Notes under the pieces: generated by a model
What the model was told of the DNA's origin: nothing
Databases searched by the model: none
Seen by the model: only the letters and a program-made list of their open reading frames with translations
Program-made: the position numbers and the translations under genes
Source: Rhodophyticola porphyridii
Lineage (GTDB): Bacteria; Pseudomonadota; Alphaproteobacteria; Rhodobacterales; Rhodobacteraceae
DNA length: 64,000 bases
Assembly: GCF_003688285.1 (NCBI RefSeq)
Contig: NZ_RCNT01000010.1
Location: forward strand, 62,001 to 126,000
Direction of reading: 5' to 3'
Shown here: piece after piece, positions 1 to 64,000 of the stretch
Layout of the letters: each line of letters starts with the position of its first letter
Numbering within the stretch: position 1 is the stretch's first letter

Positions 1-2793
1 GGCGTCTCGGATACGGACGGGCGGACATATGACTACATCTTCGGGATATCGGGCGCGACGACCACGGTGCTGGTCAACTCGCGGACCGAGGTGGTGAACA
101 CGGCCCCGACAGCCGAGGCCGGGCCGAACCAGACCGTCGCCTCCGGCGCGACCGTCAATCTGGACGGGTCGGGATCGGATGCCAATGACCCGGGCCAGAC
201 ACTCAGCTATGCCTGGAGCCAGAATAGCGGCCCCCCCGTCACGCTTCAGAATGAGACCACGGCAACCCCAAGCTTTACCGCGCCCACGCTGGTGGCGGGC
301 GCGGCGGACGCGGCTGTCGTTCTGCAACTCGTGGTCAATGACGGGGTGGAGAATTCCGCGCCGGACACGGTGACGATCACGATCAACGCGCCCCCAAACA
401 CACCTCCCACCGCCAATGCCGGGACGGCGCAGACCGTCGCCTCGGCAGCATCCGTCAGCCTGGATGGCACCGGCTCCAGCGCCAATGACACCGGTCAGGT
501 GCTCAGCTATGTCTGGACCCAGATCGGCACCCCGGCCGTCACCCTTGTGGACGAGACGACGGCAACCCCCGATTTCACCGCCCCCACGCTGGTGCCGGGT
601 GCGTCCGATACCACGCTGACCTTCCGCCTTGTGGTCAATGACGGGGTGGAGGATTCATCGCCCGCAACCGTGTCGGTAACGGTGACCGCGCCCGCGAATG
701 TCACCCCCACCGCGGATGCGGGACCGGATCAAACCGTCGCCTCGGGGGCCGCCGTCAGCCTGGACGGAACCGGATCAACCGCGAACAATGCCGGGCAGAC
801 GCTCAGCTATCTGTGGACGCAGACCTTGGGGCCGGATGTCACGCTCGCCGATCCCGGCACGGCGACGCCCGATTTCACCGCCCCCACATTGCTGCCGGGA
901 GCCGCGAACGCGACATTGGTCTTCAGCCTTCTGGTCAATGACGGGATCGAGAACTCGACGGCGGACACCGTATCCATCACCGTGACCGCACCGGCGAACG
1001 TCGCGCCGACGGCGAATGCCGGGCCGGACCAGACGGTCACCGCCGGAGCTGCCGTGACGCTGGACGGCAGCGCCTCGGATGCCAACAACCCGGGCCAGCC
1101 GCTGGTGTTTGCATGGACCCAGACCGGCGGCCCGGACGTGGTGTTGGCCGGCGACACGACGGACAGCCCCACCTTTGCCGCGCCATCCCTTCTGCCCGGT
1201 GAGGCCGACATCGTTCTGACCTTCAGCCTCGTGGTCAATGACACGATCCTGGACTCAGCGGCCGATACCGTCGTGATCACTGTCACCGCACCCGCGAATG
1301 TGACGCCCACGGCAGATGCCGGACCGGACCAGACCGTCGCATCGGGCGCTACCGTGGCGCTGGACGGCAGCGGGTCGGACCCGAACAACCCCGGCCAGAC
1401 CTTGAGCTATGCCTGGAGCCAGGATAGCGGCCCCGCCGTCACGCTACAGAACGACACCACCGCGACGCCCGGCTTCACCGCGCCCACCCTTGCCTTCAAC
1501 GCGCCCGATGCGGTGCTGGTCTTCAGCCTCTTGGTCGATGACGGGATCGCGCCGTCACCGGCAGATACGGTGCAGATCACCGTGACCGCCCCGGTCGACG
1601 TGACGAGCCCGACCGCCACGATCTCGTCCGCGCCCGCGAATTACGCCCCGGCAACCCCGTTCACGGTCACCGTCACTTTCTCCGAGCCGGTCACGGGCTT
1701 TGTCGCGGGCGACATCTCGGTCACCAATGGCACCGTCACCGGGCTGACCGGGTCGGGCGCGTCCTATACCGCCGAAATCACGCCATCGGGCACCGCCAAC
1801 CCTATCGATATCTCGGTCGCGGCGGGGGTCGCCCAGGACGCGGCCGGTAATTTCAACACCGCCGCCACGCCGGTTTCGGTACTGCCCAACACCAGCGGCC
1901 TTGCCGAAGAGGCGATCGTCGAGGCGCTGACCGCGCGGGCGCGCGCGCTGATCGGCGCGCAGCCGGATCTGCGTGCGCTGTTCCGCGGCGGCGGCTTTTC
2001 GGGTGTGTCGGCGGATGTGACCCGCGATATCGGCACCTTCCGCTTCGGCCTGAACGGCGACAGCCGATTCTGGATGCTGGCACAAGGTACATGGTCCACC
2101 AGCGGCACGACCGATCTGGATTACTTCAATCTCGCCTTCGGCAGCCATCTCTATCGCGGCGACAACCTGCTGATCGGGGCAATGCTGCAACTGGATCAGG
2201 CCGACGCCACGCTTGAAACCGGCACATTCCAGGGCCGGGGCTGGCTTGCGGGGCCCTATCTGGTCGCCCGGCTGCGCGATCAACCGCTGGTTTTCTCCGC
2301 CTCGATCCTTCACGGGCCGTCCGACAACACGCTGACCCTGACCGGGCAGGCACCGGATGACTTCTCCTCCACCCGGACGCTGGTGACCGCGGGGATCGAA
2401 GGGCAATTCGCCGTCGCAGACGGTCTGACGCTGATCCCGTCGCTTGACCTCGCCCGCGTCATCGACCGGCAGGACGGGTATGTGGACAGCCTCTCCAACC
2501 CGGTCGCGGCACAGACAATCCGCCTGACGGAGGCCAGTTTCGGGCTCGGCTTCGAACGGCTCGTCCGGCTTCGCGACGGCACACTTGTGCTGACCGGCGG
2601 ACTGAACGGCATCTATTCCAGTCTCGATACGCCCACCGAGCAAAGCGACAGCTTTCGCGGGCGCGTCGATCTGGGCGCAGAGATCACCCTTGGCGGTGGC
2701 ACAACAGCGCGCTTCGGCGCCTACTACGACGGGATCGGCCTGAACGATTACGAGGCCTTCGGCGCAACGGCCGCGCTGGAGGTAAGGTTTTAA
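1..2793 (+). CDS. Ig-like repeat surface protein with C-terminal outer-membrane beta domain (5' end missing)
   Basis: The frame is open from base 1, so the true start lies upstream; GTG at 67 is only an internal codon. Five tandem units of 100 residues follow, each opening with a PTA(D/N)AGPxQTV-like segment and containing LSYxW and LVVNDG motifs, which resembles PKD/REJ-type immunoglobulin-like folds. A different Ig-like domain (about 1609-1880, with FSEPV and DAAGN signatures) comes next. The last roughly 300 residues alternate polar and hydrophobic positions and end in Phe (EVRF), as expected of an autotransporter-like beta barrel. Inference: a surface adhesin or display protein inserted in the outer membrane. 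No signal peptide can be checked because the N-terminus is outside the window. It lies upstream of the unknown cluster on the same strand, separated by 332 bp. Confidence 0.75.
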   Translation, partial: GVSDTDGRTYDYIFGISGATTTVLVNSRTEVVNTAPTAEAGPNQTVASGATVNLDGSGSDANDPGQTLSYAWSQNSGPPVTLQNETTATPSFTAPTLVAGAADAAVVLQLVVNDGVENSAPDTVTITINAPPNTPPTANAGTAQTVASAASVSLDGTGSSANDTGQVLSYVWTQIGTPAVTLVDETTATPDFTAPTLVPGASDTTLTFRLVVNDGVEDSSPATVSVTVTAPANVTPTADAGPDQTVASGAAVSLDGTGSTANNAGQTLSYLWTQTLGPDVTLADPGTATPDFTAPTLLPGAANATLVFSLLVNDGIENSTADTVSITVTAPANVAPTANAGPDQTVTAGAAVTLDGSASDANNPGQPLVFAWTQTGGPDVVLAGDTTDSPTFAAPSLLPGEADIVLTFSLVVNDTILDSAADTVVITVTAPANVTPTADAGPDQTVASGATVALDGSGSDPNNPGQTLSYAWSQDSGPAVTLQNDTTATPGFTAPTLAFNAPDAVLVFSLLVDDGIAPSPADTVQITVTAPVDVTSPTATISSAPANYAPATPFTVTVTFSEPVTGFVAGDISVTNGTVTGLTGSGASYTAEITPSGTANPIDISVAAGVAQDAAGNFNTAATPVSVLPNTSGLAEEAIVEALTARARALIGAQPDLRALFRGGGFSGVSADVTRDIGTFRFGLNGDSRFWMLAQGTWSTSGTTDLDYFNLAFGSHLYRGDNLLIGAMLQLDQADATLETGTFQGRGWLAGPYLVARLRDQPLVFSASILHGPSDNTLTLTGQAPDDFSSTRTLVTAGIEGQFAVADGLTLIPSLDLARVIDRQDGYVDSLSNPVAAQTIRLTEASFGLGFERLVRLRDGTLVLTGGLNGIYSSLDTPTEQSDSFRGRVDLGAEITLGGGTTARFGAYYDGIGLNDYEAFGATAALEVRF
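97..1596 (+). repeat. Five tandem 300-bp Ig-domain repeats
   Basis: Equivalent codons (AAC/AAT followed by the PTA block) start at 97, 397, 697, 997 and 1297, giving an exact 300-bp period with no indels between units. The units are diverged but clearly homologous. Such repeats are substrates for recombination that changes copy number. Confidence 0.85.
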
Positions 2794-3125
2794 GTCTCTT
2801 CAGGCCACCCGATTATGGCACGATCGGGCATATCCCGCGCGGCGCGTTCGGCCGGCTCCTTTGTCCCTTGGGGTGGGCGCGCCGCACTTATCAATTTGAG
2901 CTTAAATGCGGGGAAATCCCCCGCATTGTTTCCTGTTTTTCCGTCGTCCGTGTCCTGCCGCACATATCGACTCGGGGCCGGCCACCTAGAAAGGCCCTGC
3001 GATATCGGAACCCCGTCCAATATCGCCGCCTTCCCGGTTCACGGCCCATTTTTCGTGCATTGGCTCCGGGAAGGCGCATCCCCCCTGCCCTCTGGCAGCC
3101 CCAAGACCAACAGATGGAGAAGACG
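2794..3125. other. Intergenic stretch before the unknown-function cluster
   Basis: No convincing gene. An open frame covers part of it on the plus strand, but its composition is Arg/Ser/Pro-rich and it has no ribosome binding site. The stretch probably holds the promoter of the downstream cluster, possibly with a long leader; no clear sigma-70 hexamers were found by eye. Confidence 0.4.
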
Positions 3126-4571
3126 ATGCCCGATACTGAACTCATGGCAAAACAAGGCTCTGCAAGTGAGCTGACCCCCGCCCAGCAGACATTCGTCGAC
3201 GGGATCACCAGCAAGGTCGGCACCTTGCTTGACGGGCAGTTGCCCGGCACGTTTCAGATGGTCGCCTACCCGCCCGGCTTCCACCCTGCGGTGCAATTCG
3301 GCGCGTCGGCCTATTACAACTCGACCATGCTGGATGCCTTCAACGGCACGCTGGAGATCGGCACCAACGGAATGCTGACCCTGGGCAACCAGCAGTTCAG
3401 CACCCTTTACTACAACATCCTGACCAACGCGACATATCAGTACTCGACCGCCGACCAGAAGGTCGTCAACGATCCGAACATCGCCAATCAGCAGATCTCG
3501 GTCGTGAACACCGCAACCTCCAGCGGCTTCGTGGCGGCCTATGCGGTCACGCCGGTCAGTTACCCCACGGTGATGGCCGCGGTTCTGAAGAACTTCAGCG
3601 CCGATGCCACCGACTGGTCCACGTCGAACATCTCCGCTGCGGCCTCGAAGCTGCCGAATGCGGGCTTCGCCTCCCTTGGGCAGGCCATCGCCAGTGCGGT
3701 GCAGCTTCTGTCGCCGCTCAACACCATCCTCGGCGCCCAGTCGGCGGCGAATGCAGAACTGGCCGCCGCGATGGCGAACACCCAGAAACCGACCGCCGCC
3801 AATGGCGGGCTGCCGATCAGCGCCACGGACTACTATGTCGGCTGGACGCCGATGCCGGCCAATGCCCAGATCCAGGGCGGGCTGCAAGGCGGGAGCAAGG
3901 TGTCGATCCAGGTGGAAGCGTCGAACTTCTCCTCCACCAGCGCAAGCCTGTCGATCAACGGCAAGACCGGGTTCTCGATCCCGATCCTCGATGTGATCGA
4001 TATCGGGATCAGTGCCAGCAGCAGCTATGACTGGTCGAAAACCACCACCTCGTCGTCCTCGCTGGACATGACGATCGAGTATCCGGGCGTCACCATCGTC
4101 CAGATCGACCCGCTGCCGCTCAGTGCGGATTACGCCAAGGGCTGGTACGACCAATCGCTCCTGCAAAGCATCATCTCGGGCTCCGGCAATGCAGATGTCT
4201 CGGGCTTCAAGATCGACCCCAGCAACCAGTATGCGGTCGACAAGATGTTCGGCAAGGGCAAGGCGTTCTCGCGGCTGAAAACGCTTGTGGTCAGCCAGGC
4301 GCCGACCATCACGATGGTGTTCTCCGCCGATCAGGCGAACTCGGTCACCTCCAGCTTCAAGGAAAACGCATCGGTGGATGTGAAGCTGTTCGGGCTTTTC
4401 AGCGTCGGCTCGTTCGACGAGAGCTACAGTGTCGACAAAGTCCATACCGACACCGCATCAGGCACCGTGACCGTCACATTCGCGCCGCCGGAGATCAAGG
4501 GCACCGTGCCGCCGGAGCAGCAGGTCTGCACGGTTCTGGGCGGTGTCGCGGACTACCCGCCGCCCAGCTGA
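3126..4571 (+). CDS. Unknown-function protein, paralogue 1 of a tandem pair
   Basis: A 481-residue protein whose family I do not recognise. ATG 3126 is chosen because GGAGA at 3116-3120 sits five bases upstream; the frame stays open further upstream without a better start. It shares blocks with the next gene: YPPGFHxxVQxGA near the N-terminus, then IEYPGVTIVQ-DPLPLSADYAKGWY, a (F/L)FGKxKxF(S/A)R segment followed by V(V/I)SQxPT(I/V)TM, and a C-terminal VPPxxQ-hxGGV-PP ending. There is no signal peptide or membrane segment. An alanine-rich helical middle (SAANAELAAAMA) separates two beta-rich parts with many Ser/Thr. Inference: a soluble cytoplasmic protein, possibly a structural or ligand-binding partner of the oxidoreductase two genes downstream. 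Confidence 0.7.
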   Translation: MPDTELMAKQGSASELTPAQQTFVDGITSKVGTLLDGQLPGTFQMVAYPPGFHPAVQFGASAYYNSTMLDAFNGTLEIGTNGMLTLGNQQFSTLYYNILTNATYQYSTADQKVVNDPNIANQQISVVNTATSSGFVAAYAVTPVSYPTVMAAVLKNFSADATDWSTSNISAAASKLPNAGFASLGQAIASAVQLLSPLNTILGAQSAANAELAAAMANTQKPTAANGGLPISATDYYVGWTPMPANAQIQGGLQGGSKVSIQVEASNFSSTSASLSINGKTGFSIPILDVIDIGISASSSYDWSKTTTSSSSLDMTIEYPGVTIVQIDPLPLSADYAKGWYDQSLLQSIISGSGNADVSGFKIDPSNQYAVDKMFGKGKAFSRLKTLVVSQAPTITMVFSADQANSVTSSFKENASVDVKLFGLFSVGSFDESYSVDKVHTDTASGTVTVTFAPPEIKGTVPPEQQVCTVLGGVADYPPPS

Positions 4572-4661
4572 GCGTTAAACTCTTTCTCCCGGAGAAATGA
4601 TAAAACTGTCCGGGGCAACCAGTGCCGTTGCCCCGGACGACGGCATGAAGGATTCGGGGAC

Positions 4662-6062
4662 ATGGCGGAGACCACGAGCGAGAAGGCGGCCAAGGCGATC
4701 AGCCGCGAGATCAAGGCCTATCTTGGTGGCACGATCGAGCCCGGCTTTGCCGTTATCCGCTATCCGCCCGGATTTCACTACAATGTCCAGTACGGCGCCA
4801 CCGAGATCTACTACAACCCCCACACGTTCCACCTGATCGACCGGCTTTGCGTGGCGCATGGCAACGGCACGGCCAGCCTGACCAGCTCCAGTTTCAGCGC
4901 CAAGTTCGCCTCCGTTCTGGGCGCGGTCGGGTATCATGTCTCGACCGCCGACGCGGCAGCCGCCGCCAAAGCGTCGAAAGCTTTTTCCAAGCAGGAAAAA
5001 CAGGTGATCGCCGAATTCGAATCCGCCTTCGGCCGGATATCCCAGCGGATGATCAAGGCAAGCGGAGCCGTCCCCGCGACCAAGGCGGGCTATATCGTCG
5101 CCTATGTGCAGAAGACCTACCCCGGTTCCCCGCCGCCGATCCCGTTCAACCTGGCGGCCTTCGGCGCCGCATATACCCAATGGCTGTCGATGGGTCAGCA
5201 ACTGGAAAAGAGCGCGCGGCAACAGCAGGACGCCCTGCATCTGGTAGCCGCCGCCACGGAAAACAGCATCGGCCCCTCGGCGCTGAACGGCGGGATGAAG
5301 ACCGGCCCGGACGCCTGGTCCGTGGCCTATTCCGGCCTGCCCGACAACAATACCATCGTGGCCAGCCTGACCGATGCCAGCCGCACGCTGACGGTCACCT
5401 TCGAGTTGCAGCGCGACGGCGTCGATACGGTCAGCCTCCGGCTCAACGATCAGGATCTGGGCACGATCCCGCAATCCGATCTTCGTCTGACACTGAGCCA
5501 TGACGGCGCCGCGAAAGGCACCACGGTCGACGATCTCTGGAGCGCCGCCCAGAAGATCGAGATGTCGATTGTCTATACCGGTATCACCGTGCTGCGCACC
5601 GACCCTGTCGAGATCTCGGCCGATCTCAAGACCGGGTGGTACAGCCGCCAGATCCTGACCGACATCGTGAACAAGACCGGAAAGGACGTGACCGGGCTTC
5701 AGCTTGAGGGGACGCGGTTTTCCGTCGGCGAGCTGTTCGGAAAAGACAAGAGCTTCGCCCGCGTTCGCACCTTCGTTATCAGCCAGCCGCCGACCGTGAC
5801 CATGCGGTTTCACGGAACGCACACGGGGGCCGCGAAACTGACTGCGGAAATCTCGGCCAATCAACCCGCGCAGCTTGATCTGGGTGAAATCGTCAGCTTC
5901 GGCGGGGAAACCGCCGGGTTCAACGTGCTGGACGTGGAAGACGGTAGTGATGACGTGGTGAGCATCACGCTTGGCCCCGCCTCACCGATGGATTTCACCA
6001 CCGTGCCCCCGGTCGACCAGACCGCCCATGTCATCGGCGGGGTCGTCGTTTTCCCGCCCTGA
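4662..6062 (+). CDS. Unknown-function protein, paralogue 2 of a tandem pair
   Basis: A 466-residue protein homologous along its length to the preceding one (shared YPPGFHYNVQYGA, IVYTGITVLRTDPVEISADLKTGWY, LFGKDKSFARVRTFVISQPPTVTM and VPPVDQ-IGGV-FPP segments). The start at ATG 4662 follows a GGGGA. Its middle is longer and more helical (AAAAKASKAFSKQEKQ; QQLEKSARQQQ). No exported or membrane features. It lies 90 bp after paralogue 1 and 49 bp before the oxidoreductase, so an operon is likely. The pair may form a hetero-oligomer. Function unknown. Confidence 0.7.
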   Translation: MAETTSEKAAKAISREIKAYLGGTIEPGFAVIRYPPGFHYNVQYGATEIYYNPHTFHLIDRLCVAHGNGTASLTSSSFSAKFASVLGAVGYHVSTADAAAAAKASKAFSKQEKQVIAEFESAFGRISQRMIKASGAVPATKAGYIVAYVQKTYPGSPPPIPFNLAAFGAAYTQWLSMGQQLEKSARQQQDALHLVAAATENSIGPSALNGGMKTGPDAWSVAYSGLPDNNTIVASLTDASRTLTVTFELQRDGVDTVSLRLNDQDLGTIPQSDLRLTLSHDGAAKGTTVDDLWSAAQKIEMSIVYTGITVLRTDPVEISADLKTGWYSRQILTDIVNKTGKDVTGLQLEGTRFSVGELFGKDKSFARVRTFVISQPPTVTMRFHGTHTGAAKLTAEISANQPAQLDLGEIVSFGGETAGFNVLDVEDGSDDVVSITLGPASPMDFTTVPPVDQTAHVIGGVVVFPP

Positions 6063-6111
6063 GCGGACCGGCCCGCAGGATTTTCACGAAAACGTTTCGC
6101 AAGGAGATATC

Positions 6112-9063
6112 ATGCAAACCGAACCCCAGAAAATCGCGATCATCGGGGGCGGCGTCGGCGCCGTCACCGCGGCCTATGCGATCACCCAACTACCCGATTG
6201 GCAGAACCGGTACGAGATCACCTTCTATCAGCTTGGCTGGCGCCTCGGCGGCAAGGGTGCAAGCGGTCGGAATGCGGAGGAGTACCAGCGTATCGAGGAA
6301 CATGGCCTTCATATCTGGGCCGGTTTCTACGAAAACGGCTTCCGGCTGATGCGCGATTGCTACGAAACCCTGAACAGGACCGGCCTGCGCAGCCCCGAGG
6401 CGCCGCTTGGCACTCTGGAAAAGGCTTTCAAGGGACTCAACCATTTCCTGCTGGCCGATGAGGTGCCGCAGCCGGACGGCACCAAGGCACTTCACCCGTG
6501 GCGGATCGACTTCTACCCCAACAAGGAGAAACCGGGCACGGGCGGCCTGCTGCCCACCCCGTTTTCCTACTTCAGGATGCTGCTGGAGGCGGTCGAAGGC
6601 TGGCTGGGCGGCATGTTGGGGGATACGCAAAGCGAGCTGCCGGCCCGGTTTCAGGCCGAGTTCCGCCGCCGGGGCCTGTCGATGTCGGCCCGGTCGCCGG
6701 TCCACCATCTGCACGCCTATGCCCGGTCGCTTGACGACAATGCCTTCGACCACACGACCGGGCAGTCGCTGCATCTGGCGGCGCTTGCCCGGCACGCGCA
6801 GGATTGGCACCACGACATGCTGGCCGCCGAGGGGCAGAGCGACGAGGCCCGGCGTATGGGGTATCTGATCAGCCTGTCGCTCGCGTTTTTCCGCGGAACG
6901 ATCGACAACGGTATCTTCCGGGCCGGGTTCGATGCGATCGACGATTGGGAGATCAGCGCGTGGCTGCTGCATTACGGGGCCAGCCATGACGCGGTGTACT
7001 CCGCGGTGTTTCGCGGCTGTTACGATTATGTCTTCGGCTACCCGGGCGGGTTGACCGATGATCGCAGCGTCGGCGCGGGTACGGCAATCCGCGGGCTGCT
7101 CCGCCTTGCGTTCACGTATAAGGGTTCGCTGTTCTTCAAGATGCAGGCGGGCATGGGCGACACCATTTTCGCGCCTTATTATCAGGTGCTGAAATCGCGC
7201 GGCGTTCAGTTCATGTTCTTCAACGCCGCCACCAATCTTGCCCTGTCCGAAGACCGAAACAGCATCGCCGCCATCGACATGGTCGAGCAGGCGCAGCTGG
7301 TCTCTGGCACATACGATCCGCTCGTCGACGTCAGGGACCTGCCCTGCTGGCCCTCCGAGCCGCTTTGGGACCAGTTGAAGGATGGCGCGAGGCTGAAAGC
7401 CTCGGGTATCGATTTCGAAAGCGAAAAGGACGTGCCCTCGGGCCGCGGCTACCGGCTGGAACGCGGGCGCGATTTCGATCTGGTGATCATGGGCGCCTCG
7501 CTCGGATCTTTGCACTATCTGACGCGAGAACTGGCGGAGGCCTCGACCCGGTGGAAGGGCATGCTGGATCACGTGCCGACGGTCGCCACCCATGCGGCGC
7601 AGTTCTGGTCGACCCGCACGCCCGAAGAGCTTGGCTGGAACGCGCTGGTGGCCAAGTACAACTCTGGCGATCAGCACGATCTGCAAACCGTCATCACAAG
7701 CTTTGCGGAGCCGCTGGATACATGGGCCGACATGTCCGATCTTCTGCCGCGGGAGGACTGGCCTGAAAACGGCCCGACTTCCATCGCCTATTTCTGCAGC
7801 CCGGCCCATGATGCCGGCGTCGATCCGGGGCCCTTTCCAGACCGCGTCAGGGCGTGGGCCGATTCGGATCTGACACGGATGTGGCCCAAGGCGCGAAAGG
7901 CCGGAAAATTCGATGCCGCGATCCTGTTCGCGAAGAGTGCCCACACGCCGGAGGCGAAGTTCGAGGGCCAGTATTTTCGCGAAAACTTTTATGGCTCCGA
8001 ACGTTATGTTTTGTCGGTGCCCAACTCGGTCCAATACCGTCTGCCGCCCGATGGCTCGGGGTTCGAGAATCTCTATCTCGCCGGCGACTGGACGCGCTGC
8101 GGCATCAATGCCGGCTGCGTGGAAGCCGCGACGATCTCAGGGCTGGTGGCCGCGCGAGGGCTGACAGGCGCCGAGATCGAGGTCGTGGGAGAAGGCGATC
8201 TTGCGCCGGATGCCGGGCCGACGGATGCCACCAAACTGGCCAGCCCCTATGCACAGACCGCGCCCTGGCCGCTGACACCGATGTTCGGAACCGGCCAGAT
8301 CGACGGCTGGTTCAGCTTTCATGCGGTCGACGCCAAGGCGCTGCAGGCGGTCCTGCCCAAGGGCATGACGCTTCACCCCCAGGCACTTACGCCCGAAGGC
8401 ACCCATCCGGTGGCGATCCTGGCCAACCAGCAAGTCGGGGTACGTGCCTCAATCCTGCCCAGATTCCTTGGCTATACTGATTACTACGAGGCGATTATCG
8501 CCATAAATTACGTTCAGGTAGATGGGCACGAGGGCGTCTTCAGTTATCTGCCCAACCTCTATCTGACGAACAACTGGGCGCGGCTCGCCGGGGTCTGGTG
8601 GTATGGATACAACAAGCGGATGGGCCAATTGAACATGGGCAACAGCACCTATTCGGTAGCCTCTCCCGATGGGTCTCCAATCTGGTCGGGGCGCTACCAG
8701 CAGAAGGATTTCGCCCGTCCGCTCGCAACCTCACCGGAGGTCGGCTTGGTGCAATCCATATCGGAGCAAATTGTAGTGTCGGAGGGAAAGTTCAGCCGCT
8801 GGCAGTTCTCCTCCTTCGACTTCAACCTGACATCGGCCTATGTGGCCGGAGTTTCTGCGGAAATCACGGTGAGCGATGCAAATCTGGCCAATATCCCGGC
8901 AGGGCGGATGACCGCGCGGCCGCTGAGGATGGACAGGGGTGGAACCGATAATTCGACTAAACTTCCGGGTGCTTTTCGGATCTGGACAAGCTGGACGTTG
9001 TCGAATCCATTGGACAGTGCTCGGATCGCCCGGCTAGAAGCTGGCAGAACCAGGTTGCCGTAA
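6112..9063 (+). CDS. FAD-dependent oxidoreductase fused to acetoacetate-decarboxylase-like domain
   Basis: 983 residues, with start ATG 6112 after a strong AAGGAGATAT. The N-terminal part (about 1-700) is a Rossmann flavoprotein of the carotenoid/hydroxysqualene desaturase type: IAIIGGGVGAVTAAYA dinucleotide motif, LGGKG, EEHGLHIWAGFYENGFRLM, and a C-terminal FAD motif NLYLAGDWTRCGINAGCVE. From about residue 710 a second domain resembles acetoacetate decarboxylase; the GYNKRMG segment aligns with the GFPK(K) active-site segment of that family, making Lys835 a candidate Schiff-base lysine. Inference: a two-step enzyme that oxidises or isomerises a lipid or polyketide-like substrate and then decarboxylates or otherwise processes a keto acid. 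It is followed after 29 bp by a nucleotide cyclase. The fusion is the key oddity of this cluster; the true substrate cannot be read from sequence. Confidence 0.8.
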   Translation: MQTEPQKIAIIGGGVGAVTAAYAITQLPDWQNRYEITFYQLGWRLGGKGASGRNAEEYQRIEEHGLHIWAGFYENGFRLMRDCYETLNRTGLRSPEAPLGTLEKAFKGLNHFLLADEVPQPDGTKALHPWRIDFYPNKEKPGTGGLLPTPFSYFRMLLEAVEGWLGGMLGDTQSELPARFQAEFRRRGLSMSARSPVHHLHAYARSLDDNAFDHTTGQSLHLAALARHAQDWHHDMLAAEGQSDEARRMGYLISLSLAFFRGTIDNGIFRAGFDAIDDWEISAWLLHYGASHDAVYSAVFRGCYDYVFGYPGGLTDDRSVGAGTAIRGLLRLAFTYKGSLFFKMQAGMGDTIFAPYYQVLKSRGVQFMFFNAATNLALSEDRNSIAAIDMVEQAQLVSGTYDPLVDVRDLPCWPSEPLWDQLKDGARLKASGIDFESEKDVPSGRGYRLERGRDFDLVIMGASLGSLHYLTRELAEASTRWKGMLDHVPTVATHAAQFWSTRTPEELGWNALVAKYNSGDQHDLQTVITSFAEPLDTWADMSDLLPREDWPENGPTSIAYFCSPAHDAGVDPGPFPDRVRAWADSDLTRMWPKARKAGKFDAAILFAKSAHTPEAKFEGQYFRENFYGSERYVLSVPNSVQYRLPPDGSGFENLYLAGDWTRCGINAGCVEAATISGLVAARGLTGAEIEVVGEGDLAPDAGPTDATKLASPYAQTAPWPLTPMFGTGQIDGWFSFHAVDAKALQAVLPKGMTLHPQALTPEGTHPVAILANQQVGVRASILPRFLGYTDYYEAIIAINYVQVDGHEGVFSYLPNLYLTNNWARLAGVWWYGYNKRMGQLNMGNSTYSVASPDGSPIWSGRYQQKDFARPLATSPEVGLVQSISEQIVVSEGKFSRWQFSSFDFNLTSAYVAGVSAEITVSDANLANIPAGRMTARPLRMDRGGTDNSTKLPGAFRIWTSWTLSNPLDSARIARLEAGRTRLP

Positions 9064-9092
9064 GGTAAAGGTTAACGGATCGGGGGAGGCAT

Positions 9093-12080
9093 ATGTCACT
9101 TGAAGTGGCCCGTCCCGAGGGCGAGCGCAAACAGGTCACGGCTGTTTTTTTCGATCTGGTCGGCTTCAGCGAAGTCGCCAGCACCGCGGATGCGGAGGAT
9201 CTGCAGAACTGGCTTGAAGACTATTATCGGATGTCCCGCGGGATCGTCGAAGCCAATGGCGGCGAAGTGACCGAATATCTGGGCGACGGGATCGTGGCCG
9301 TGTTCGGCCTTTCCCGAGCGGACGAACTGGCCGCCCTTCGCGCCGTGGATGCCGCCATGCGGGTTGTCGAGACAATTCGCGAGGCGGCAACCGGCGCCTT
9401 CGATCTGGCGCTGAGGGCGGGCGTGGCCACCGGCGAGGTTGCGGTGCGCGCCGGCGCAAAGCGCGAGGCATGGCCGCGGATTACCGGCATGGTGACGACC
9501 TTGGCCCAGCGGGTGCAGGAAAAGGCCGCTCCGAACACCGTCATGATTTCGGAAAGCACCAAGCGGCTGCTGCGCGGGCGATTTGAACTCGTCTCCCGCC
9601 CGGACCAGACCCTGAAAGGCTTCGCTGAGCCGCAGACCCTGTATCGCCCGAGGGACACCCTCCGAAACGGCACCGTTTCGCAATGCGAACTGGTTGGCCG
9701 CGACCGGGAGCGCGCGGCCCTGAAGGACGCGGAAAAGCCGGTTCTGATCATCGGTCAGGCCGGGATCGGCAAGACCGCCCTGGTCGGGCATATGGCCGAA
9801 CGCGCCGCCGCCGCCACCATCCTTCATGCCGAGGGCATCAATGGCGGCTCAAGCTTTCATCCGTTCAAGGACTGGATATCCCGGCATCTGGGTGACCTGA
9901 CCCCGGGCCTTGCGGATATCCAGCGCGGATTTGGCGAGCTTGCCGAACAGGATCATCTCGGTCTTGCGCTGATCATGGGCCTGCCGGAAGGTCAGGTCCT
10001 GCTCGGCAAACTGTCGAGCCTTGCCCTGAAGGCGAGGATTGAGGCGGCCTTGTGGCGCGCCATTCGCAGCACCCAGTCAGGCGGCCTGCTGGTGTTCGAG
10101 GATCTGCATTGGTTCGACATCGCGAGTTTCGGCGTGATCCAGCACATATTGCACAGCCCCGATCTGGCCCTATCCGGGATGCAGATCATCCTGACCAGCC
10201 GCGAGGATCCGAAACTGGGGCAGCATCTGGCCGAGGGCTCAACCGAGATCCTGCCGCTTGATCCGCTGTCGGAAAGCGACGCGCATCAAATGCTGGCGAT
10301 GCTGAGCGGCGGCCGGATCGACGGCGCGGCAAAGGCGCGGCTGGTGGACCGCGCAGGCGGCGTGCCGCTGTTTCTGGAACAGCTTTACAAACGCGCCGGG
10401 CCGGATTTCGGCACCAGCGAAACGGTACCCGAAACCCTGATGGATCTGCTTGCCGCGCGGATCGACGATACCGGGGCGGCCAAACCCGTGCTGCAACGGG
10501 CGTCGGCCATCGGGCGTACCTTCGGCCTTGATATGCTCACCGCGCTGATGCCCGATGGGGAAGATCCGTCGGTCGCGCTAGAACAGGGGGTCGAGGCCGG
10601 TGTGCTTGTGCGGCGGTCGGCCAGTGAATTCGCCTTTGCTCACGCGCTTCTGGCTCAGGCGGCCTATCATTCCGTTCTGCGCAGCACCCGGCAGACGCTG
10701 CATGCCCGGATCGTCGAGGTTCTGCAGAAGCGGTTTCCCGGCCGTCTTGCCCGCGACATCGCCGTTCTGGCCCGCCACCAGATGAAGGCGCACCAGATCG
10801 GGGCCGCCATCCGGAGTTATCTCGAGGCCAGCAAGGCCGCCCTACTGCAAGGCGCCTTCGCCGATGCCGAGGCCCATGCCCGCGCCGCCATCGCGCTTTG
10901 CGACAAGGCCGAGGGCACGGCGGATGCCTCCGTCGATCTGGCGATCGCCTGCCACACGACCCTTGGCTCTATCCTCATGCAGGTGCAGGGGTTCACCGCC
11001 GAACCGGTCCGTCAGGCCTTCGATGCTGTCCATGAACTGGCCCGTTCCAGCCCCTCCAACAGTACGGAAAGCGCGGCCGCGCTCTTCGGCAGCTTTTCCC
11101 ATGCGATCACCGCCGGCGACAAGCGCAGGGCCGATGGTCTCTGCGACCTGCTTGGCGACCTTGCCGACAGGTTGCCGATGGATCGCGACGGGGTTGAGGT
11201 TGCGCTGGCCGCCCTTGCCACGCGCAACTGCGGCTGCTTCTACCAGGGCGATTTCCGGACCCAGTTCACCCAGATCGCCGAGATCCGCAAACTCTACCGG
11301 ATCGAGGACCATGCCGCGATGATCACCCGCTACGGGATGGACATCTTCGCCGCGGCCCAGATGTTCGAAGCCCCGGCGCGCGCCCTCACCGGCGAGGTCG
11401 ACAAGGTGCCCGATCTCGTGGCCGAGACCGATGCGCATCAGGCCGCGCTGAACATTCCGGTCATGCTGCCCTATGCCAAGATCTGGGGTGCGGTCCCGCT
11501 GTTTTATGCCGGGCATCAGCGGGCCGCGCTGGACCGGCTGCGCCATGGCATGGCGCTGGCCGATGAGCAGGGCGCGGTCTTCTGGCAGATCACCGGCCAG
11601 ACCTGGAACTTCATCATGGATCCCGCGCAAAGCCTGACCAAGGCGGGGCTTGCGCGGTTCAAGGCCAATCTGGAGTTGCAGCGGGCGATCGGCGCCAATG
11701 TGGGAACACCGTATTTCGCGGCGTGCTACGCAGAACGCCTGGCCGAAGCGGACCGGCTGACCGAAGCCTATCAGGTCTCCTCCATCGCGGTGAAAGAAGC
11801 ACGCGAAAGCGGCCTGCACTGCTGGTATGCCGAAATCCTGCGAATTCACGCCCAGATCTGCCGCCGGGACAACCACCCCGGGGAAGCGGAAACGGCGCTG
11901 AAACTCGCGATCGAGACAAGCAAGCGGCAGGGGGCCACGCTCTGGACGCTGCGCGCGCTTCTTGATCTTGCCTATGTGACGGACCCCAACGAGGTCGATC
12001 TGCCCGATATCCTGCGCGCCTTCCCGCCCGGCGCAGACGTGCCGGAAATGCAGCGGGCCAGATTGCTGCTGGCTCCATGA
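9093..12080 (+). CDS. Class III adenylate/guanylate cyclase fused to AAA-type ATPase and helical repeats
   Basis: 995 residues; GGGGAGG precedes ATG 9093. The cyclase domain occupies residues 10-190, with metal-binding aspartates in FFDLVGFS (Asp21) and YLGDGIVAVFG (Asp65). The usual VNxAxR motif reads TTLAQR: the transition-state Asn is Thr136 while Arg140 is kept, so activity needs testing. A P-loop (GQAGIGKT, 221-228) begins an ATPase region with a Walker-B-like LLVFEDLHWFD; the C-terminal half (about 550-995) is helical TPR-like. This matches the family of soluble cyclase-ATPase-TPR regulators. It overlaps the next gene by ATGA, implying translational coupling with a Crp-type receptor. 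Inference: produces the cyclic nucleotide sensed by that regulator. Confidence 0.88.
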   Translation: MSLEVARPEGERKQVTAVFFDLVGFSEVASTADAEDLQNWLEDYYRMSRGIVEANGGEVTEYLGDGIVAVFGLSRADELAALRAVDAAMRVVETIREAATGAFDLALRAGVATGEVAVRAGAKREAWPRITGMVTTLAQRVQEKAAPNTVMISESTKRLLRGRFELVSRPDQTLKGFAEPQTLYRPRDTLRNGTVSQCELVGRDRERAALKDAEKPVLIIGQAGIGKTALVGHMAERAAAATILHAEGINGGSSFHPFKDWISRHLGDLTPGLADIQRGFGELAEQDHLGLALIMGLPEGQVLLGKLSSLALKARIEAALWRAIRSTQSGGLLVFEDLHWFDIASFGVIQHILHSPDLALSGMQIILTSREDPKLGQHLAEGSTEILPLDPLSESDAHQMLAMLSGGRIDGAAKARLVDRAGGVPLFLEQLYKRAGPDFGTSETVPETLMDLLAARIDDTGAAKPVLQRASAIGRTFGLDMLTALMPDGEDPSVALEQGVEAGVLVRRSASEFAFAHALLAQAAYHSVLRSTRQTLHARIVEVLQKRFPGRLARDIAVLARHQMKAHQIGAAIRSYLEASKAALLQGAFADAEAHARAAIALCDKAEGTADASVDLAIACHTTLGSILMQVQGFTAEPVRQAFDAVHELARSSPSNSTESAAALFGSFSHAITAGDKRRADGLCDLLGDLADRLPMDRDGVEVALAALATRNCGCFYQGDFRTQFTQIAEIRKLYRIEDHAAMITRYGMDIFAAAQMFEAPARALTGEVDKVPDLVAETDAHQAALNIPVMLPYAKIWGAVPLFYAGHQRAALDRLRHGMALADEQGAVFWQITGQTWNFIMDPAQSLTKAGLARFKANLELQRAIGANVGTPYFAACYAERLAEADRLTEAYQVSSIAVKEARESGLHCWYAEILRIHAQICRRDNHPGEAETALKLAIETSKRQGATLWTLRALLDLAYVTDPNEVDLPDILRAFPPGADVPEMQRARLLLAP

Positions 12081-12754
12081 GCGGACGCAATCTGCTGACC
12101 TACGGCCTGCCGCTTCTGGCCGGCCTCAAGGAGCGTGACCTTGCAGGCATCCCCCTGAATTTCAAGGAAAAAAACCTCGATGCCTGGGAGCTTCTGTTCA
12201 ATCACGAGGACAGTTCGCGCGATGTCTATTTCCTGATCTCCGGTGCGCTTCTTGCAGTCTACTGGACCAAGGAGGGGCGCGAGGTGATTTTCTCGCGCTT
12301 CGCCACGGGCTCCTATCTGGGAGAACTTTCGGCGCTTGATGGCGGCCACCGGTCGCTCGCCGTTGTTGCGCGCAGCCCCGCCAAGGTCCTGATCCTGCCG
12401 CAGGCCGCGTTTCTGGACCTGTTCGACAAGGTTCCGGTTCTGCGGACCCGGGTCGCGCGCGATCTGGTGGCGCGGATCCGGGCGCTCACCGCCCGCAATC
12501 TGGAACTCACCACCTTTTCCGTCGAACAGCGGGTTGCCTCCTTTCTGATCGGGCTGGCGATGGAACGGGGGCGGCTGGAAATCGGCGGCATTCTGGATGA
12601 CGCGCCTACACATGCGGAGATTGCCGCCAGCATCGGCGCCAATCGCGAGATGGTGAGCCGGACGATGACGAAGCTTGGCCGCCGCGGATTGCTGAAATCC
12701 TCCCGTCAGCGGATCGAGCTTCTGAACCCCGGCGCGTTGTCGGAAGTGGTGTAG
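12077..12754 (+). CDS. Crp/Fnr-family transcription regulator
   Basis: 225 residues, starting inside the stop of the cyclase gene (ATGA). The N-terminal cyclic-nucleotide-binding fold shows a phosphate-cassette-like GELSALDGGHRSLAVVA. A long dimer helix and a winged HTH (HAEIAASIGANREMVSRTMTKL) follow. No Fnr-type cysteine cluster is present. Inference: a receptor for cAMP or cGMP made by the coupled cyclase, likely controlling this cluster. A classic CRP has 209 residues, so the length is normal. Confidence 0.88.
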   Translation: MSGRNLLTYGLPLLAGLKERDLAGIPLNFKEKNLDAWELLFNHEDSSRDVYFLISGALLAVYWTKEGREVIFSRFATGSYLGELSALDGGHRSLAVVARSPAKVLILPQAAFLDLFDKVPVLRTRVARDLVARIRALTARNLELTTFSVEQRVASFLIGLAMERGRLEIGGILDDAPTHAEIAASIGANREMVSRTMTKLGRRGLLKSSRQRIELLNPGALSEVV

Positions 12755-12770
12755 GACAGGCCCGACGACC

Positions 12771-14018
12771 CTATCGGAGCCGCATCAGCAGCGCGCGCGA
12801 CGGCTCCCCCGTGGCCGGCAGGCCCGCACTTTGCTGATAGGCGCGGATTGCCGCCTCGCTGCGCGGCCCGATCACCCCGTCGGCCCCGCCGGTGTCGAAG
12901 CCCAGCGCCGTCAGGCGGCGTTGCAGATCCTGGCGGTCGGCGATCGTCAAGCCGAACCGGTCAGGCGGGAAAGACGCGCGCAGACCGGCGCTACCGGCCA
13001 GCCGGTCAGACAGATACCCCACGCCCAGGGCATAATTCTGCGAATTGTTATAGCGCAGGATCACGTTGAAATTGCGGAAGACCATGAACGCGGGGCCGCC
13101 TGGCCCGGCCGGGATAAGGATCGACGCCGCGCCGTGATCCGGCAGGCCGCCGCCAGCGGCATCGCGCAGCCCGAGGGCCGACCACTCCGGCACGCCGCGC
13201 GCATTCCCGCGCCCGGCCAGCCCCGCATCGAACCCGTCCGGCAGGCGCACCTCCAGCCCCCAGGGCCGCCCCCGCTGCCAGCCGGAGCCGGACAGGTAAG
13301 CCGCGGCAGAGGCCAGCCCATCGGTCGGATCGTCGGCCCAGATATCGCGCCGCCCGTCGCCGCGGAAATCGACGGCATAGGCCTCGAACGTGGTGGGGAT
13401 GAACTGGGTATGACCCATCGCGCCCGCCCAGCTTCCCGTCATCGCGCCGGGTGCGACATCGCCGTTTTGCAGGATCCGCAACGCCGCGATCAGCTGGCTT
13501 TCGAAAAACGCGCCGCGCCGTCCGTCATAGGCCAGGGTCGAGACCGCGGAAATCACCGGAATGTCCCCCCGGCGCTGGCCATAGTTGCTTTCCACCCCCC
13601 AGATCGCCGCCACCACGTGGGACGGCACACCATACCGGCCCTCGATCTCGGCCAGAAGCGCCTGACGCGCGCGCAGGCGGGCGCGGCCTTCGGCGACCTT
13701 TTCGGGGGATGCCACGATGGCGAGATAATCCTGCAAGCTCCGGGTGAACTCCGTCTGGTTACGGTCCCGCTCCACCACGCCGGGAAGAAAGCCCGCACCC
13801 CGAAACGCCGCATCGAGCGTGGCCCGCGTGATCCCCCGCGCCTCCGCCCGCGGGCGAAATGCGGCGACCCAGGCATCATAGGCCGCGTTGGCGGAGGGCC
13901 GCATCGTGGGACCGGCACCGGGCTCCCGCATCCCCGTGCGGCGGATATCGGGCAGACATCCGGAGAGAACCCCCGCCGCTCCGCCCAGAACCACCCCTCG
14001 CCGCGTCATGTGCATCAT
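12771..14018 (-). CDS. Lytic murein transglycosylase, MltB type, with peptidoglycan-binding domain
   Basis: 415 residues. The N-terminus has twin Arg (TRRGVVLGG) followed by a LSGC lipobox, indicating an exported lipoprotein. The catalytic domain shows AAIWGVESNYG, where Glu is the expected acid, and GSWAGAMGHTQFIPTTF. A C-terminal PG_binding_1 domain (LQRRLTALGFDTGGADGVIG) follows. It cleaves glycan strands of peptidoglycan in the periplasm. The gene converges with the Crp-type gene 16 bp away. Confidence 0.92.
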   Translation of the reverse strand: MMHMTRRGVVLGGAAGVLSGCLPDIRRTGMREPGAGPTMRPSANAAYDAWVAAFRPRAEARGITRATLDAAFRGAGFLPGVVERDRNQTEFTRSLQDYLAIVASPEKVAEGRARLRARQALLAEIEGRYGVPSHVVAAIWGVESNYGQRRGDIPVISAVSTLAYDGRRGAFFESQLIAALRILQNGDVAPGAMTGSWAGAMGHTQFIPTTFEAYAVDFRGDGRRDIWADDPTDGLASAAAYLSGSGWQRGRPWGLEVRLPDGFDAGLAGRGNARGVPEWSALGLRDAAGGGLPDHGAASILIPAGPGGPAFMVFRNFNVILRYNNSQNYALGVGYLSDRLAGSAGLRASFPPDRFGLTIADRQDLQRRLTALGFDTGGADGVIGPRSEAAIRAYQQSAGLPATGEPSRALLMRLR

Positions 14019-14191
14019 GTTTCACTCCGGTTGACCGATGACCGGACTGTGACCCGCGGAGCCGGGAGGGGCAAGGCGGCGCGGATTGGCAAGAGCGCAC
14101 GCCGGCGTGCCTTCGCCGATCGCCATCCAGACCCTGCTTCAACCCGGTTCCGCAGGGCCTTTGCAGCCTGAATGCCATGGCCGCGACGGCC

Positions 14192-14908
14192 CTAGAAACG
14201 GGGGCGTGCGCGCACAACCCGGTTCCGGCCGGCGGTTTTCGCCTCGTACAGCGCCTCGTCGGCGGCGTGCAGAACCTGATCCAACGGGCAGGTGCCGTCA
14301 TAAAGCTGCACCCCGATTGACACCGTACAGCTCAGATCCTGCCCCGAAACACGGATCGATTGGCTCTCGACGGCTGCGCGGATCGCTTCGGCACGAAACT
14401 GCGCGTGTTCGATCTCCTTGCCCGGCAGGTAGCCCACGAACTCTTCTCCTCCGAAACGGGCGAAAAACCCGTCGGGTTCGACGCCGCGTTGCAGAATGGC
14501 GGCGATCCTGTTGATCACCGCATCGCCCGCGCGATGCCCATAGGTATCATTGATGGATTTGAACCGGTCGATATCGGCGATCATGATCGCCCCGATGGTT
14601 CCGGCGCCCGACACATCGAACCGGCGGAAAAAATGACTTCGGTTCAGAAGATTGGTCATCTGGTCATGGGATACCAGATATTCAAGCCGCCGGTTCAGGC
14701 GATGGATGTTCAGCAGCATCCCGGCTGTCCACAGCGACGTGGGCAACGCGACGCAGAGGGGCACCACCAACGCAGGAAGAAGCGCGCCCTCTCTCAGACC
14801 GGTCGGCGCAGTTACCGCTGTCAGGACCACCGACGCGATAATCGAGATTGTCGAGACAACGGCCACGAAGACCCATTTCTCGGTCGTATTCCTGACTTTC
14901 AGCATCAT
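14192..14908 (-). CDS. Membrane-anchored diguanylate cyclase (GGDEF)
   Basis: 238 residues: two N-terminal membrane helices (about 13-33 and 40-65), then a GGDEF domain with DQMTNLLNR, ADIDRFKSINDTYGHRAGD and an intact RFGGEEF active-site loop. No canonical RxxD inhibitory site precedes the loop. It makes c-di-GMP at the inner membrane. It is the last chromosomal gene before the island; its upstream region runs into the island's left end near 14.95-15.0 kb. Confidence 0.9.
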   Translation of the reverse strand: MMLKVRNTTEKWVFVAVVSTISIIASVVLTAVTAPTGLREGALLPALVVPLCVALPTSLWTAGMLLNIHRLNRRLEYLVSHDQMTNLLNRSHFFRRFDVSGAGTIGAIMIADIDRFKSINDTYGHRAGDAVINRIAAILQRGVEPDGFFARFGGEEFVGYLPGKEIEHAQFRAEAIRAAVESQSIRVSGQDLSCTVSIGVQLYDGTCPLDQVLHAADEALYEAKTAGRNRVVRARPRF

Positions 14909-15024
14909 CCTCCCGCCGATCCGGAAAATCCGAACTGTCGCTGTAAATGGGCTGTCTTCGTTAAGAAACTGATTATGTCCAATGCTCAGGCCCCAGAACT
15001 CGTCCCCCCTAGGCTTTGCCTGCC

Positions 15025-15061
15025 GACATCCTCACCACGCCAATCCCGAAGGCGGGATGTC
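15025..15061. other. Inverted repeat upstream of mobilization genes, candidate oriT element
   Basis: GACATCC at 15025-15031 pairs with GGATGTC at 15055-15061, and a nested TCCCG/CGGGA pair (15044-15048, 15053-15057) offers an alternative hairpin. The position just upstream of MobC and relaxase genes is where oriT usually lies. A nick site is not identifiable by eye. Confidence 0.35.
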
Positions 15062-15099
15062 ACTACATCAAACGGGGGGACAAAGTAGGCGGGCGGACC

Positions 15100-15297
15100 A
15101 TGCGGCAAGCTAACAAGGCGATGCAAGGGTTTTTCGGCGCAAGACGACCCGGCAGAGGGCGCCTGCGTCGGAACCGATTGGTGCAGCTGGAGAGAGAAAG
15201 TTTGAACTCTCTCTTTGAGACGCTGCTGCTCTGGGAAAACCATCTCGCACAACATGATCTGAGTGATCTGGGGTGCGATGATGAGCACTTCGGATAA
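15100..15297 (+). CDS. Small hypothetical protein upstream of mobC
   Basis: A 65-residue basic protein, Arg-rich at the start and helical after (LESLFETLLLWENH-like). It ends 17 bases inside the MobC gene, which would allow translational coupling. Only a weak GGCGG precedes ATG 15100. It may be an accessory relaxosome peptide or a chance frame. Confidence 0.35.
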   Translation: MRQANKAMQGFFGARRPGRGRLRRNRLVQLERESLNSLFETLLLWENHLAQHDLSDLGCDDEHFG

Positions 15298-15709
15298 AGA
15301 TAACAGACACTTAGGCTCTTCGCAGCGCAGCAAGAAGCTGCCGCCCTTCTCCTTGCGCCTGACCTTTGAAGAACGCGCCCGCCTTGAAGAGCTGGCCGGA
15401 AGCGAGCCGCTTGGCTCGTATATCAAGCGCAAGGTCTTCAACGGTAAAGGTGCAGGCGCTCGCCGTGCGCGCTCCCGTAAACGCCGTCCGATCAAGGATG
15501 AGAAGAAGCTCGCGCAAGTCCTGGCCATGCTGGGACAATCCCGCATTGCCAATAACCTGAACCAGCTCGCTAAATCGGCCAATATCGGCACCTTGCCGAT
15601 GATGCCCGATACTGAGCGCGATATCCGCCGCGCCTGCGCCGATGTGGCGCTGATGCGCCGGGAGCTTCTACGAGCCTTGGGACACCGCACGGATAGTGAG
15701 CCGTCATGA
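15281..15709 (+). CDS. MobC-like relaxosome accessory protein
   Basis: 142 residues. The middle matches plasmid mobilization proteins: LRLTFEERARLEELA, then a basic stretch (GARRARSRKRRP) and QSRIANNLNQLAKSAN near the C-terminus, the latter typical of MobC. These bind oriT and help the relaxase. Two in-frame ATGs (15278, 15281) are possible starts. The end overlaps the relaxase start by ATGA. Confidence 0.8.
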   Translation: MSTSDKDNRHLGSSQRSKKLPPFSLRLTFEERARLEELAGSEPLGSYIKRKVFNGKGAGARRARSRKRRPIKDEKKLAQVLAMLGQSRIANNLNQLAKSANIGTLPMMPDTERDIRRACADVALMRRELLRALGHRTDSEPS

Positions 15710-17175
15710 TCCTTAAAGGCTCTCAGCGCGGCGGTGCCAAACAACTCGGGCTTCACCTGCTGAAGACCGAAGAGAACGAACATGTAGAACTGCATGAGAT
15801 TAGGGGATTTGTCGCTGAAGATGTGATCGGAGCGCTGCGGGAAGCTGAAGCCACGGCCAAGGGCACGAGGTGCAGCCAGTATCTCTTCTCTGTCTCTCTA
15901 AACCCGCCCGAGACGGAGAATGTCCGCGTTGAGGTGTTTGAAAATGCCCTCGCTTCAATCGAGGAGAAAAATGGCCTTAGCGGTCAGCCGCGTGTCGTGA
16001 TCTTCCATGAGAAGGAAGGGCGGCGGCATTGCCATGCGGTGTGGAGTCGGATCGATGCCGAGACGATGACGGCCAAGCCGATGTCGTTCTACAAAAACAA
16101 GCTGCGGGAGGTTTCCCGTCAGCTCTACCTTGAAAACGGCTGGCAGATGCCACGCGGTCTGATTGATCCCAAAGATCATGATCCACGCAATTTCTCTCTG
16201 GATGAATGGCAACAAGCCAAGCGCATGGGTCGCCATGCAGGAGACCTGAAGGAGATGATTCAGGAAGCCTGGGCGGTCTCTGATTCGTCTCAGACGTTCG
16301 CCCATGCGCTCGAAGAACGTGGTCTGTATCTCGCCAAAGGGGATCGGCGCGGGCATGTGGCTGTAACATTCGAGGGGGAAGTGATCTCCATCGCGCGTGC
16401 AACCGGGATCAAGGCAAAGGACCTGAAGTCTCGGATCGGTGATCCCGATGATCTCCGCAATGTCGAGGACACACGCAAACGGATCGGCGAAGATATCCTA
16501 CCCCGCATCAAGTCGCATCTGGACGAGGCACGAAGCGTTGCCAAAGCCGAGAAAGAACAACTTGAACAGCGCCGCGAAGAGATGGCGTATGCCCATGCAC
16601 TTGAGCGCACGCGATTAGACCTCGGTCAAAAGGCGCGGGCCGAGCAAGAGGCCCGCAATCGTGCAGAACGGTTCCGCAAAGGCATGGCGGGCTTATGGGA
16701 CCGCCTCACGGGTCAGCACTCCAAGCTCGTAAAGCAAAATGAGATAGAAGCCCTGTGGACGATGCGGAGAGACCAAGACCAGCGACAAGCCGTGATCGAA
16801 GCGCAGCTCAAAGAGCGCCAAACCCTTCAGCTTGAGATCAGAGCGATGCGGCAACGGCACGCGCAAGCCCTGCGAGAGCTTCATTTTGATGCCGCGAACT
16901 ATCGCCTGATGAAGCGCGGGCAAGAGCCGAAAGCGAAGCCGTCCTTTGAGCGGTCCAAACCGCCCATTACAACGCGACAGACGAAACCACAGCCTCAACC
17001 GCAGCCAGAAGCTCAACGGCAGGCTCCGATTAACCAGCACAAGGAGCGCTTGGATCAGCTTCAAGCGAAGTCCATCCGTCCACCGCAGCGGGAGGAACAA
17101 AACCAAGAGCGCTTGCGGCGCTTGCGCGAGAGCAAGCGCAGCCCGTCCGATAAGGGGCCTGAGCTTGAGCGCTAA
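15706..17175 (+). CDS. MobA/VirD2-type relaxase
   Basis: 489 residues. The N-terminal relaxase domain contains the HxH metal motif in GRRHCHAVWSRID (about residues 103-116) and supporting segments VVIFHEKEG and FYKNKLREVSR. The C-terminal half is a long charged coiled coil (LEQRREEMAYAHALERT) with a Pro/Gln-rich linker. It nicks oriT and pilots the strand in transfer. No fused helicase or primase is seen. The start ATG 15706 overlaps mobC. It converges with the reverse transcriptase gene. Confidence 0.85.
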   Translation: MILKGSQRGGAKQLGLHLLKTEENEHVELHEIRGFVAEDVIGALREAEATAKGTRCSQYLFSVSLNPPETENVRVEVFENALASIEEKNGLSGQPRVVIFHEKEGRRHCHAVWSRIDAETMTAKPMSFYKNKLREVSRQLYLENGWQMPRGLIDPKDHDPRNFSLDEWQQAKRMGRHAGDLKEMIQEAWAVSDSSQTFAHALEERGLYLAKGDRRGHVAVTFEGEVISIARATGIKAKDLKSRIGDPDDLRNVEDTRKRIGEDILPRIKSHLDEARSVAKAEKEQLEQRREEMAYAHALERTRLDLGQKARAEQEARNRAERFRKGMAGLWDRLTGQHSKLVKQNEIEALWTMRRDQDQRQAVIEAQLKERQTLQLEIRAMRQRHAQALRELHFDAANYRLMKRGQEPKAKPSFERSKPPITTRQTKPQPQPQPEAQRQAPINQHKERLDQLQAKSIRPPQREEQNQERLRRLRESKRSPSDKGPELER

Positions 17176-17189
17176 TTCATTCTAGTATT

Positions 17190-18824
17190 CTAAGGCTCTT
17201 CATCGCCCTGGATATCTGCAAACAACTCATCGATATCGATGTCTGGGCCATCAAAGTCTTCGTCTTCATCATCGTCATATCCGTAGCGTGTTCTACTAAT
17301 CGCCCGTTTATCTCGACGTTTCATGAGCTCGATGTGGTCGTTGAAGTCGATTAGGCGAATGCCACGCTGCGCCAGATGATCGAAATGATCGGAATATAGC
17401 CCTGAAAAGGCTGCCTTTGAGAAGCCTTGCGAGCGCGCCACGAGGTTGACAAGCCAGTTCGCATCAACAGTAGATAGCGGCGCACCGAGACCAAGCTTTG
17501 GCTTTCGCCTCAATTTTCCGTCCACATGCGCTTGCACAAGGAGAGCTCGAACGTGTGCGTTTCTGGACTTCGCGAGCTCTTCAATCATCTGGATAGAGAT
17601 TTCGATATCACACACAATCATCATCCAAACCATCCAAAGCGTTTCGTGATGGTGGTTTAGAGCCAAGCTTCGCTGGACAATGATTTCTGCAACTGACTTC
17701 CATCCTTCAACATCAATTTCACGATCACGAGCTTTGCGTTTCGCAAGAAGAAGACAGGCGTAGTCGATAGCGTGGGGATGTTTGAGAACAATCCGCTGGA
17801 TGTTCTGTTCGACAAAATCCCATTGCCTATTCTCATAAACGCGTGCCTCGTCGAAGGAACGTAATAGAATTTTTATAGGACTGTCTGACCCGATTTCCAC
17901 GGCAGCAGAAACCGCTTCGGATATCGCCCTTTCATACTTCTCATGCCCAGCAGTAGGAGACCAGAAATGCATGTGATCCCGGAGCCGTTGCGCCCAAAGG
18001 TCGTTGATAGGCTCCAGGCTGGAGAAAATTCTTGTCTTCTGATCATTGAGGTTCAGCTCATATATGGCAAGAACCTCTCTGAGGTGAGATAGAACGGACT
18101 GAGCTTCGTGTTCGGTGCGTAAACCGATATAGTAATCATCCACATGCCGCACAGCGCCTACAATCAGTGCGCCCACAGCCTGACTTAATTCGTGATCTAT
18201 CTTTGAGAGTATGAATTCAGCAATTAAGCGATAGGCGTCAGGGCCAACCAATACACCACGGGTGTTGCCGCGTTGGCCATTCCGAACAAAGAAATCTAGT
18301 GCATTGAAGGTGTTTGCAGATGAGTCTTTCGTCACATCGCTTTTCGACTGTTCAATTCCATGCGCTGCCCAGGCAATCGAGTGAGTATAAATGCTTGGAA
18401 AACATTGCGCGATATCCGCCTTAAGGATGAACGGCGCATAACTTAGGTTCTTTGATGCATGCTTCGAAAGTTCCGAGAGCGAGGGGACCTTGACGGCTCG
18501 CTCATCGTCCTCACCCATCAGCTTCGGTTTGCCTATCGAGTATTCGGACAGCGCGAAGTTGTGTTCGAATTTTGACCAGTTCTTCCAAATGAAGCTCGAT
18601 GTATGAAAGTATGAAACAATATTTGGCGTACCGAAGAAGCGCCGACTCCCGTCATGTTTGGTTCCACTGTACCTCACATACTCGGTTTTTCGTTCGTGAT
18701 ACTTCTCTCCGTCAAGCTGTCCCACAATGCCGTGGAAGGCTCGCTTGGCATCCTTCGACACGAAGCAAGGCGGTAGCGTTTCTGGGTATAGACCTGAATT
18801 TATTAAACTAAATCGCGTTTTCAT
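17190..18824 (-). CDS. Abi/UG-type reverse transcriptase, candidate antiphage protein
   Basis: About 544 residues from ATG 18824, chosen because GLYPETLPPCF near that start matches the N-terminal signature of defence-associated reverse transcriptases; an in-frame ATG at 18854 adds ten residues. Neither has a clear ribosome site. Reverse transcriptase motifs, numbered from 18854: LKADIAQCFPSIYTHS (Asp147), GVLVGPDAYRLIAEFILSKID (about 200-220) and the catalytic HVDD (237-240) in place of the usual YxDD. The C-terminal 250 residues are helical and end in a very acidic tail (DDDEDED). There is no maturase, protease or second reverse transcriptase, which argues against a group II intron, DGR or DRT3 pair. 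Inference: an abortive-infection type polymerase; its RNA partner, if any, is unknown. Confidence 0.75.
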   Translation of the reverse strand: MKTRFSLINSGLYPETLPPCFVSKDAKRAFHGIVGQLDGEKYHERKTEYVRYSGTKHDGSRRFFGTPNIVSYFHTSSFIWKNWSKFEHNFALSEYSIGKPKLMGEDDERAVKVPSLSELSKHASKNLSYAPFILKADIAQCFPSIYTHSIAWAAHGIEQSKSDVTKDSSANTFNALDFFVRNGQRGNTRGVLVGPDAYRLIAEFILSKIDHELSQAVGALIVGAVRHVDDYYIGLRTEHEAQSVLSHLREVLAIYELNLNDQKTRIFSSLEPINDLWAQRLRDHMHFWSPTAGHEKYERAISEAVSAAVEIGSDSPIKILLRSFDEARVYENRQWDFVEQNIQRIVLKHPHAIDYACLLLAKRKARDREIDVEGWKSVAEIIVQRSLALNHHHETLWMVWMMIVCDIEISIQMIEELAKSRNAHVRALLVQAHVDGKLRRKPKLGLGAPLSTVDANWLVNLVARSQGFSKAAFSGLYSDHFDHLAQRGIRLIDFNDHIELMKRRDKRAISRTRYGYDDDEDEDFDGPDIDIDELFADIQGDEEP

Positions 18825-19119
18825 ATGGCCAACCATAGCGAACTGCATAGGCATGCCGCAACAAATTCTCGCGTTGCAGCGCCTAAGGCCAGACGAGAAC
18901 AGCCACGATTGAATTCATGCCCAGGATGCCAGCGACGTTTTCCCACAAGCACGCTTTTTACTCCGAATGCGCGTTCACGAGTCCTCCTCGCCACCTTCTG
19001 ATTGAGCTGTAAACCTTCTCCCCGAACCATCAGGGCCTTCATGAGCCATGGATGATTTGTGCGCGGGCCGAAAGGCCCTGAACGGTTCGGGGCCTCCTGA
19101 CACTCAATAGGAGGTTACG

Positions 19120-19299
19120 ATGAGACTCATCACACGCTTCGACGCAGCATCACGCAGCACGCCTGAATTGCTTACGCTTCACACTGAGGCATTGCGGGCA
19201 TTCGCTTCGGCTGCACGCGGATCGATTGAACGCAGCAATGCGCTTGCATCGCTGCACAATATTGAGGCCGAACTGGCGGTTCGCTCGCTAGGTCTTTGA
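19120..19299 (+). CDS. Small conserved-looking hypothetical protein
   Basis: 59 residues, beginning MRLITRFDAASRSTPELL and mostly helical. It has a strong ribosome site, AGGAGG, ending four bases before ATG 19120, and a factor-independent terminator directly after its stop, so it looks like a real independent gene. A GGGCC-GAAA-GGCCC hairpin lies in its leader (19065-19078), and CAGGGCCT at 19031-19038 could pair with its right arm instead, so a leader-switch is possible. Function unknown. Confidence 0.7.
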   Translation: MRLITRFDAASRSTPELLTLHTEALRAFASAARGSIERSNALASLHNIEAELAVRSLGL

Positions 19300-19308
19300 G
19301 GCCGAAAA

Positions 19309-19342
19309 CGCGGCTGGTCCGAAGGCCAGCCGCGAATTTTTC
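19309..19342 (+). terminator. Factor-independent terminator after the 59-residue gene
   Basis: A perfect 9-bp stem, CGCGGCTGG (19309-19317) with CCAGCCGCG (19326-19334), is followed by AATTTTT. A run of T on the opposite strand after the stem suggests it may also stop transcripts of the convergent ardC gene. Confidence 0.85.
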
Positions 19343-19348
19343 TTATCC

Positions 19349-20248
19349 CTATGCGGCGTTACTCTCTTCCACGATCATAGGCTGCAAGCCATGCAGAAAG
19401 TCTGCCGCGCGTTGCGCATGGGCGGCCGCTGAGAAGATAGCGCGCTTGTCTTCCTTCAGGACCTTCAACCAACTCTGGATGTAGGCGGCATGGTCGGAGC
19501 CTGGCTCAGGCGTCAGTTCCAGATCGGCACACAGAAATGCCGCGCCAAGTTCGGCGACCAGCTCTTCGCGCGCATAGCCTTCATCACCCCATGTCTTGCG
19601 CCCGAATTCGCGGTCTAGACGGCTCTTGTGCTTCGTCCAATGAGTCAGCTCATGGGCTAGCGTTGCATAATAGCTTTCGGGGCTGTGGAACGTCTCGAAA
19701 TGTGGCATCTGCACATGATCGCTGCCACCGCTGTAGTATGCGCGGTTTCCGCCGTGGCGAATGTCTGCGTCCGTGCTTCTGAAAAACTCTTCGGCGTGAT
19801 CGATGCGCGTGGCAGGATCAATCGCGGGCTCGGGCTTGGAATAGTAGTGCTCGGGCAAGCCTTCGATCTGCTCGACATTGAACACGCTGTAGCCCTTCAT
19901 GAAGGGAATTTTGCGCTCTTCCTCCGATCCGTCGTCTTGCTCTTCGGTCTTGGTGATCGTGTTGGCGTAGACCACCAGATTGCCGCGCTCGCCCTTCTTG
20001 ACGTGTGCGCCTAGTTCCTTTGCTTGTTTGAAGGTCATCCAGAACGGGGAGAGATAGCCTGCCTCAACAGACGCGCCCCAAAGCATCAGGATATTGATTC
20101 CGTTGTACGGCACGCCGTTATGCCGCAAGGGCTTGGTGATCTTGCCTTCAAGGTTTCCGCTGCTCCATGGCTTGAGCCAAGTCAGTTCGCCTTGCTCCAG
20201 ATCGGCAATAATCTTGTCGGTCACTTTCTGATAAATGTCTTGTTTCAT
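19349..20248 (-). CDS. ardC: ArdC-family antirestriction protein
   Basis: 299 residues. An N-terminal ssDNA-binding domain (MKQDIYQKVTDKIIADLEQG ... NGVPYNGINILMLW) is followed by a zincin-like metalloprotease domain with HELTHW and a downstream Glu-containing YAREELVAELGAAF. ArdC proteins protect incoming transfer strands from restriction. Placement in the mobilizable element fits. An inverted repeat sits 25-42 bp upstream of its start. Confidence 0.88.
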   Translation of the reverse strand: MKQDIYQKVTDKIIADLEQGELTWLKPWSSGNLEGKITKPLRHNGVPYNGINILMLWGASVEAGYLSPFWMTFKQAKELGAHVKKGERGNLVVYANTITKTEEQDDGSEEERKIPFMKGYSVFNVEQIEGLPEHYYSKPEPAIDPATRIDHAEEFFRSTDADIRHGGNRAYYSGGSDHVQMPHFETFHSPESYYATLAHELTHWTKHKSRLDREFGRKTWGDEGYAREELVAELGAAFLCADLELTPEPGSDHAAYIQSWLKVLKEDKRAIFSAAAHAQRAADFLHGLQPMIVEESNAA

Positions 20249-20272
20249 TGGTTTTTCCCTTTCTTAGGTAGT

Positions 20273-20290
20273 CGGTTGCGCATGCAACCG
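20273..20290. promoter_or_regulatory. Inverted repeat upstream of ardC
   Basis: CGGTTGC (20273-20279) and GCAACCG (20284-20290) form a 7-bp inverted repeat around GCAT. The place just upstream of the ardC start suits an operator or a leader hairpin. No regulator is assigned. Confidence 0.4.
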
Positions 20291-20430
20291 GACTAGGCCC
20301 GCGCCAATGAGCGGGGGGACGGCCGTCCAGACCGAAAGTCATGGATGTGGTGCGGGCGCAGGCGTAGCCGAGCCACGGGCCATGGCTTTCGCCCGAAGTT
20401 ACAACGGAGGGCTTGGTCTTGACGGAGGAC

Positions 20431-20537
20431 GGGCCTGCAAGGCCCCAAACAAAGAAGACAGATCAGCCGTTCACGGCTGGCGATAGATGCGCAAGGGATG
20501 GAAGCCGCATGGCCGAGACCGACAACGTCGGGCTCGG
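20431..20537 (+). other. Hairpin-rich leader region between ardC and the HNH gene
   Basis: Three clean hairpins lie in about 110 nt: GGGCC/GGCCC (20431-20445), CAGCCG-TTCA-CGGCTG (20464-20479) and a two-part stem CCGAG/CTCGG plus CCGAC/GTCGG around AAC (20513-20537). The 400-bp gap from 20249 to 20650 has no credible gene. It may be a small RNA or a leader of the HNH gene. Confidence 0.35.
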
Positions 20538-20613
20538 TTCACGACAGCCCGCCCCGAAGGATGCGCCAAACACTTGTATTGTGGACATCCAGTTCACAGG
20601 ACTCCTTCTGCCA

Positions 20614-20643
20614 TTGGAACTCAATACAAAAAATGTTCATAAT
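20614..20643 (+). promoter_or_regulatory. Sigma-70-like promoter for a probably leaderless HNH mRNA
   Basis: TTGGAA (20614-20619), 18 bp, CATAAT (20638-20643). The expected transcription start, 6-8 bases later, falls on or next to the ATG at 20651, and no ribosome binding site precedes that ATG. Both facts point to a leaderless transcript. Confidence 0.5.
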
Positions 20644-20650
20644 CATGGGC

Positions 20651-21379
20651 ATGAAGAGACCCGAGCAGCTCGTCGAGCGATCCTACTCAATGATGATTGC
20701 CAGCTATTGGCTGGCTAGATGTGGCGTTCGCGAAAACGAGAGCGCGGCTGCGCCGCCCGCTGCGCTTGGTGTCACAACCTGGAAGGCGGCCTACGACAGT
20801 TTCCTTGACGCTATGGGTGACGGTCGCACGCCCAGCCAATTCCGAAACAGCATGAAGAACGCTCGCGACACCTTCGATATCCTGTTCGACAACGGACGGA
20901 TCGGCTGGGTTGATCGTGAAGGTCAGCAACCTTCCCTAGGCTCAAGCTTCCAGCGCATTCATGAAGAGTGGCAGGGACGCCCGGACGAAGAACTGGAGAA
21001 ATTCGTCCTTGGGCTTCAGGCCGGCATTCCCGTTGCAGCAGACCGGGAAGCGCGAAGTCCCGAGGCAAGAACCGAGGGCGGTAAAAAGGTTTACATCTCT
21101 GTTAGACGTGAACGTGATCCCAAACTGAGGGACGACGCACTTTCAATCCATGGGCTCGACTGCATGGCCTGCGGATTCAATTTCGAGCGCGCCTATGGCT
21201 CTTGGGGAAAGGGCTTCATCGAAGTTCATCACGTCGTGCCGCTTGCAGAGGCTGGCAGGTCGGAAACCAACCCCGCCACGGATTTGATTGTTCTTTGCGC
21301 GAACTGCCACCGGATGGTGCATCGCAAGCGAGGTGTTTGCCTGTCTCTCGACGAGTTGTGTGCACAGATCAAACACTGA
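20651..21379 (+). CDS. HNH endonuclease, McrA-like
   Basis: 242 residues from ATG 20651. The C-terminal HNH domain reads CMACGFNFE, then EVHHVVPL, then DLIVLCANCHRMVHR, giving both zinc-type CxxC pairs and the catalytic His. The N-terminal part (1-150) is helical and unassigned, as expected for a DNA-recognition module. The gene lies directly upstream of the cytosine methyltransferase on the same strand. It could be an extra restriction arm or a modification-dependent nuclease; a full EcoRII-like enzyme in the same cassette makes it non-essential for that system. Confidence 0.78.
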   Translation: MKRPEQLVERSYSMMIASYWLARCGVRENESAAAPPAALGVTTWKAAYDSFLDAMGDGRTPSQFRNSMKNARDTFDILFDNGRIGWVDREGQQPSLGSSFQRIHEEWQGRPDEELEKFVLGLQAGIPVAADREARSPEARTEGGKKVYISVRRERDPKLRDDALSIHGLDCMACGFNFERAYGSWGKGFIEVHHVVPLAEAGRSETNPATDLIVLCANCHRMVHRKRGVCLSLDELCAQIKH

Positions 21380-21514
21380 AAGCAAAATTTGGCACTCATA
21401 CATCATCTGGGGCAGTGACTATGTGGAACCCCACTATATCGTTTATGTTCTCTTGATGTTCTTTTGCCAACATGTCAGAATGATTCCCAGAGCAGAAAAG
21501 AGGCAAACACCCCG

Positions 21515-22759
21515 ATGAACGAGTTTTCCAGACTGAGACAGGAAGCAGGTATGACCATCCCCGAAGCAGTAGAAGCGCTGGGATACTGCGAGCGCACGAT
21601 CTACCGGTGGGAAAATGGCGACGGCGCACCGCGTAAAGCTGCTCTTGAAATCCTGCGTCAGGCCGCCGCCGGCAAGCCGCAAGCATCCGGAGAATTCAAA
21701 TTCATCGATCTGTTTGCAGGTATCGGAGGCTTGCGAAAAGGATTCGAGCCGATTGGTGGCCGGTGTGTTTTTACGTCTGAGTGGGACAAGTACTCGGTGC
21801 AGACCTACCTAGCAAACCATACCTGCGATCACGAAGTGGTTGGAGATATCACGAAAGTGCCGGTCGAGAGCATTCCTGCCCATGACGTGCTGCTTGCCGG
21901 GTTTCCGTGTCAGCCGTTTTCGATTGCCGGTGTCTCCAAAAAGAACGCCCTTGGCCGTCAACACGGCTTTCGCTGTGATGCGCAAGGTACGCTTTTCTTC
22001 GATGTCGCCCGGATCATCGAGTATCACCAGCCGAAGGCGTTTTTGCTCGAAAATGTGAAAAACCTTGTCAGCCATGATCGCGGCAAGACCTTTGATGTTA
22101 TCCGCCGCGCCCTAACCGAGGAACTTGGCTATAACATTCAGTACCGCGTCATTGATGCGAAGGGCTTTGTACCCCAGCACCGGGAACGCATCTTTATTGT
22201 CGGTTTTCGTGAAAACAACGATTTTGACTTTGATGCGCTCGATATTCCTGATCCGCTGTCAGGCCCAAGGCTTGAGAGCATCCTGCATCCTGAGGACGGT
22301 TCGGAAGCGCCGGAAGACCGTTTCACTGCCGGCAGTAAGGCAAAAGTCATCGATAAATACACGCTCTCCGACCACCTGTGGGACTACCTGCAAAACTACG
22401 CTGAAAAACATAGAGCCAAAGGGAACGGGTTTGGCTTTGGTCTTGTCGGGCCAAGCGATGTCGCGCGCACCCTGTCGGCGCGGTATTTCAAGGACGGATC
22501 AGAAATCCTTGTCAAACAGCGCGGCAAGAAAAACCCGCGCCGCCTGACGCCTCGGGAGTGCGCACGCCTCATGGGTTTTGAAGAGCCCGGTAGCAATCAG
22601 CCCTTCGAAATCCCGGTCTCGGACACGCAAGCCTACAGGCAGTTCGGCAATGCGGTCGTTGTTCCGGTTGTCGAGGCCGTGGCGCGCCACATGCACCCCT
22701 TCATTCTCTCCGAAACGCCTGCGCTGGAAGAGGCAGAGGAAGACCGGGCTGTTGCCTGA
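21515..22759 (+). CDS. DNA cytosine-5 methyltransferase, Dcm/M.EcoRII type, with N-terminal HTH
   Basis: 414 residues. Start ATG 21515 follows AAGAGG; the frame is open for 17 more codons upstream. Residues 1-50 form an XRE-like HTH ([20 protein letters not shown]), as in methyltransferases that repress their own promoter. The catalytic domain has [10 protein letters not shown] (SAM binding), GFPCQPFS with the nucleophilic Cys, LLENVKNL and [11 protein letters not shown]. The [15 protein letters not shown] segment closely follows Dcm, predicting methylation of the inner C of CCWGG. It overlaps the Vsr gene by eight bases. It protects self DNA from the EcoRII-type nuclease two genes on. Confidence 0.92.
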
Positions 22760-23210
22760 CATTGTCGATAAGGAAACCCGCAGCCGGATGATGTCAGGTA
22801 TCAGGGGCAAGAATACAAAGCCCGAGCTTGTTATCCGCAAAGGCCTGCACGCAAGAGGCTTCCGGTTTCGTCTGCATTCATCAAAGGTTCCGGGCAAACC
22901 CGATCTTGTTTTGCCCCGCTATCGTGCGGCTATCTTTGTCCATGGATGTTTCTGGCATAGCCATGACTGTCATCTGTTCAAGATGCCGTCCACAAGGCCC
23001 GACTTCTGGAAGGCCAAGCTTGCGCGCAACCGCGAGCGGGACGAAGAGATTCGCAAATCCCTGCTGGATGCTGGCTGGCGGGTATTGGTGATCTGGGAAT
23101 GCGCACTGAAAGGCAAATACCGCATCAATCTGGATGAGTTGTTCACGAAGGTCACTGCCTGGATCAGGGGAGATGACCTTGAAGGCGAGATCGCCGGGAG
23201 GCCCGTATGA
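22752..23210 (+). CDS. vsr: Very-short-patch repair endonuclease Vsr
   Basis: 152 residues from TTG 22752; the resulting [20 protein letters not shown] start fits the family and GAGGAAG lies about ten bases upstream. Signature segments: [38 protein letters not shown] and [10 protein letters not shown]. Vsr nicks T:G mismatches that arise by deamination of 5-methylcytosine in CCWGG, which matches the neighbouring Dcm-like enzyme. It is sandwiched by overlaps with both the methyltransferase and the nuclease gene. Confidence 0.93.
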
Positions 23211-24442
23211 AGTTCGGAATTCTGGCCGATTTTTTTGAAGGAGCTGGCGCGAAATACCTTACAGAAGTTGAGATCAACAATGCGCGCTCCAACCAGCATG
23301 AGTTTCAGGGTGTCAGTGCTTTCCGCCAGTTCCTTGGAACGCCCGAGGAAAAGATCACATATCCGGCAACGTTTTTCTGGCTGACCGATGAAGAGGACGA
23401 AGAGCCGGTTTCCATGCAGGCTTTTTGCACCTGGAGCGATGTGCGCAGGAACAACCCTGACCGATCTGCTGAGTTTCATCTTTACTACGCCGCAGAATCC
23501 GAAGCTGTCGTGCATCAGGCGCAAGCAGGTGATCTGCTTCTCATTGCACGAAAAAAGAATGACGATGGCCTGCTTGTTATCCTTTGCCCTGCGGATACAA
23601 CAATCACTCAGCAACTTCTCTGGCTGTTTGGACTGGACCTCGTGGGCACGAGGGCGAGTGCAAAGGTCCTTGCTCCTGATGAGAGCATCAGGCTCGGTTT
23701 TGCGGCAAGAGCCGTGCTGGATACTTTGGGCATTGATCTCGAAGAGCCGGAACCGGACGCCCTTGAAATCCTCCTCGACCGCTACGGCCTTGGATTCCCG
23801 CCGACAGCCGAATTCTCACAATTTGCCCGCGATACGGCTGAAGCCGCTGATCCGGTTGATGATCCGGATCAGGCACTGGTCGACTGGATGGATCATGAAG
23901 AGGCCCTGTTTCGACACCTTGAACGTCACATCGTGGCGGATCGCCTGAAAAAGGGCTTTGCTGACAAAGCTGACGTGGATGTTGACGGATTCCTGAAATT
24001 CTCTCTTGGCGTCCAGAACCGCAGAAAATCGCGTGCTGGTTGGGCCTTTGGTCACCACATTGAAGCCGTTTTCCACGCGCACGCGATCCAGCACAAACGT
24101 GAGGCAACAACTGAGAAACGCAACGGACCGGATTTCCTGTTTCCCGGTGAAGCCGAATACCATGATGCCAGCTTTAACACCGCATTGCTGACGATGCTCG
24201 GGGCCAAGACTAGCTGCAAGGATCGCTGGCGACAGGTGCTGGCAGAAGCGCACAAGATCGAGGAAAAGCACCTCGTCACGTTGCAGCCGGGTATTTCAGA
24301 AGCTCAGACTGCTGAAATGCAGGCCGAAAGACTGCAACTTGTGGTTCCAAGGCCGATATATGGCTCCTACCTGCCAGCCCAGCAAGACTGGCTGATGGAT
24401 GTATCCGGTTTTGTTGATTTGGTAAAAGCAAGGCAAGGGTAG
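23207..24442 (+). CDS. EcoRII-type restriction endonuclease
   Basis: 411 residues, close to the 404 of EcoRII. The start overlaps the Vsr stop by ATGA. The C-terminal domain carries the family hallmarks: VQNRRKSRAG, GPDFLFPG, YHDASFN, LTMLGAKTSCKDRWRQVL and KHLVTLQPGIS. The N-terminal 180 residues correspond to the allosteric effector-binding domain of this type IIE enzyme. It is predicted to cut at CCWGG when two sites are engaged. All parts look intact, so the cassette is probably functional. Confidence 0.9.
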   Translation: MKFGILADFFEGAGAKYLTEVEINNARSNQHEFQGVSAFRQFLGTPEEKITYPATFFWLTDEEDEEPVSMQAFCTWSDVRRNNPDRSAEFHLYYAAESEAVVHQAQAGDLLLIARKKNDDGLLVILCPADTTITQQLLWLFGLDLVGTRASAKVLAPDESIRLGFAARAVLDTLGIDLEEPEPDALEILLDRYGLGFPPTAEFSQFARDTAEAADPVDDPDQALVDWMDHEEALFRHLERHIVADRLKKGFADKADVDVDGFLKFSLGVQNRRKSRAGWAFGHHIEAVFHAHAIQHKREATTEKRNGPDFLFPGEAEYHDASFNTALLTMLGAKTSCKDRWRQVLAEAHKIEEKHLVTLQPGISEAQTAEMQAERLQLVVPRPIYGSYLPAQQDWLMDVSGFVDLVKARQG

Positions 24443-24512
24443 TGACAGCTGCAAGGTCAACCCGATAGCGTGGACGAGCCTTGTGATGGATTCTCACTTT
24501 GTCCTGAGCGGT

Positions 24513-26366
24513 CTACTGCAACGGGAAGAGGCCAAAGCGTCCTTCATCTTCCCAGCCAGAAAAATGTTCGACCCGAGAGCCCAACTCAACATCTGATGGC
24601 GGGTCAGTGTTTTCAATGATAATGACCTGTTTGTTTCCGGACAGAGTGAGCAGATGCTGGTAAAATTTACTGTTGAGGTTGGTATCCCTCAAGTCGTCTT
24701 CCGAACCTTCAGGCTCCTTGTACGAAAGCAATGGGGAATCCAATATGACGAAGCCAGGATGCGGTAGATCGTTGGCAACGCAATAGTCCAGCAATGAAAG
24801 CGAAAAAGCAGTCTGGGTTACGGCGCGAAGCCCTTTGCCAAACGACGTTCTGGGCTTGCCTGAAATCACGAGGTCTTTGGCCTCAAGATCGAAATGAACC
24901 CTTCGGGTTCCCGGAAACTCCCAGCGTTCGAGCAATGTCTGAACCATCGCAGAAAACGGCTCGACCATTGATGCAGTCAGCCGATAACTGTCCGAAGAAT
25001 CGTTGGTTTTCTTGGCAGTAAGAGCCTCCAAAGCTGCTCGGCGTTCGCCCAAATCACCAAGGCTGTCAAAGAGGCCAATTGCTTCGCGAACATTGGCACG
25101 TTTGTCGGCAAGTTCCTTATATGAGGCGCGTAGTTTTCGCAGGTCCGGAGAAACGACTGCCTCAATCTCTTGCGACAACTCGCCGAGGCGTTCATCAATC
25201 TTCGGGAGGGTTCTCTCAAGGGCTTTGGCTTCTTTGTCCATAATCTTGATTGTGCCGGTCAGTTCCCTTTCCTTGTCCTCAATTTTTTGTATTTCGGATG
25301 CAGCCGCTTTAACGACGATGTCAACATTTCCATCGCAGATCGCATCGGGGTCATGATGTTCCGGCAGTGCCCCGCAAATGGGACAAGTCTCGACCTCTAG
25401 GGTAGAAAAAATATTTCCGGCTTCTTGAATTCCGACAAGACGTTCCTGATCAGAGTTGTAGTGTTGCTTCAGCAGTCTGAAGCGTTCTAAAAGTGTAGCA
25501 ATCTCTGCAAAACGCGCGCGGTTGGTTTCCCTTCTGGCCATCAGTTTGCGACGATTTGACGATAGCTCCCTGAAGTGGGCTTCAGAAGTGGAGAGTTGTT
25601 CTGAACGCACTGCAAGTGCAGAGTCCAAGCGCTCTTCCTGCTTGGAAAGCTCGTCTTTCGAGCCGGAGATTTTTGCGATGCGCTTTTGCGTGTCAGCAAT
25701 AAGCTGGTCCAAAAGTTCAAGCTGAGCTTCAGCCTTTTGTTCGGCAGGGGTTCGCTGGGATTGCGCGACAAGTGCCGAGTCATCAACACCGGTCAATAGC
25801 ATTCGAAAAACAGAGGTGTTGGCAGTATCCGCCGTATAGTTACCGTCGGAAAGCGGGGAGCGCTTTTGAATGATTTCCTCTTCATTCACCACGACGAGGC
25901 GAGCAAGATTACGGAAGCTCAGATTTTGAGTATCGCCCCGTGCATTCTTTTTGACCTTTCTTCCGCTGAGCCCGATCTTGGACAGGAGGAACGCAGAAAG
26001 GTTGTCCTCGTCGCGTTCGCTGTGGGTCTCAGAAAGGATGCGCCCTTCTTCTTCGGGCAAAGCATCGGAATAAAGCCCTTCAAAAATCTCAAACGCGCCA
26101 CCATCCATGCTCCGTCGTACCGTGTGTTCGCTGCCATCCTCGAAAGTCATCGCCAACATTGCCTGACCGTAGCCGCTGGATTGAGGGATGTCGGTCAGAG
26201 GCCCCTTTCCCCCGAGCATGAAGTCTATCGCTTCAACGACAAAAGATTTTCCGGTGTCCGAAGCGCCGTAAATCACGTTCAGGCCCGACTGAAACGACAC
26301 AATCGCGGGTTCCCGGTCTGGACCGTGAAAGGACAGGCTACTGATCTGAAATCCAAGATAATTCAT
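24513..26366 (-). CDS. ABC-3C system SMC-like ATPase (DUF3732-like)
   Basis: 617 residues. P-loop GASDTGKS (about 34-41) follows the start; the middle is two long coiled coils separated by a Rad50-like hook CPICG (about residue 330); the C-terminal part holds a Walker B (GFVILDSPLL). This is the architecture of the ATPase of ABC-three-component conflict systems. It is the last gene of a minus-strand operon and starts in a TAATG overlap with the middle-component gene. Inference: senses DNA ends or invading DNA and licenses the effector. Confidence 0.85.
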   Translation of the reverse strand: MNYLGFQISSLSFHGPDREPAIVSFQSGLNVIYGASDTGKSFVVEAIDFMLGGKGPLTDIPQSSGYGQAMLAMTFEDGSEHTVRRSMDGGAFEIFEGLYSDALPEEEGRILSETHSERDEDNLSAFLLSKIGLSGRKVKKNARGDTQNLSFRNLARLVVVNEEEIIQKRSPLSDGNYTADTANTSVFRMLLTGVDDSALVAQSQRTPAEQKAEAQLELLDQLIADTQKRIAKISGSKDELSKQEERLDSALAVRSEQLSTSEAHFRELSSNRRKLMARRETNRARFAEIATLLERFRLLKQHYNSDQERLVGIQEAGNIFSTLEVETCPICGALPEHHDPDAICDGNVDIVVKAAASEIQKIEDKERELTGTIKIMDKEAKALERTLPKIDERLGELSQEIEAVVSPDLRKLRASYKELADKRANVREAIGLFDSLGDLGERRAALEALTAKKTNDSSDSYRLTASMVEPFSAMVQTLLERWEFPGTRRVHFDLEAKDLVISGKPRTSFGKGLRAVTQTAFSLSLLDYCVANDLPHPGFVILDSPLLSYKEPEGSEDDLRDTNLNSKFYQHLLTLSGNKQVIIIENTDPPSDVELGSRVEHFSGWEDEGRFGLFPLQ

Positions 26367-26866
26367 TAAACACTTCCTGCTGCACCGGATTCATCCTGAA
26401 ACTCAGACACCCAGTTTTCCAGTAATTGGTCCATTTGCTTGTCGAATTCCTGATCGTCCAATTGATCGGAATACTTCGCTAGCCAACTGGCTCGGTTCAT
26501 CAACTGCCGGATATAGGACGACTGCAATGCATCAACAAAAAATTTGGAGGATTCCCCTGCACGATAGAAAATACCACTTTCTGTCGCCACTTGTTGCACC
26601 AGTTCACGGGAGATCATCAGGCGTAGCGCGGCGTGCACTGACTTACGGCGAACCTGCGTGATCGGGCTGACAATTGGAGTCGCAGGGTGCAGATCAGGAG
26701 GGCCGTCCAGCACACTTGTCCTGACGATGAGATAGTCCAATGCTGTCAATCGTTGAATATCCAATGCTTTAGGGAAGCAAGCATACAGGTTCAGGACTGC
26801 GCGAATGCCGGTTTCCAGGGGCCCGTTGAAAGGGAGGTCTGGCGACAATCGGTCTACTTTTTCCAT
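26366..26866 (-). CDS. ABC-3C middle component
   Basis: 166 residues. FNGPLETGIRAVLNLYACFP near the N-terminus, YLIVRTSV and LHPATPI match ABC-3C middle components, which are winged-HTH-like adaptors between ATPase and effector. It overlaps the effector gene by 13 bp upstream and the ATPase gene downstream, so the three are translated together. Confidence 0.78.
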   Translation of the reverse strand: MEKVDRLSPDLPFNGPLETGIRAVLNLYACFPKALDIQRLTALDYLIVRTSVLDGPPDLHPATPIVSPITQVRRKSVHAALRLMISRELVQQVATESGIFYRAGESSKFFVDALQSSYIRQLMNRASWLAKYSDQLDDQEFDKQMDQLLENWVSEFQDESGAAGSV

Positions 26867-27948
26867 GTCAGCCTCCCATCATTTGCCAACTGATGGCATA
26901 TTCCTCTGCGGTCTTTTGGAAGTGCGCTTTTGTTCAACGGGTGAGCATCAAGAGCCAGCGACTGTGCGGAGTCAGTTACTGCGACGACCCGTGCATACCC
27001 ATCCGCATGGTCACTTTCACAAGTGTCTGCGACGCCGTCATATATTTCATCTTGGAGGCTTTCGAATGTTCCTGGATCGGCCTTTTCCCGGACAAAAACA
27101 CGCAGGGATTCTGCGTGATAGAATGCCTCCCGAGAGCGTCCGAAATGCTCCTTCAGGTTGGACCAGGCGTTTAGATCGGTAGCGCATGAAATTGATTGGC
27201 TTTTGTGATCCGCATAGGCGTCAAGAAGTTTTTTTGTATAGGCGATTTCATGGGGCTCAATCTCGTCGGGCGGTGATTCCGCAACCGGCCTGGAAGGCAA
27301 GCCGCCTCCGAACCTACCTGGATAATACGGTGTCTTTTTGTGTGCTTCGATCACGCTTCTTGGAGCGGGTGCCGAGAATATCGAAAAGTCAAAATCATTG
27401 ACGTAGGTTTCAAAGTCGCCGGTTAGTTCGACGCTCTGCGTAGTCGTGATCTTGTCGGCGATCATCTTCTGCCATTTTTCGATCACCTCGGTCTTGAGAT
27501 TGTCGCTGTTCGCCAAGAGTAAATCGAGGGTGGTCGACGGGCCTTTGGGGGCGATGAATGCGCATGACCTCGGAGCCACATAAACCCCGTTGAAGGAGTG
27601 CCATAGGATTTTGCCGATCTCCGGCGCGACAACGCCAAAGCTCAAAGGGTTTTTGTAATGCTTGCACTGATGGTTGTCCCATACTCCCAAGAGCTTCTTG
27701 TCATCTGTGAAGCCCGCGACATCGATGCCTTTGTCGCCTGGCCCGGTTGGTCTCATCACGCTGAAATATTCATCCTTGAGTGAGTGAATCCATTCGTCGA
27801 TGAAGGTCTCCCAAACGCCAGAATCGTAAGTCTGGATTACAAGAACCGGGTCAATCTTGGGACCATTCTCGAACTCTTGTGCCGTCAGAATCGTGGCCGA
27901 TGCTAGATCTTTGACGGCATTTTCGAAATCGAGGGTCGTGGCTTCCAT
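26854..27948 (-). CDS. ABC-3C effector with restriction-endonuclease-like N-terminus
   Basis: 364 residues. The N-terminal part shows GDKGIDVAGF followed by LGVWDNHQCKHYKNPL, i.e. an acidic residue and a QxK-like element as in Mrr/PD-(D/E)xK nucleases; EVIEKWQKMI follows. The C-terminal part (about 240-364, with LNAWSNLKEHFGRSREAFYHAESLRVF and a terminal QLANDGRLTW) resembles the conserved C-terminal domain that docks effectors to the complex. Inference: the DNA-cutting toxin of the system. First gene of the operon; its promoter should lie in 27950-28050. Confidence 0.7.
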   Translation of the reverse strand: MEATTLDFENAVKDLASATILTAQEFENGPKIDPVLVIQTYDSGVWETFIDEWIHSLKDEYFSVMRPTGPGDKGIDVAGFTDDKKLLGVWDNHQCKHYKNPLSFGVVAPEIGKILWHSFNGVYVAPRSCAFIAPKGPSTTLDLLLANSDNLKTEVIEKWQKMIADKITTTQSVELTGDFETYVNDFDFSIFSAPAPRSVIEAHKKTPYYPGRFGGGLPSRPVAESPPDEIEPHEIAYTKKLLDAYADHKSQSISCATDLNAWSNLKEHFGRSREAFYHAESLRVFVREKADPGTFESLQDEIYDGVADTCESDHADGYARVVAVTDSAQSLALDAHPLNKSALPKDRRGICHQLANDGRLTWKK

Positions 27949-28049
27949 ACGTGCATGATCTCAAAATACGGTTCGCGAAAGCTTCATATTGCCACCATAT
28001 CAGGTGTTCCGGCAACAACAATCTACTAAAGATAGAAGAATGCTGGTTC

Positions 28050-28525
28050 ACCATGGACGTCCATTGATGGCACCAATGCGGCCTGTCAAGGGCCCTGTCG
28101 TCGGCGGGGCAATCGTGTTCCATCTTCGGCAAGATGGCGCCATCCAATCCGCGCAGGGTTGGTCTCCATGAATTGGTCTGGATGAAGTCCTCATGGGGGT
28201 ATCGGTGGGAGCTCGAAGGCTCCCCTGATTGGTGATCGAACGGCCAGTCGTTCGTGCATGGTTCGGTGCAGGTGGAGAGGCACGTCTCCAAGTCCCACGA
28301 GTGGGTTTCAAGGGGCGCGATAGCCCCTGATCTTCCTGAAAGGATCGATGGGTGCAGGAAGAGCGAAGTCTCCTGCGAGTGTTTGACCGACGATACGGTC
28401 TGCTGGCTCTGCAATGGGTTCAACACCCTGGAAGAGCCATGGCCGGAGGGATGCAACGGGAGCGCGCAGCGGGCTCCCTTGCCAAGATTGCGGTGTACTA
28501 CACCGCACATCTTGCGGTTCGCAGA
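28050..28525 (+). ncRNA. Candidate large structured RNA (tandem hairpins)
   Basis: This gap between the ABC-3C operon and the 28624 gene has no credible protein gene but can fold into at least twelve successive helices. Clear ones: 28120-28137 (7 bp), 28144-28162 (7), 28201-28229 (11, bulged), 28237-28254 (6), 28273-28290 (6), 28294-28305 (4), 28311-28328 (6), 28329-28346 (6), 28354-28376 (8, bulged A), 28385-28400 (5), 28404-28439 (7 plus inner 4), 28453-28482 (10, bulged C), 28483-28514 (14, bulged C). Three stems contain T-G pairs that are U-G wobbles on the plus strand but would be A-C mismatches on the minus strand, which favours plus-strand transcription. No T-run terminator ends it, so it may be a long leader of the next gene or be processed. 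I cannot match it to a named RNA class. Confidence 0.65.
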
Positions 28526-28623
28526 TAACGTCTTTCTAGCCCTGCAACAAAAATGTGGATGAGTATCCTATGCTGCCATGCACATACGCGCAGAGAAATG
28601 CTCTCGATGGTATGATCTGGCTC

Positions 28624-29133
28624 ATGGCCAAGAGACCCCCGTCAGAGTGCGAGCCCTTTACACAAGCAATGAAAGACCGAGTGAACGAGCTTTCCGAGAG
28701 AACGGGCTGGGGTGCGACGGCTGTCCGCAATCATATCGAGAGGGCGAAGCTCCCAGGGTGGGAGCATGCCTCACAAGGTCGCGTGAATGCGATCATGAGC
28801 GGCCAGTCTCAAGCCACAGTGGTCAGCACCGTTTACAATGCTGTCATTGCCGTGTTGGAGGATGCTTCACGCTCGGGCCTCGCGCTTGATACGCACCAGA
28901 AAGATGTCCGCCGGGTGTTGGTTGATGATGGCTTTGCGTCTGGCGTTCAACAGCTCTTGGATCGTTTCCACCATCTATCCACGATGAAGGCGTTGGCAGC
29001 GCTTGGAGCTCCCTCCGATCTATCCCACATCACCGTCGCGCGCGTAGCAAGCGGACAGCAAAAGAGCCTCAAGAAGAAGCATTATAATTTCCTCTCTTCC
29101 GTCCTCGAAAAATTAAGGAACGGTAAACTTTAG
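28624..29133 (+). CDS. Unknown protein downstream of the structured RNA
   Basis: 169 residues from ATG 28624 (MAKRPPSECEPF); in-frame alternatives at 28555 (GTG), 28570 and 28612 have no better ribosome site. ELSERTGWGATAVRNHIERAKLPGW may form a helix-turn-helix; the rest is helical with a basic end (KSLKKKHYNFLSS). Not recognised. Immediate adjacency to the hairpin array suggests an RNA-binding or RNA-controlled protein, but this is inference. Confidence 0.55.
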   Translation: MAKRPPSECEPFTQAMKDRVNELSERTGWGATAVRNHIERAKLPGWEHASQGRVNAIMSGQSQATVVSTVYNAVIAVLEDASRSGLALDTHQKDVRRVLVDDGFASGVQQLLDRFHHLSTMKALAALGAPSDLSHITVARVASGQQKSLKKKHYNFLSSVLEKLRNGKL

Positions 29134-29202
29134 ACCGCATTTTCCTCAAATTTTATCTATTTACATAATATTAAACATACTCTTGTAGTCTTAACGGAAA
29201 TT

Positions 29203-29237
29203 AGTCGCGAGGACTCCGCTCAAGAGAGACCGCGACT
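29203..29237. promoter_or_regulatory. Hairpin in the AT-rich leader of the acidic-protein gene
   Basis: AGTCGCG (29203-29209) pairs perfectly with CGCGACT (29231-29237). It follows an AT-rich stretch (29140-29200, with TAATATTAAA) that looks promoter-like. The helix lies about 75 bases before the next start codon. Confidence 0.35.
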
Positions 29238-29311
29238 GTGTGGGGATAGGTCACTGCATGAACGTGCAAGCCCGTCTCGAACCCAACAAATGACAGGGAC
29301 TTCAGGCATGT

Positions 29312-30238
29312 GTGGCCGAAGAAAAGGATATGGCAGGGGGATCAGCTCAAGAGCTTTTCAGGGATAATATCGGATCGATTGTCGATCCGGGTACAGAGAT
29401 ACTCTTTTCTGAAAATATCGCCGATATGGGGATCGTTCTCGATCCCGCATTGAGCGCACACGATTTAGATGCGGCGAGTTCACCGAACCGCGTGATCACT
29501 GCACGTGCGGCCTCAGAAGCAATCGAGAACCACGACGGGATTATTTCCGGGAGCCGTGATGGTGTGCGCAGTGGTGTTGCCGAGCGCGTGGCCGATGCCC
29601 GAGAAAGCAAAGCGGCTGTTTCAGAGCGCGACTCTGAGCGCGCAAATGATACAGCCTTCTACGTAATGCTTTTGGCAGAGAACGGTGTCGGGGGCTTTAT
29701 TTCTGGACAGTTCTTTGGCGGAATGGACGACGATGAAGCGTTAAGCTTCGGTCGTCGCATGGAAGAAGAAACAGGTCGATCACTGGAAGATTGGGCTGAA
29801 GAAATCCTTGGCCCTGAGGCGGCGGAGCGACATGACGGTGAAAGCGAGGCTGACTACATCAGACGGGTCGGTCGCGATGTACTCGACGCCATCACCGACG
29901 ATGACGGAGACCTCCTGCCAGAATATGCGGACAGCGCAATCGGAAACTTCTTTCTTGGTGAGTACGAATACCAGCGCATCCTCGGTGAAGTTATGCCACA
30001 GGTTCAGGCTGCTCGTGCTTCAGGCATGACCATCGAACAAGCAGAGGCAGAGTTGCGTGCTGAAGGCGTTATGGATGGGGGCCTAAGAGTGGAGTTTGCG
30101 GCGGCTGTTGCCGCAGAAGGTGACGATCAGGAACTGTACATAGCTTTGGAGGATGATCGCGAGCTCGGATCAGATACAGATTTGGGTACGACTGTTGATG
30201 TCGCTGCCAACGCCTCTGCACTCGATATGTTCTCTTAA
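29312..30238 (+). CDS. Unknown acidic protein
   Basis: 308 residues from GTG 29312 (ATG 29330 is an alternative). Strongly acidic and Ala-rich with many Asp/Glu, few basic residues and a central ERANDTAFYVMLLAENGVGGFISGQFFGG segment. No membrane helix or signal peptide is obvious. The last bases overlap those of the convergent gene. It could be a DNA-mimic or a secreted substrate, but no family is recognised. Confidence 0.55.
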   Translation: MAEEKDMAGGSAQELFRDNIGSIVDPGTEILFSENIADMGIVLDPALSAHDLDAASSPNRVITARAASEAIENHDGIISGSRDGVRSGVAERVADARESKAAVSERDSERANDTAFYVMLLAENGVGGFISGQFFGGMDDDEALSFGRRMEEETGRSLEDWAEEILGPEAAERHDGESEADYIRRVGRDVLDAITDDDGDLLPEYADSAIGNFFLGEYEYQRILGEVMPQVQAARASGMTIEQAEAELRAEGVMDGGLRVEFAAAVAAEGDDQELYIALEDDRELGSDTDLGTTVDVAANASALDMFS

Positions 30239-30771
30239 CTACCGTCTGCTAAGGCCGGACCTTCAAGGCTTGCCTGCTGAGTCTGACGCAAAATACCTAG
30301 TTGCTCCGCAACTTGAGGAATTGCATCCATGCCTTCTTGAAGATTGAGATTGATCTGACCTTCAGGCCCCTGAAAAACAAGGTGGCCGTAATGAAACGTT
30401 AAACCTGTTGCTGCTGTTCCTGCGTTTGTTCTTGTGAACGTCGCAGCGTCAATGCCGAGGTTTGCAAATTGCTGCTCAAAATGAGCTTCAACTCTTCCCA
30501 TTAGAACTTCGCTATCATCCCGTGTCAGTACATCATCACCAATATGGAATAGAACTGCGACGCTTTGGTTTTCCGCCGCATATTGCCGTGCAGCGTTTGC
30601 CTGCCGGGAAAACTCACAAAGCTCCGCGTCCATTGCCCCGCAATCATAGCTAGCAGCAGCCGGGGTTGTATCCTCAGCCGAAGCCGCAAGTGGGATAGCA
30701 GCGGTCAGGCCCGCAAGCGTGGCCGCGAACGCGCGTCCCGCAAAATTCGATCTGAGCTTTTCTGCTACCAT
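30235..30771 (-). CDS. Exported hypothetical protein
   Basis: 178 residues from ATG 30771, preceded by AAGGGA. The N-terminus is a typical signal peptide (basic start, AFAATLAGLTAAIPLAASA, cleavage near AEDTTP). The mature part has two Cys (YDCGAMDAELCEF) that could form a disulfide and ends helical. Its tail overlaps the convergent acidic-protein gene by four bases. Periplasmic; function unknown. Confidence 0.55.
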   Translation of the reverse strand: MVAEKLRSNFAGRAFAATLAGLTAAIPLAASAEDTTPAAASYDCGAMDAELCEFSRQANAARQYAAENQSVAVLFHIGDDVLTRDDSEVLMGRVEAHFEQQFANLGIDAATFTRTNAGTAATGLTFHYGHLVFQGPEGQINLNLQEGMDAIPQVAEQLGILRQTQQASLEGPALADGS

Positions 30772-30833
30772 GAGCCTCAATCCCTTGGTCGAAGCGGGCT
30801 TTCATCCAGGGTCAACCCGTTGAAAACGCTTGA

Positions 30834-30851
30834 GAAAAAGGACCCTTTTTC
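30834..30851. repeat. Left copy of an 18-bp inverted repeat pair
   Basis: GAAAAAGGACCCTTTTTC; its exact reverse complement occurs at 30964-30981. Each copy is itself nearly palindromic. The pair lies directly upstream of the resolvase gene, where res or inversion sites are found. Confidence 0.6.
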
Positions 30852-30963
30852 TTGATTTTCAAGATCAGAATGTGGTACGTTGCGTTTTGTAAGTTAACTC
30901 ACTGATTTTCAGTGATTTTGGCGGGCGAGAAGACCCACTATGGCAGGCCACGAGGCCAGAACC

Positions 30964-30981
30964 GAAAAAGGGTCCTTTTTC
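30964..30981. repeat. Right copy of the 18-bp inverted repeat pair
   Basis: GAAAAAGGGTCCTTTTTC, the reverse complement of 30834-30851, with 112 bp between them. The intervening DNA also holds the small dyads CTTGA-TTT-TCAAG and CACTGA-TTT-TCAGTG. No coding capacity is seen between 30781 and 31063. Confidence 0.6.
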
Positions 30982-31063
30982 CAATCGACGGGTGTGAGCG
31001 GTCGTCTCGGGTGAATCGGGACGTGTCGTTTGACTCAACCCATTGATTTAGAAAGGACACTTC

Positions 31064-31507
31064 ATGCCAAAGACAATTGGATATGCGCGTGTATCAACGG
31101 CGGAACAAAACCTCGCCTTACAAGTCTCTGCGCTTAGGGCAGCGGGCTGCACGGAAATCTTCGAGGAGCTTGGCGTCTCGGGGGCGCAAGCGGAGCGCCC
31201 GGCCCTAGAGGCGGCGCTCGGTGCGCTTGAACGCGGCGATACGCTGATTGTGTGGAGACTTGATCGGCTGGGCCGCTCATTGCGGCATTTGATCGACCTC
31301 AACGACGAATTAACCGCGCGCGGCTGTTACTTCGAAAGCCTGACTGAGAAGATCGACACATCTTCTGCCATGGGCAAATTCGTATTCCATATCCTTGGTG
31401 CCGTCGCAGAGCTTGAACGTGAAATCATCCGCGAGCGGACACTGGCAGGCATGGCCGAGGCCGCGAAACAAGGCCGCTTGCCCGGAAGACCGAGGTTGGC
31501 AGCGTAG
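31064..31507 (+). CDS. Serine resolvase/invertase lacking the C-terminal HTH
   Basis: 147 residues. The catalytic domain is complete: IGYARVSTAEQ with Ser11, GDTLIVWRLDRLGRSLRHLI, SSAMGKFVF and ELEREIIRERTLAGM. Family members of the Pin/Hin/Tn3 type continue with a roughly 40-residue HTH, but here the protein stops at GRPRLAA, and no HTH remnant is obvious in the following bases. It may be inactive, or may act with a partner. Confidence 0.85.
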   Translation: MPKTIGYARVSTAEQNLALQVSALRAAGCTEIFEELGVSGAQAERPALEAALGALERGDTLIVWRLDRLGRSLRHLIDLNDELTARGCYFESLTEKIDTSSAMGKFVFHILGAVAELEREIIRERTLAGMAEAAKQGRLPGRPRLAA

Positions 31508-31563
31508 GCAAAAGGGAAATAGAAAAGTTTGCGTCGGCCAATCGACAAATGATATATTAGTTG

Positions 31564-32034
31564 ATGGCATCAAGCGAACTAGACAGTCTTGGAAAACGAA
31601 TAAAGCATTTCGATAAAGTAAATGATCGAGTGAGGCGCATGCTCGACAGTTTCCTACAATCCCCGTTTGGCAAAGATTACAAGTGGGACCCAAGGTTCCT
31701 TGATGGGGACACGCTTGGAAGTCGAGGTTTAGGGCTTGTATCGAAGAACTTGAACAGCTCTGGACGCCCGACCTGGACTTTATCTATTGCAATTGATTCA
31801 TACGGTTCGGCTGCGGTCGAAATTGGGGATTGGCACCCCGGAAACACAGTAGATGAGGCGATTTCTAGGTACGAGCTGGACATCGAGCATCTGTCAGAAC
31901 CCGACGCGGCTTCAAAAATTTCGGCAGTGATGCTATCGCATCCAGAATCGAATATCGCGGCCAACTTTCAATTTTTTGTGGCTGACGCGCTCAAAATGCC
32001 CTCTCCAGACCTAACTTTAGAACCCGAGCTCTAA
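31564..32034 (+). CDS. Unknown protein
   Basis: 156 residues beginning MASSELDSLGKRIKHFDKVNDRVRRMLDSF, mixed alpha/beta, no export or membrane signal. No ribosome site is evident before ATG 31564. It ends two bases before the end of the convergent HTH-regulator gene. Not recognised. Confidence 0.5.
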   Translation: MASSELDSLGKRIKHFDKVNDRVRRMLDSFLQSPFGKDYKWDPRFLDGDTLGSRGLGLVSKNLNSSGRPTWTLSIAIDSYGSAAVEIGDWHPGNTVDEAISRYELDIEHLSEPDAASKISAVMLSHPESNIAANFQFFVADALKMPSPDLTLEPEL

Positions 32035-32036
32035 AG

Positions 32037-33227
32037 CTAAAGCTCGACTTCGTTCAGCAAAAGAAGTCGCTCCAACTTTTCCCGAACTCTTCGCCCAAAG
32101 TTCTTTTCTACATCATCAAAGGTTCTTGCGGCATCGTATTTCTCTTCGGCATCATCCTGATCCCATATTTCCATCTGGTGCTCAATGATGTCAAAAATCA
32201 TTTGAGGCAATACATCTGGAATAAGATGAGATAATTCAGGACGAGAGTGCTGAGTGACGGTTTTTCTAAGCTTGAGCTGATAGATATCAAGCTGACGATC
32301 AAAGTCCTGTTGGCTTTGGAAAAATTCAATACAGGGGTCGAGAATATCTTCGATTAGGAAACTGAGGGAGAATACTTGCGCGTCGGTCCAGCTCTCAACC
32401 TCTTCGACTATTCGCTCAAAACAGTCCCTTGCAAGATCAAACCTGTATGTCTGCGAGTACGCTCTTGCTCGTTGAATCATGGCCTCGAAACGATCTTCCG
32501 AAAGCCGTCCAAGAAATATGAGGTAAATTTCTTCTGCAAGCTGAGTGGCAGCAATACTGCTTTCAAGTTCCATCGCGCGGGCTGCTACATCCGCATAGTC
32601 GATTAGCATATCTCCTAGAAACGGGCCTAGGTGTTTGTAGGACTCTTGACCAACAATCTTGGAAGAGACGAAATTCATGCGTTCTATGTGGTTGGGTATG
32701 ATCCTAAGTGCATACCTTGTTGGGTTATCAGAATGTGGACTTACAGAGAAGACTTTCGATTTGAATAGCTCGTCGCATTTTTCCAAAGTATTTTTCAAAT
32801 ATGAATTCGGAAAGTAGTCGCTGTCCTTTATTCTGCTTTGGTATGACTGATCGAAGTTAAAGAATTTTGCCCCGGCCCTGAGTTCATCTTCTCGACTTCT
32901 CTGGTCCCGGAAAAGTGCCATTGTGCTGCGCGTGGCTTGGTCGGGATTAGAGCTGTGTTCTCGATCAAGTTTTGCCTGCCGATTGGCATACTCAAAAAAA
33001 CTTTGAACGCCGTTTGCTCCGCCTAATGCCACAAGAAGTTTGTGCAGCGTGTTGTTGTTAGGGTAGGTACGCCCGTTCCGCGCTCGAAAAACGGTAGTTC
33101 GACTGACTTTTGCGGCCTTGGCTAGAGTATCGTCGGCGTATCCCAAAGCACCCATACGTTCTACGAGGTACCGAGACAGCGCATCACGCTTCTCTCTTTT
33201 CACTTCGGCGTCATCCCGTGGGTTCAT
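32037..33227 (-). CDS. HTH regulator with helical C-terminal domain
   Basis: 396 residues from ATG 33227 (the frame is open for 16 codons more). An XRE-like HTH at about 18-75 (GYADDTLAKAAKVSRTTVFRARNGRTYPNN) is followed by a long helical region without catalytic motifs, reminiscent of TPR-containing sensors that bind a peptide or partner. Three TGCAAC repeats spaced one helical turn apart lie just upstream of its start and suggest autoregulation. Confidence 0.6.
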   Translation of the reverse strand: MNPRDDAEVKREKRDALSRYLVERMGALGYADDTLAKAAKVSRTTVFRARNGRTYPNNNTLHKLLVALGGANGVQSFFEYANRQAKLDREHSSNPDQATRSTMALFRDQRSREDELRAGAKFFNFDQSYQSRIKDSDYFPNSYLKNTLEKCDELFKSKVFSVSPHSDNPTRYALRIIPNHIERMNFVSSKIVGQESYKHLGPFLGDMLIDYADVAARAMELESSIAATQLAEEIYLIFLGRLSEDRFEAMIQRARAYSQTYRFDLARDCFERIVEEVESWTDAQVFSLSFLIEDILDPCIEFFQSQQDFDRQLDIYQLKLRKTVTQHSRPELSHLIPDVLPQMIFDIIEHQMEIWDQDDAEEKYDAARTFDDVEKNFGRRVREKLERLLLLNEVEL

Positions 33228-33238
33228 AGTTTGGAACT

Positions 33239-33265
33239 TGCAACACAATGCAACAAGGATGCAAC
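33239..33265. promoter_or_regulatory. Triple TGCAAC repeat, candidate operator
   Basis: TGCAAC occurs at 33239, 33249 and 33260, i.e. with 10- and 11-bp spacing on the same DNA face, in the gap between the divergent HTH regulator (start 33227) and the gene at 33343. A cooperative binding site for the HTH protein is the simplest reading. Confidence 0.5.
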
Positions 33266-33342
33266 ACTCTGGCACTCATGAGGATCCGAATTTCCCCCTA
33301 AGAATCAAGGCGTAGCAACACCTTGATACTAAGGAGCGACCG

Positions 33343-33891
33343 ATGAGGCTTTGCCGAGAGTGCCAGTTCCGGGGCTACTGCCGGAAGCTACGATGTCCGA
33401 TTGCCACGGACCTGGAGATCGCTGACGACCGGTTCATCAGAGCAGTAAGATCACATGCCTTCGATCTTCACATCCCGAACCGTCAGTGGCCCGATACGCT
33501 TGGGAACTGGTTGAGGGACTATCCAGGACAGTTTGTGGATTCGCTTGGGCAAGTGCGCGAGTTGCACCTGAGCGCCCTAGAATACCCGGAAGGGAAAGAG
33601 AACGACGACCCGCCGTACGCTCGGTGGTACGGCGTCTTTTGCAACACACGCTGTCTTCCCGGACGTTTGCCCCGCATTCGCAAGGAGGCTTGGGAGCGGG
33701 TGCGCATCGTTGCGACACTCCTTAGGGCGAAGCATCCGGTTAGGGCCTCGCACTGGGTGATAGTGCCGCCTCGCCGTGTTCTGACCTCGCAAATCAGAAA
33801 CCGTGCAAATCGAGGCTGTTCCGCCCGGAACGCATGCCGACTCGCTTTATTCCAATCTCAAGCCGCACCACCGCGCACCAATTCTCATTGA
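33343..33891 (+). CDS. Unknown protein with N-terminal cysteine cluster
   Basis: 182 residues; AAGGAG lies six bases before ATG 33343. The N-terminus CRECQFRGYCRKLRC has a C-x2-C-x4-C-x4-C pattern suited to zinc or an iron-sulfur site. The rest holds RQWPDTLGNWLRDYP and a basic C-terminus. It is first in a run of small genes leading to the VirD4-like protein, so a transfer-related role is possible. Not recognised. Confidence 0.55.
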   Translation: MRLCRECQFRGYCRKLRCPIATDLEIADDRFIRAVRSHAFDLHIPNRQWPDTLGNWLRDYPGQFVDSLGQVRELHLSALEYPEGKENDDPPYARWYGVFCNTRCLPGRLPRIRKEAWERVRIVATLLRAKHPVRASHWVIVPPRRVLTSQIRNRANRGCSARNACRLALFQSQAAPPRTNSH

Positions 33892-33901
33892 AGGAGGCAT
33901 G

Positions 33902-34189
33902 ATGGCCAATCCGATACAAAACAACGGGAGCGTTGCGAACGCTTCGCTGATGAACTTCGCAACCCTGCTTGCTTTCATCGCCGCGATGTTCGGAGCTCCG
34001 CCGCTTTATGGTCTCACGGTTCCATACGTCGTGCAGATGCTCTCGCGACATTACGGATCACAGTTCGCCGATCTTTACGACCTGCTCTGGATGGTTCTGA
34101 CCTTCCTGCTCGTCTTCATCCCCGCCCGCGCGATTTTCTACTTCGCGCTGACCGCCCTCATCTCAGGTGCGCTCTATCGGTTCATCTGA
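33902..34189 (+). CDS. Small membrane protein of the transfer region
   Basis: 95 residues from ATG 33902 (ATG 33899 also possible) after a strong AAGGAGG. Two hydrophobic segments (about 15-35 and 60-90, WMVLTFLLVFIPARAIFYFA) predict inner-membrane helices. It starts eleven bases after the Cys-cluster gene. It may support the coupling protein. Confidence 0.6.
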   Translation: MANPIQNNGSVANASLMNFATLLAFIAAMFGAPPLYGLTVPYVVQMLSRHYGSQFADLYDLLWMVLTFLLVFIPARAIFYFALTALISGALYRFI

Positions 34190-34269
34190 ATCCAATCGCG
34201 CAAGGCGGTGACTTGCTGCCTCGCGCTCCATCGCAGCCTCGCGCTGCATCAACCCCAAGGAGTAATCCC

Positions 34270-34404
34270 ATGGCTCAGAAACTCGGTGAAAAGGTCGGCC
34301 AGATCGACATTCACAAGAAGCCGAAATCCACCTTCGGCGAAACGCTGGTGGGCATCGCGCTCGCGATTTTCGCCATCTTCGTGCTGGTGAACGTCTTCGG
34401 CTGA
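34270..34404 (+). CDS. Very small single-pass membrane protein
   Basis: 44 residues, MAQKLGEKVGQIDIHKKPKS then a membrane helix (TLVGIALAIFAIFVLVNVF). AAGGAG precedes ATG 34270 and a strong terminator follows. Possibly an accessory of the coupling protein, which otherwise lacks N-terminal membrane helices. Confidence 0.65.
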   Translation: MAQKLGEKVGQIDIHKKPKSTFGETLVGIALAIFAIFVLVNVFG

Positions 34405-34432
34405 AGGTCGATTAGCAAAGATCGATTATTCG

Positions 34433-34459
34433 GGGGCGCAGCGATGCGCCCCTTTTTTT
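34433..34459 (+). terminator. Factor-independent terminator before the virD4-like gene
   Basis: GGGGCGCA (34433-34440), GCGA loop, TGCGCCCC (34445-34452), then seven T. A textbook terminator separating the small membrane genes from the coupling-protein gene. Confidence 0.92.
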
Positions 34460-34470
34460 GTTGAAGGGAA

Positions 34471-36099
34471 ATGAACATGCATTTCGACCACACGAAGGAT
34501 CGTTTCGGATCGGCGCGTTTCGACGGCCCCAAAGACGCCAAACGTGGTGGGCTCATGGACGGCAAGGGCAACCGTATCGGGTATCTTAAAGGGCGTCCGC
34601 TGTCGCTGAACACCGACGCGCCGCTCCTCACGGTGGCGGGAGCCGGATCAGGTAAGATGCGCGATCTATTGGCCAGCACAATTCTGGCCAATTCAACACA
34701 ACGAATGTTCGTTCTCGACCCGCGCGGAGAAATCGTAAGCGTTACTCTTCTAGCCTTTGCGTCGGCGGGCGTCCCAGTGTGGATTTGGAACCCGACTGCA
34801 ATGCACGGTCTCGCGCAGCATCGGGTTCAGCCGCTCGATATCCTGCGCCTTGATAGCCCGGCCTTTCACGCGGACTGCAAGTTCATCGCTGAAAGCCTGA
34901 TCGCGGTGAACCATTCCTCTAACGGACGCTACTTTGAGCTCCGCGCGCGGGAGTGGCTTGAGAACATTATGAAGGCTTTGGTGGAACGAGACGGATATGT
35001 CTCGTTCCCCAGTTTGTTTCGAGCAATCGGTCTCATCGAAACCGATCCGAACGCGTGGGCCGACATGCTAGAATTCATGCTGGCCTCAAGCATTGATGGT
35101 GTTCGCCGCACGGCGGGCGAAATGCTTGCCAAACAACAGGAAAGCCCACGCGAGTTCGGCGGTATCGTCGGCGAACTCTATGCTTCTTTGAACTTCCTTG
35201 ATGACCCGATGCTTCAAGCTTCTCTGGAGCACGCAGACTTTTCGTTTTCCGATATGTGCGATCCGACGCGTCCTGCGTCAGTATTCATCGTCGTACCCAT
35301 AGAATACGTCTCACTCTGGGGGCCGCTGCTCAGGGTCATGTTTACCGTGCAATTGCTCTACAAGTCCCGCGCGCCATCTGCGCCGCGTATAGCCATGATT
35401 GCAGATGAGGCGGGTCAACTCGGTCACTTCGAAGCGCTTCTTCGTGCCTTCACATTTGGTCGCGGTGCCGGTGTTCAAGCCTGGGCGCTGTTTCAGGACA
35501 TTGGTCAGATCATCCGCAACTTCGGCCAGCCTGCGCTGCAAGGTTTCATGGGCTCCGCCGCCATGCGGCAGTTCTTTGGTGTCCGTGACTACAACACGGC
35601 CAAGATGATCTCTGAGATGCTCGGCCATGAAACGCTCGAATTCGACGACACTCTCAAACAGGAAGCGGCGCGACGCGAGCGTGTGAACGCGGCCATGGCT
35701 TTTATGAATGGCGATGATCCGTTCCGGGCATTGAACAACATGCGCTCGCACCGCTTTGGCGAAGAGCATCGCGCGAAGCAATCAAGGCCGCTCATGACGC
35801 CGGATGAAATCTTGGCCATGCCCGACGACCGTCAAATCCTCTTCATTTCAGGCCACAACCTTCGCCCGATCTATGGTGAAAAGATTCCTTATTTCACACG
35901 GCGGGAGTTCGCCGGAAAGTTTCTGCCTAACCCATTCCACCCGCCCTATGACTGCATGCTTGTGCGGCGGGCTTTCGGAAACCGGAGCGTAAGGGTGATT
36001 ACTGAGCGCGTACCCCCCGAGTTCGCGCATCTTCCGCAATATGCTTCAGGCACATGGAAATACGTCGAGGGCTTTCGCCCAAAACTACGGAGAGCATGA
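34471..36099 (+). CDS. VirD4/TraG-like type IV coupling protein
   Basis: 542 residues. P-loop AGAGSGKMRD (about 51-60), FVLDPRGEIVS after it, a Walker B (IAMIADEAGQLG, about 308-319) and FQDIGQI, QFFGVRDYNTAKMISEMLG and a C-terminal LISGHN-like (ILFISGHNLRPIYGEKIPYF) segment, all typical of VirD4. The N-terminal membrane helices are absent; the small membrane genes just upstream may substitute. It links the relaxosome to a secretion channel, which must be supplied in trans. Confidence 0.85.
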   Translation: MNMHFDHTKDRFGSARFDGPKDAKRGGLMDGKGNRIGYLKGRPLSLNTDAPLLTVAGAGSGKMRDLLASTILANSTQRMFVLDPRGEIVSVTLLAFASAGVPVWIWNPTAMHGLAQHRVQPLDILRLDSPAFHADCKFIAESLIAVNHSSNGRYFELRAREWLENIMKALVERDGYVSFPSLFRAIGLIETDPNAWADMLEFMLASSIDGVRRTAGEMLAKQQESPREFGGIVGELYASLNFLDDPMLQASLEHADFSFSDMCDPTRPASVFIVVPIEYVSLWGPLLRVMFTVQLLYKSRAPSAPRIAMIADEAGQLGHFEALLRAFTFGRGAGVQAWALFQDIGQIIRNFGQPALQGFMGSAAMRQFFGVRDYNTAKMISEMLGHETLEFDDTLKQEAARRERVNAAMAFMNGDDPFRALNNMRSHRFGEEHRAKQSRPLMTPDEILAMPDDRQILFISGHNLRPIYGEKIPYFTRREFAGKFLPNPFHPPYDCMLVRRAFGNRSVRVITERVPPEFAHLPQYASGTWKYVEGFRPKLRRA

Positions 36100-36401
36100 T
36101 GAACGATGAAGCGAAGAATCGCCCCATCGAGACGTTGCGCGATGGCGCGATTGAAGTCTCGATTTGGGAGAAGCAGACCGAGACCGGAACTGCATACAAC
36201 ACGCAGCGCTCGCGCTCCTACCAGGACCAGGAAGGCCAGTGGAAGCGAACGCACGCAATTCCTGAACGTGATCTCTTGCGCGCCGCGCGGCTGGACGAGC
36301 TGGCCTACGGTTCGATCCAAAAGCTCCGGGAGCAAGATCGTTTGCAGGAAATGAAAGAGGAGCCTGCTCGCCGAACGCGCAACCGTGATCGGAGCCGATG
36401 A
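36096..36401 (+). CDS. Small protein overlapping the coupling-protein gene
   Basis: 101 residues from ATG 36096 (or 36099), overlapping the virD4-like stop. The segment IEVSIWEKQTETGTAYNTQRSRSY resembles small single-domain proteins of alphaproteobacterial plasmids that look like ssDNA-binding folds. It overlaps the next gene by ATGA. Probably a transfer accessory. Confidence 0.6.
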   Translation: MMNDEAKNRPIETLRDGAIEVSIWEKQTETGTAYNTQRSRSYQDQEGQWKRTHAIPERDLLRAARLDELAYGSIQKLREQDRLQEMKEEPARRTRNRDRSR

Positions 36402-36676
36402 GCGAGTTTCGGCGGCTGGGGGCTGAGTCCCCAGCCATTGCTTCGAGAGCTGAACTACTTCAGCGCTTGCGAGCTCGTGCAACGCCGGAGCCGGAACAAC
36501 AACCGTCCCCGCCACGCGGTGCCGAAAATCTCGCCGCAGAGAGGCGAGAAGAACATGAGCGGCGGATTGCAGAACTGCGCCAATCCCTCGGATCAGCGCA
36601 TCGAAATCTGGAGACGCAACACAGTTTCGCGCGGCTGGGAGGCCACGCGAAGTCGAGCTTTGAACAGGAAAGATAG
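36398..36676 (+). CDS. Small charged coiled-coil protein
   Basis: 92 residues, MSEFRRLGAESPAIASRAEL, then a Glu/Arg-rich coiled coil (AERREEHERRIAELRQ). It starts within the previous gene's stop (ATGA), suggesting it belongs to the same operon. Function unknown. The next 198 bases to 36874 hold no clear gene. Confidence 0.5.
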   Translation: MSEFRRLGAESPAIASRAELLQRLRARATPEPEQQPSPPRGAENLAAERREEHERRIAELRQSLGSAHRNLETQHSFARLGGHAKSSFEQER

Positions 36677-36874
36677 GAGGCCGTCGCGAGCGCGCATAAC
36701 TCTGAAAGCCGCTGTGAATTTGGCTTACAGGGCAAGGGCGTGTTATAATTGGAATTGAAGTATCGGCTTTTTGCTTGGCCAGTATTGGGCCGCACTAGCC
36801 ACTTCCCACGCAAGCGACGGCGAGACGACACACCCGATGCAAACGCATTGCATCGGCAAAGGAGGTCTTGTGCC

Positions 36875-37195
36875 ATGAACACAGACAACAGGAATCATGA
36901 AACCGTCGAACGTGCTGCCATTTCTGGTCAGCACAAGAGCCTTCAGGTCGATGTAGAACGCTACCAAGCATATCTTGATGATCCAGAAATGACTGATGCC
37001 GAGCGCCGTCAGGTCATCGAAGCTCTCTGGGTCATCGTCAGCTGTTTTGTGGAGTTGGGATTTCAGGTCCATCCGACCCAGCAGGCCTGTGGAAAAGTCG
37101 AGAATGCCCTTGATGTTGCGGGTAATTCGGATTCGACTGAGGTACAATCAAGGCATAGCGAAAGCGCAGAAAAGCCAAGCGCACCCGAGCTGTAG
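36875..37195 (+). CDS. Small protein upstream of the recombinase
   Basis: 106 residues from ATG 36875, nine bases after AAAGGAGG. It is acidic and helical (YQAYLDDPEMTDAERRQVIEALW). It lies 24 bp before the large recombinase on the same strand, so it may be an accessory or directionality protein; this is positional inference only. Confidence 0.55.
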   Translation: MNTDNRNHETVERAAISGQHKSLQVDVERYQAYLDDPEMTDAERRQVIEALWVIVSCFVELGFQVHPTQQACGKVENALDVAGNSDSTEVQSRHSESAEKPSAPEL

Positions 37196-37219
37196 ACGGG
37201 TGCGAGAAAGAGATGAGTC

Positions 37220-39178
37220 ATGGCAGTAGAATGCATTGAGACCCAACCCGAAACCGATGTAACCGCGCTGATCTACTGTCGTGTGTCCTCGGTAAAGCAG
37301 CGCGTCGAAGGTTCGGGCTTGCAGAGCCAGGAACAGCGGTGTCGTAAGTTCGCAGAAGAGAACGGATGGGACGTCGAAATGGTGTTCCCCGACGATGTGT
37401 CGGGTGGCGGCGACTTCATGGATCGCCCCGGTATGCGCGCGATGCTGGCCTATCTCGATGCTAAGAAAGGCCAACCTTATGTCGTGATCTTTGATGATCT
37501 GAAGCGTTTTGCCCGTGATACGGAGTTCCATCTCAAGCTGCGCCGCGAACTCGCGACGCGCGGCGCGCGCGTCAAGTGTCTGAACTTCGAGTTTCAGGAT
37601 ACGCCAGAAGGCCGCTTCTTCGAGGTCATGATGGCTGCGGCTGGTCAGATGGAGCGCGAGCAGATTGCGCGTCAGAACAGCCAAAAGAGCCGCGCACGCG
37701 TTGAGCTTGGTTACTGGGTTTTTAGAGCTCCAGTCGGCTACAAATACGTTCCCGACAAGGAGCGCGGGGGAAAGAGGCTCGTGCCGGACGAGCCGTTGGC
37801 ATCGGTTGTACGGCAAGCGCTGGAAGGCTACGCCAGCGGACATTTCGGCTCGCAAGCCGAAGTGCAGCGGTTCTTGGAAGCCGACCCTTACTTCCCGAAA
37901 GACAAAAAGGACGGGACGCTCCGTCCGATGACGGTCACCCGCCTTCTCAAAAAGGTGGTCTACGCTGGATATGTTGAAGCCCCCAAATGGGGTATTTCCG
38001 TGCGCAAGGGAAAGCATGAGGGCCTGATCTCATTCGAAACCCATCAGCAAATCCTCGACACAATCGAAGGCAAGAAACGCCGCCCTGCGGCGCGCAAAGA
38101 CTTTAATCAGGATTTCCCACTCAGGGGACATGTTCTTTGCGATTGCTGCGGAAATGCGATGACTGCGGCGTGGTCAAAAGGTAAGTACAAGCACTATCCC
38201 TACTACTTCTGTGTGACGCGTGGCTGCGAAGCCAAGAGTAAAACTGTGCCACGCACAAAGATCGAAGACGGCTTCGCAGAAATCATGAAGAAGCTGCAAC
38301 CTGCGTCCAGCTTGTTCAAAGTGGCGAAGGCGATGCTTTGCGATGCGTGGGACATGAGGCTGGCTGAAGCGAAGGCCGCGAAGGATGAACTTGGCCGACA
38401 GCTCAAGGCCATCGAGGCACAGATCGACCAACTATTGGATCGGGTTATCGAGGCGACCAATCCAAGCGTCGTAAAGCGCTATGAATCGAAGATCGATGAG
38501 CTTGAACGTCAGCGGATCATTCTGAATGAACGTCGCGATAAAATCCTGCCGCCAAAGGGACGGCTGGAGGATTGTATCGAACTCACCTTGAGATTTCTCT
38601 CAAGTCCTTGGTACTTATATGAAAATGGGAGTTATGCGCTGCGCCAAACTGTCCTCAGATTGGCCTTTGCGGAGCCCCTTAGGTATAGCCCGGAAGGGGT
38701 GTATCGAACTCCAACTTTCACCTTTCCTTTCAAGGTGTTAGCGGGAATTAACAGTCCAAAAAGCGAGATGGTGCGCTCGGCGAGACTCGAACTCGCACGG
38801 GAGTTACCCCACAGCGACCTCAACGCTGCGCGTCTACCAATTCCGCCACGAGCGCACGTGATCTCCGGTAGGCCGCGGCTGAATACCCGAGGGATCAGGG
38901 GTTGTGAAGGGCAAAAAAGCGCAATCGATCATGTCGTCCCGCCGCGCCGCTTCCGGCCGATTATCGCAAGGGTGACAATCGTCAGAACCCCCAGCACCAC
39001 GACGGCGCCACCCACCTCCGGAGTTTCGGGAAAAACGACCCGGTTGATCCGGCGCCCGGGCAGCAATGTGAAGAGCCCGGCGATTCCCAACGACTGCCAA
39101 TATAGTTCCCGCATCGTCAGGCTGTGCTTGGCCGGATCGCGCCGCCGTGCGGCCTGCACCCCGCGCCAAAGCGTGTAG
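37220..39178 (+). CDS. Large serine recombinase (integrase) reading into host tRNA gene
   Basis: 652 residues as the frame stands. Catalytic domain: LIYCRVSSVKQR with Ser23, VVIFDDLKRFARD, GQMEREQIARQNSQKSRARVE. A recombinase domain (about 175-290), zinc ribbon CDCCGN...YYFCVTRGCEAK (about 310-340) and coiled coil (about 380-445) follow, as in integrases of this class. After the FTFPFKVLAG segment (about residue 510) the frame continues through antisense of tRNA-Leu(GAG) and into host DNA for some 135 residues. The natural C-terminus is probably near 38.77 kb; the tail is a consequence of insertion. It is the likely integrase of the island. Confidence 0.88.
   Translation: MAVECIETQPETDVTALIYCRVSSVKQRVEGSGLQSQEQRCRKFAEENGWDVEMVFPDDVSGGGDFMDRPGMRAMLAYLDAKKGQPYVVIFDDLKRFARDTEFHLKLRRELATRGARVKCLNFEFQDTPEGRFFEVMMAAAGQMEREQIARQNSQKSRARVELGYWVFRAPVGYKYVPDKERGGKRLVPDEPLASVVRQALEGYASGHFGSQAEVQRFLEADPYFPKDKKDGTLRPMTVTRLLKKVVYAGYVEAPKWGISVRKGKHEGLISFETHQQILDTIEGKKRRPAARKDFNQDFPLRGHVLCDCCGNAMTAAWSKGKYKHYPYYFCVTRGCEAKSKTVPRTKIEDGFAEIMKKLQPASSLFKVAKAMLCDAWDMRLAEAKAAKDELGRQLKAIEAQIDQLLDRVIEATNPSVVKRYESKIDELERQRIILNERRDKILPPKGRLEDCIELTLRFLSSPWYLYENGSYALRQTVLRLAFAEPLRYSPEGVYRTPTFTFPFKVLAGINSPKSEMVRSARLELARELPHSDLNAARLPIPPRAHVISGRPRLNTRGIRGCEGQKSAIDHVVPPRRFRPIIARVTIVRTPSTTTAPPTSGVSGKTTRLIRRPGSNVKSPAIPNDCQYSSRIVRLCLAGSRRRAACTPRQSV
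38769..38855 (-). tRNA. tRNA-Leu(GAG)
   Basis: 87 nt with a long variable arm as in class II tRNAs. The acceptor stem is GCGCTCG/CGAGCGC, the anticodon loop TTGAGGT (anticodon GAG, codons CUC/CUU), the T arm has GTTCGAGTC, and CCA is encoded. Its 3' end points into the island, the usual geometry for tRNA-associated integration. Confidence 0.95.
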
Positions 39179-39426
39179 AGCACCCAGAGCGAGAGCAGAT
39201 GGATCGGCCCGAAGGGACCCAGCATCGCCCAGAGGGCGCTTTCGATGAACAGCCCGGAGCCGGCGAGAACCGCCATGGCCGAAACCCACAGATAGCCGAG
39301 GATCTTGTGCACACGGTCGCGCCGGCGGCGATAGATCGCAAAGGGCCCAAGCGTGACGGCGGCAATGACGGCCAGCACATGGACCTGCACCTCGGCGGGG
39401 GCATTCAGGATCGGGTCAAGACTCAT
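38929..39426 (-). CDS. Small multi-pass membrane protein, DUF2306-like
   Basis: 165 residues from ATG 39426, with four or so hydrophobic helices (VHVLAVIAAVTLGPFAIY, YLWVSAMAVLAGSGLFI, IHLLSLWVLYTLWRGVQA, VVLGVLTIVTLAIIG) and the conserved-looking RRRDRVHKILGYLWV. The frame is open further upstream but ATG 39426 gives the family-like start. It is divergent from the LytTR gene. First host gene right of the island. Confidence 0.7.
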   Translation of the reverse strand: MSLDPILNAPAEVQVHVLAVIAAVTLGPFAIYRRRRDRVHKILGYLWVSAMAVLAGSGLFIESALWAMLGPFGPIHLLSLWVLYTLWRGVQAARRRDPAKHSLTMRELYWQSLGIAGLFTLLPGRRINRVVFPETPEVGGAVVVLGVLTIVTLAIIGRKRRGGTT

Positions 39427-39478
39427 CGTGCGATCTCTCTGCTTGGCAAGCGGTTGGGCGGGTGGCAAGGTCATGCTC

Positions 39479-40300
39479 ATGCGGCCCCCGCCGCTGCCAC
39501 TCGGATTTCGCAAGACCCGTGAGAATTTCGTGACCAACCTCGCCCCGCATCCCGCGCTTCGTGAAATGCGGACCCATCTGGGCAATCCCGCGACGCTGGC
39601 CGCTCTTGGGGGCATCGCAGCGATCCTTGGGCTGGTCGGCCCGTTCGACACCGATGAACTGCTGCGTCTCCTGCCACGGACGGTCTATTGGCTGGTTCTT
39701 GTGGTGGCGACCTATTCGGTGGGCGTCCTGTCGGCCGCGTTGCTCTGGCCACGGCTGCGGCATCACCTGCCGCGCTGGCCGCTACTTGGCGTGATCGGGC
39801 TGTTCACCGGGATCGGCGTGATGCTGGTGGTGATCGCGATGAATGCCGCGACCTTCGGACATGTGCCTGAAATGGGCGAGATGCCGGAATTTGCCGGCAC
39901 CATCATCGCCATCGCGCTGATCGTCACCGTCGTGCTCGATCTTGTCGGGGGCCCGGCTGGCCGGCAGGAGGTGGCGCCCGCCCCCGCGCCGATCCTTGAG
40001 CGGCTGCCCCTTCACAAGCGCGGGCCGCTCGTCGCGCTCTCGGTGGAGGATCACTACGTCCGCATCCGCACCGCGAAAGGCGAGGAAATGGTGCTGCTGC
40101 GGCTTTCGGATGCGATCCGGGAGGTGGGCGAAACGCCCGGGCTTCGGGTGCATCGCTCGCACTGGATCGCGCTGGATCAGGTGCGGACCGCCGCCCGCGA
40201 GGGGGACCGTGCCCGCTTGACGATGCGCCATGGCGATGACATTCCCGTCAGCCGGGCCAATCTGCCCGCGATCCGGGAGGCCGGGCTTCTGCCCAGATAG
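39479..40300 (+). CDS. Membrane-anchored LytTR-family DNA-binding regulator
   Basis: 273 residues from ATG 39479 (AAGG eight bases upstream; ATG 39473 also in frame). Four membrane helices (about 40-160) precede a C-terminal LytTR domain with [37 protein letters not shown] and [14 protein letters not shown]. It is a membrane-bound transcription factor. Five bases separate it from lipB. Confidence 0.85.
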
Positions 40301-40305
40301 AACAC

Positions 40306-40965
40306 ATGGTCGAATGGCTGACATCCCAGGGGCTGGTGGCATATGACACGGCACTGTCCGAGATGGAGGCGCGCGTCGCCGCCATCGCCGACGGACGCGC
40401 AGGCGAAGCGATCTGGCTGCTGGAACATCCGCCGCTTTACACCGCGGGCACATCGGCCAGACCCGCCGACCTGCTGGCGCCCGACCGGTTTCCCGTCTAC
40501 GCGACACGGCGGGGCGGGCAATACACCTATCACGGGCCGGGCCAGCGTGTGGCTTATGTCATGCTCGACCTCAACCGGCGCGGTCGCGATGTGCGGCAGT
40601 TCGTCTGCCACATCGAGGATTGGGTGATCGCCACACTGGCCGAGTTCAACGTCACCGGTGCGCGCCGCCCCGGCCGGGTCGGCGTCTGGGTGGACAGGCC
40701 CGAGAAACCGGCGCTGCCCGATGGCACCCCGCGGGAGGACAAGATCGCCGCGGTCGGCCTGCGCATCCGGAAATGGGTAAGCTTTCATGGCCTGTCGATC
40801 AATGTGGAGCCGGATCTGAGCCATTTCGATGGGATCGTGCCCTGCGGCATCACCGGCCATGGGGTGACCAGCCTTGTGGATCTGGGTCTGCCGGTCACGA
40901 TGGACGATGTGGATGTGGCGTTGAAACGCACCTTCGCCGCGGCCTTCCCCACCAGCGAGGGCTGA
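40306..40965 (+). CDS. lipB: Octanoyltransferase LipB
   Basis: 219 residues. [56 protein letters not shown] (with the conserved Lys) and [10 protein letters not shown] (catalytic Cys) are all present. It moves octanoyl groups from acyl carrier protein to lipoyl domains, starting lipoate synthesis in the cytosol. Confidence 0.95.
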
Positions 40966-41196
40966 GGGCCGCGCGCAGGGGCCGGGCACCGCCCCGTCCC
41001 TGCCGCCCACAGGTCCGTTTCCGGTCTGTTCGCCCCGCCGGACGGCACCCCCAAGGCATGTTTCCGCTGATCCCCGGCAGGCTGCCGCCCAGATCCGCCT
41101 CGGTGCGATGTGTGCCTCCCGCCGATGTCCGAAAAACTGTAAGTAACTTGTTTATAAATTGGTTCTATTCTTTCGGAGTGGCGAAAGGAAAACGTA

Positions 41197-41406
41197 ATGA
41201 TGCGCGACACCAACATTCCTGCAAAAAGCCAGGATAGCAGGGTCGACCGGGATGACTGGGTCGAGGTGCGGCTGCTGGTGGCGGCCATGGCCGGGCTGAG
41301 CATCGTGCTGGGCGTCACCATCGCCGGACTGGTGGAGGATATCAGGCCCGCGAACCTGACCGCCGGCGCGCTGCCGGCCGTTTATGAAAGCTGGTCCTAC
41401 CGCTGA
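41197..41406 (+). CDS. Small single-pass membrane protein
   Basis: 69 residues; AAAGGAAAA precedes ATG 41197. A charged start (DRDDWVEVR) leads into one helix (LLVAAMAGLSIVLGVTIAGLV). Function unknown. The preceding 230 bases hold no gene. Confidence 0.55.
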   Translation: MMRDTNIPAKSQDSRVDRDDWVEVRLLVAAMAGLSIVLGVTIAGLVEDIRPANLTAGALPAVYESWSYR

Positions 41407-41478
41407 CACGCCGATCCGGCATGGTCCCTGACCCGGACTCGCGCTAGATTGCGGGTCGGTTTCCAAACTGGCCCGAGC

Positions 41479-42090
41479 ATGCCTCCGTCTGACATTACAG
41501 ATTCGCCCCTGCGACCGCCCCCGTCCAGCATGACGGAAATCGTCGATGACGTCCTGTCGCTTTGCGACGCTGAGGAGGTCAGCGTCCGCGACATGCTCGC
41601 CGCCTTCGGAAATGCCGGATTTCTGCCCGCGCTGCTGATCCCGGCGGTGATTGTCGTTTCTCCTTTGTCCGGCATCCCAATTCTGCCAAGCATTTGCGGC
41701 ATCATGATTTTTCTGGTTTCGATCCAGATGCTCGGACACCGCCGCCATCTCTGGCTGCCGGGCTGGCTCCTGCGCCGCAGCGTCGGCACCAAAGGGCTCA
41801 GAACCGCGATGGAGCGCCTGCACCGGCCCGCGCGCTGGCTCGATCGTCACAGCGGCCGCCGGCTCGGCTTTCTGACAAGGCAGCCGATGCTGAGCCTGCT
41901 GCAACTGGCCTGCGCCATTTGCGGGCTGGCCATGCCGCTTCTGGAGCTTGTGCCCTTCTCCTCGTCGCTGCTCGCCGCGGCGATCTGCCTGATGGGTCTG
42001 GCGATGATCACGCGCGACGGGCTGTGGGCTCTGGTGGCGCTGCTTCCCGTCGCGGGCGCTATTACGCTTCTGTTAACTATTTGGACCTAA
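41479..42090 (+). CDS. ExoD-family membrane protein
   Basis: 203 residues from ATG 41479 (TTG 41449 in frame). The N-terminal half has SVRDMLAAFGNAGFLPALLIPAVIVVSPLSGIPILPS and the C-terminal half three helices (LLQLACAICGLAMPLLELVPFSS; AAAICLMGLAMI; ALVALLPVAGAITLLL), typical of ExoD exopolysaccharide-linked proteins. The exact role of the family is unclear. Confidence 0.85.
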   Translation: MPPSDITDSPLRPPPSSMTEIVDDVLSLCDAEEVSVRDMLAAFGNAGFLPALLIPAVIVVSPLSGIPILPSICGIMIFLVSIQMLGHRRHLWLPGWLLRRSVGTKGLRTAMERLHRPARWLDRHSGRRLGFLTRQPMLSLLQLACAICGLAMPLLELVPFSSSLLAAAICLMGLAMITRDGLWALVALLPVAGAITLLLTIWT

Positions 42091-42247
42091 ACACGCCGAC
42101 GACGTGCTGAGGCAATTTTTCCCACCCGCGGCCCCCAGTTTCCGCATTGCACGCCGCAGGATGCGGCACTAGAACAGCCGGAAGGAACGCATGGCAGGGT
42201 GGCCAGACCCCTTTGCCACGACGCACAAGCTGAACAGGGAGCGTGAT

Positions 42248-43912
42248 ATGGCTGACGCCGCCATTTCCGGACATGATCACGAGCGGCCGGGGTTTTTCAC
42301 CCGGTGGTTCATGTCCACCAATCATAAGGACATCGGGGTTCTCTACCTCTTCACGGCGGGCTTCGTCGGGCTGATATCGGTTGCCTTCACCGTCTACATG
42401 CGGCTGGAGTTGATGGAGCCGGGTGTGCAGTACATGTGTACCGAAGGCGCGCGGATCCTCAGCGCCGCGGCGGAGGGCGAATGCACCCCTGACGGGCATC
42501 TGTGGAACGTGCTGATCACCGGCCATGGCGTGCTGATGATGTTCTTCGTGGTCATTCCCGCGCTTTTCGGCGGCTTCGGCAACTATTTCATGCCGCTGAT
42601 GATCGGCGCGCCCGACATGGCTTTCCCGCGCCTGAACAACCTCAGCTACTGGCTTTATGTGGCCGGCACCGCGCTCGCGTTCTGTGCCGTCTTCGTTGAT
42701 GGTGGCGCAGGGCCCGGCTGGACCTTCTATCCGCCGCTCAGCTGGCAGGATGCCCCAACGTCACGCGCGGTCGACTTCGCGATCTTCGCGATCCATGTCT
42801 CGGGCGCATCGTCCATTCTGGGGGCGATCAACTTCATCACCACCTTCCTGAACATGCGCGCGCCGGGCATGACGCTGCACAAGGTGCCGCTGTTCGCATG
42901 GTCGATCTTCGTCACCGCCTGGCTGCTTCTGCTGTCGCTGCCGGTACTGGCGGGCGCGATCACCATGCTCCTGACGGACCGGAACTTCGGCACCACCTTC
43001 TTCGATGTGGCCGGTGGCGGGGACCCTGTGTTGTTCCAGCATATCTTCTGGTTCTTCGGTCACCCCGAGGTCTATATCGTCGTTCTGCCGGCCTTCGGCG
43101 TGATCTCCCATGTGGTCGCGACCTTCTCCAAGAAGCCGATCTTCGGCTATCTCCCCATGGTCTACGCGCTGGTGGCGATCGGCGGTCTCGGCTTCGTCGT
43201 CTGGGCGCACCACATGTACACGGTGGGCATGACGCTGACACAGCAGGCCTATTTCATGGTGGCAACGATGGTGATCGCGGTGCCCACGGGCATCAAGATC
43301 TTCTCCTGGATCGCCACGATGTGGCAGGGCTCGATCAGCTTCAAGACGCCCATGCTCTTCGCAATCGGCTTCATCTTCCTGTTCACCTTCGGCGGCGTGA
43401 CCGGCATTGTTTTGTCGCAGGCAGGCGTCGACCGCGCATATCACGACACCTATTATGTCGTGGCGCATTTCCACTATGTGATGAGCCTTGGCGCGGTGTT
43501 CGGCATCTTCGCGGCCATCTATTACTGGATCGGCAAGATGTCGGGGCGGCAATACCCCGAACTGATGGGCAAGATCCATTTCTGGCTGTTCTTCATCGGC
43601 GCCAACCTGACCTTCTTCCCGCAGCACTTCCTGGGTCGTCAGGGCATGCCGCGCCGGTACATCGACTATCCAGATGCCTTCGCGCTCTGGAACTATGTCA
43701 GCTCGATCGGTGCGTTCATCTCGTTTGCCTCGTTCATCTTCTTCATCGGCATCGTGTTCTACACGCTCCGCGCCGGCAAGAAAGTGGAAGACAAGGCCTA
43801 TTGGGGCGAACATGCAGACACGCTGGAATGGACCCTGCCCAATCCGCCGCCCGAACACACGTTCGAAGAACTGCCCACGCGCGAGATGTGGGACAAACAA
43901 CCCCATCACTGA
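42248..43912 (+). CDS. ctaD: Cytochrome c oxidase subunit I, aa3 type
   Basis: 554 residues from ATG 42248 after AGGGAG. Twelve membrane helices. Ligands are visible: GHGVLMMFF (haem a His), [13 protein letters not shown] (CuB His and the linked Tyr), WAHHMYTVG (CuB His pair), [11 protein letters not shown] (haem a3 and a His). The N-terminal [15 protein letters not shown] is typical of the alphaproteobacterial enzyme. It reduces oxygen and pumps protons. No other oxidase subunit gene is adjacent. Confidence 0.97.
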
Positions 43913-43916
43913 CGCG

Positions 43917-44447
43917 ATGCCGGTTCTTATCGACACAGCCGATACAGGGGCCCCGGAGGATTTCGGGGCCCTTTCGCGTTCTGGCCACGGGGTGCCGCGC
44001 CTGCGTATCCTGCTGACCCCCTACCGCTCGCTGACGCCCGACGGCTTCGTCTGGTTCATCGGTCTGACCGCCTCGCTGATCTGCCTGCCGCTTCTGGCGG
44101 TCATCGGCACGTCGCTCTTCTGGGGCCTGCTGCCCTTCATACTTGGTACGGTGGCCGCGATCTGGGCGGCGCTCAAGCGCTCCTGGCGGGATCGCGCCGT
44201 GTATGAGGAACTGGTGCTGTGGGACGATCTGATCCGGCTGGAACGGGTCGAACCCCGCCGTCCGCCCCGCGACTGGGAGGCCAACCCATACTGGGTCCGG
44301 GTGAACCTGCATGCGAGAGGCGGCCCGGTCCCGAATTACGTCACGCTCAGCGGCGGCAGTCGGGAGGTCGAGCTAGGCGCGTTCCTGACGCCCGGTGAAC
44401 GGGTCGCGCTGAAAGCCAGGCTGGAGCGGGAGCTTCGCGCGTCATGA
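43917..44447 (+). CDS. DUF2244-family membrane protein
   Basis: 176 residues from ATG 43917, although a GTG near 43991 would avoid the terminator-like hairpin. RILLTPYRSLTPDGFVWFIGLTASLICLPLLAV and a second helix (LLPFILGTVAAIWAALKRSWRDR) match DUF2244; the C-terminal half is soluble (ERVEPRRPPRDWEANPYWVRV). These genes commonly sit next to oxidase genes in alphaproteobacteria. Function unknown. Confidence 0.8.
   Translation: MPVLIDTADTGAPEDFGALSRSGHGVPRLRILLTPYRSLTPDGFVWFIGLTASLICLPLLAVIGTSLFWGLLPFILGTVAAIWAALKRSWRDRAVYEELVLWDDLIRLERVEPRRPPRDWEANPYWVRVNLHARGGPVPNYVTLSGGSREVELGAFLTPGERVALKARLERELRAS
43948..43971 (+). terminator. GC-rich hairpin just after ctaD, inside the next gene's start region
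   Basis: GGGCCCCG (43948-43955) and CGGGGCCC (43964-43971) form an 8-bp all-GC stem followed by TTT. It looks like the ctaD terminator yet lies within the first codons of the following frame, which casts doubt on ATG 43917 as the start of that gene. Confidence 0.5.
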
Positions 44448-44874
44448 GCGCGGTCTTGATCCCGGAATTCGCCGTCTAGAACGCACGCCGGGTGAAAGCG
44501 TTTCAGCGTGACGTTCCGGGCTTCACCTGCCGGCAGAAACGCCGCAAAGAGGGGTTTTTGGGGACGCTACTCCGGGCGACGCGGAAATCATGATCTGCCC
44601 AGACCGGCACCGGGCACACCTACGGGCCGCCCTCTCAGCCGCCTAATCCGCTTCATGGCCGCAGCCAGACCATCCAAACCAAGGCCCCCGCGGTGCAGCC
44701 GCTGCCCGACCGATAGGCCGACGGTCAGGCGCGCGCCTTCATCCCAGCCGAAACCCACCGGTAGAGGCGCACCGAAGAAGAGGTCAGGCACCGGCGCTTC
44801 GTTGGTCGCCGGTCCCGATGGCCACCTGTCGCGCCTCTTCGAAGGCATTCGGGCGCAGCCGATCGTGGCCGACG
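44448..44874. other. Intergenic stretch, no gene seen
   Basis: 427 bases between two converging genes. Open frames here are continuations of antisense frames with Arg/Gly/Pro-rich translations and no ribosome sites. No clear RNA or repeat recognised. Confidence 0.4.
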
Positions 44875-45333
44875 TTATCCCAGCCGCGCCTTCACGGCAG
44901 GGCCGACGCTGCCGAAATCCATCTGGCCGGTGTATCTGGACTTCAGAAGACCCATGACCTTGCCCATGTCGCGGATGCTGTCCGCCCCGACCTCGGCCAC
45001 GGCCTCGTCGACCGCCTTGGCCACCTCTTCCTCGCTCAGCTGGCGCGGCAGGAAATCCTCGATCACCTTGATCTCGTTCAGTTCCTTCTCCGCCAGTTCC
45101 AGACGTCCACCCTCCTCGTAGGCCCGCGCGCTTTCCTGACGCTGTTTGACCATCTTGCCCAGAATCGCAAGAACCTCGCTGTCGTCCACGCCATCCGCAT
45201 TGCCCTTGGCGCGCGCGTTGATGTCCTGATCCTTGATCGCGGCATTGATCAGACGCAGCGTGGACAGCCGGATGGCGTCCTTTTCGCGCATCGCCTCTTT
45301 CAATCCGGTATTGATCCGCTCTCTGAGTGGCAT
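44875..45333 (-). CDS. GatB/YqeY-domain protein
   Basis: 152 residues from ATG 45333. MPLRERINTGLKEAMREKDAIRLSTLRLINAAIK, ARAYEEGGRLELAEKELNEIKVIEDFLPRQLS and a final MGKVMGLLKSRYTGQMDFG match YqeY, which resembles the tRNA-binding tail of GatB. Role unsettled. Divergent from carA. Confidence 0.92.
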   Translation of the reverse strand: MPLRERINTGLKEAMREKDAIRLSTLRLINAAIKDQDINARAKGNADGVDDSEVLAILGKMVKQRQESARAYEEGGRLELAEKELNEIKVIEDFLPRQLSEEEVAKAVDEAVAEVGADSIRDMGKVMGLLKSRYTGQMDFGSVGPAVKARLG

Positions 45334-45481
45334 GTTGATCCCATGTCCCTGTGGTTTCCCAAGGGGTGTTAGATAGGTCATCTGCCGCGCCGCAACAACA
45401 CCCCTTGCCTGCTTGACCCCGGATGGGCGCGCCCATACTGTGCCGCGACTTTTCCCAAGCCCCTGTTGATGGAGTCGCCCC

Positions 45482-46636
45482 ATGCCCGACCATGCCACAG
45501 CCTGCCTGGTGCTTGCAGACGGCACCGTGTTTTACGGGCGCGGGTTCGGGGCCACAGGGCAGACGGTGGCGGAACTCTGCTTCAACACCGCGATGACCGG
45601 ATATCAGGAAATCATGACCGACCCGTCCTATGCGGGGCAGATCGTGACCTTCACCTTTCCCCATATCGGCAATACCGGCGTCACCGCCGAGGACGATGAA
45701 ACCGGCACCCCCGTCGCCGCCGGGATGGTGGTGAAATGGGATCCCACCGAGCCGTCGAACTGGCGCGCGGAGGCTGAGCTGACCGGCTGGCTGGCACGGC
45801 AGGGGCGGATCTGCATCGGCGGTGTCGACACCCGGCGGCTGACCCGTGCGATCCGGCAGCAGGGCGCGCCCCATGTGGCGCTCGCCCATGACCCGGAGGG
45901 CAAGTTCGATCTGGAGGCCCTGGTGGCCGCCGCCCGCGGCTTCGCGGGGCTGGAGGGGCTGGATCTGGCCAAGGATGTGACCTGCGCCCAATCCTATCGC
46001 TGGGACGAAAAGCGCTGGGCCTGGCCCGAAGGCTACACACGGCGGACTGAACCGGGCCCCAAAGTGGTGGCGATCGACTACGGGGCCAAACGCAACATCC
46101 TGCGCTGTCTGGCCTCGGCGGGCTGCGAGGTGACCGTGATGCCGGCCAGCGCAACCGCGGAGGATGTGCTTGCGCAGTCGCCCGACGGCGTTTTCCTTTC
46201 GAACGGTCCCGGCGATCCGGCGGCGACCGGTCGCTATGCGGTGCCGATGATCCGGGGCGTGCTGGATGCCGACCTGCCGGTTTTCGGCATCTGCCTCGGC
46301 CATCAGATGCTTGCCCTCGCGCTTGGAGCCCGGACGATCAAGATGAACCACGGCCATCACGGGGCCAATCATCCGGTCAAGGATCTGGAAACGGGCAAGG
46401 TGGAAATCACCTCCATGAACCATGGATTCACCGTCGACAGCCAGACCTTGCCGACCGGTGTCAGGGAAACCCATGTGTCCCTGTTCGACGGGTCGAATTG
46501 CGGGATCCGGATGGAGGACCGCCCGGTGTTTTCTGTGCAGTATCACCCCGAGGCAAGCCCCGGACCGCAAGACAGCTACTACCTGTTCGAGCGCTTCGCG
46601 GCGGCGATGCGCACCCGCGCCGGAACGCCCGCCTGA
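45482..46636 (+). CDS. carA: Carbamoyl-phosphate synthase small (glutaminase) subunit
   Basis: 384 residues. The N-terminal domain has LVLADGTVFYGRGFGA and FNTAMTGYQEIMTDPSYAGQ; the class I glutaminase has FGICLGHQM with the nucleophilic Cys and YHPEASPGPQDS with the catalytic His-Glu. It supplies ammonia for arginine and pyrimidine synthesis. carB is not in the window. Confidence 0.97.
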   Translation: MPDHATACLVLADGTVFYGRGFGATGQTVAELCFNTAMTGYQEIMTDPSYAGQIVTFTFPHIGNTGVTAEDDETGTPVAAGMVVKWDPTEPSNWRAEAELTGWLARQGRICIGGVDTRRLTRAIRQQGAPHVALAHDPEGKFDLEALVAAARGFAGLEGLDLAKDVTCAQSYRWDEKRWAWPEGYTRRTEPGPKVVAIDYGAKRNILRCLASAGCEVTVMPASATAEDVLAQSPDGVFLSNGPGDPAATGRYAVPMIRGVLDADLPVFGICLGHQMLALALGARTIKMNHGHHGANHPVKDLETGKVEITSMNHGFTVDSQTLPTGVRETHVSLFDGSNCGIRMEDRPVFSVQYHPEASPGPQDSYYLFERFAAAMRTRAGTPA

Positions 46637-46749
46637 CACCCGGCCGGTTGCTGTCCGCCACTGCCCGCGGGGGACCCAAACCGTAGTTAACCGCCTGTTA
46701 ACACTATACAACGCATTCTCGGCAAATTGTCTTGTCGCCGCTGGGGCAC

Positions 46750-48720
46750 ATGCCGTTGAATACGCTGGTTTTCAAATCAACCCGGACACGTCCGGAGTTT
46801 CGTCTGCTGCGCGACCCTCCGGTTCGCGTTGTCGAAAGAAAGGCGCGTCGCCGCCCCCGACCATTGGCGGAAATCCTCATGGATCAGGGCGCTATCGGGC
46901 CCGAGACGCTGCTCAGGGCCATCGCGCTTCAACGCCATCAGGATCTTCCGATCGGCGAGATCCTGATTGCCCATGGGGACATATCCGAACGCCAGTTGCT
47001 GAACGGCCTGTGCGCGCAATACGGGGCCAAGGCGATCAATCTGGCCACCGACCCCGCCGACGCGACCCTGGCCGCGCTCCTGCCCGCCAAGACCGCGATC
47101 GCGCTCGGCGTCCTGCCGTGGCGGCGTGCCGGTCAGGCGCTGATCGTCGTCACCAACAGACCCGATCAGGAAGCCGCGATCCGCGCGGCCTTCAACCCCG
47201 ACCAGCCCCTGATCGTGGCCATCGCCAGCCGGAGCCAGATGCACGATGCGCTGACGCGGGCCTATGGACCGGAGCTTGCCCGGCTGGCCGAAGCGCGGGT
47301 GCCGCAGCAGGTCAGTTGCCGCAACTGGAACGCCAGACGCTGGATGCCGGTTCTCGCAAGCTGGGCCCTGGCGGTCGCGGCCTTCGCCTGGACGAACCCG
47401 GTGGTTCTGGCCGTGCTCGCCTATGGGATCGCGCTACTGGTCTTTTTCTGCAACGCGACACTGAAACTGGCGGCATTGGCAGCGGCCCTGCGCGCACCCG
47501 TCCCGGAACCCTCGAGGGGCATCGCGGCGGCCCTCGCCCCGCCCCGCCAGCCGATCCCGTTGCGCCGGCAACCCGTGGTCAGCATTCTTGTGCCGCTCCT
47601 GCGCGAACAGGACATCGCGGGCCAACTGGTCAAACGCCTGTCACGGCTGGATTATCCGCGTGAGTTGCTGGATGTGATCCTGGTTCTCGAAGCCGGAGAC
47701 CGGACCACGCAGACCGCTCTGGCTCAGGCCACGCTCCCGTCATGGATGCGGGCGGTGACCGTACCGCCCGGACATCCGCAAACCAAACCCAGGGCGCTGA
47801 ACTACGCACTGAATTTCGCTCGCGGCTCGATCATCGGCATATATGACGCGGAGGACCGGCCCGACCCGGACCAGATCCGGAAGGTGGTGCGCCGGTTCTC
47901 GGAATGTCCGCCCGAGGTTGCGTGTCTGCAGGGCCGCCTGGATTACTACAACGCCACCCACAACTGGATAAGCCGTTGCTTTACAATCGAGTATGCAAGC
48001 TGGTTCCGGATGATGCTGCCCGGCGTCCAGAGGCTTGGCCTGTTCGTGCCTCTGGGCGGCACAACGCTGTTCCTGCGCCGCGCCGCGCTGGAGGCGGTGG
48101 GCGCTTGGGATGCCCATAACGTGACCGAAGACGCCGAGCTGGGCCTCCGGCTGGTGCGCAACGGCTATCGCACGGAAATCGTGGCCACCACCACCTATGA
48201 GGAGGCGAACTCGGCCATCCTGCCCTGGATCCGGCAGCGGTCCCGCTGGCTGAAAGGCTATGCGATGACTTGGGTGACCCATATGCGCGACCCGGTCGCG
48301 CTCTGGCGGTCGCTTCGCCCCCGGGCCTTCCTCGGCTTCCAGTTGCAGATACTCGGCACCGTTCTGGGCTTTCTGGCGGCCCCGCTTTTATGGACCTTCT
48401 CCCTTGTGCCCTTCGGACTGCCCCACCCGCTTGACCCGGTGCTGACGCCCTTCGGCTTCGGCATGATCGGGGCGGGCTTCGTGCTGGCGCTGGTGCTCAG
48501 CCTGACCATGTCCTTCCTCGCCTGCCGCGCCCCGCATCTGCGCCGGCATCGGCTGGCGCTGCCGCTTATGCTTCTCTACTTCCCCCTTGCCTCCGCGGCT
48601 GCGGTTTTGGCACTGGTCGAGATGCTGTTGCGGCCTTTCCACTGGGCAAAGACCGCCCATGGCAAGTTCAGCCATCGCCGCGGGATGGTGGCAACCCCCG
48701 GCACCGGGACGACGCCCTAG
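46750..48720 (+). CDS. MshEN-glycosyltransferase 2 fusion
   Basis: About 656 residues from ATG 46750 (TTG 46732 in frame). The N-terminus (about 40-180) is a GspE/MshEN-type domain (PLAEILMDQGAI, PIGEILIAHGDISERQLLNGL), a fold known to bind c-di-GMP in MshE. Two helices follow, then a GT-A glycosyltransferase: VSILVPLLREQ, GIYDAEDRPDP, GGTTLFLRRAALEAVG, VTEDAELGLRL and RQRSRWLKGY (QxxRW), and C-terminal membrane helices. It resembles processive cellulose- or chitin-type synthases. Inference: exopolysaccharide synthesis controlled by c-di-GMP. Confidence 0.85.
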   Translation: MPLNTLVFKSTRTRPEFRLLRDPPVRVVERKARRRPRPLAEILMDQGAIGPETLLRAIALQRHQDLPIGEILIAHGDISERQLLNGLCAQYGAKAINLATDPADATLAALLPAKTAIALGVLPWRRAGQALIVVTNRPDQEAAIRAAFNPDQPLIVAIASRSQMHDALTRAYGPELARLAEARVPQQVSCRNWNARRWMPVLASWALAVAAFAWTNPVVLAVLAYGIALLVFFCNATLKLAALAAALRAPVPEPSRGIAAALAPPRQPIPLRRQPVVSILVPLLREQDIAGQLVKRLSRLDYPRELLDVILVLEAGDRTTQTALAQATLPSWMRAVTVPPGHPQTKPRALNYALNFARGSIIGIYDAEDRPDPDQIRKVVRRFSECPPEVACLQGRLDYYNATHNWISRCFTIEYASWFRMMLPGVQRLGLFVPLGGTTLFLRRAALEAVGAWDAHNVTEDAELGLRLVRNGYRTEIVATTTYEEANSAILPWIRQRSRWLKGYAMTWVTHMRDPVALWRSLRPRAFLGFQLQILGTVLGFLAAPLLWTFSLVPFGLPHPLDPVLTPFGFGMIGAGFVLALVLSLTMSFLACRAPHLRRHRLALPLMLLYFPLASAAAVLALVEMLLRPFHWAKTAHGKFSHRRGMVATPGTGTTP

Positions 48721-49358
48721 ACGTTGCGTGCCTGTTCCTTCAGGCGCACTTCGAAAGCCGTGGAGAGGTGCTTTCTCAGGGCTTTCGCCGCCGTGTCCCC
48801 GTCTCGGTCGGCAATCGCCTGAACGATCGCGGCATGTTCGCTCAACGCATCCTCGCCCCGGCCCGCCGCCGCCAGCGAGGTGGTGGCCATCAGCGCCATG
48901 GAGCGATGCACGAGGTCAAGCTGCTGCACCAGATACCGGTTGTGACTGGCCAGATGGATCTGCTTGTGGAACCGGCGATTGGCCCGCGACAGCGCGTCGG
49001 GATCGTCCAGAAGCGCGCGGTCGGCCTCCACCATATCGCGCAGCACACGGATTTCCTCGGCCGCGGCATGCTGCGCCGCAAGCCGCGCCGCCAATCCCTC
49101 AAGCTCGGTGCGCACCGCGTAAAGCTCCGCCGTCTGTGCGTGGTCCAGCGACGCCACGATCAGGCTGCGGCCATCGCGGGTCAGCAGGCTTTGCGTCTCA
49201 AGACGCTGCAACGCCTCGCGGATCGGCGTTCGGCTTACACCGAAGCGTTCGGCAAGTTCCGATTCTACCAGGCGCGCGCCGGGCCGGTAGATGCCAACAT
49301 CAATCGCCTCGAGGATCAGGTCATAGGCATCCTTGTGCGGGTTTTTTTTCTGAGCCAT
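48717..49358 (-). CDS. GntR/FadR-family regulator
   Basis: 213 residues from ATG 49358, with AAAGGACT upstream. The winged HTH shows ARLVESELAERFGVSRTPIREALQRLE; the FCD domain follows (LYAVRTELEGLAARLAA, FHKQIHLASHN, SEHAAIVQAIADRD). It overlaps the convergent glycosyltransferase stop by four bases. The ligand is unknown. Confidence 0.9.
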   Translation of the reverse strand: MAQKKNPHKDAYDLILEAIDVGIYRPGARLVESELAERFGVSRTPIREALQRLETQSLLTRDGRSLIVASLDHAQTAELYAVRTELEGLAARLAAQHAAAEEIRVLRDMVEADRALLDDPDALSRANRRFHKQIHLASHNRYLVQQLDLVHRSMALMATTSLAAAGRGEDALSEHAAIVQAIADRDGDTAAKALRKHLSTAFEVRLKEQARNV

Positions 49359-49453
49359 CCAGAGTCCTTTCGATCTGCCCGAGGCTAGGCAAGCACAGGG
49401 GCCAAGACAAGCCACCCCTTGCCGCGCCCCACGCCACGGCCTAAACCGCTTCC

Positions 49454-50101
49454 ATGCCAGCCGACCAGTTCCAGCATATCGACACCTGGGTCTTCGACCT
49501 CGACAACACGCTGTATCCCCCGGAAATGGCGCTGTTTGACCAGATCAACATCCGCATGACGGCCTATGTGATGGAGGCCCTTGGCGTGGATCGCCCGGAG
49601 GCCGATCGCCTACGGCGGAAGTACTGGCAGGATCACGGTACCACTCTGGCCGGGCTGATGGATCTGCACGGGGTCGATCCCGGCCCCTATCTGCATGAGG
49701 TCCACGAGATCGACTTCACCGTTCTCAGCCCCGATCCCGACCTTGCCGGGCGGATCGCCGCCCTGCCCGGGCGCCGGATCGTTTTCACCAACGGAACCGC
49801 GCCCTACGCGGAGAGGGTGCTGGCCCATCGCGGGCTGACCGGTCTTTTCGATGCGATCTATGGCGTCGAACACGCCAATTTCCGGCCCAAGCCCGAGGCG
49901 CGCGCCTTCGAAGTGGTCTTTGCAACGGACGGGCTGGCCCCGACCCGCTCCGCGATGTTCGAGGACGAGGCCCGCAATCTGGCCGCCCCCCATGACATGG
50001 GGCTGCGCACGATCCATGTGGCCGCCATCCCGGTTGAGGAGGTCTTTATCGACCATCATACCGATGATCTGACAGGCTTTCTCACCGTTCTGACCCGCTG
50101 A
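49454..50101 (+). CDS. HAD hydrolase, pyrimidine 5'-nucleotidase type
   Basis: 215 residues. HAD motif I FDLDNTLYPP, motif II VFTNGT, Lys in RPKPEARAF and motif IV FEDEARNL. The DLDNTLYP form is typical of the Sdt1/Phm8-like pyrimidine nucleotidase group. Cytosolic phosphatase. Confidence 0.9.
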   Translation: MPADQFQHIDTWVFDLDNTLYPPEMALFDQINIRMTAYVMEALGVDRPEADRLRRKYWQDHGTTLAGLMDLHGVDPGPYLHEVHEIDFTVLSPDPDLAGRIAALPGRRIVFTNGTAPYAERVLAHRGLTGLFDAIYGVEHANFRPKPEARAFEVVFATDGLAPTRSAMFEDEARNLAAPHDMGLRTIHVAAIPVEEVFIDHHTDDLTGFLTVLTR

Positions 50102-50245
50102 AGCAGATAGGAGAATCCAAGAAGATACGGCATATTCGATAGCTTTTATCTATTGTCGCAATAGATGCCGCGCTGCGGCAATTATGCCTCTCGTTTTCGG
50201 CCCTGCCCGCCCCATCTGTGCTTCAGCGAACAGGAGAAACCACAG

Positions 50246-50494
50246 ATGACAATGACGCCCGAGGCCCCGCGCCCCTATTTCACCCGCAGGATCACATACC
50301 GCATCCCGCTCATCGGCCGCATGGCCCGCGAGGTCGTGGAGGGCGACGAGGATACGCCTTTTTACGCCATCGCCATGCTGGTCGGGCTCTGGGGCAGCGC
50401 CTTCATGATCTTCGGCTATCCCGGCCTGATCATCCCGGCCCTGATCCTGGTGCTTGCGATGTTCCTGACCCTGATCCGGATCACCCTTGGCTGA
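50246..50494 (+). CDS. Small membrane protein
   Basis: 82 residues; CAGGAG precedes ATG 50246. A soluble start (RITYRIPLIGRMAREVVEGDEDT) leads to two helices (FYAIAMLVGLWGSAFMIFG; GLIIPALILVLAMFLTLIRI). Function unknown. Confidence 0.65.
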   Translation: MTMTPEAPRPYFTRRITYRIPLIGRMAREVVEGDEDTPFYAIAMLVGLWGSAFMIFGYPGLIIPALILVLAMFLTLIRITLG

Positions 50495-50555
50495 TCTGCG
50501 CCCTGTGCGCGTTTGACGCTTCGACCGGCCGGCCTGCGCACCCTATTTCTGTGTC

Positions 50556-51761
50556 ATGGCCGAGCTGATCGACACCGATATCCTGATCTCCGGCGGCGGC
50601 GTCGCCGGACTGACCGCCGCGGTCGGGTTCGGCCGCGCCGGCTTCTCGGTGATCTGCGTCGACCCCACGCCACCGGTCACCGAGCGGGACGCGGAAGGCT
50701 CAGACCTTCGGACGACCGCGTTCCTGCAACCGTCGCGGGATTTCCTAGACAGGATCGGTCTATGGGACAGGCTGGCCGATCACGCGACCCCGTTGCAGGT
50801 GATGCGGATCGTCGATGCGGGTGGGGAAACGCCCGAGCCCCGCGCGGCCCATGATTTCAACGCCGCCGATATCTCCGACCTGCCTTTTGGCTGGAATCTG
50901 CCCAACTGGCTGCTGCGCCGCGAGATGCTGGCCGCGCTGGACGGGCTGCAGAATGTCCGGTTCCGGCCGGGCACCGCAACCGCCGGGCTGCTGACGCGGG
51001 AGACCGAGGCGCGGGTGACCCTGAGCGATGGCGCGCGGGTCCGGGCCAGACTGGTGATCGGCGCAGACGGGCGCGACTCCCCCGTCCGGGAAGCGGTCGG
51101 GATCGGCGTGAAAACAACGCGCTACGGGCAGAAGGCGCTGGCCTTTGCCGTGACCCATCCAATTCCGCATGAGAATGTCTCCACCGAGATCCACCGCTCG
51201 GGCGGGCCCTTCACGCTGGTGCCGCTGCCCGATTACGAAGGTCTGCCCTCCTCCGCCATCGTCTGGATGGAGCGCGGCCCCGAAGTAAAGCGGCTGGCCG
51301 CGCTGGATGTCGCCGCCTTCGAGGCAGAAATGTCCGAACGCTCCTGCCATCTGTTCGGGCCGCTGACGCTGGTCTCCCGCCGGACGGTCTGGCCGATCAT
51401 AAGCCAGGTCGCCGAGCGGATGGAGGCCGAGCGCACCGCCCTGATCGCCGAGGCCGCGCATGTCATGCCGCCCATCGGCGCGCAGGGGCTGAACATGAGC
51501 CTCGCGGATCTGCGGGTGCTGCTGGAGCTGATCGAAGCGGCCCCGGGCGATCCGGGCGCGCGCGACCTGCTTCGCAAATACAACCGGATCCGCCACACCG
51601 AGGTGCTGGCCCGGGTCACCGGCGTCGATGCGCTCAACCGCGCCTCAATGGTGGAAGCGCAGGGGCTGCGCGATCTGCGGATGCAGGCACTGAACACGTT
51701 TTACTCGGTCGCGCCCGTGCGCCGTGTGCTGATGCGCGCGGGTCTGGGCGCCCGCGGCTGA
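50556..51761 (+). CDS. UbiH/UbiF-family FAD monooxygenase
   Basis: 401 residues. ILISGGGVAGLTAAVGF (FAD), LVIGADGRDSPVREAVGI (the DG motif) and LIAEAAHVMPPIGAQGLNMSLADL (GD-like second FAD motif, here EAAH instead of GDAAH) mark the family of ubiquinone ring hydroxylases. The substrate position cannot be assigned. The initial Gly-Asp of the second motif is altered. Confidence 0.87.
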   Translation: MAELIDTDILISGGGVAGLTAAVGFGRAGFSVICVDPTPPVTERDAEGSDLRTTAFLQPSRDFLDRIGLWDRLADHATPLQVMRIVDAGGETPEPRAAHDFNAADISDLPFGWNLPNWLLRREMLAALDGLQNVRFRPGTATAGLLTRETEARVTLSDGARVRARLVIGADGRDSPVREAVGIGVKTTRYGQKALAFAVTHPIPHENVSTEIHRSGGPFTLVPLPDYEGLPSSAIVWMERGPEVKRLAALDVAAFEAEMSERSCHLFGPLTLVSRRTVWPIISQVAERMEAERTALIAEAAHVMPPIGAQGLNMSLADLRVLLELIEAAPGDPGARDLLRKYNRIRHTEVLARVTGVDALNRASMVEAQGLRDLRMQALNTFYSVAPVRRVLMRAGLGARG

Positions 51762-51788
51762 ACCGGGCGCCCTGCAACGCCGCGCCGG

Positions 51789-52919
51789 TCAGGGAAAGAC
51801 CTTGTCCACAACCGTCCGAAGTCGCGTCACAGCGCCCTCCACGTCATAGAGCTTGTCGAGCCCAAAAAGCCCGATCCGGAAGGTCATGAACCGCTCCGGC
51901 TCATCTACCTGCAACGGCACGCCCGCGGCGATCTGCATGCCATATGCGGCGAACTTGCTGCCGTTCTGAATTTCCGGGTCGTCAGTATAGCTGACCACCA
52001 CGCCGGGCGCGCCGAATCCGTCGCTCGCTACGGAGCGAATTCCCTTCCCGGCCAGCAGGTCACGCACTGCGTTGCCCAAAGCCCACTGATTTTCCTTCAG
52101 TTTCTCAAATCCGTAGTCCCGCGTTTCCAGCATCGTGTCGCGAAAGGCGCGCAGCGCATCGGTGGGCATAGTGGCGTGATAGGCATGGCCGCCCCCCTCA
52201 TAGGCCTGCATGATCTGGCGCCATTTCGCGAGATCGAGCGCAAAACTGTCCGATGCGGTATCGGCCATTCGCGTCACCGCCCGGTCCGACAACATCACCA
52301 GCCCCGCCGAGGGCGAGGCGGACCATCCCTTCTGCGGCGCCGAGATCAGCACGTCGACGCCGGTGGCCTGCATGTCGACCCAGACACAGCCCGAGGCGAT
52401 GCAATCCAGCACCATCAGCGCACCGACCTCATGGGCCGCCGCGGCCAGCGCCGTGACATAGGCATCCGGCAGGATCAGGCCCGCGGAGGTTTCCACATGG
52501 GGCGCAAAGACCACATCGGGCTTTTCCGCACGGATCCGTGCGGTGACCTCTTCGATCGGGGCGGGCGCGAACGGCGCGAGCGGGGCGTTGCCCGAAGCCC
52601 GCGCCTTCATCACGGTCACCTCACCCGCAAAGCCGCCGGCATCGAGAATCTGCGACCAGCGGTAGGAGAACCAGCCGTTGCGGACGACCAGCACGCTGGC
52701 ATCCCGCGCGAACTGGCGCGCGACCGCCTCCATCGCGTAGGTGCCGCCACCGGGGACAAGCGCCACCGCGTCGGCGTTGTAGACCTCCTTCAGCAGGGCG
52801 CTGATATCGGTCATCACCGTGCGAAAGGTCTGGCTCATGTGATTGAGCGAGCGGTCGGTGAAGACGACGGAGTATTCCAGAAGCCCCTCCGGGTCTACGT
52901 GATCGAGAAGTGCGGCCAT
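51789..52919 (-). CDS. Class V aminotransferase-fold PLP enzyme
   Basis: 376 residues from ATG 52919, eight bases after GGGAG; ATG 52988, which overlaps the upstream regulator's stop by ATGA, is an alternative. VALVPGGGTYAMEAVARQ, FAPHVETSAGLILP, LMVLDCIASGCVWVDM and SAPQKGWSASPSAGLV (PLP lysine) are clear. Relatives include alanine/serine-glyoxylate aminotransferases. The neighbouring Lrp regulators fit amino-acid metabolism. Confidence 0.85.
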   Translation of the reverse strand: MAALLDHVDPEGLLEYSVVFTDRSLNHMSQTFRTVMTDISALLKEVYNADAVALVPGGGTYAMEAVARQFARDASVLVVRNGWFSYRWSQILDAGGFAGEVTVMKARASGNAPLAPFAPAPIEEVTARIRAEKPDVVFAPHVETSAGLILPDAYVTALAAAAHEVGALMVLDCIASGCVWVDMQATGVDVLISAPQKGWSASPSAGLVMLSDRAVTRMADTASDSFALDLAKWRQIMQAYEGGGHAYHATMPTDALRAFRDTMLETRDYGFEKLKENQWALGNAVRDLLAGKGIRSVASDGFGAPGVVVSYTDDPEIQNGSKFAAYGMQIAAGVPLQVDEPERFMTFRIGLFGLDKLYDVEGAVTRLRTVVDKVFP

Positions 52920-52984
52920 GTCAGGTGCTCCCATTGCATGGGGCATGGGTAGCGGCAGGCCGCCGGCGACGCAATGTCGGGACG

Positions 52985-53443
52985 TCATCCCAAGGGCCCC
53001 GGTCGCCGCTCCTCGGACAGAAGGACATTGGCCTCCACATTTCCGACGCCGGGCAGCGTCATGATGCGGCGGCGCAGGACCCGTTCGAAATCGGGCAGGT
53101 CACGGGCGACAACCCGCAACCGGTAATCGTAAAGGCCAAGCACATGTTCGACGGTCTGCACCTCGGGGATCGCCGCGACAGCGCGCTCGAAATCCTCCAG
53201 GCTCACGCGTCCCTTGGTGGCCAGTTTCACGCCCAGAAAGACCGTGACGCCGAAGCCGATTTTCTCGGGATCGATCCGCAACCGTTGCGGATGCAGGATA
53301 CCGGCCTTCCGCAGATCGACGATCCGCCGCCATGTGGCCGGTTGCGACAGGCCGATCCGGCGCCCGATCTCGCTGGCGGTGAGGGTGCCATCCCGCTGCA
53401 ACTCGCGCAGGATCTGCCAGTCGGTGGCGTCGGGATCGCTCAT
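52985..53443 (-). CDS. Lrp/AsnC-family regulator 1
   Basis: 152 residues. HTH (LTASEIGRRIGLSQPATWRRIVDL) and RAM domain (AAIPEVQTVEHVLGLYDYRLRVVA). It overlaps the second Lrp gene by ATGA, so the two may form hetero-oligomers. It precedes the aminotransferase gene on the same strand. Confidence 0.92.
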   Translation of the reverse strand: MSDPDATDWQILRELQRDGTLTASEIGRRIGLSQPATWRRIVDLRKAGILHPQRLRIDPEKIGFGVTVFLGVKLATKGRVSLEDFERAVAAIPEVQTVEHVLGLYDYRLRVVARDLPDFERVLRRRIMTLPGVGNVEANVLLSEERRPGPLG

Positions 53444-53895
53444 AGCGGATAGACCTCCTCCGCCTTGATCCGGGCGACATGCATCAACGCCTCGATATCG
53501 GCGATATGCGGCAGCGTGAGGATGCGGTCGCGGTAGACCTCCTGATAATGCGGCATGTTGCGCGCGATCAGGTTCAGCCGCGCGTCCACGCGGCCCAGAA
53601 AGGTCTGGATCTCGATCACCTCCGGCACCTCGCGGGCGGCGGCCAGAAATTCATCGAAGGCCCGCGGCACGGTCTTGTCGAGCGTGATCCGCAATGAGAC
53701 CTCCACCGCGTAGCCAAGCGCAGGCCAGTTGATCTGCGCCTCGATGGACTTCACCACGCCGCGTTGCCGCAGCGTCTTCATGCGCCTTGCCACCTGCGCT
53801 GCCGACAGCCCGACCTTTTCCCCGATTTCACCCGGGGTCAGGCTCGGCTCGTCCTGCCAGTAACGGAGTATGCGGCGCTCGTGATCGGTCAGCAT
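53440..53895 (-). CDS. Lrp/AsnC-family regulator 2
   Basis: 151 residues. HTH (LTPGEIGEKVGLSAAQVARRMKTL) and RAM domain (REVPEVIEIQTFLGRVDARLNLIA). First gene of a three-gene minus-strand unit divergent from ilvC. Likely controls that gene or the aminotransferase in response to an amino acid. Confidence 0.92.
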   Translation of the reverse strand: MLTDHERRILRYWQDEPSLTPGEIGEKVGLSAAQVARRMKTLRQRGVVKSIEAQINWPALGYAVEVSLRITLDKTVPRAFDEFLAAAREVPEVIEIQTFLGRVDARLNLIARNMPHYQEVYRDRILTLPHIADIEALMHVARIKAEEVYPL

Positions 53896-53923
53896 GATTT
53901 TTCCGCAAAATCTTAAAATGGAG

Positions 53924-53950
53924 AATGACTACATCAGTATAATGGTCATT
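53924..53950. promoter_or_regulatory. Dyad around TATAAT between lrp pair and ilvC
   Basis: AATGAC (53924-53929) and GTCATT (53945-53950) form an inverted repeat with a 15-bp spacer that encloses TATAAT at 53938-53943, a probable ilvC -10 box. The placing suggests a binding site for the divergent Lrp-type proteins that would block the promoter. Confidence 0.5.
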
Positions 53951-54028
53951 TTTTGTATGTATCATAGGTGTCAGCGCCATGAAAACGCCATAAGGTCGCG
54001 CCGAACCGTATATGCAGACGACCCCTGA

Positions 54029-55063
<1,035 letters not shown>

Positions 55064-55107
55064 TGGCGCAGCGGGCGGTATGCATGCGCCCGTGGCCCAA
55101 GACACAG

Positions 55108-55132
55108 CCGCCCCGATGGCAGATCGGGGCGG
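55108..55132 (+). terminator. Hairpin downstream of ilvC
   Basis: CCGCCCCGAT (55108-55117) and ATCGGGGCGG (55123-55132) form a perfect 10-bp stem with a five-base loop. No T-run follows, so it may mark an mRNA 3' end or an imperfect terminator. Confidence 0.5.
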
Positions 55133-55199
55133 TCATCGCATCGCCAAACCCCGCCTCGCGGGCGCCTGGAGCGTGTATCTAATGCGCCGGGACCGGGAC

Positions 55200-55370
55200 T
55201 CAGGGCTTTGTATTCGGGTTCGGCCCGGGGCCATCCTTGGCCAATGTCGATTTCGGGGCGTCGTCATCCTTCATCCGCTCTTCGGTTTTCACCTTCGAGC
55301 GCAGCGCAAGGACGATAACGGCACCAAAGGTGATAACGATAAGGGTAATCACAAGGGTTGAGGTATCCAT
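55200..55370 (-). CDS. Small single-pass membrane protein
   Basis: 56 residues: a membrane helix at the start (STLVITLIVITFGAVIVLALRSKV) and a hydrophilic tail (DDDAPKSTLAKDGPGPNPNTKP). ATG 55370 is the best start. Unknown function; divergent from the EamA transporter gene. Confidence 0.5.
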   Translation of the reverse strand: MDTSTLVITLIVITFGAVIVLALRSKVKTEERMKDDDAPKSTLAKDGPGPNPNTKP

Positions 55371-55436
55371 GGTCAATCTCCAGACTGATTGCGGGGGGTC
55401 TCGCGGAAAGAACGCAAAGCCCCCTGTCAGAGTTCC

Positions 55437-56354
55437 TTGATACAGACCGCCACGCCTGAGAGGCCGGGCGCGCTCAACTGGGCGCTTGTCCTTGGGCTGG
55501 GCGTCATCTGGGGCACCGCGTTCATGGGCGTTTCCGCCGCGCTGGAAGGGTTCGGCGTCTGGACGGTGACCGCGGGGCGCACGGTGATGGGCGCGGTGGC
55601 GTTGATCCTTGCCGGGCCGCTGATCGGTCAGAGCCTGGCGCAGGTCAAGGGCGCGCGGGCCTGGGCATACAGCGCCGTGATCGGCGTCGTTTCGGTTGCG
55701 ATACCCTTTTCGCTCCTGAGCTGGGGCTTGAGCCATGTCCCTTCGGCCTTCGCGGGCGTGGCAATGGGGGCGGTGCCGTTGCTGGTTCTGCCGCTGGTCG
55801 CGGTCTTTTCACCCGAGGAAGGGATCGGCCCGCGCCGGATCGCGGGCGTGACACTCGGCTTTGTCGGGCTGGTTCTGCTTGTCGGCGACGGGGCCTTCGA
55901 CCGAACCGGCCGCGATGCGGAATGGCTGGGCCGGCTGGCCTGTATCGGTGCCGCGGCCTGTTATGCGGCGGGTTCGGTCATGACACGGCGCGCGCCACCG
56001 ATGCCGCCCCTGGCCTTCGCGACCGCCACATTGGTGGTGGCCGCAGCCGTGATCGTGCCCGTCGCCTTGCTGGTGGAGGGCGTTCCGCGCGACTTTCCGC
56101 TCTGGCCGACGACTGCGCTGATCTATGTCGCCCTGCTGCCGACGGGACTCGCCGCGATCATCCGCGTTCGGGTGATCACCACCGCGGGCTCCATATTCAT
56201 GAGCCTTGTCAGCTATATGGTGCCGGTCTGGGCGGTCATTTTCGGGATCACACTGATGGGCGAGGCCCTGCCCCCCACGCTTTTCTGGGCGCTCGGGCTG
56301 ATCCTCGCCGGTATCCTGCTCAGCCAGTGGCGCAGCCTTTTCGGCCCCCGCTAG
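55437..56354 (+). CDS. EamA/DMT-family transporter
   Basis: 305 residues from TTG 55437, the only plausible start; no ATG is available near the N-terminus. Ten hydrophobic segments in two repeats, with LGLGVIWGTAFMGV opening the first and SVMTRRAPP between halves. A likely exporter of metabolites. The end overlaps the convergent CAP gene by four bases. Confidence 0.85.
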   Translation: MIQTATPERPGALNWALVLGLGVIWGTAFMGVSAALEGFGVWTVTAGRTVMGAVALILAGPLIGQSLAQVKGARAWAYSAVIGVVSVAIPFSLLSWGLSHVPSAFAGVAMGAVPLLVLPLVAVFSPEEGIGPRRIAGVTLGFVGLVLLVGDGAFDRTGRDAEWLGRLACIGAAACYAAGSVMTRRAPPMPPLAFATATLVVAAAVIVPVALLVEGVPRDFPLWPTTALIYVALLPTGLAAIIRVRVITTAGSIFMSLVSYMVPVWAVIFGITLMGEALPPTLFWALGLILAGILLSQWRSLFGPR

Positions 56355-56818
56355 CAGGGACGCGCCAGCACCAGCACCCAGACATCGCCTGCATTCGCGA
56401 AACCGAACTGCGTGGCGTTGGGGTTGACCATATTCGCCTGATGCCCGGCCGAGCCCGACCAGCTGGCGATCGCGCTGCGGGTATCGGGCTGGCCACGGGC
56501 AACGTTTTCGGCGGCAAAACAGGCGGTATAGCCGCTACGGCGGATCCTGTCGGACAGGGTGGAGCCATCGCTGCCGACATGGCCCAGACCGCCGGTGATT
56601 TGCAGATCATCGGCATGGGCCTGCGCCGCGCCCTGCAACGCCGCGCTGTGGACCAGGGGGCGCAGGATGCCCGCGCTCGCGCGCTGGACCGAGATCAGCG
56701 TGTTGGCCTGCGCGATCATCCCGGTGGAGGCAAGCGGCACCCGCTCGGTTCCGGGCGCGGGCGCGCAAGCGGCAAGGGAAAGGGACAGAAGGAGAAACAG
56801 GGCGGAACTGCGGATCAT
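56351..56818 (-). CDS. CAP/SCP-domain lipoprotein
   Basis: 155 residues from ATG 56818. Signal peptide with lipobox LAAC, then a CAP domain: HSAALQGAAQAHADDL, HVGSDGSTLSDRIRRSGY, AENVARGQ and GHQANMVNPNATQFGFA. Extracytoplasmic; the biochemical role of bacterial members is not settled. Confidence 0.88.
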   Translation of the reverse strand: MIRSSALFLLLSLSLAACAPAPGTERVPLASTGMIAQANTLISVQRASAGILRPLVHSAALQGAAQAHADDLQITGGLGHVGSDGSTLSDRIRRSGYTACFAAENVARGQPDTRSAIASWSGSAGHQANMVNPNATQFGFANAGDVWVLVLARPC

Positions 56819-57177
56819 CAGGGGCCTCGTCGGTTCTTGGATGCTTCTTTGGGCAGCGTTGAGGCGAAGGATGCGGGATCGGCGGGATTTAGGCAAGAAA
56901 ACGATATTCCGGCGCCGCACGGGGGCGAAGCTCCGCCTCTTTTGCACAAGGGGATGGATCAATCTGTGGATGGCATGTGGATCGCTCGGGCCTTGGCAAG
57001 CACGGGCCGCAATGGGAGCCGGACGGGCGGCTTCAAGGTGGCACAAATCCAAGGGCAAAACGGGCGCGGATGTGTGTAACCCTGTGGAAAATGCCTTGGG
57101 CCAGGGTTCCCGGATTGCCCGCCTCCGCCGCCCGGACCACCGCAAGGTCGGACCTCGAATGACGCCAGTTCCGCGCC
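56819..57177. other. Intergenic stretch, no gene seen
   Basis: 359 bases between two minus-strand genes. Frames here are short and lack ribosome sites. It should hold the promoter of the CAP lipoprotein gene. Confidence 0.4.
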
Positions 57178-57990
57178 TTACGGAGCCGTTTTCAGCAACT
57201 CCAGCGCGGCGGCATGCAGCGTGGCATTGCCCGCGGCCAGTATCCGGCCGCCTGTATGGGCCGGGCCGCCCTGCCAGTTTGTGACCACGCCACCCGCCGC
57301 CTCGATCACCGCGATCGGGGCCGCGATGTCGTAGCAATGCAGCCCCGCCTCGATCACCAGATCGACCTGACCGGCGGCAAGAAGCGCATAGGCGTAGCAA
57401 TCCATGCCATACCGGGTCAGCCGCACACGGTCGCGAACAGCCTCGAACCCGGTACGCTCCGCCGCGGTTCCGACCTCCGGGAATGTGGTGAAGAGGATAG
57501 CGTCGGCCAAGAGGGTCGTGCCCCGGGTTCGCAGCGGCGCGATGCCCTGCGGCCCGACAACCCGCGCCCGGCCGAATCCGCCTTCGAACCGCTCGCCGAT
57601 ATAGGGCTGGTCGATGATCCCGAAAACCGGACCCGCGCCCGCCTGCAGCCCGATCAGCACGCCCCAGGTGGGTGTGCCCGCGATGAAGCCCCGGGTGCCG
57701 TCGATCGGGTCCAGCACCCATGTCAGGCCCGAACGGGACGGGATGTCGGCCTCCTCCTCGCCCATGATACCGTCATCGGGGCGCAGATCCGCCAGAACCC
57801 GGCGCATCGCGGCCTCGGCGTCGCGGTCGGCGCGGGTGACCGGATCAAAACCACCCGCCTGCTTGTTTTCGGTCGGCAGATCGGGCGCGCGGAAATAAGG
57901 CAGTGTGGCCGCCCGCGCCGCATCGGCAAGCTTGTGGGCCACCGCCCGCAATTCATCAATCGGCAGCTCGGATCGGTCTGTGGTCGGCAT
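57178..57990 (-). CDS. hisN: Inositol-monophosphatase-family histidinol-phosphatase
   Basis: 270 residues from ATG 57990. Metal motifs GEEEAD, WVLDPIDGTRGFIAG and CYDIAAPIAVIEAAGG are intact. The DPIDGTRGFI form and overall length match HisN, which dephosphorylates histidinol phosphate; inositol phosphatase activity is an alternative. Confidence 0.85.
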   Translation of the reverse strand: MPTTDRSELPIDELRAVAHKLADAARAATLPYFRAPDLPTENKQAGGFDPVTRADRDAEAAMRRVLADLRPDDGIMGEEEADIPSRSGLTWVLDPIDGTRGFIAGTPTWGVLIGLQAGAGPVFGIIDQPYIGERFEGGFGRARVVGPQGIAPLRTRGTTLLADAILFTTFPEVGTAAERTGFEAVRDRVRLTRYGMDCYAYALLAAGQVDLVIEAGLHCYDIAAPIAVIEAAGGVVTNWQGGPAHTGGRILAAGNATLHAAALELLKTAP

Positions 57991-58085
57991 CGGGTTCGGG
58001 CACCTCGGGCACTGGCAGGTCATTGCGCACGCGCGCCGAGGTCGCACGGGGCGGGCCCCGTGGTCAACCCGATCTAAACCCGATC

Positions 58086-58457
58086 TCAGGCAGCGGTATC
58101 CGACAGGACGCGCGCCAGCTCGAACAGACGCCGGCGTTGGTTTTCCGGGATCGCGTAATAGGAGCGCACAAGCTCCAACGCTTCCTTGTCCGCCAGAATG
58201 TCGCCCGGCACAACGCCCTGGGCCATCAGGCCCTCCTGGCCGCCAAGCCCTTCGAAGAAATAGTTGATCGGCACACTCAATGCCTCGGCGATATCCCAAA
58301 GCCGGGAGGCGCTGACACGGTTCATGCCGGTCTCGTATTTCTGGATCTGCTGGAATTTGATACCCACTTTCTCAGCCAGCTGCTGCTGTGTCATGCCCAG
58401 CATCCAACGGCGGTGCCGAACACGTTTGCCGACATGGACATCAACGGGGTGTTTCAC
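58086..58457 (-). CDS. XRE-family regulator
   Basis: 123 residues from GTG 58457, which follows AAGGAAGGA. The KHPVDVHVGKRVRHRRWM start and HTH MTQQQLAEKVGIKFQQIQKYETGMNRVSASRLW are highly characteristic of an alphaproteobacterial regulator; a C-terminal sensing part follows. The 302-bp gap to the next gene serves as a divergent promoter region. Confidence 0.9.
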   Translation of the reverse strand: MKHPVDVHVGKRVRHRRWMLGMTQQQLAEKVGIKFQQIQKYETGMNRVSASRLWDIAEALSVPINYFFEGLGGQEGLMAQGVVPGDILADKEALELVRSYYAIPENQRRRLFELARVLSDTAA

Positions 58458-58759
58458 GAAATTATCCTTCCTTTGTCTAACCTGATCTGGCTCACCGCCG
58501 GGCGTGTCCCGACCGGCACGTGCCACGTTTCCGGCCGGCGCAGACGCAAGCTGATGGCGCGACAGGCGCGGCCTTTCAGATAACCGCCGATTTCGTCACG
58601 ATTTGAGCGGCACATGAAAAGGCTACTCTACTTATGCGTGTCCGGCAATGATCTGGATCAACTGTGCTGTCTGCTTCCTGTGCGGTCGGGTTTGGCACTG
58701 GTACAGGCGCTTCAGGCGCAGTAGCTTTGGCGCCGATCCCGGCCAGAAGGAGCCACAAG

Positions 58760-59719
58760 ATGCGCGCTTTTCGCGTCACCGCCCATGACACCCCGCCCTC
58801 CCTGACACGGATGGATCCGCCGCAACCCGGACCAGGGGAGGTGCTGGTGGAAATCGCGGCCTGCGGGCTGAATTTCGCGGATTTGCTCATGATCCGGGGG
58901 CAGTATCAGGACACGCCCGCCCTGCCCTTCACACTGGGCATGGAAATCGCCGGAACCGTGCGCGGCCATGGCAACGGGGTGACGGGCCCCGCCATCGGCA
59001 CCCGGGTCGCGGTGTTTGCCGGTCAGGGCGGGCTTGCCGAGTTCGGGGTCTTCCCCGCATCCCGCGCCATCGCCATTCCCGAGGAGATGCCGTTCGAGGA
59101 TGCGGCGGGGTTCCTGATCGCCTATGGCACGTCCCATCTGGCGCTGGCGCATCGGGCGCATCTGCAGGCGGGGGAGCGGCTGCTGGTGCTGGGTGCCGCG
59201 GGCGGTGTCGGGCTGACAGCGGTCGAAATCGGGGCCCGCATGGGTGCCGAAGTGATCGCCTGCGCGCGCGGGGCCGACAAGCTGGCCGTGGCCCGCGCCG
59301 CCGGGGCGGCCCATGCGATCGACAGTGAAACCGGCGACATCCGCGCCGAGGTCAAGGCGTTGGGCGGGGCCGATGTGGTCTATGACGCCGTGGGCGGCGC
59401 GCAATTCACCGCCGCGATGCGGTGTACCAACCCCGAAGGCCGCATTCTGGTCATCGGTTTCGCCAGCGGAGAGATCCCCGACATTCCGGCCAACCACCTG
59501 CTGGTCAAGAACATCTCCGTGATCGGCCATTACTGGGGCGGCTACATGCAATTCGCGCCCCAAACCCTGACGGACAGTCTCGCGACCCTGTTCGGCTGGT
59601 ACCGCGAGGGCGGGCTCAGACCGCATATCGGGGCCACCTACTCACTGGATCAGGCCGCCGATGCGCTGGCGCTGCTGAAGGGGCGGAAATCGACGGGCAA
59701 GGTTGTCGTGACACCGTAA
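58760..59719 (+). CDS. Zinc-independent NADPH:quinone reductase-like MDR protein
   Basis: 319 residues from ATG 58760 after AAGGAG. CGLNFADLLMIRGQYQ, LGMEIAGTV, LVLGAAGGVGLTAVEIG (NADPH) and SVIGHYWGGYM. It lacks the zinc-ligand cysteines of alcohol dehydrogenases. It reduces quinones or enones. Confidence 0.88.
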   Translation: MRAFRVTAHDTPPSLTRMDPPQPGPGEVLVEIAACGLNFADLLMIRGQYQDTPALPFTLGMEIAGTVRGHGNGVTGPAIGTRVAVFAGQGGLAEFGVFPASRAIAIPEEMPFEDAAGFLIAYGTSHLALAHRAHLQAGERLLVLGAAGGVGLTAVEIGARMGAEVIACARGADKLAVARAAGAAHAIDSETGDIRAEVKALGGADVVYDAVGGAQFTAAMRCTNPEGRILVIGFASGEIPDIPANHLLVKNISVIGHYWGGYMQFAPQTLTDSLATLFGWYREGGLRPHIGATYSLDQAADALALLKGRKSTGKVVVTP

Positions 59720-59951
59720 GCGCGCCGGAGCGGGCGGCCGGGTCGCCGCGACAGCGCGCGCGGCGATGGCCGGGACGACCGGTCGGTTATATGAGACGGG
59801 GCAGGTTTCAGCACTGAACCGGAACCCGACGTTTTCTAGAAGGGGAGCAAGGGCAGGATCTGTTTCATCCCCGATCTGGGGGCAGCCCACATACTGAGCG
59901 AAGCCGGCTTTGCGACGCCCGCCCACCGGTCCGGCCCCGTAGCCACGCCAG

Positions 59952-59989
59952 AAAAAAGCCCCTCGCGCATAGAGGCACGAGAGGCTTTT
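59952..59989 (-). terminator. Factor-independent terminator of the degP gene
   Basis: On the minus strand AAAAGCCTCTCG pairs with CGAGGGGCTTTT (12 bp with one G-U), followed by further T. It lies 25 bp past the degP stop. Confidence 0.88.
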
Positions 59990-60013
59990 ACTGTGTTCGC
60001 GTGGCCCTGGAGG

Positions 60014-61453
60014 TTACGCGTCCTCAAGGCTCAGCGCGACGAAACGCGGGTTCCCCGCGCGGCGGATCAGCAACAGAATACTCTTCTGTCCGGCATCCCG
60101 GGCCTCGGTCACGCGGGTCTCGAACTCCGCAACGTCGCTGACCGGGCGCTGGCCCACCTCGGTAATGATGTCGCCGGGCATGAGGCCCTTGGCGGCAGCG
60201 TCGCTTTCGACGTCCACCGCTTCGATCACCAGCCCGCCCTGAACGCCCTGGGCGCCCAGTTCCTCACGGCGCGCATCCGTCAGCGGCGTCAGCGTCATGC
60301 CCATCACATCGGCGCTGGAGGGTGTCTGCGGCGTGGCACCCGGCCCTGCGGCCCCTTCGGCGGTTTCCCGTCGACCAAGCGTCACCCGCAGGGTCTGCGT
60401 GGCGCCGTCGCGGAACACGACCATGCGCACGGTCTCCCCCACCGGTGCGTTGCCCACGTTGCGGACCAGTTCGCGGGTGTCGTCCACATCCGTTCCGTCG
60501 AAGGACAGGATCACATCCCCCACCTCGACACCGGCCTCCATCGCCGGGCCTTCCGGCACGTCCGTCACAAGTGCGCCCCGCGCCTCCTCAAGGCCCAGAC
60601 CTTCGGCGATATCGTCGGTCACGTCCTGAATGCGCACGCCCAGCCAGCCGCGGCGGGTCTCGCCGAACTCCTGCAACTGGTCGACCACACGGGTCACCAC
60701 GGCCGACGACATGGCAAACCCGATCCCGATCGAGCCGCCATTGGGCGACAGGATCGCGGTGTTCACGCCAACCACCTCGCCGTCGAGGTTGAAAAGCGGG
60801 CCGCCGGAATTGCCCCGGTTGATCGCGGCGTCGGTCTGGATGAAGTCGTCATAGCTGCCGGACAACGCGCGCTCCCGCGCCGACACGATGCCGACCGAGA
60901 CCGAAAAGCCCTGACCCAGCGGGTTGCCCATGGCCATGACCCAATCGCCCACGCGCATCACGTCGCTGTCGCCGAAGGGAACGAAGGGCAGCGGTTCATC
61001 GGGCTCCACCTTCAAAAGCGCGATATCGGTGCTGGGGTCGGTCCCGATCACCTCGGCATCAAGCACGAACCCGCCGCGAAACTCGATCAGGATCTCGTCA
61101 GCCCCTTCGATCACATGGTTGTTCGTCACGATATAGCCGTCCTCGGAGATCACGAAGCCCGAACCCAGCGCCTGGCTGCGTCGCGGCGCTTCCTGCCCGC
61201 GATTGTTGCGGTTCATGAAGTCGTTGAAGAAATCCTCCAGCGGGGAGCCTTCGGGCACGATCGGCTGCGGGCCCGTGCGGGCGGCCACCACCGATGAAGT
61301 CGTGATGTTGACCACGGCATCGCCCACCTGATCGACCAGATCGGCAAATGTCGCGGGTCGCGCCGTCTGGGCGCTTGCCGGCGAAAAGCTGGCCAGAACG
61401 GCCAGAATCGCCATCGCCAGGATCATTGCCATAATCGACACGCGATAGACCAT
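60014..61453 (-). CDS. DegP/Do-family periplasmic serine protease
   Basis: 479 residues from ATG 61453 (CAGGAGCG upstream), which gives a standard signal peptide ending SFSPASA; GTG 61525 after AGGAGGA is an alternative with 24 extra residues. Catalytic triad: TNNHVIEG (His), STDIALLKV (Asp), NRGNSGGPLF (Ser). Two PDZ domains follow (about 270-365 and 390-475). Degrades or refolds damaged envelope proteins. Downstream of hflKC, in a protein-quality group. Confidence 0.95.
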   Translation of the reverse strand: MVYRVSIMAMILAMAILAVLASFSPASAQTARPATFADLVDQVGDAVVNITTSSVVAARTGPQPIVPEGSPLEDFFNDFMNRNNRGQEAPRRSQALGSGFVISEDGYIVTNNHVIEGADEILIEFRGGFVLDAEVIGTDPSTDIALLKVEPDEPLPFVPFGDSDVMRVGDWVMAMGNPLGQGFSVSVGIVSARERALSGSYDDFIQTDAAINRGNSGGPLFNLDGEVVGVNTAILSPNGGSIGIGFAMSSAVVTRVVDQLQEFGETRRGWLGVRIQDVTDDIAEGLGLEEARGALVTDVPEGPAMEAGVEVGDVILSFDGTDVDDTRELVRNVGNAPVGETVRMVVFRDGATQTLRVTLGRRETAEGAAGPGATPQTPSSADVMGMTLTPLTDARREELGAQGVQGGLVIEAVDVESDAAAKGLMPGDIITEVGQRPVSDVAEFETRVTEARDAGQKSILLLIRRAGNPRFVALSLEDA

Positions 61454-61732
61454 GCTGCGCTCCTGACTGGCGCTCAGGGCATAGGCACGCGCCCCTTGTC
61501 GCTGATGGGTCCTTTGGATGTTCACGGATCGTCCTCCTGTCACGCCGTAGGCGGATGTCACCCGCCCTTCGATCCATAATATTTGACCGAAGGCGGATAT
61601 AATCAACCGCAGCAGGGTGGCTCAGGGATCAGATAACCGCCAGTTCGGTGTCACATAGACGTGAAGCAGTCTCGCATCCGGGCGGCCAGCCGGCAATGAG
61701 TCTCTTGCCCCGGCCCCGGTCCGCACCGTTTT

Positions 61733-61930
61733 TCAGCCCAGGAGACTTGTCGCCCAGGATACGAGGACGGCCCCCATCACGACTGCGAAAAAGCCGATGA
61801 GCCGGCGGGTCTCCACCGGGATCTGGGTCAGCAGGCGCATCAGGTCTTCCATCCGCGATGGGGCCAGTGCGAACACCAGCCCCTCGATCACCAGAACCAT
61901 GCCGATCCCCAGAAGGATCGTCGCAAGCAT
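61733..61930 (-). CDS. DUF2065-family membrane protein
   Basis: 65 residues with two helices (ILLGIGMVLVIEGLVFAL; LIGFFAVVMGAVLVSWATSLL) and the PSRMEDLMRLL link. Commonly linked to hflC, ten bases upstream here. Function unknown. Confidence 0.88.
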   Translation of the reverse strand: MLATILLGIGMVLVIEGLVFALAPSRMEDLMRLLTQIPVETRRLIGFFAVVMGAVLVSWATSLLG

Positions 61931-61939
61931 CGGACAGAC

Positions 61940-62836
61940 CTATTCCTGCGCGGGCGGCAGAAGTGTGCCCCGGGATCCGCCCAGATACTCGAAGAACTCG
62001 CCGTCCGGGCTGATCACCATGGTGGAGTTCTGCTGCCGCAGGGCGCGCTCATAGGCCGTCATCGACCGGTAGAACTCGAAGAATTCCGGGTCCTGACCGA
62101 AGGCCTCAGCGAAAATCCGGTTGCGTTCGGCATCTGCCTCACCTCGGATGATCTCCGCCTCGCGATTGGCTTCCGACACAAGCTCGACCACCGTCCGGTC
62201 CGCCTGCGCGCGCACCCTGAGCGCGGCCTCTTCACCCCGGGCGCGTTCGTCCGTCGCCTCCCGTTCGCGTTCCGCCCGCATCCGCGAGAAGGTCGCATCT
62301 AGGTTCTGGGTCGGCAGGTTGGTCTGTTTCAGACGCACATCAAGCACTTCCAGCCCAAGCGACAGCGCACGCGCGCGGGCCTGCGTGGTGATCCGCGCCA
62401 TGAGCTGGGCCCGATCGGCCGAGAGGATCGTGTTGGATGTCACCCCTTCGGAACCGAGCACCGCCCGGATCTGCGGGTTCAGAATACCCTCCAGCCGCTC
62501 CTCGGCCAGGCGCATCCCGCCGACGCCCACGGCACGGCGGAACTGCTCCACATCGTTGATCCGGTAGCGTGCGAAAGCATCCACGACCAGACGCCGGTCA
62601 TCGGACGGGGTCACCTCGATCGCGGCGGTGTCGAGCGACAGGATCCGGTCATCGTAGTAGACCACTTGCTGAACGATCGGGATCTTGAAGTTCAGTCCTG
62701 GCTCTTCGATGACCTGACGGATCTGACCGAACTGCAGAACCAGCGCGCGCTGCCGCTCGTCCACGATGAAGATCGAACTGAGCAGTCCGATCACCGCGAC
62801 GATCAACACGGGAATGATATAAACCATACGTTTCAT
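61940..62836 (-). CDS. hflC: HflC, modulator of FtsH protease
   Basis: 298 residues. One N-terminal membrane helix (IIPVLIVAVIGLLSSIFIVDERQRALVLQFG), an SPFH/band-7 domain and a coiled coil (RMRAEREREATDERARGEEA). Forms a periplasmic-side complex with HflK that cages FtsH. Starts within the hflK stop. Confidence 0.96.
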   Translation of the reverse strand: MKRMVYIIPVLIVAVIGLLSSIFIVDERQRALVLQFGQIRQVIEEPGLNFKIPIVQQVVYYDDRILSLDTAAIEVTPSDDRRLVVDAFARYRINDVEQFRRAVGVGGMRLAEERLEGILNPQIRAVLGSEGVTSNTILSADRAQLMARITTQARARALSLGLEVLDVRLKQTNLPTQNLDATFSRMRAEREREATDERARGEEAALRVRAQADRTVVELVSEANREAEIIRGEADAERNRIFAEAFGQDPEFFEFYRSMTAYERALRQQNSTMVISPDGEFFEYLGGSRGTLLPPAQE

Positions 62837-64000
62837 CAGTTGCTGCTCCCCGTGGTGGTGGTTGCTCCGGCGCCGCTGTTACGGCGCAGTTCGTTCAGCG
62901 GCAGATAAGGCACGACACCGTTCGTGCCGCCCTCGCCATTGCTGTCGAGGATGACCAGATCGACATCGCTGAAAACCCGCTCCATGGTTTCGAGATAAAG
63001 GCGTCGCCGTGTCACTTCCGGCGCTTGCTCATACTCGCCCAGCACCGCAAGGAACCGGCTCGCTTCACCCTCGGCCTCGTTCACCACCTGGGCGCGATAC
63101 CCTTCGGCCTGTTCGAGAAGCTGGGCCGCCTCACCCCGCGCGCCTGCCAGAACCTGGTTGGCATAGGCATCCGCACGGCGTTCAAGCTGGTCGCGCTCCT
63201 GTTCGGCGGCCTGCACGTCGCGGAACGCGTCGATCACTTCCGATGGCGGATCGGCGCGGTCGAGGTTCAGACGAACGATATTGATACCGCTTTCATAGCT
63301 GTCGAGCGTGGACTGGATCAGTTCGCGCACCGTATCGGCGATGGCTTCCCGGTCCCGGTTCAGGATCGGCGCCAGTTGGGAGGCCGCGATGATCTCACGC
63401 ATGGCCGATTCCGACACCGCGCGGACGGTCGCTTCCGGGTCGCGCAGATTGAACAGGAACTTGCTCGGATCGTTGATGTTCCAGATCACCTCGAAATCGA
63501 TGTCCACGATGTTCTCGTCAGTAGTCAGCATCAGGCCTGTATCGGAGGCGCCGGACCGGTTGGTCCCGATGCTTTCCGTCCGTTCCGAGGTCACCGCGAT
63601 GACTTCTGCGGTGACCACCGGCCATGGCGCAAAGTTCAGGCCCGGCTCGCCCACCTGGGAAAACGATCCCAGCAGCAATTCCACCGACTGTTCTTCGGGC
63701 CGTACCGTGTAGACCGATGTGAAGAGCCAAAGACCCAGAAGTGCGAGACCGCCGAAGATCCAGCCACGGCGCCCGATCTCAGGGAACTGACCGCCCCCGT
63801 CGCCGGAACCTCGGTTGCCGCCGCCGCGCCCGCCCATGAGCACGCGCAGCTGCTCCTGACCCTTGCGGACGATTTCGTCAATCTCGGGGATCTGCTGGCC
63901 GCCATCGCCGCCGCCGGGCCTGCGCCCGCCGCCTCGGTTATCATCACCGCCGCGATTGCCACCGCCGCTTCCGGAGCCGCCTCCGCCGCCCCATGGACCG
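62836..64000 (-). CDS. hflK: HflK, modulator of FtsH protease (5' end outside window)
   Basis: At least 387 residues; the frame remains open to the window edge, so the start lies beyond 64000. A Gly/Asp-rich N-terminal tail with IPEIDEIVRKGQEQLRVLM, one membrane helix (GWIFGGLALLGLWLFTSVYTV), SPFH domain and coiled coil follow. ATGA-type coupling with hflC. Confidence 0.95.
   Translation of the reverse strand, partial: GPWGGGGGSGSGGGNRGGDDNRGGGRRPGGGDGGQQIPEIDEIVRKGQEQLRVLMGGRGGGNRGSGDGGGQFPEIGRRGWIFGGLALLGLWLFTSVYTVRPEEQSVELLLGSFSQVGEPGLNFAPWPVVTAEVIAVTSERTESIGTNRSGASDTGLMLTTDENIVDIDFEVIWNINDPSKFLFNLRDPEATVRAVSESAMREIIAASQLAPILNRDREAIADTVRELIQSTLDSYESGINIVRLNLDRADPPSEVIDAFRDVQAAEQERDQLERRADAYANQVLAGARGEAAQLLEQAEGYRAQVVNEAEGEASRFLAVLGEYEQAPEVTRRRLYLETMERVFSDVDLVILDSNGEGGTNGVVPYLPLNELRRNSGAGATTTTGSSN

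Follow-up and report, generated by a model that had tools for sequence, protein, structure and literature searches.

Analysis of a 64,000-nucleotide stretch of the Rhodophyticola porphyridii genome (hereafter the window) revealed that the lone reverse transcriptase (RT) gene considered here encodes a DRT6 (UG12) defence RT, a type that has already been described, and that very probably acts as a single-gene anti-phage polymerase carried as cargo of an integrated mobilizable island (Table 1). The analysis established the family, the intact catalytic residues, the fold and the genomic setting of the protein, as well as the absence of a shared partner gene and of a conserved flanking RNA sequence. 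DRT6 belongs to class 1 of the UG/Abi RTs.

Table 1 Features of the RT locus, with positions counted from the first nucleotide of the window.
Feature	Position	Strand	Basis
Mobile defence island, 23.6 kb, carrying the RT gene	15183..38774	.	Empty site in congener G1227, junctions, lower G+C
DRT6 (UG12) RT, 544 aa	17190..18824	-	PADLOC Drt6, 9wy8 fold match, model secondary structure
RT domain, ~residues 1-285; helical domain, ~290-505; C-terminal tail, ~506-544		-	Model secondary structure
HVDD catalytic motif, residues 227-230	18135..18146	-	Alignment and residue check
Catalytic Asp D137, KADIAQCF motif (motif A)	18414..18416	-	Invariant in alignments
AISRTRYGYD, residues 508-517, with proposed priming Y514/Y516	17274..17303	-	RYGYD in 13/13 close sequences, differing synonymous codons
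Acidic tail end, predicted disordered, residues 518-544	17193..17273	-	pLDDT <50 for 517-544

The RT gene is an intact frame. Starting from the first ATG of the same open frame would extend it to 17190-18854 and the product to 554 residues, but the codon matching position 18824 is ATG in nine of the 12 close relatives and GTG in one, while the ends of two (L010 and L011) were cut arbitrarily. As ATG or GTG recurs at the matching codon, 18824 is probably the right start, and the sequence comparison favours the 544-residue product over the one beginning at 18854. Alignment and a residue check showed that the catalytic residues D137, D229 and D230 are all retained in the window protein, D137 being invariant in alignments A1, A2 and A3. 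The sequence-only reading of this DNA had described an open frame with an HVDD active site, an N-terminal signature and a helical C-terminal half, and these traits were borne out: HVDD is present with D137 upstream of it, the N-terminal block ETLPPCF shows little or no variation among 12 sequences, and the C-terminal half is predicted to be all helical in the AlphaFold2 model.

Comparison with profile collections revealed a best PADLOC match to Drt6 (E 2.7e-149, 496 bits, profile positions 2-510 of 511), and as RVT_1 also exceeds its Pfam gathering score (37.3 vs 29.6), the identity as an RT is not a matter of chance. The PADLOC runner-up was Drt4 (E 2.3e-84, 282 bits), followed by UG30, UG31, UG14 and AbiK. 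A search of NCBIfam with the window protein gave no Drt6 match, and the Drt4 model of that collection scored 200.9 bits, under its cut-off of 450, so that the protein falls outside DRT4 by this measure. PHROGs and a phage collection returned partial RT matches only. Weak matches to the RT core were likewise obtained with the group II model TIGR04416 (37.6 bits) and with the retron model St85 (22.3 bits), the sole retron model to match, but both scores fall far short of the curated thresholds, 300 and 235 bits, respectively.

The closest solved chain by sequence is 9wy8 (phmmer E 2.7e-33), the PDB title of which names a hexameric DRT6. Two AlphaFold2 models were compared with known folds, a first one built from 12 sequences (pLDDT 72.6) and a better one built from 22 (pLDDT 88.0), and 9wy8 was the top match of both, with Z 29.3 for the former and Z 39.6 for the latter (rmsd 2.2, 485 of 495 residues aligned). 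For the better model, DRT4 (Z 32.7 and 32.0), UG15 (29.5), AbiK (26.0) and Abi-P2 (22.8) scored lower, while DGR, group II and retron RTs reached Z values of 15.8 at most. In a quick tree of 73 rows, which comprised neither 9wy8 nor retrons, relied on SH-aLRT support only and carried a long-branch warning, the window protein groups with its close relatives in a branch of 13 sequences (SH-aLRT 100), which joins L025, L026 and L027 (99) inside a branch of 38 rows (97). This 38-row branch also contains the DRT6-type loci, whereas AbiK, AbiP2-like and Drt3b-like RTs as well as four RTs of group II introns fall outside it. The 14 duplicates, near-duplicates and fragments (L012-L015, L023, L024, L028, L043, L050, L057, L064, L068, L076-L078) were kept out of the tree and of the tail counts given below. 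An origin from a group II intron or a retron is thus refuted by profile scores and fold, and for group II introns by the tree as well, and the probability that the gene belongs to any of these groups or to the DGRs is practically negligible. The assignment to the defence-associated Abi/UG-type RTs, as proposed from the letters of the window, is upheld by the PADLOC match, the 9wy8 fold and the position in the tree. Two members of the 38-row branch, L044 and L045, score higher with the Drt4 than with the Drt6 model; judged by these profiles, the boundary between PADLOC Drt4 and Drt6 is blurred and the names overlap, while the choice for the window protein itself is clear.

The residue preceding the catalytic Asp pair is His in all 13 close sequences, a count that overstates the frequency of His since the searches leading to L001-L012 and L022 were seeded with peptides spanning HVDD; it is also His in L026 and L027 and Leu in L025, all three of which came from a search with a profile that had itself been derived from HVDD proteins. 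Elsewhere among the 38 rows, the position is occupied by Tyr, Phe, Asn, Ala or Leu, and only one of the 12 DRT6-type loci for which the PADLOC model was the sole means of detection (L015-L020 and L034-L039) has His, namely L015, which is the same protein as L007. The His that had drawn attention to this RT is therefore real, but it is not peculiar to it, and its presence in all 13 close and two of the three next-nearest sequences rules out HVDD as a unique change. On the alignments, HVDD is instead a mark of an alphaproteobacterial DRT6 branch. A literature search for HVDD together with reverse transcriptase gave no match. As the Tyr245 that precedes VDD in AbiK is described as stacking on the nascent DNA (PMC9508834, available text), the replacement by His227 in the window protein may change how the DNA product is held.

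The genes adjoining the RT gene, a convergent relaxase gene and an ArdC gene, are not known RT partners, in agreement with the sequence-only reading. All-vs-all blastp of the frames of at least 70 aa at 13 loci (156 in total) recovered 78 of 78 RT pairs, which served as control, and 0 other shared genes, so that a hidden partner gene was rejected as a candidate. The missing partner thus stands as an observation, both next to the gene and among the 13 loci, but it is no peculiarity, as DRT6 is already presented in the available text of a review as a single-gene, DRT4-related system activated by phage ORF55 (PMC13213688).

A cis-encoded upstream ncRNA serving as template, as for DRT2 or DRT9, was considered as well, and the 295 nt upstream of the gene do form a slightly more stable fold than shuffled versions (z -2.1), with a hairpin at about 19020-19092 on the + strand reaching z -3.8. 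This reading is opposed by the lack of an Rfam match in 12000-26000 and by blastn among the flanks on either side of the 13 loci (at most 800 nt upstream and 600 nt downstream), which gave 0 matches compared with 194 for the coding sequences, a comparison that addresses sequence conservation only. In addition, the hairpin DNA has no counterpart at the 12 further close DRT6 loci, and a Tritonibacter mobilis plasmid carries a 69% relative of the stretch 19053-19339. This relative lies between MobC/partial relaxase and ArdC and comprises half of the hairpin stretch together with the small frame behind it; a search of 12 kb of the plasmid found no DRT6. Since part of the hairpin DNA occurs in a plasmid region in which no DRT6 was found and is lacking at the 12 loci, we concluded that it belongs to the backbone of the mobile element. 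The region 18825-19119, proposed earlier as a place to look for a conserved RNA, hence holds a strong hairpin, yet one that is part of the element. An upstream ncRNA specific to the RT gene was discarded, as far as sequence conservation can tell, on account of the unconserved flanks, the Rfam result and the backbone origin of the hairpin, and a DRT with an ncRNA template of this kind is very unlikely here. As a separate observation, the hairpin and the small frame of about 59 codons that it precedes lie within 19020-19299 (+ strand), and a terminator-like hairpin follows the frame at 19309-19334.

The element that carries the gene is inserted at the 3' end of a tRNA-Leu(GAG) gene, which forms the right junction. 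In congener G1227 the site is empty, and the sequence flanking the island on the left, up to 15195, directly adjoins that on the right, from 38769 onwards. The junctions have only TGGTGC in common, and a k-mer search for a long att repeat found none. G+C is lower inside the island, the contents of which include MobC, a relaxase, ArdC, a coupling protein and a serine recombinase. Further cargo comprises an EcoRII-like restriction set at 21464-24442 (+), made up of an HTH-Dcm methylase, Vsr and a nuclease with the EcoRII C-terminal domain, and a Lamassu-type system at 24513-27948 (-) with LmuB (E 1.4e-203), an ABC-3C middle component and LmuA (E 4.1e-113). An HNH endonuclease at 20498-21379 (+) weakly matches type IV restriction enzymes. 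Within 28555-33891, the frames 28555-29133, 29312-30238, 31561-32034 and 32037-33275 matched no Pfam family, and the last three matched no PADLOC model either. The company of other defence genes fits a defence role of DRT6 without showing one. Carriage on a mobile element would also suit a gene that has decayed or rides along silently, with no part in defence, as would a simple promoter scan that found no clear promoter and a single same-strand site, within the gene, compared with a mean of 1.9 in shuffles; however, the frame is full-length, catalytic and family-invariant positions are all kept, and motif codons vary among relatives while the residues stay constant, which makes a passenger of this kind highly improbable.

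By homology to the solved hexamer, the window protein would form an oligomer. To judge from DRT4, AbiK and published statements on DRT6, it would need no RNA template and would make untemplated ssDNA, which would remain attached to a tyrosine of the protein, accumulate in the infected cell and stop growth (abortive infection). The trigger would be a phage DNA-binding protein, as ORF55 is for the published DRT6, and the priming hydroxyl may be provided by the C-terminal YGYD, with the acidic end behind it remaining flexible.

Among known systems, the DRT6 of 9wy8 resembles the window protein in its whole-length fold, its single gene and its acidic C-terminal tail with Tyr, but the two share only 22-23% identity, and 9wy8 has YVDD in place of HVDD and an EEYFDSD-like stretch in place of RYGYD in the tail. 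In DRT9 (UG28) and DRT3b (UG8), the tyrosines that prime lie in a loop or tail at the C-terminus, and the Y-x-Y-acidic arrangement of DRT9 resembles YGYD; however, DRT9 has an ncRNA template and DRT3 uses an ncRNA together with a second RT, neither of which was found at the window locus. DRT4 (UG15, 9vdo/9vdv) shares the RT and helical domains and the single gene but matches less well in fold and NCBIfam profile. Its template-independent synthesis, which we count as a further probable likeness, is described in the available text of two reviews as yielding random ssDNA, primed by its own tyrosine and protected by ORF55, while the same texts call the product chemistry of DRT6 unresolved (PMC13213688, PMC13314766). 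The relevant matches of a literature search on DRT6/UG12 were reviews and a classification paper only. AbiK and Abi-P2 likewise possess the RT and helical domains, and their tyrosine-primed untemplated DNA (PMC9508834, available text) may be counted as a likeness; they differ by their lower Z values and by the N-terminal position of the priming Tyr.

The source of the primer is where the C-terminal tail becomes relevant. The last 50 residues of the window protein contain 19 D/E, so the very acidic tail remarked on in the sequence-only reading is present, but it is a trait of the group, 25 of 38 DRT6-branch rows carrying 14 or more D/E over their final 50 positions vs three of 35 other RTs. A tail Tyr with at least three acidic neighbours occurs in 31 of the 38 rows vs six of the 35 others, and elsewhere in the same proteins in 137 of 1785 sequence windows. 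The 35 include L053, which was also counted in the tree and the end of which is unreliable owing to in-frame stops: this locus (3845-5545) is a DRT4-like RT on a viral contig with eight mixed in-frame stops after about 4890, as after a frameshift. By count, such a Tyr is lacking in L008, L010, L018, L034, L035, L049 and L054, although L008 and L010 carry RYGYD. An acidic tail with an aromatic last residue, mimicking the tip of SSB, was rejected as a candidate: seven of the 13 close sequences do have F, W or Y as their last residue, but that of the window protein is P.

All 13 close sequences carry RYGYD unchanged, with differing codons and within a variable surrounding region, and we propose that its tyrosines Y514 and Y516 may serve as the DNA primer. 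The available texts on DRT9 report priming from the C-terminal Y496 and Y498, with a loop that turns into the channel upon dNTP binding (PMC12483538, PMC12489045), and for DRT3b from the C-terminal Y666 of 667 residues (PMC13174585, available text). Confidence in the better model is good to about residue 510, partial for 511-516 and pLDDT <50 from 517; alignment of this model to substrate-bound DRT9 (9vma) ends on the pair model 515/DRT9 496, the last pair being the only one reported, and this end in a segment of middling confidence can be taken as suggestive only. It is conceivable, and we put it forward tentatively, that in DRT6 of the alphaproteobacterial branch YGYD starts the DNA by moving into the catalytic centre, in the manner of DRT9 and DRT3b, that the disordered acidic segment mimics DNA or shuts the channel until infection, and that His replaces the product-stacking Tyr.

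Alternatively, DRT6 might prime from its N-terminus like AbiK, for example from Y52, in which case the C-terminal motif would help to assemble the oligomer or plug the DNA channel, a reading that we consider possible, though short of probable. N-terminal primers are known from the available text on AbiK (Y44) and Abi-P2 (Y61) (PMC9508834), Y52 is also invariant among 12 close sequences, and the acidic Tyr tail is missing in L034, L035 and L018, so that a primer common to the whole family would sit elsewhere. Against this, the position of Y52 is not conserved across the wider DRT6 set, the equivalent stretch of 9wy8 being RFS, and YGY is the more invariant Tyr pair, within an otherwise variable C-terminal region. 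L034 and L035 have the top Drt6-model scores among genome loci, yet no acidic tail or comparable Tyr motif; both carry FVDD and possibly represent a DRT6 branch with another primer.

Overall, an odd-looking RT is explained as an ordinary, intact DRT6, with HVDD marking a branch that is well defined. The primer candidate, a pair of tyrosines within the invariant motif of the tail, is the one new lead. DRT4, DRT9, DRT3b and AbiK differ, among other things, in where their primer comes from, and if priming from YGYD is true, the untemplated (class 1) RTs would have shifted their priming site between tyrosines at the N- and the C-terminus.

Follow-up and report, generated by a model that had tools for sequence, protein, structure and literature searches.

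Mobilization of Salmonella Genomic Island 1 (SGI1) needs a self-encoded RNA, the sgm-sRNA, which matures from a longer transcript and corresponds to its 3′ end (PMC9299015). The sgm-sRNA adjoins the mobilization genes, and 5′ deletions are tolerated (PMC9299015). SGI1 appears to be the best-documented parallel to the element described here; the two are likened by island anatomy, not by sequence or structure, and for the element we only infer a role in transfer. Both lie in mobilizable genomic islands, which here carry a relaxase, a type IV coupling protein (T4CP), a large serine recombinase (LSR) and a tRNA edge. As in sgm-sRNA, a longer transcript may carry the functional part at its 3′ end, behind a partly dispensable 5′ part, and the RNA would not be a classical antisense sRNA (PMC9299015). 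The machinery differs, since SGI1 of Enterobacteria uses MpsA, a tyrosine-recombinase-like relaxase, whereas the island of the element has a MobA/VirD2-type relaxase (PF03432) and a serine recombinase.

Large structured RNAs are rare in bacteria, and new classes have tended to uncover new biology. GOLLD, ROOL and OLE are, like the element, large and highly structured bacterial noncoding RNAs whose role is at best partly known (PMC12286853). Unlike them, the element matches no Rfam model and its hairpins change order between copies, so a precise multimeric fold is not expected. CsrB and RsmZ share with the element an array of hairpins that exposes a short purine-rich loop motif. The element differs from them in its mostly CGA loops, its constant 3′ module and its mobile-island context, and it was not assigned to this GGA-loop sponge class because its commonest six-base loops are GCGATA and GCGAAG, with AGGAAC third; GCGAAA also recurs. 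Integron attC arrays, oriT sites and single-strand origins are likewise structure-conserved DNA hairpins beside mobile-element genes with a fixed edge, but the element is unlike them in length, in hairpin number and in the wobble pairs of its body. Integron attC was rejected, as there is one element per island as a rule and it is not repeated between cassettes.

Fold, strand and distribution of the element

We analyzed a stretch of 64,000 nucleotides from Rhodophyticola porphyridii, referred to here as the window. From its fold, homologues and covariation, the whole structured element was placed at 28040..28530 on the plus strand. The initial annotation had reported a hairpin-rich element at 28050-28525. 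The hairpins are found where it placed them, and 28020-28540 of the plus strand has a folding energy of -222 kcal/mol (z -3.8), which none of 100 shuffles equaled. Its extent holds in part: the region is hairpin-rich from about 28040, but homology runs only from about 28119-28141 to about 28530. The minus strand of the same region folds with a z of -4.3. Both strands fold with low z, so energy alone does not choose the strand.

For 28119-28530 (plus strand) there are more than 150 homologues, nearly all in Alphaproteobacteria. The same genome has two more copies, with 78% and 70% identity. BLAST found the element in 31 of 245 genomes of the order, and the covariance model found it in 29 of 245. 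It was also present in 25 of 385 genomes sampled from the class and in 9 of 299 sampled from the phylum, the last including three weak matches outside the class. A 24-base core pattern matched at least 116 stretches in named genomes, nearly all Alphaproteobacteria among the matches listed; the non-alphaproteobacterial matches come mostly from draft metagenome bins, which may be misassigned. Named loci are biased toward copies with the exact core pattern. Genomes carry one to three copies, usually one per island and two in G479 and G469, and plasmid copies were seen in Rhizobium, Bradyrhizobium, Devosia and Tritonibacter. Culturable carriers include Roseovarius nubinhibens ISM (L133) and Thioclava marina (L085). 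A phage RNA was ruled out, as no match was found in 50,697 phage records and IMG/VR gave one contig with the element.

To measure covariation, we aligned the 3′ module of 25 copies. This alignment has 37 consensus pairs, of which 22 show two-sided changes. A model from it was used to align 99 distinct copies, and in this structure-fitted alignment 97.7% of cells were paired (85.5% when shuffled), two-sided changes occurred in 28 of 37 pairs (shuffled mean 12.9) and the covariation score was 0.299, compared with 0.093 for shuffled and at most 0.045 for slid alignments. The first alignment, of 25 copies, was not structure-fitted and agrees on covariation. Stems of the 5′ part are also supported in a full-length alignment of 16 collinear copies, where a two-pair switch from C-G to G-C occurred among them.

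In the plus orientation there were 83 G-U cells and 10 A-C cells, which identifies the plus strand as the structured strand and disfavors the minus strand as an RNA. The earlier argument from U-G pairs is thus borne out. Comparison of the homologues shows that the plus strand is under selection for stem retention. The share of G-U is low, at 2.4% of cells in the 3′-module alignment and 1.6-3.4% in the element sets, compared with 9.1% in RNase P RNA. Several stems outside the terminal hairpin normally hold a G-U pair.

The absence of a credible protein, as first proposed, was confirmed among the homologues: at most 28 of 111 keep any one frame open across 330 nt, and anchor-to-anchor distances take all values modulo 3. 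On these grounds a protein-coding gene was ruled out. A search of the window with the Rfam 15 covariance models gave no family above the gathering cut-off at the element and only tRNA elsewhere. With lax filters, 27900-28700 gave nothing below an E of 5.6, and three homologous loci gave tRNA only; neither tRNA nor tmRNA was found at the site. A search of mainly open-access literature gave no account of this RNA. The view that this is a likely undescribed structured RNA of no known class therefore agrees with the comparative data, in that homologues exist, stems covary, no frame is kept and Rfam has no match. The element very probably represents a genuine new structured family.

Modules, edges and the terminal hairpin

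Profiles of twelve modules along 118 copies were used to read the modularity of the element. Modules m and n are constant, whereas the preceding ones vary. In the window copy, m and n form a constant 3′ module at 28382..28527 (plus strand), which scores 150.7 bits with the covariance model R1; this constant end is about 146 nt long and terminates in CATCTTGC. Before it lies a 5′ mosaic at 28119..28381 (plus strand), whose order and content differ among homologues. It has a leading hairpin at 28119-28138, followed by modules that start at 28141 (b), 28162 (e), 28192 (g), 28234 (h), 28257 (i), 28300 (j) and 28345 (l). The hairpin-rich stretch at 28040..28118 (plus strand) cannot be aligned to homologues and is private to the window copy. 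Among the 118 copies, hairpins i and l swap positions around j, module d is present once or twice, and other modules are gained or lost. Hairpins with a CGA or GGAA loop number 3.2 per element and 0.8 after a crude shuffle, a comparison that is indicative only. At L189, in the same genome, a lone module b lies at 7376, 2.3 kb upstream of a full element at 9663, with cargo between them, as though the cargo had split or duplicated an element.

The terminal hairpin CAAGATTGCGGTGTACTACACCGCACATCTTG (28483..28514, plus strand) was recognized as an inverted self-match and covaries almost without wobble. As a reference for wobble use, RNase P RNA of 30 genomes in the same order went through the same pipeline as the element, whose body was represented by three sets of 30. 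RNase P RNA had 119 one-sided and 354 two-sided cells with 9.1% G-U, the body 63 and 78 cells with about 3.4% G-U, and the terminal hairpin 5 and 121 cells with about 0.5% G-U. Relative to two-sided changes, wobble outside the terminal hairpin is at least that of RNase P RNA. These counts suggest that the body varies as an RNA does, with few G-U, and that the terminal hairpin varies like a DNA palindrome, so this last hairpin may act partly at the DNA level.

Inside the terminal hairpin lies the palindrome TGTACTACA (28494..28502), a candidate operator for a dimeric DNA-binding protein. At least one further GTANTAC palindrome occurs within 160 bases past the 3′ edge in 31 of 110 loci, compared with 0 to 4 in intervals of equal size elsewhere, and nearly all are at +19 to +50. 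In 29 of 36 pairs their flanking bases equal the hairpin's own, where 15.9 were expected and 0 of 5000 shuffles did as well; some of the loci are related and thus not independent. Covariation without wobble, together with a center that co-varies with palindromes just downstream, makes the terminal hairpin probably also a DNA operator. The box classes TTGTACTACAA and TGGTACTACCA may resemble the operators of FadR-type GntR regulators.

When pairs of loci were compared, homology stopped at one or the other edge of the element. In L074/L180 and L173/L177, the 5′ cargo is common up to about +30 (+29 to +35) and the sequences then diverge. In L074/L173 and L177/L186, the element and its 3′ side are common and the cargo is not. 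The 3′ edge of the window copy (GCGG..., 28515..28530, plus strand) is where homology to most relatives ends. In five loci (L079, L106, L135, L138 and L150), a tandem duplication of the following sequence begins exactly at this edge. In L079, L081, L106, L135, L138, L142 and L150, tandem repeats with short units, mostly about 60 bases long, begin at this edge or near it, and in several of these loci each unit ends in another copy of CATCTTGC.

On the 5′ side, the gap to a co-directional upstream gene is below 60 nt in 11 of 40 cases, with a minimum of 5, compared with 0 of 65 where the upstream gene points away. Behind co-directional genes there is thus rarely room for a promoter of the element's own. 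No sigma-70-like promoter was found near the window copy and no intrinsic terminator downstream of it. Of 109 loci, 12 have TTWTCCACA, which resembles a DnaA box, at their 5′ edge, and in each of them it is on the plus strand; controls of 80-97 gave 0-1. The loci are L080, L090, L097, L107, L111, L115, L116, L120, L132, L175, L179 and L186, and some of these sites are half of an inverted repeat, TGTGGA-TCCACA. Another palindrome, GTGTA-CC...GG-TACAC, lies on the 5′ side of L074, L099, L128, L173 and L185. It stands before a minus-strand gene with an apparent small DNA-binding (ribbon-helix-helix-like) domain, which is the start of several cargo operons.

Position in mobilizable islands

In the window, the left part of the island spine holds the relaxase gene (MobA/VirD2-like, PF03432; 15706..17175, plus strand). 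An ArdC-like anti-restriction protein is encoded between it and the type II restriction-modification cargo, which comprises a C5 methyltransferase, Vsr and a restriction enzyme (21464..24442, plus strand). The same interval codes for a protein with a weak match to the reverse-transcriptase domain (PF00078; 17190-18854, minus strand). Immediately 5′ of the element is a Lamassu operon of LmuA, LmuC and LmuB (ABC-3C CTD6/MC2; 24513..27948, minus strand). On the right is a small gene at 28555..29133 (plus strand), with an ATG candidate near 28625, whose product has no Pfam match. Both neighbors are as initially described. The spine continues on the plus strand with the T4CP (VirD4/TraG; 34471..36099), a small spine protein (36749..37195) and the LSR (37220..38768), whose frame stays open to 39178, into the opposite tRNA-Leu(gag) gene (38769..38855, minus strand). 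This tRNA gene is the right edge of the island and the likely integration site. No long direct repeat of the 3′ part of the tRNA was found in the 94 kb examined, so the left edge was not located. The element was ruled out as an att site, because the site of the LSR is the edge tRNA, about 10 kb away.

The same order of relaxase, defense cargo, element, coupling protein, LSR and tRNA recurs in other islands. Of 38 loci with 5 kb or more of downstream sequence, 33 have a same-strand T4CP or LSR downstream, compared with 2 of 49 in the upstream control; all downstream T4CP matches are on the plus strand, as are most LSR matches. Tallied by hand from the tables, 20 of 24 sites whose contig is long enough have a same-strand LSR 3-18 kb downstream, G171, G021, G207 and G231 being the exceptions, and 20 of 25 have a same-strand relaxase 3-29 kb upstream. 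In L157, the element is about 350 bp from the relaxase gene. LSR and element occur together in 23 genomes where about 5 were expected (Fisher p = 5e-16, inflated by shared ancestry). About half of the LSR sites do not have the element, so it is not required by all such islands.

Defense genes are on the 5′ side. Neighbor statistics were derived from simple open-reading-frame calls in 8-kb stretches. The first gene on the 5′ side gave 370 PADLOC model matches across 86 proteins (1e-8), including type I, IIG and II methyltransferases, whereas the first gene on the 3′ side gave matches to 4 models across 94 proteins. These figures count model matches, not proteins, and many of the models are restriction-modification proteins. 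Comparison of the loci shows that position and orientation of the element in the islands are fixed. Beyond this one island, the element recurs as part of the spine of mobilizable islands with a serine recombinase, and the Lamassu operon is just cargo of the island in the window.

No single protein partner gene was found to travel with the element. The small downstream protein was rejected as a partner because it lies beside only 5 copies, the window copy and four others (L122, L128, L158 and L172); members of its family repeat a motif like RTGxGxxxLL. T4CP and LSR belong to the spine and are not obvious partners of the RNA. Serine recombinases are less often linked to tRNA genes than tyrosine recombinases. 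In about half of the loci examined, tRNA genes of several kinds lie antisense at the LSR end. The kind differs by island (Leu, Thr, Arg, Ala, Val and others). The LSR frame is open into the opposite-strand tRNA in the window, in L189 (14519-16363; tRNA 16131-16205) and in L087, L097, L119, L148, L161 and L185.

Possible roles of the element

The acting molecule is likely to be the RNA. The full explanation that we propose, with a little less than even confidence, is a spine-encoded structured noncoding RNA that serves island transfer or maintenance. The element would usually be transcribed within a longer RNA, as its 3′ part, or else be read from a promoter located in the cargo gap, because its 5′ edge often abuts a stop codon, too closely for a promoter to fit. 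With no intrinsic terminator present, a protein bound at the terminal palindrome, or processing there, may define the 3′ end of the RNA. The hairpins, many with GCGAUA, GCGAAG or AGGAAC-type six-base loops, could be repeated docking sites for a protein. The resulting ribonucleoprotein, active through the 3′ half of the RNA, would serve the island as sgm-sRNA serves SGI1.

The main rival, which we consider rather unlikely, is a role of the element as single-stranded DNA in conjugative transfer. It would be an oriT or single-strand origin with plus-strand hairpins and a nick or strand-transfer point near CATCTTGC/G. Relaxase and coupling protein in mobilizable islands agree with such a role, as do the fixed 3′ edge with tandem duplications from exactly there in five loci, the plus-strand TTWTCCACA at the 5′ edge in 12 of 109 and a 5′ edge that needs no promoter. 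The wobble asymmetry fits too, because a one-strand DNA hairpin tolerates G-T better than A-C; however, G-U as the norm in several stems outside the terminal hairpin is usual for RNA. In addition, the relaxase gene is 3-29 kb off and has its own mobC-like upstream region, and a dozen conserved hairpins over 400 nt far exceed the needs of known oriT and sso sites. Looking for an oriT by similarity gave no second copy of the 3′ edge near the window relaxase. An attC-like site at which defense cassettes dock or are exchanged, with the RNA-like fold serving recombination of the DNA, seems quite unlikely. Homology between loci breaks at either edge, defense genes lie on the 5′ side only, and the stray 5′ module upstream of a full copy in the same genome has cargo between the two. 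The same breakpoints, however, would arise from homologous recombination within a conserved element; a site-specific junction would not give 5′ breaks at varying positions (-396 to -515 and others), and there is no dedicated integrase except the LSR, whose own site is the tRNA.

Two further readings concern the hairpins as repeated units. An RNA with many binding sites could titrate, as a sponge, a single regulator of the host or the island, as CsrB/RsmZ do with CsrA; this would explain the many similar six-base loops per copy and the tolerance for hairpin order and number. We regard it as improbable, because most loops have CGA and not the GGA of CsrA sites, and because the constant 3′ module implies more than a set of equal sites. 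Mosaic composition and intergenic location would also suit palindromic repeats without function in trans, for example mosaic repeats of intergenic DNA or an insulator that keeps transcription of cargo and spine apart. This is highly improbable for an element with 1-3 copies per genome, a fixed island context and a constant 3′ module whose loops are conserved across orders.

A dual nature would combine RNA and DNA roles: a modular RNA, with hairpins freely exchanged between islands, would end in a DNA operator, mark the port at which defense cassettes are swapped and help to move the island. We consider this unlikely. To our knowledge, no described RNA or recombination site combines a modular RNA, a terminal operator and a cassette port.

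If the structured RNA serves the island as proposed, it tests whether conjugative islands commonly need an RNA of their own. The element spans many alphaproteobacterial families, and its sequence alone flags islands with restriction-modification and other defense genes, which makes it a probe for such islands. It is also a case of natural hairpin shuffling, in which module order and number vary and the 3′ end is fixed. An unusual arrangement was seen in L192 (G479), where two inverted elements at 7013-8733, with their 3′ edges facing, flank a single gene of 444 aa beside the recombinase.
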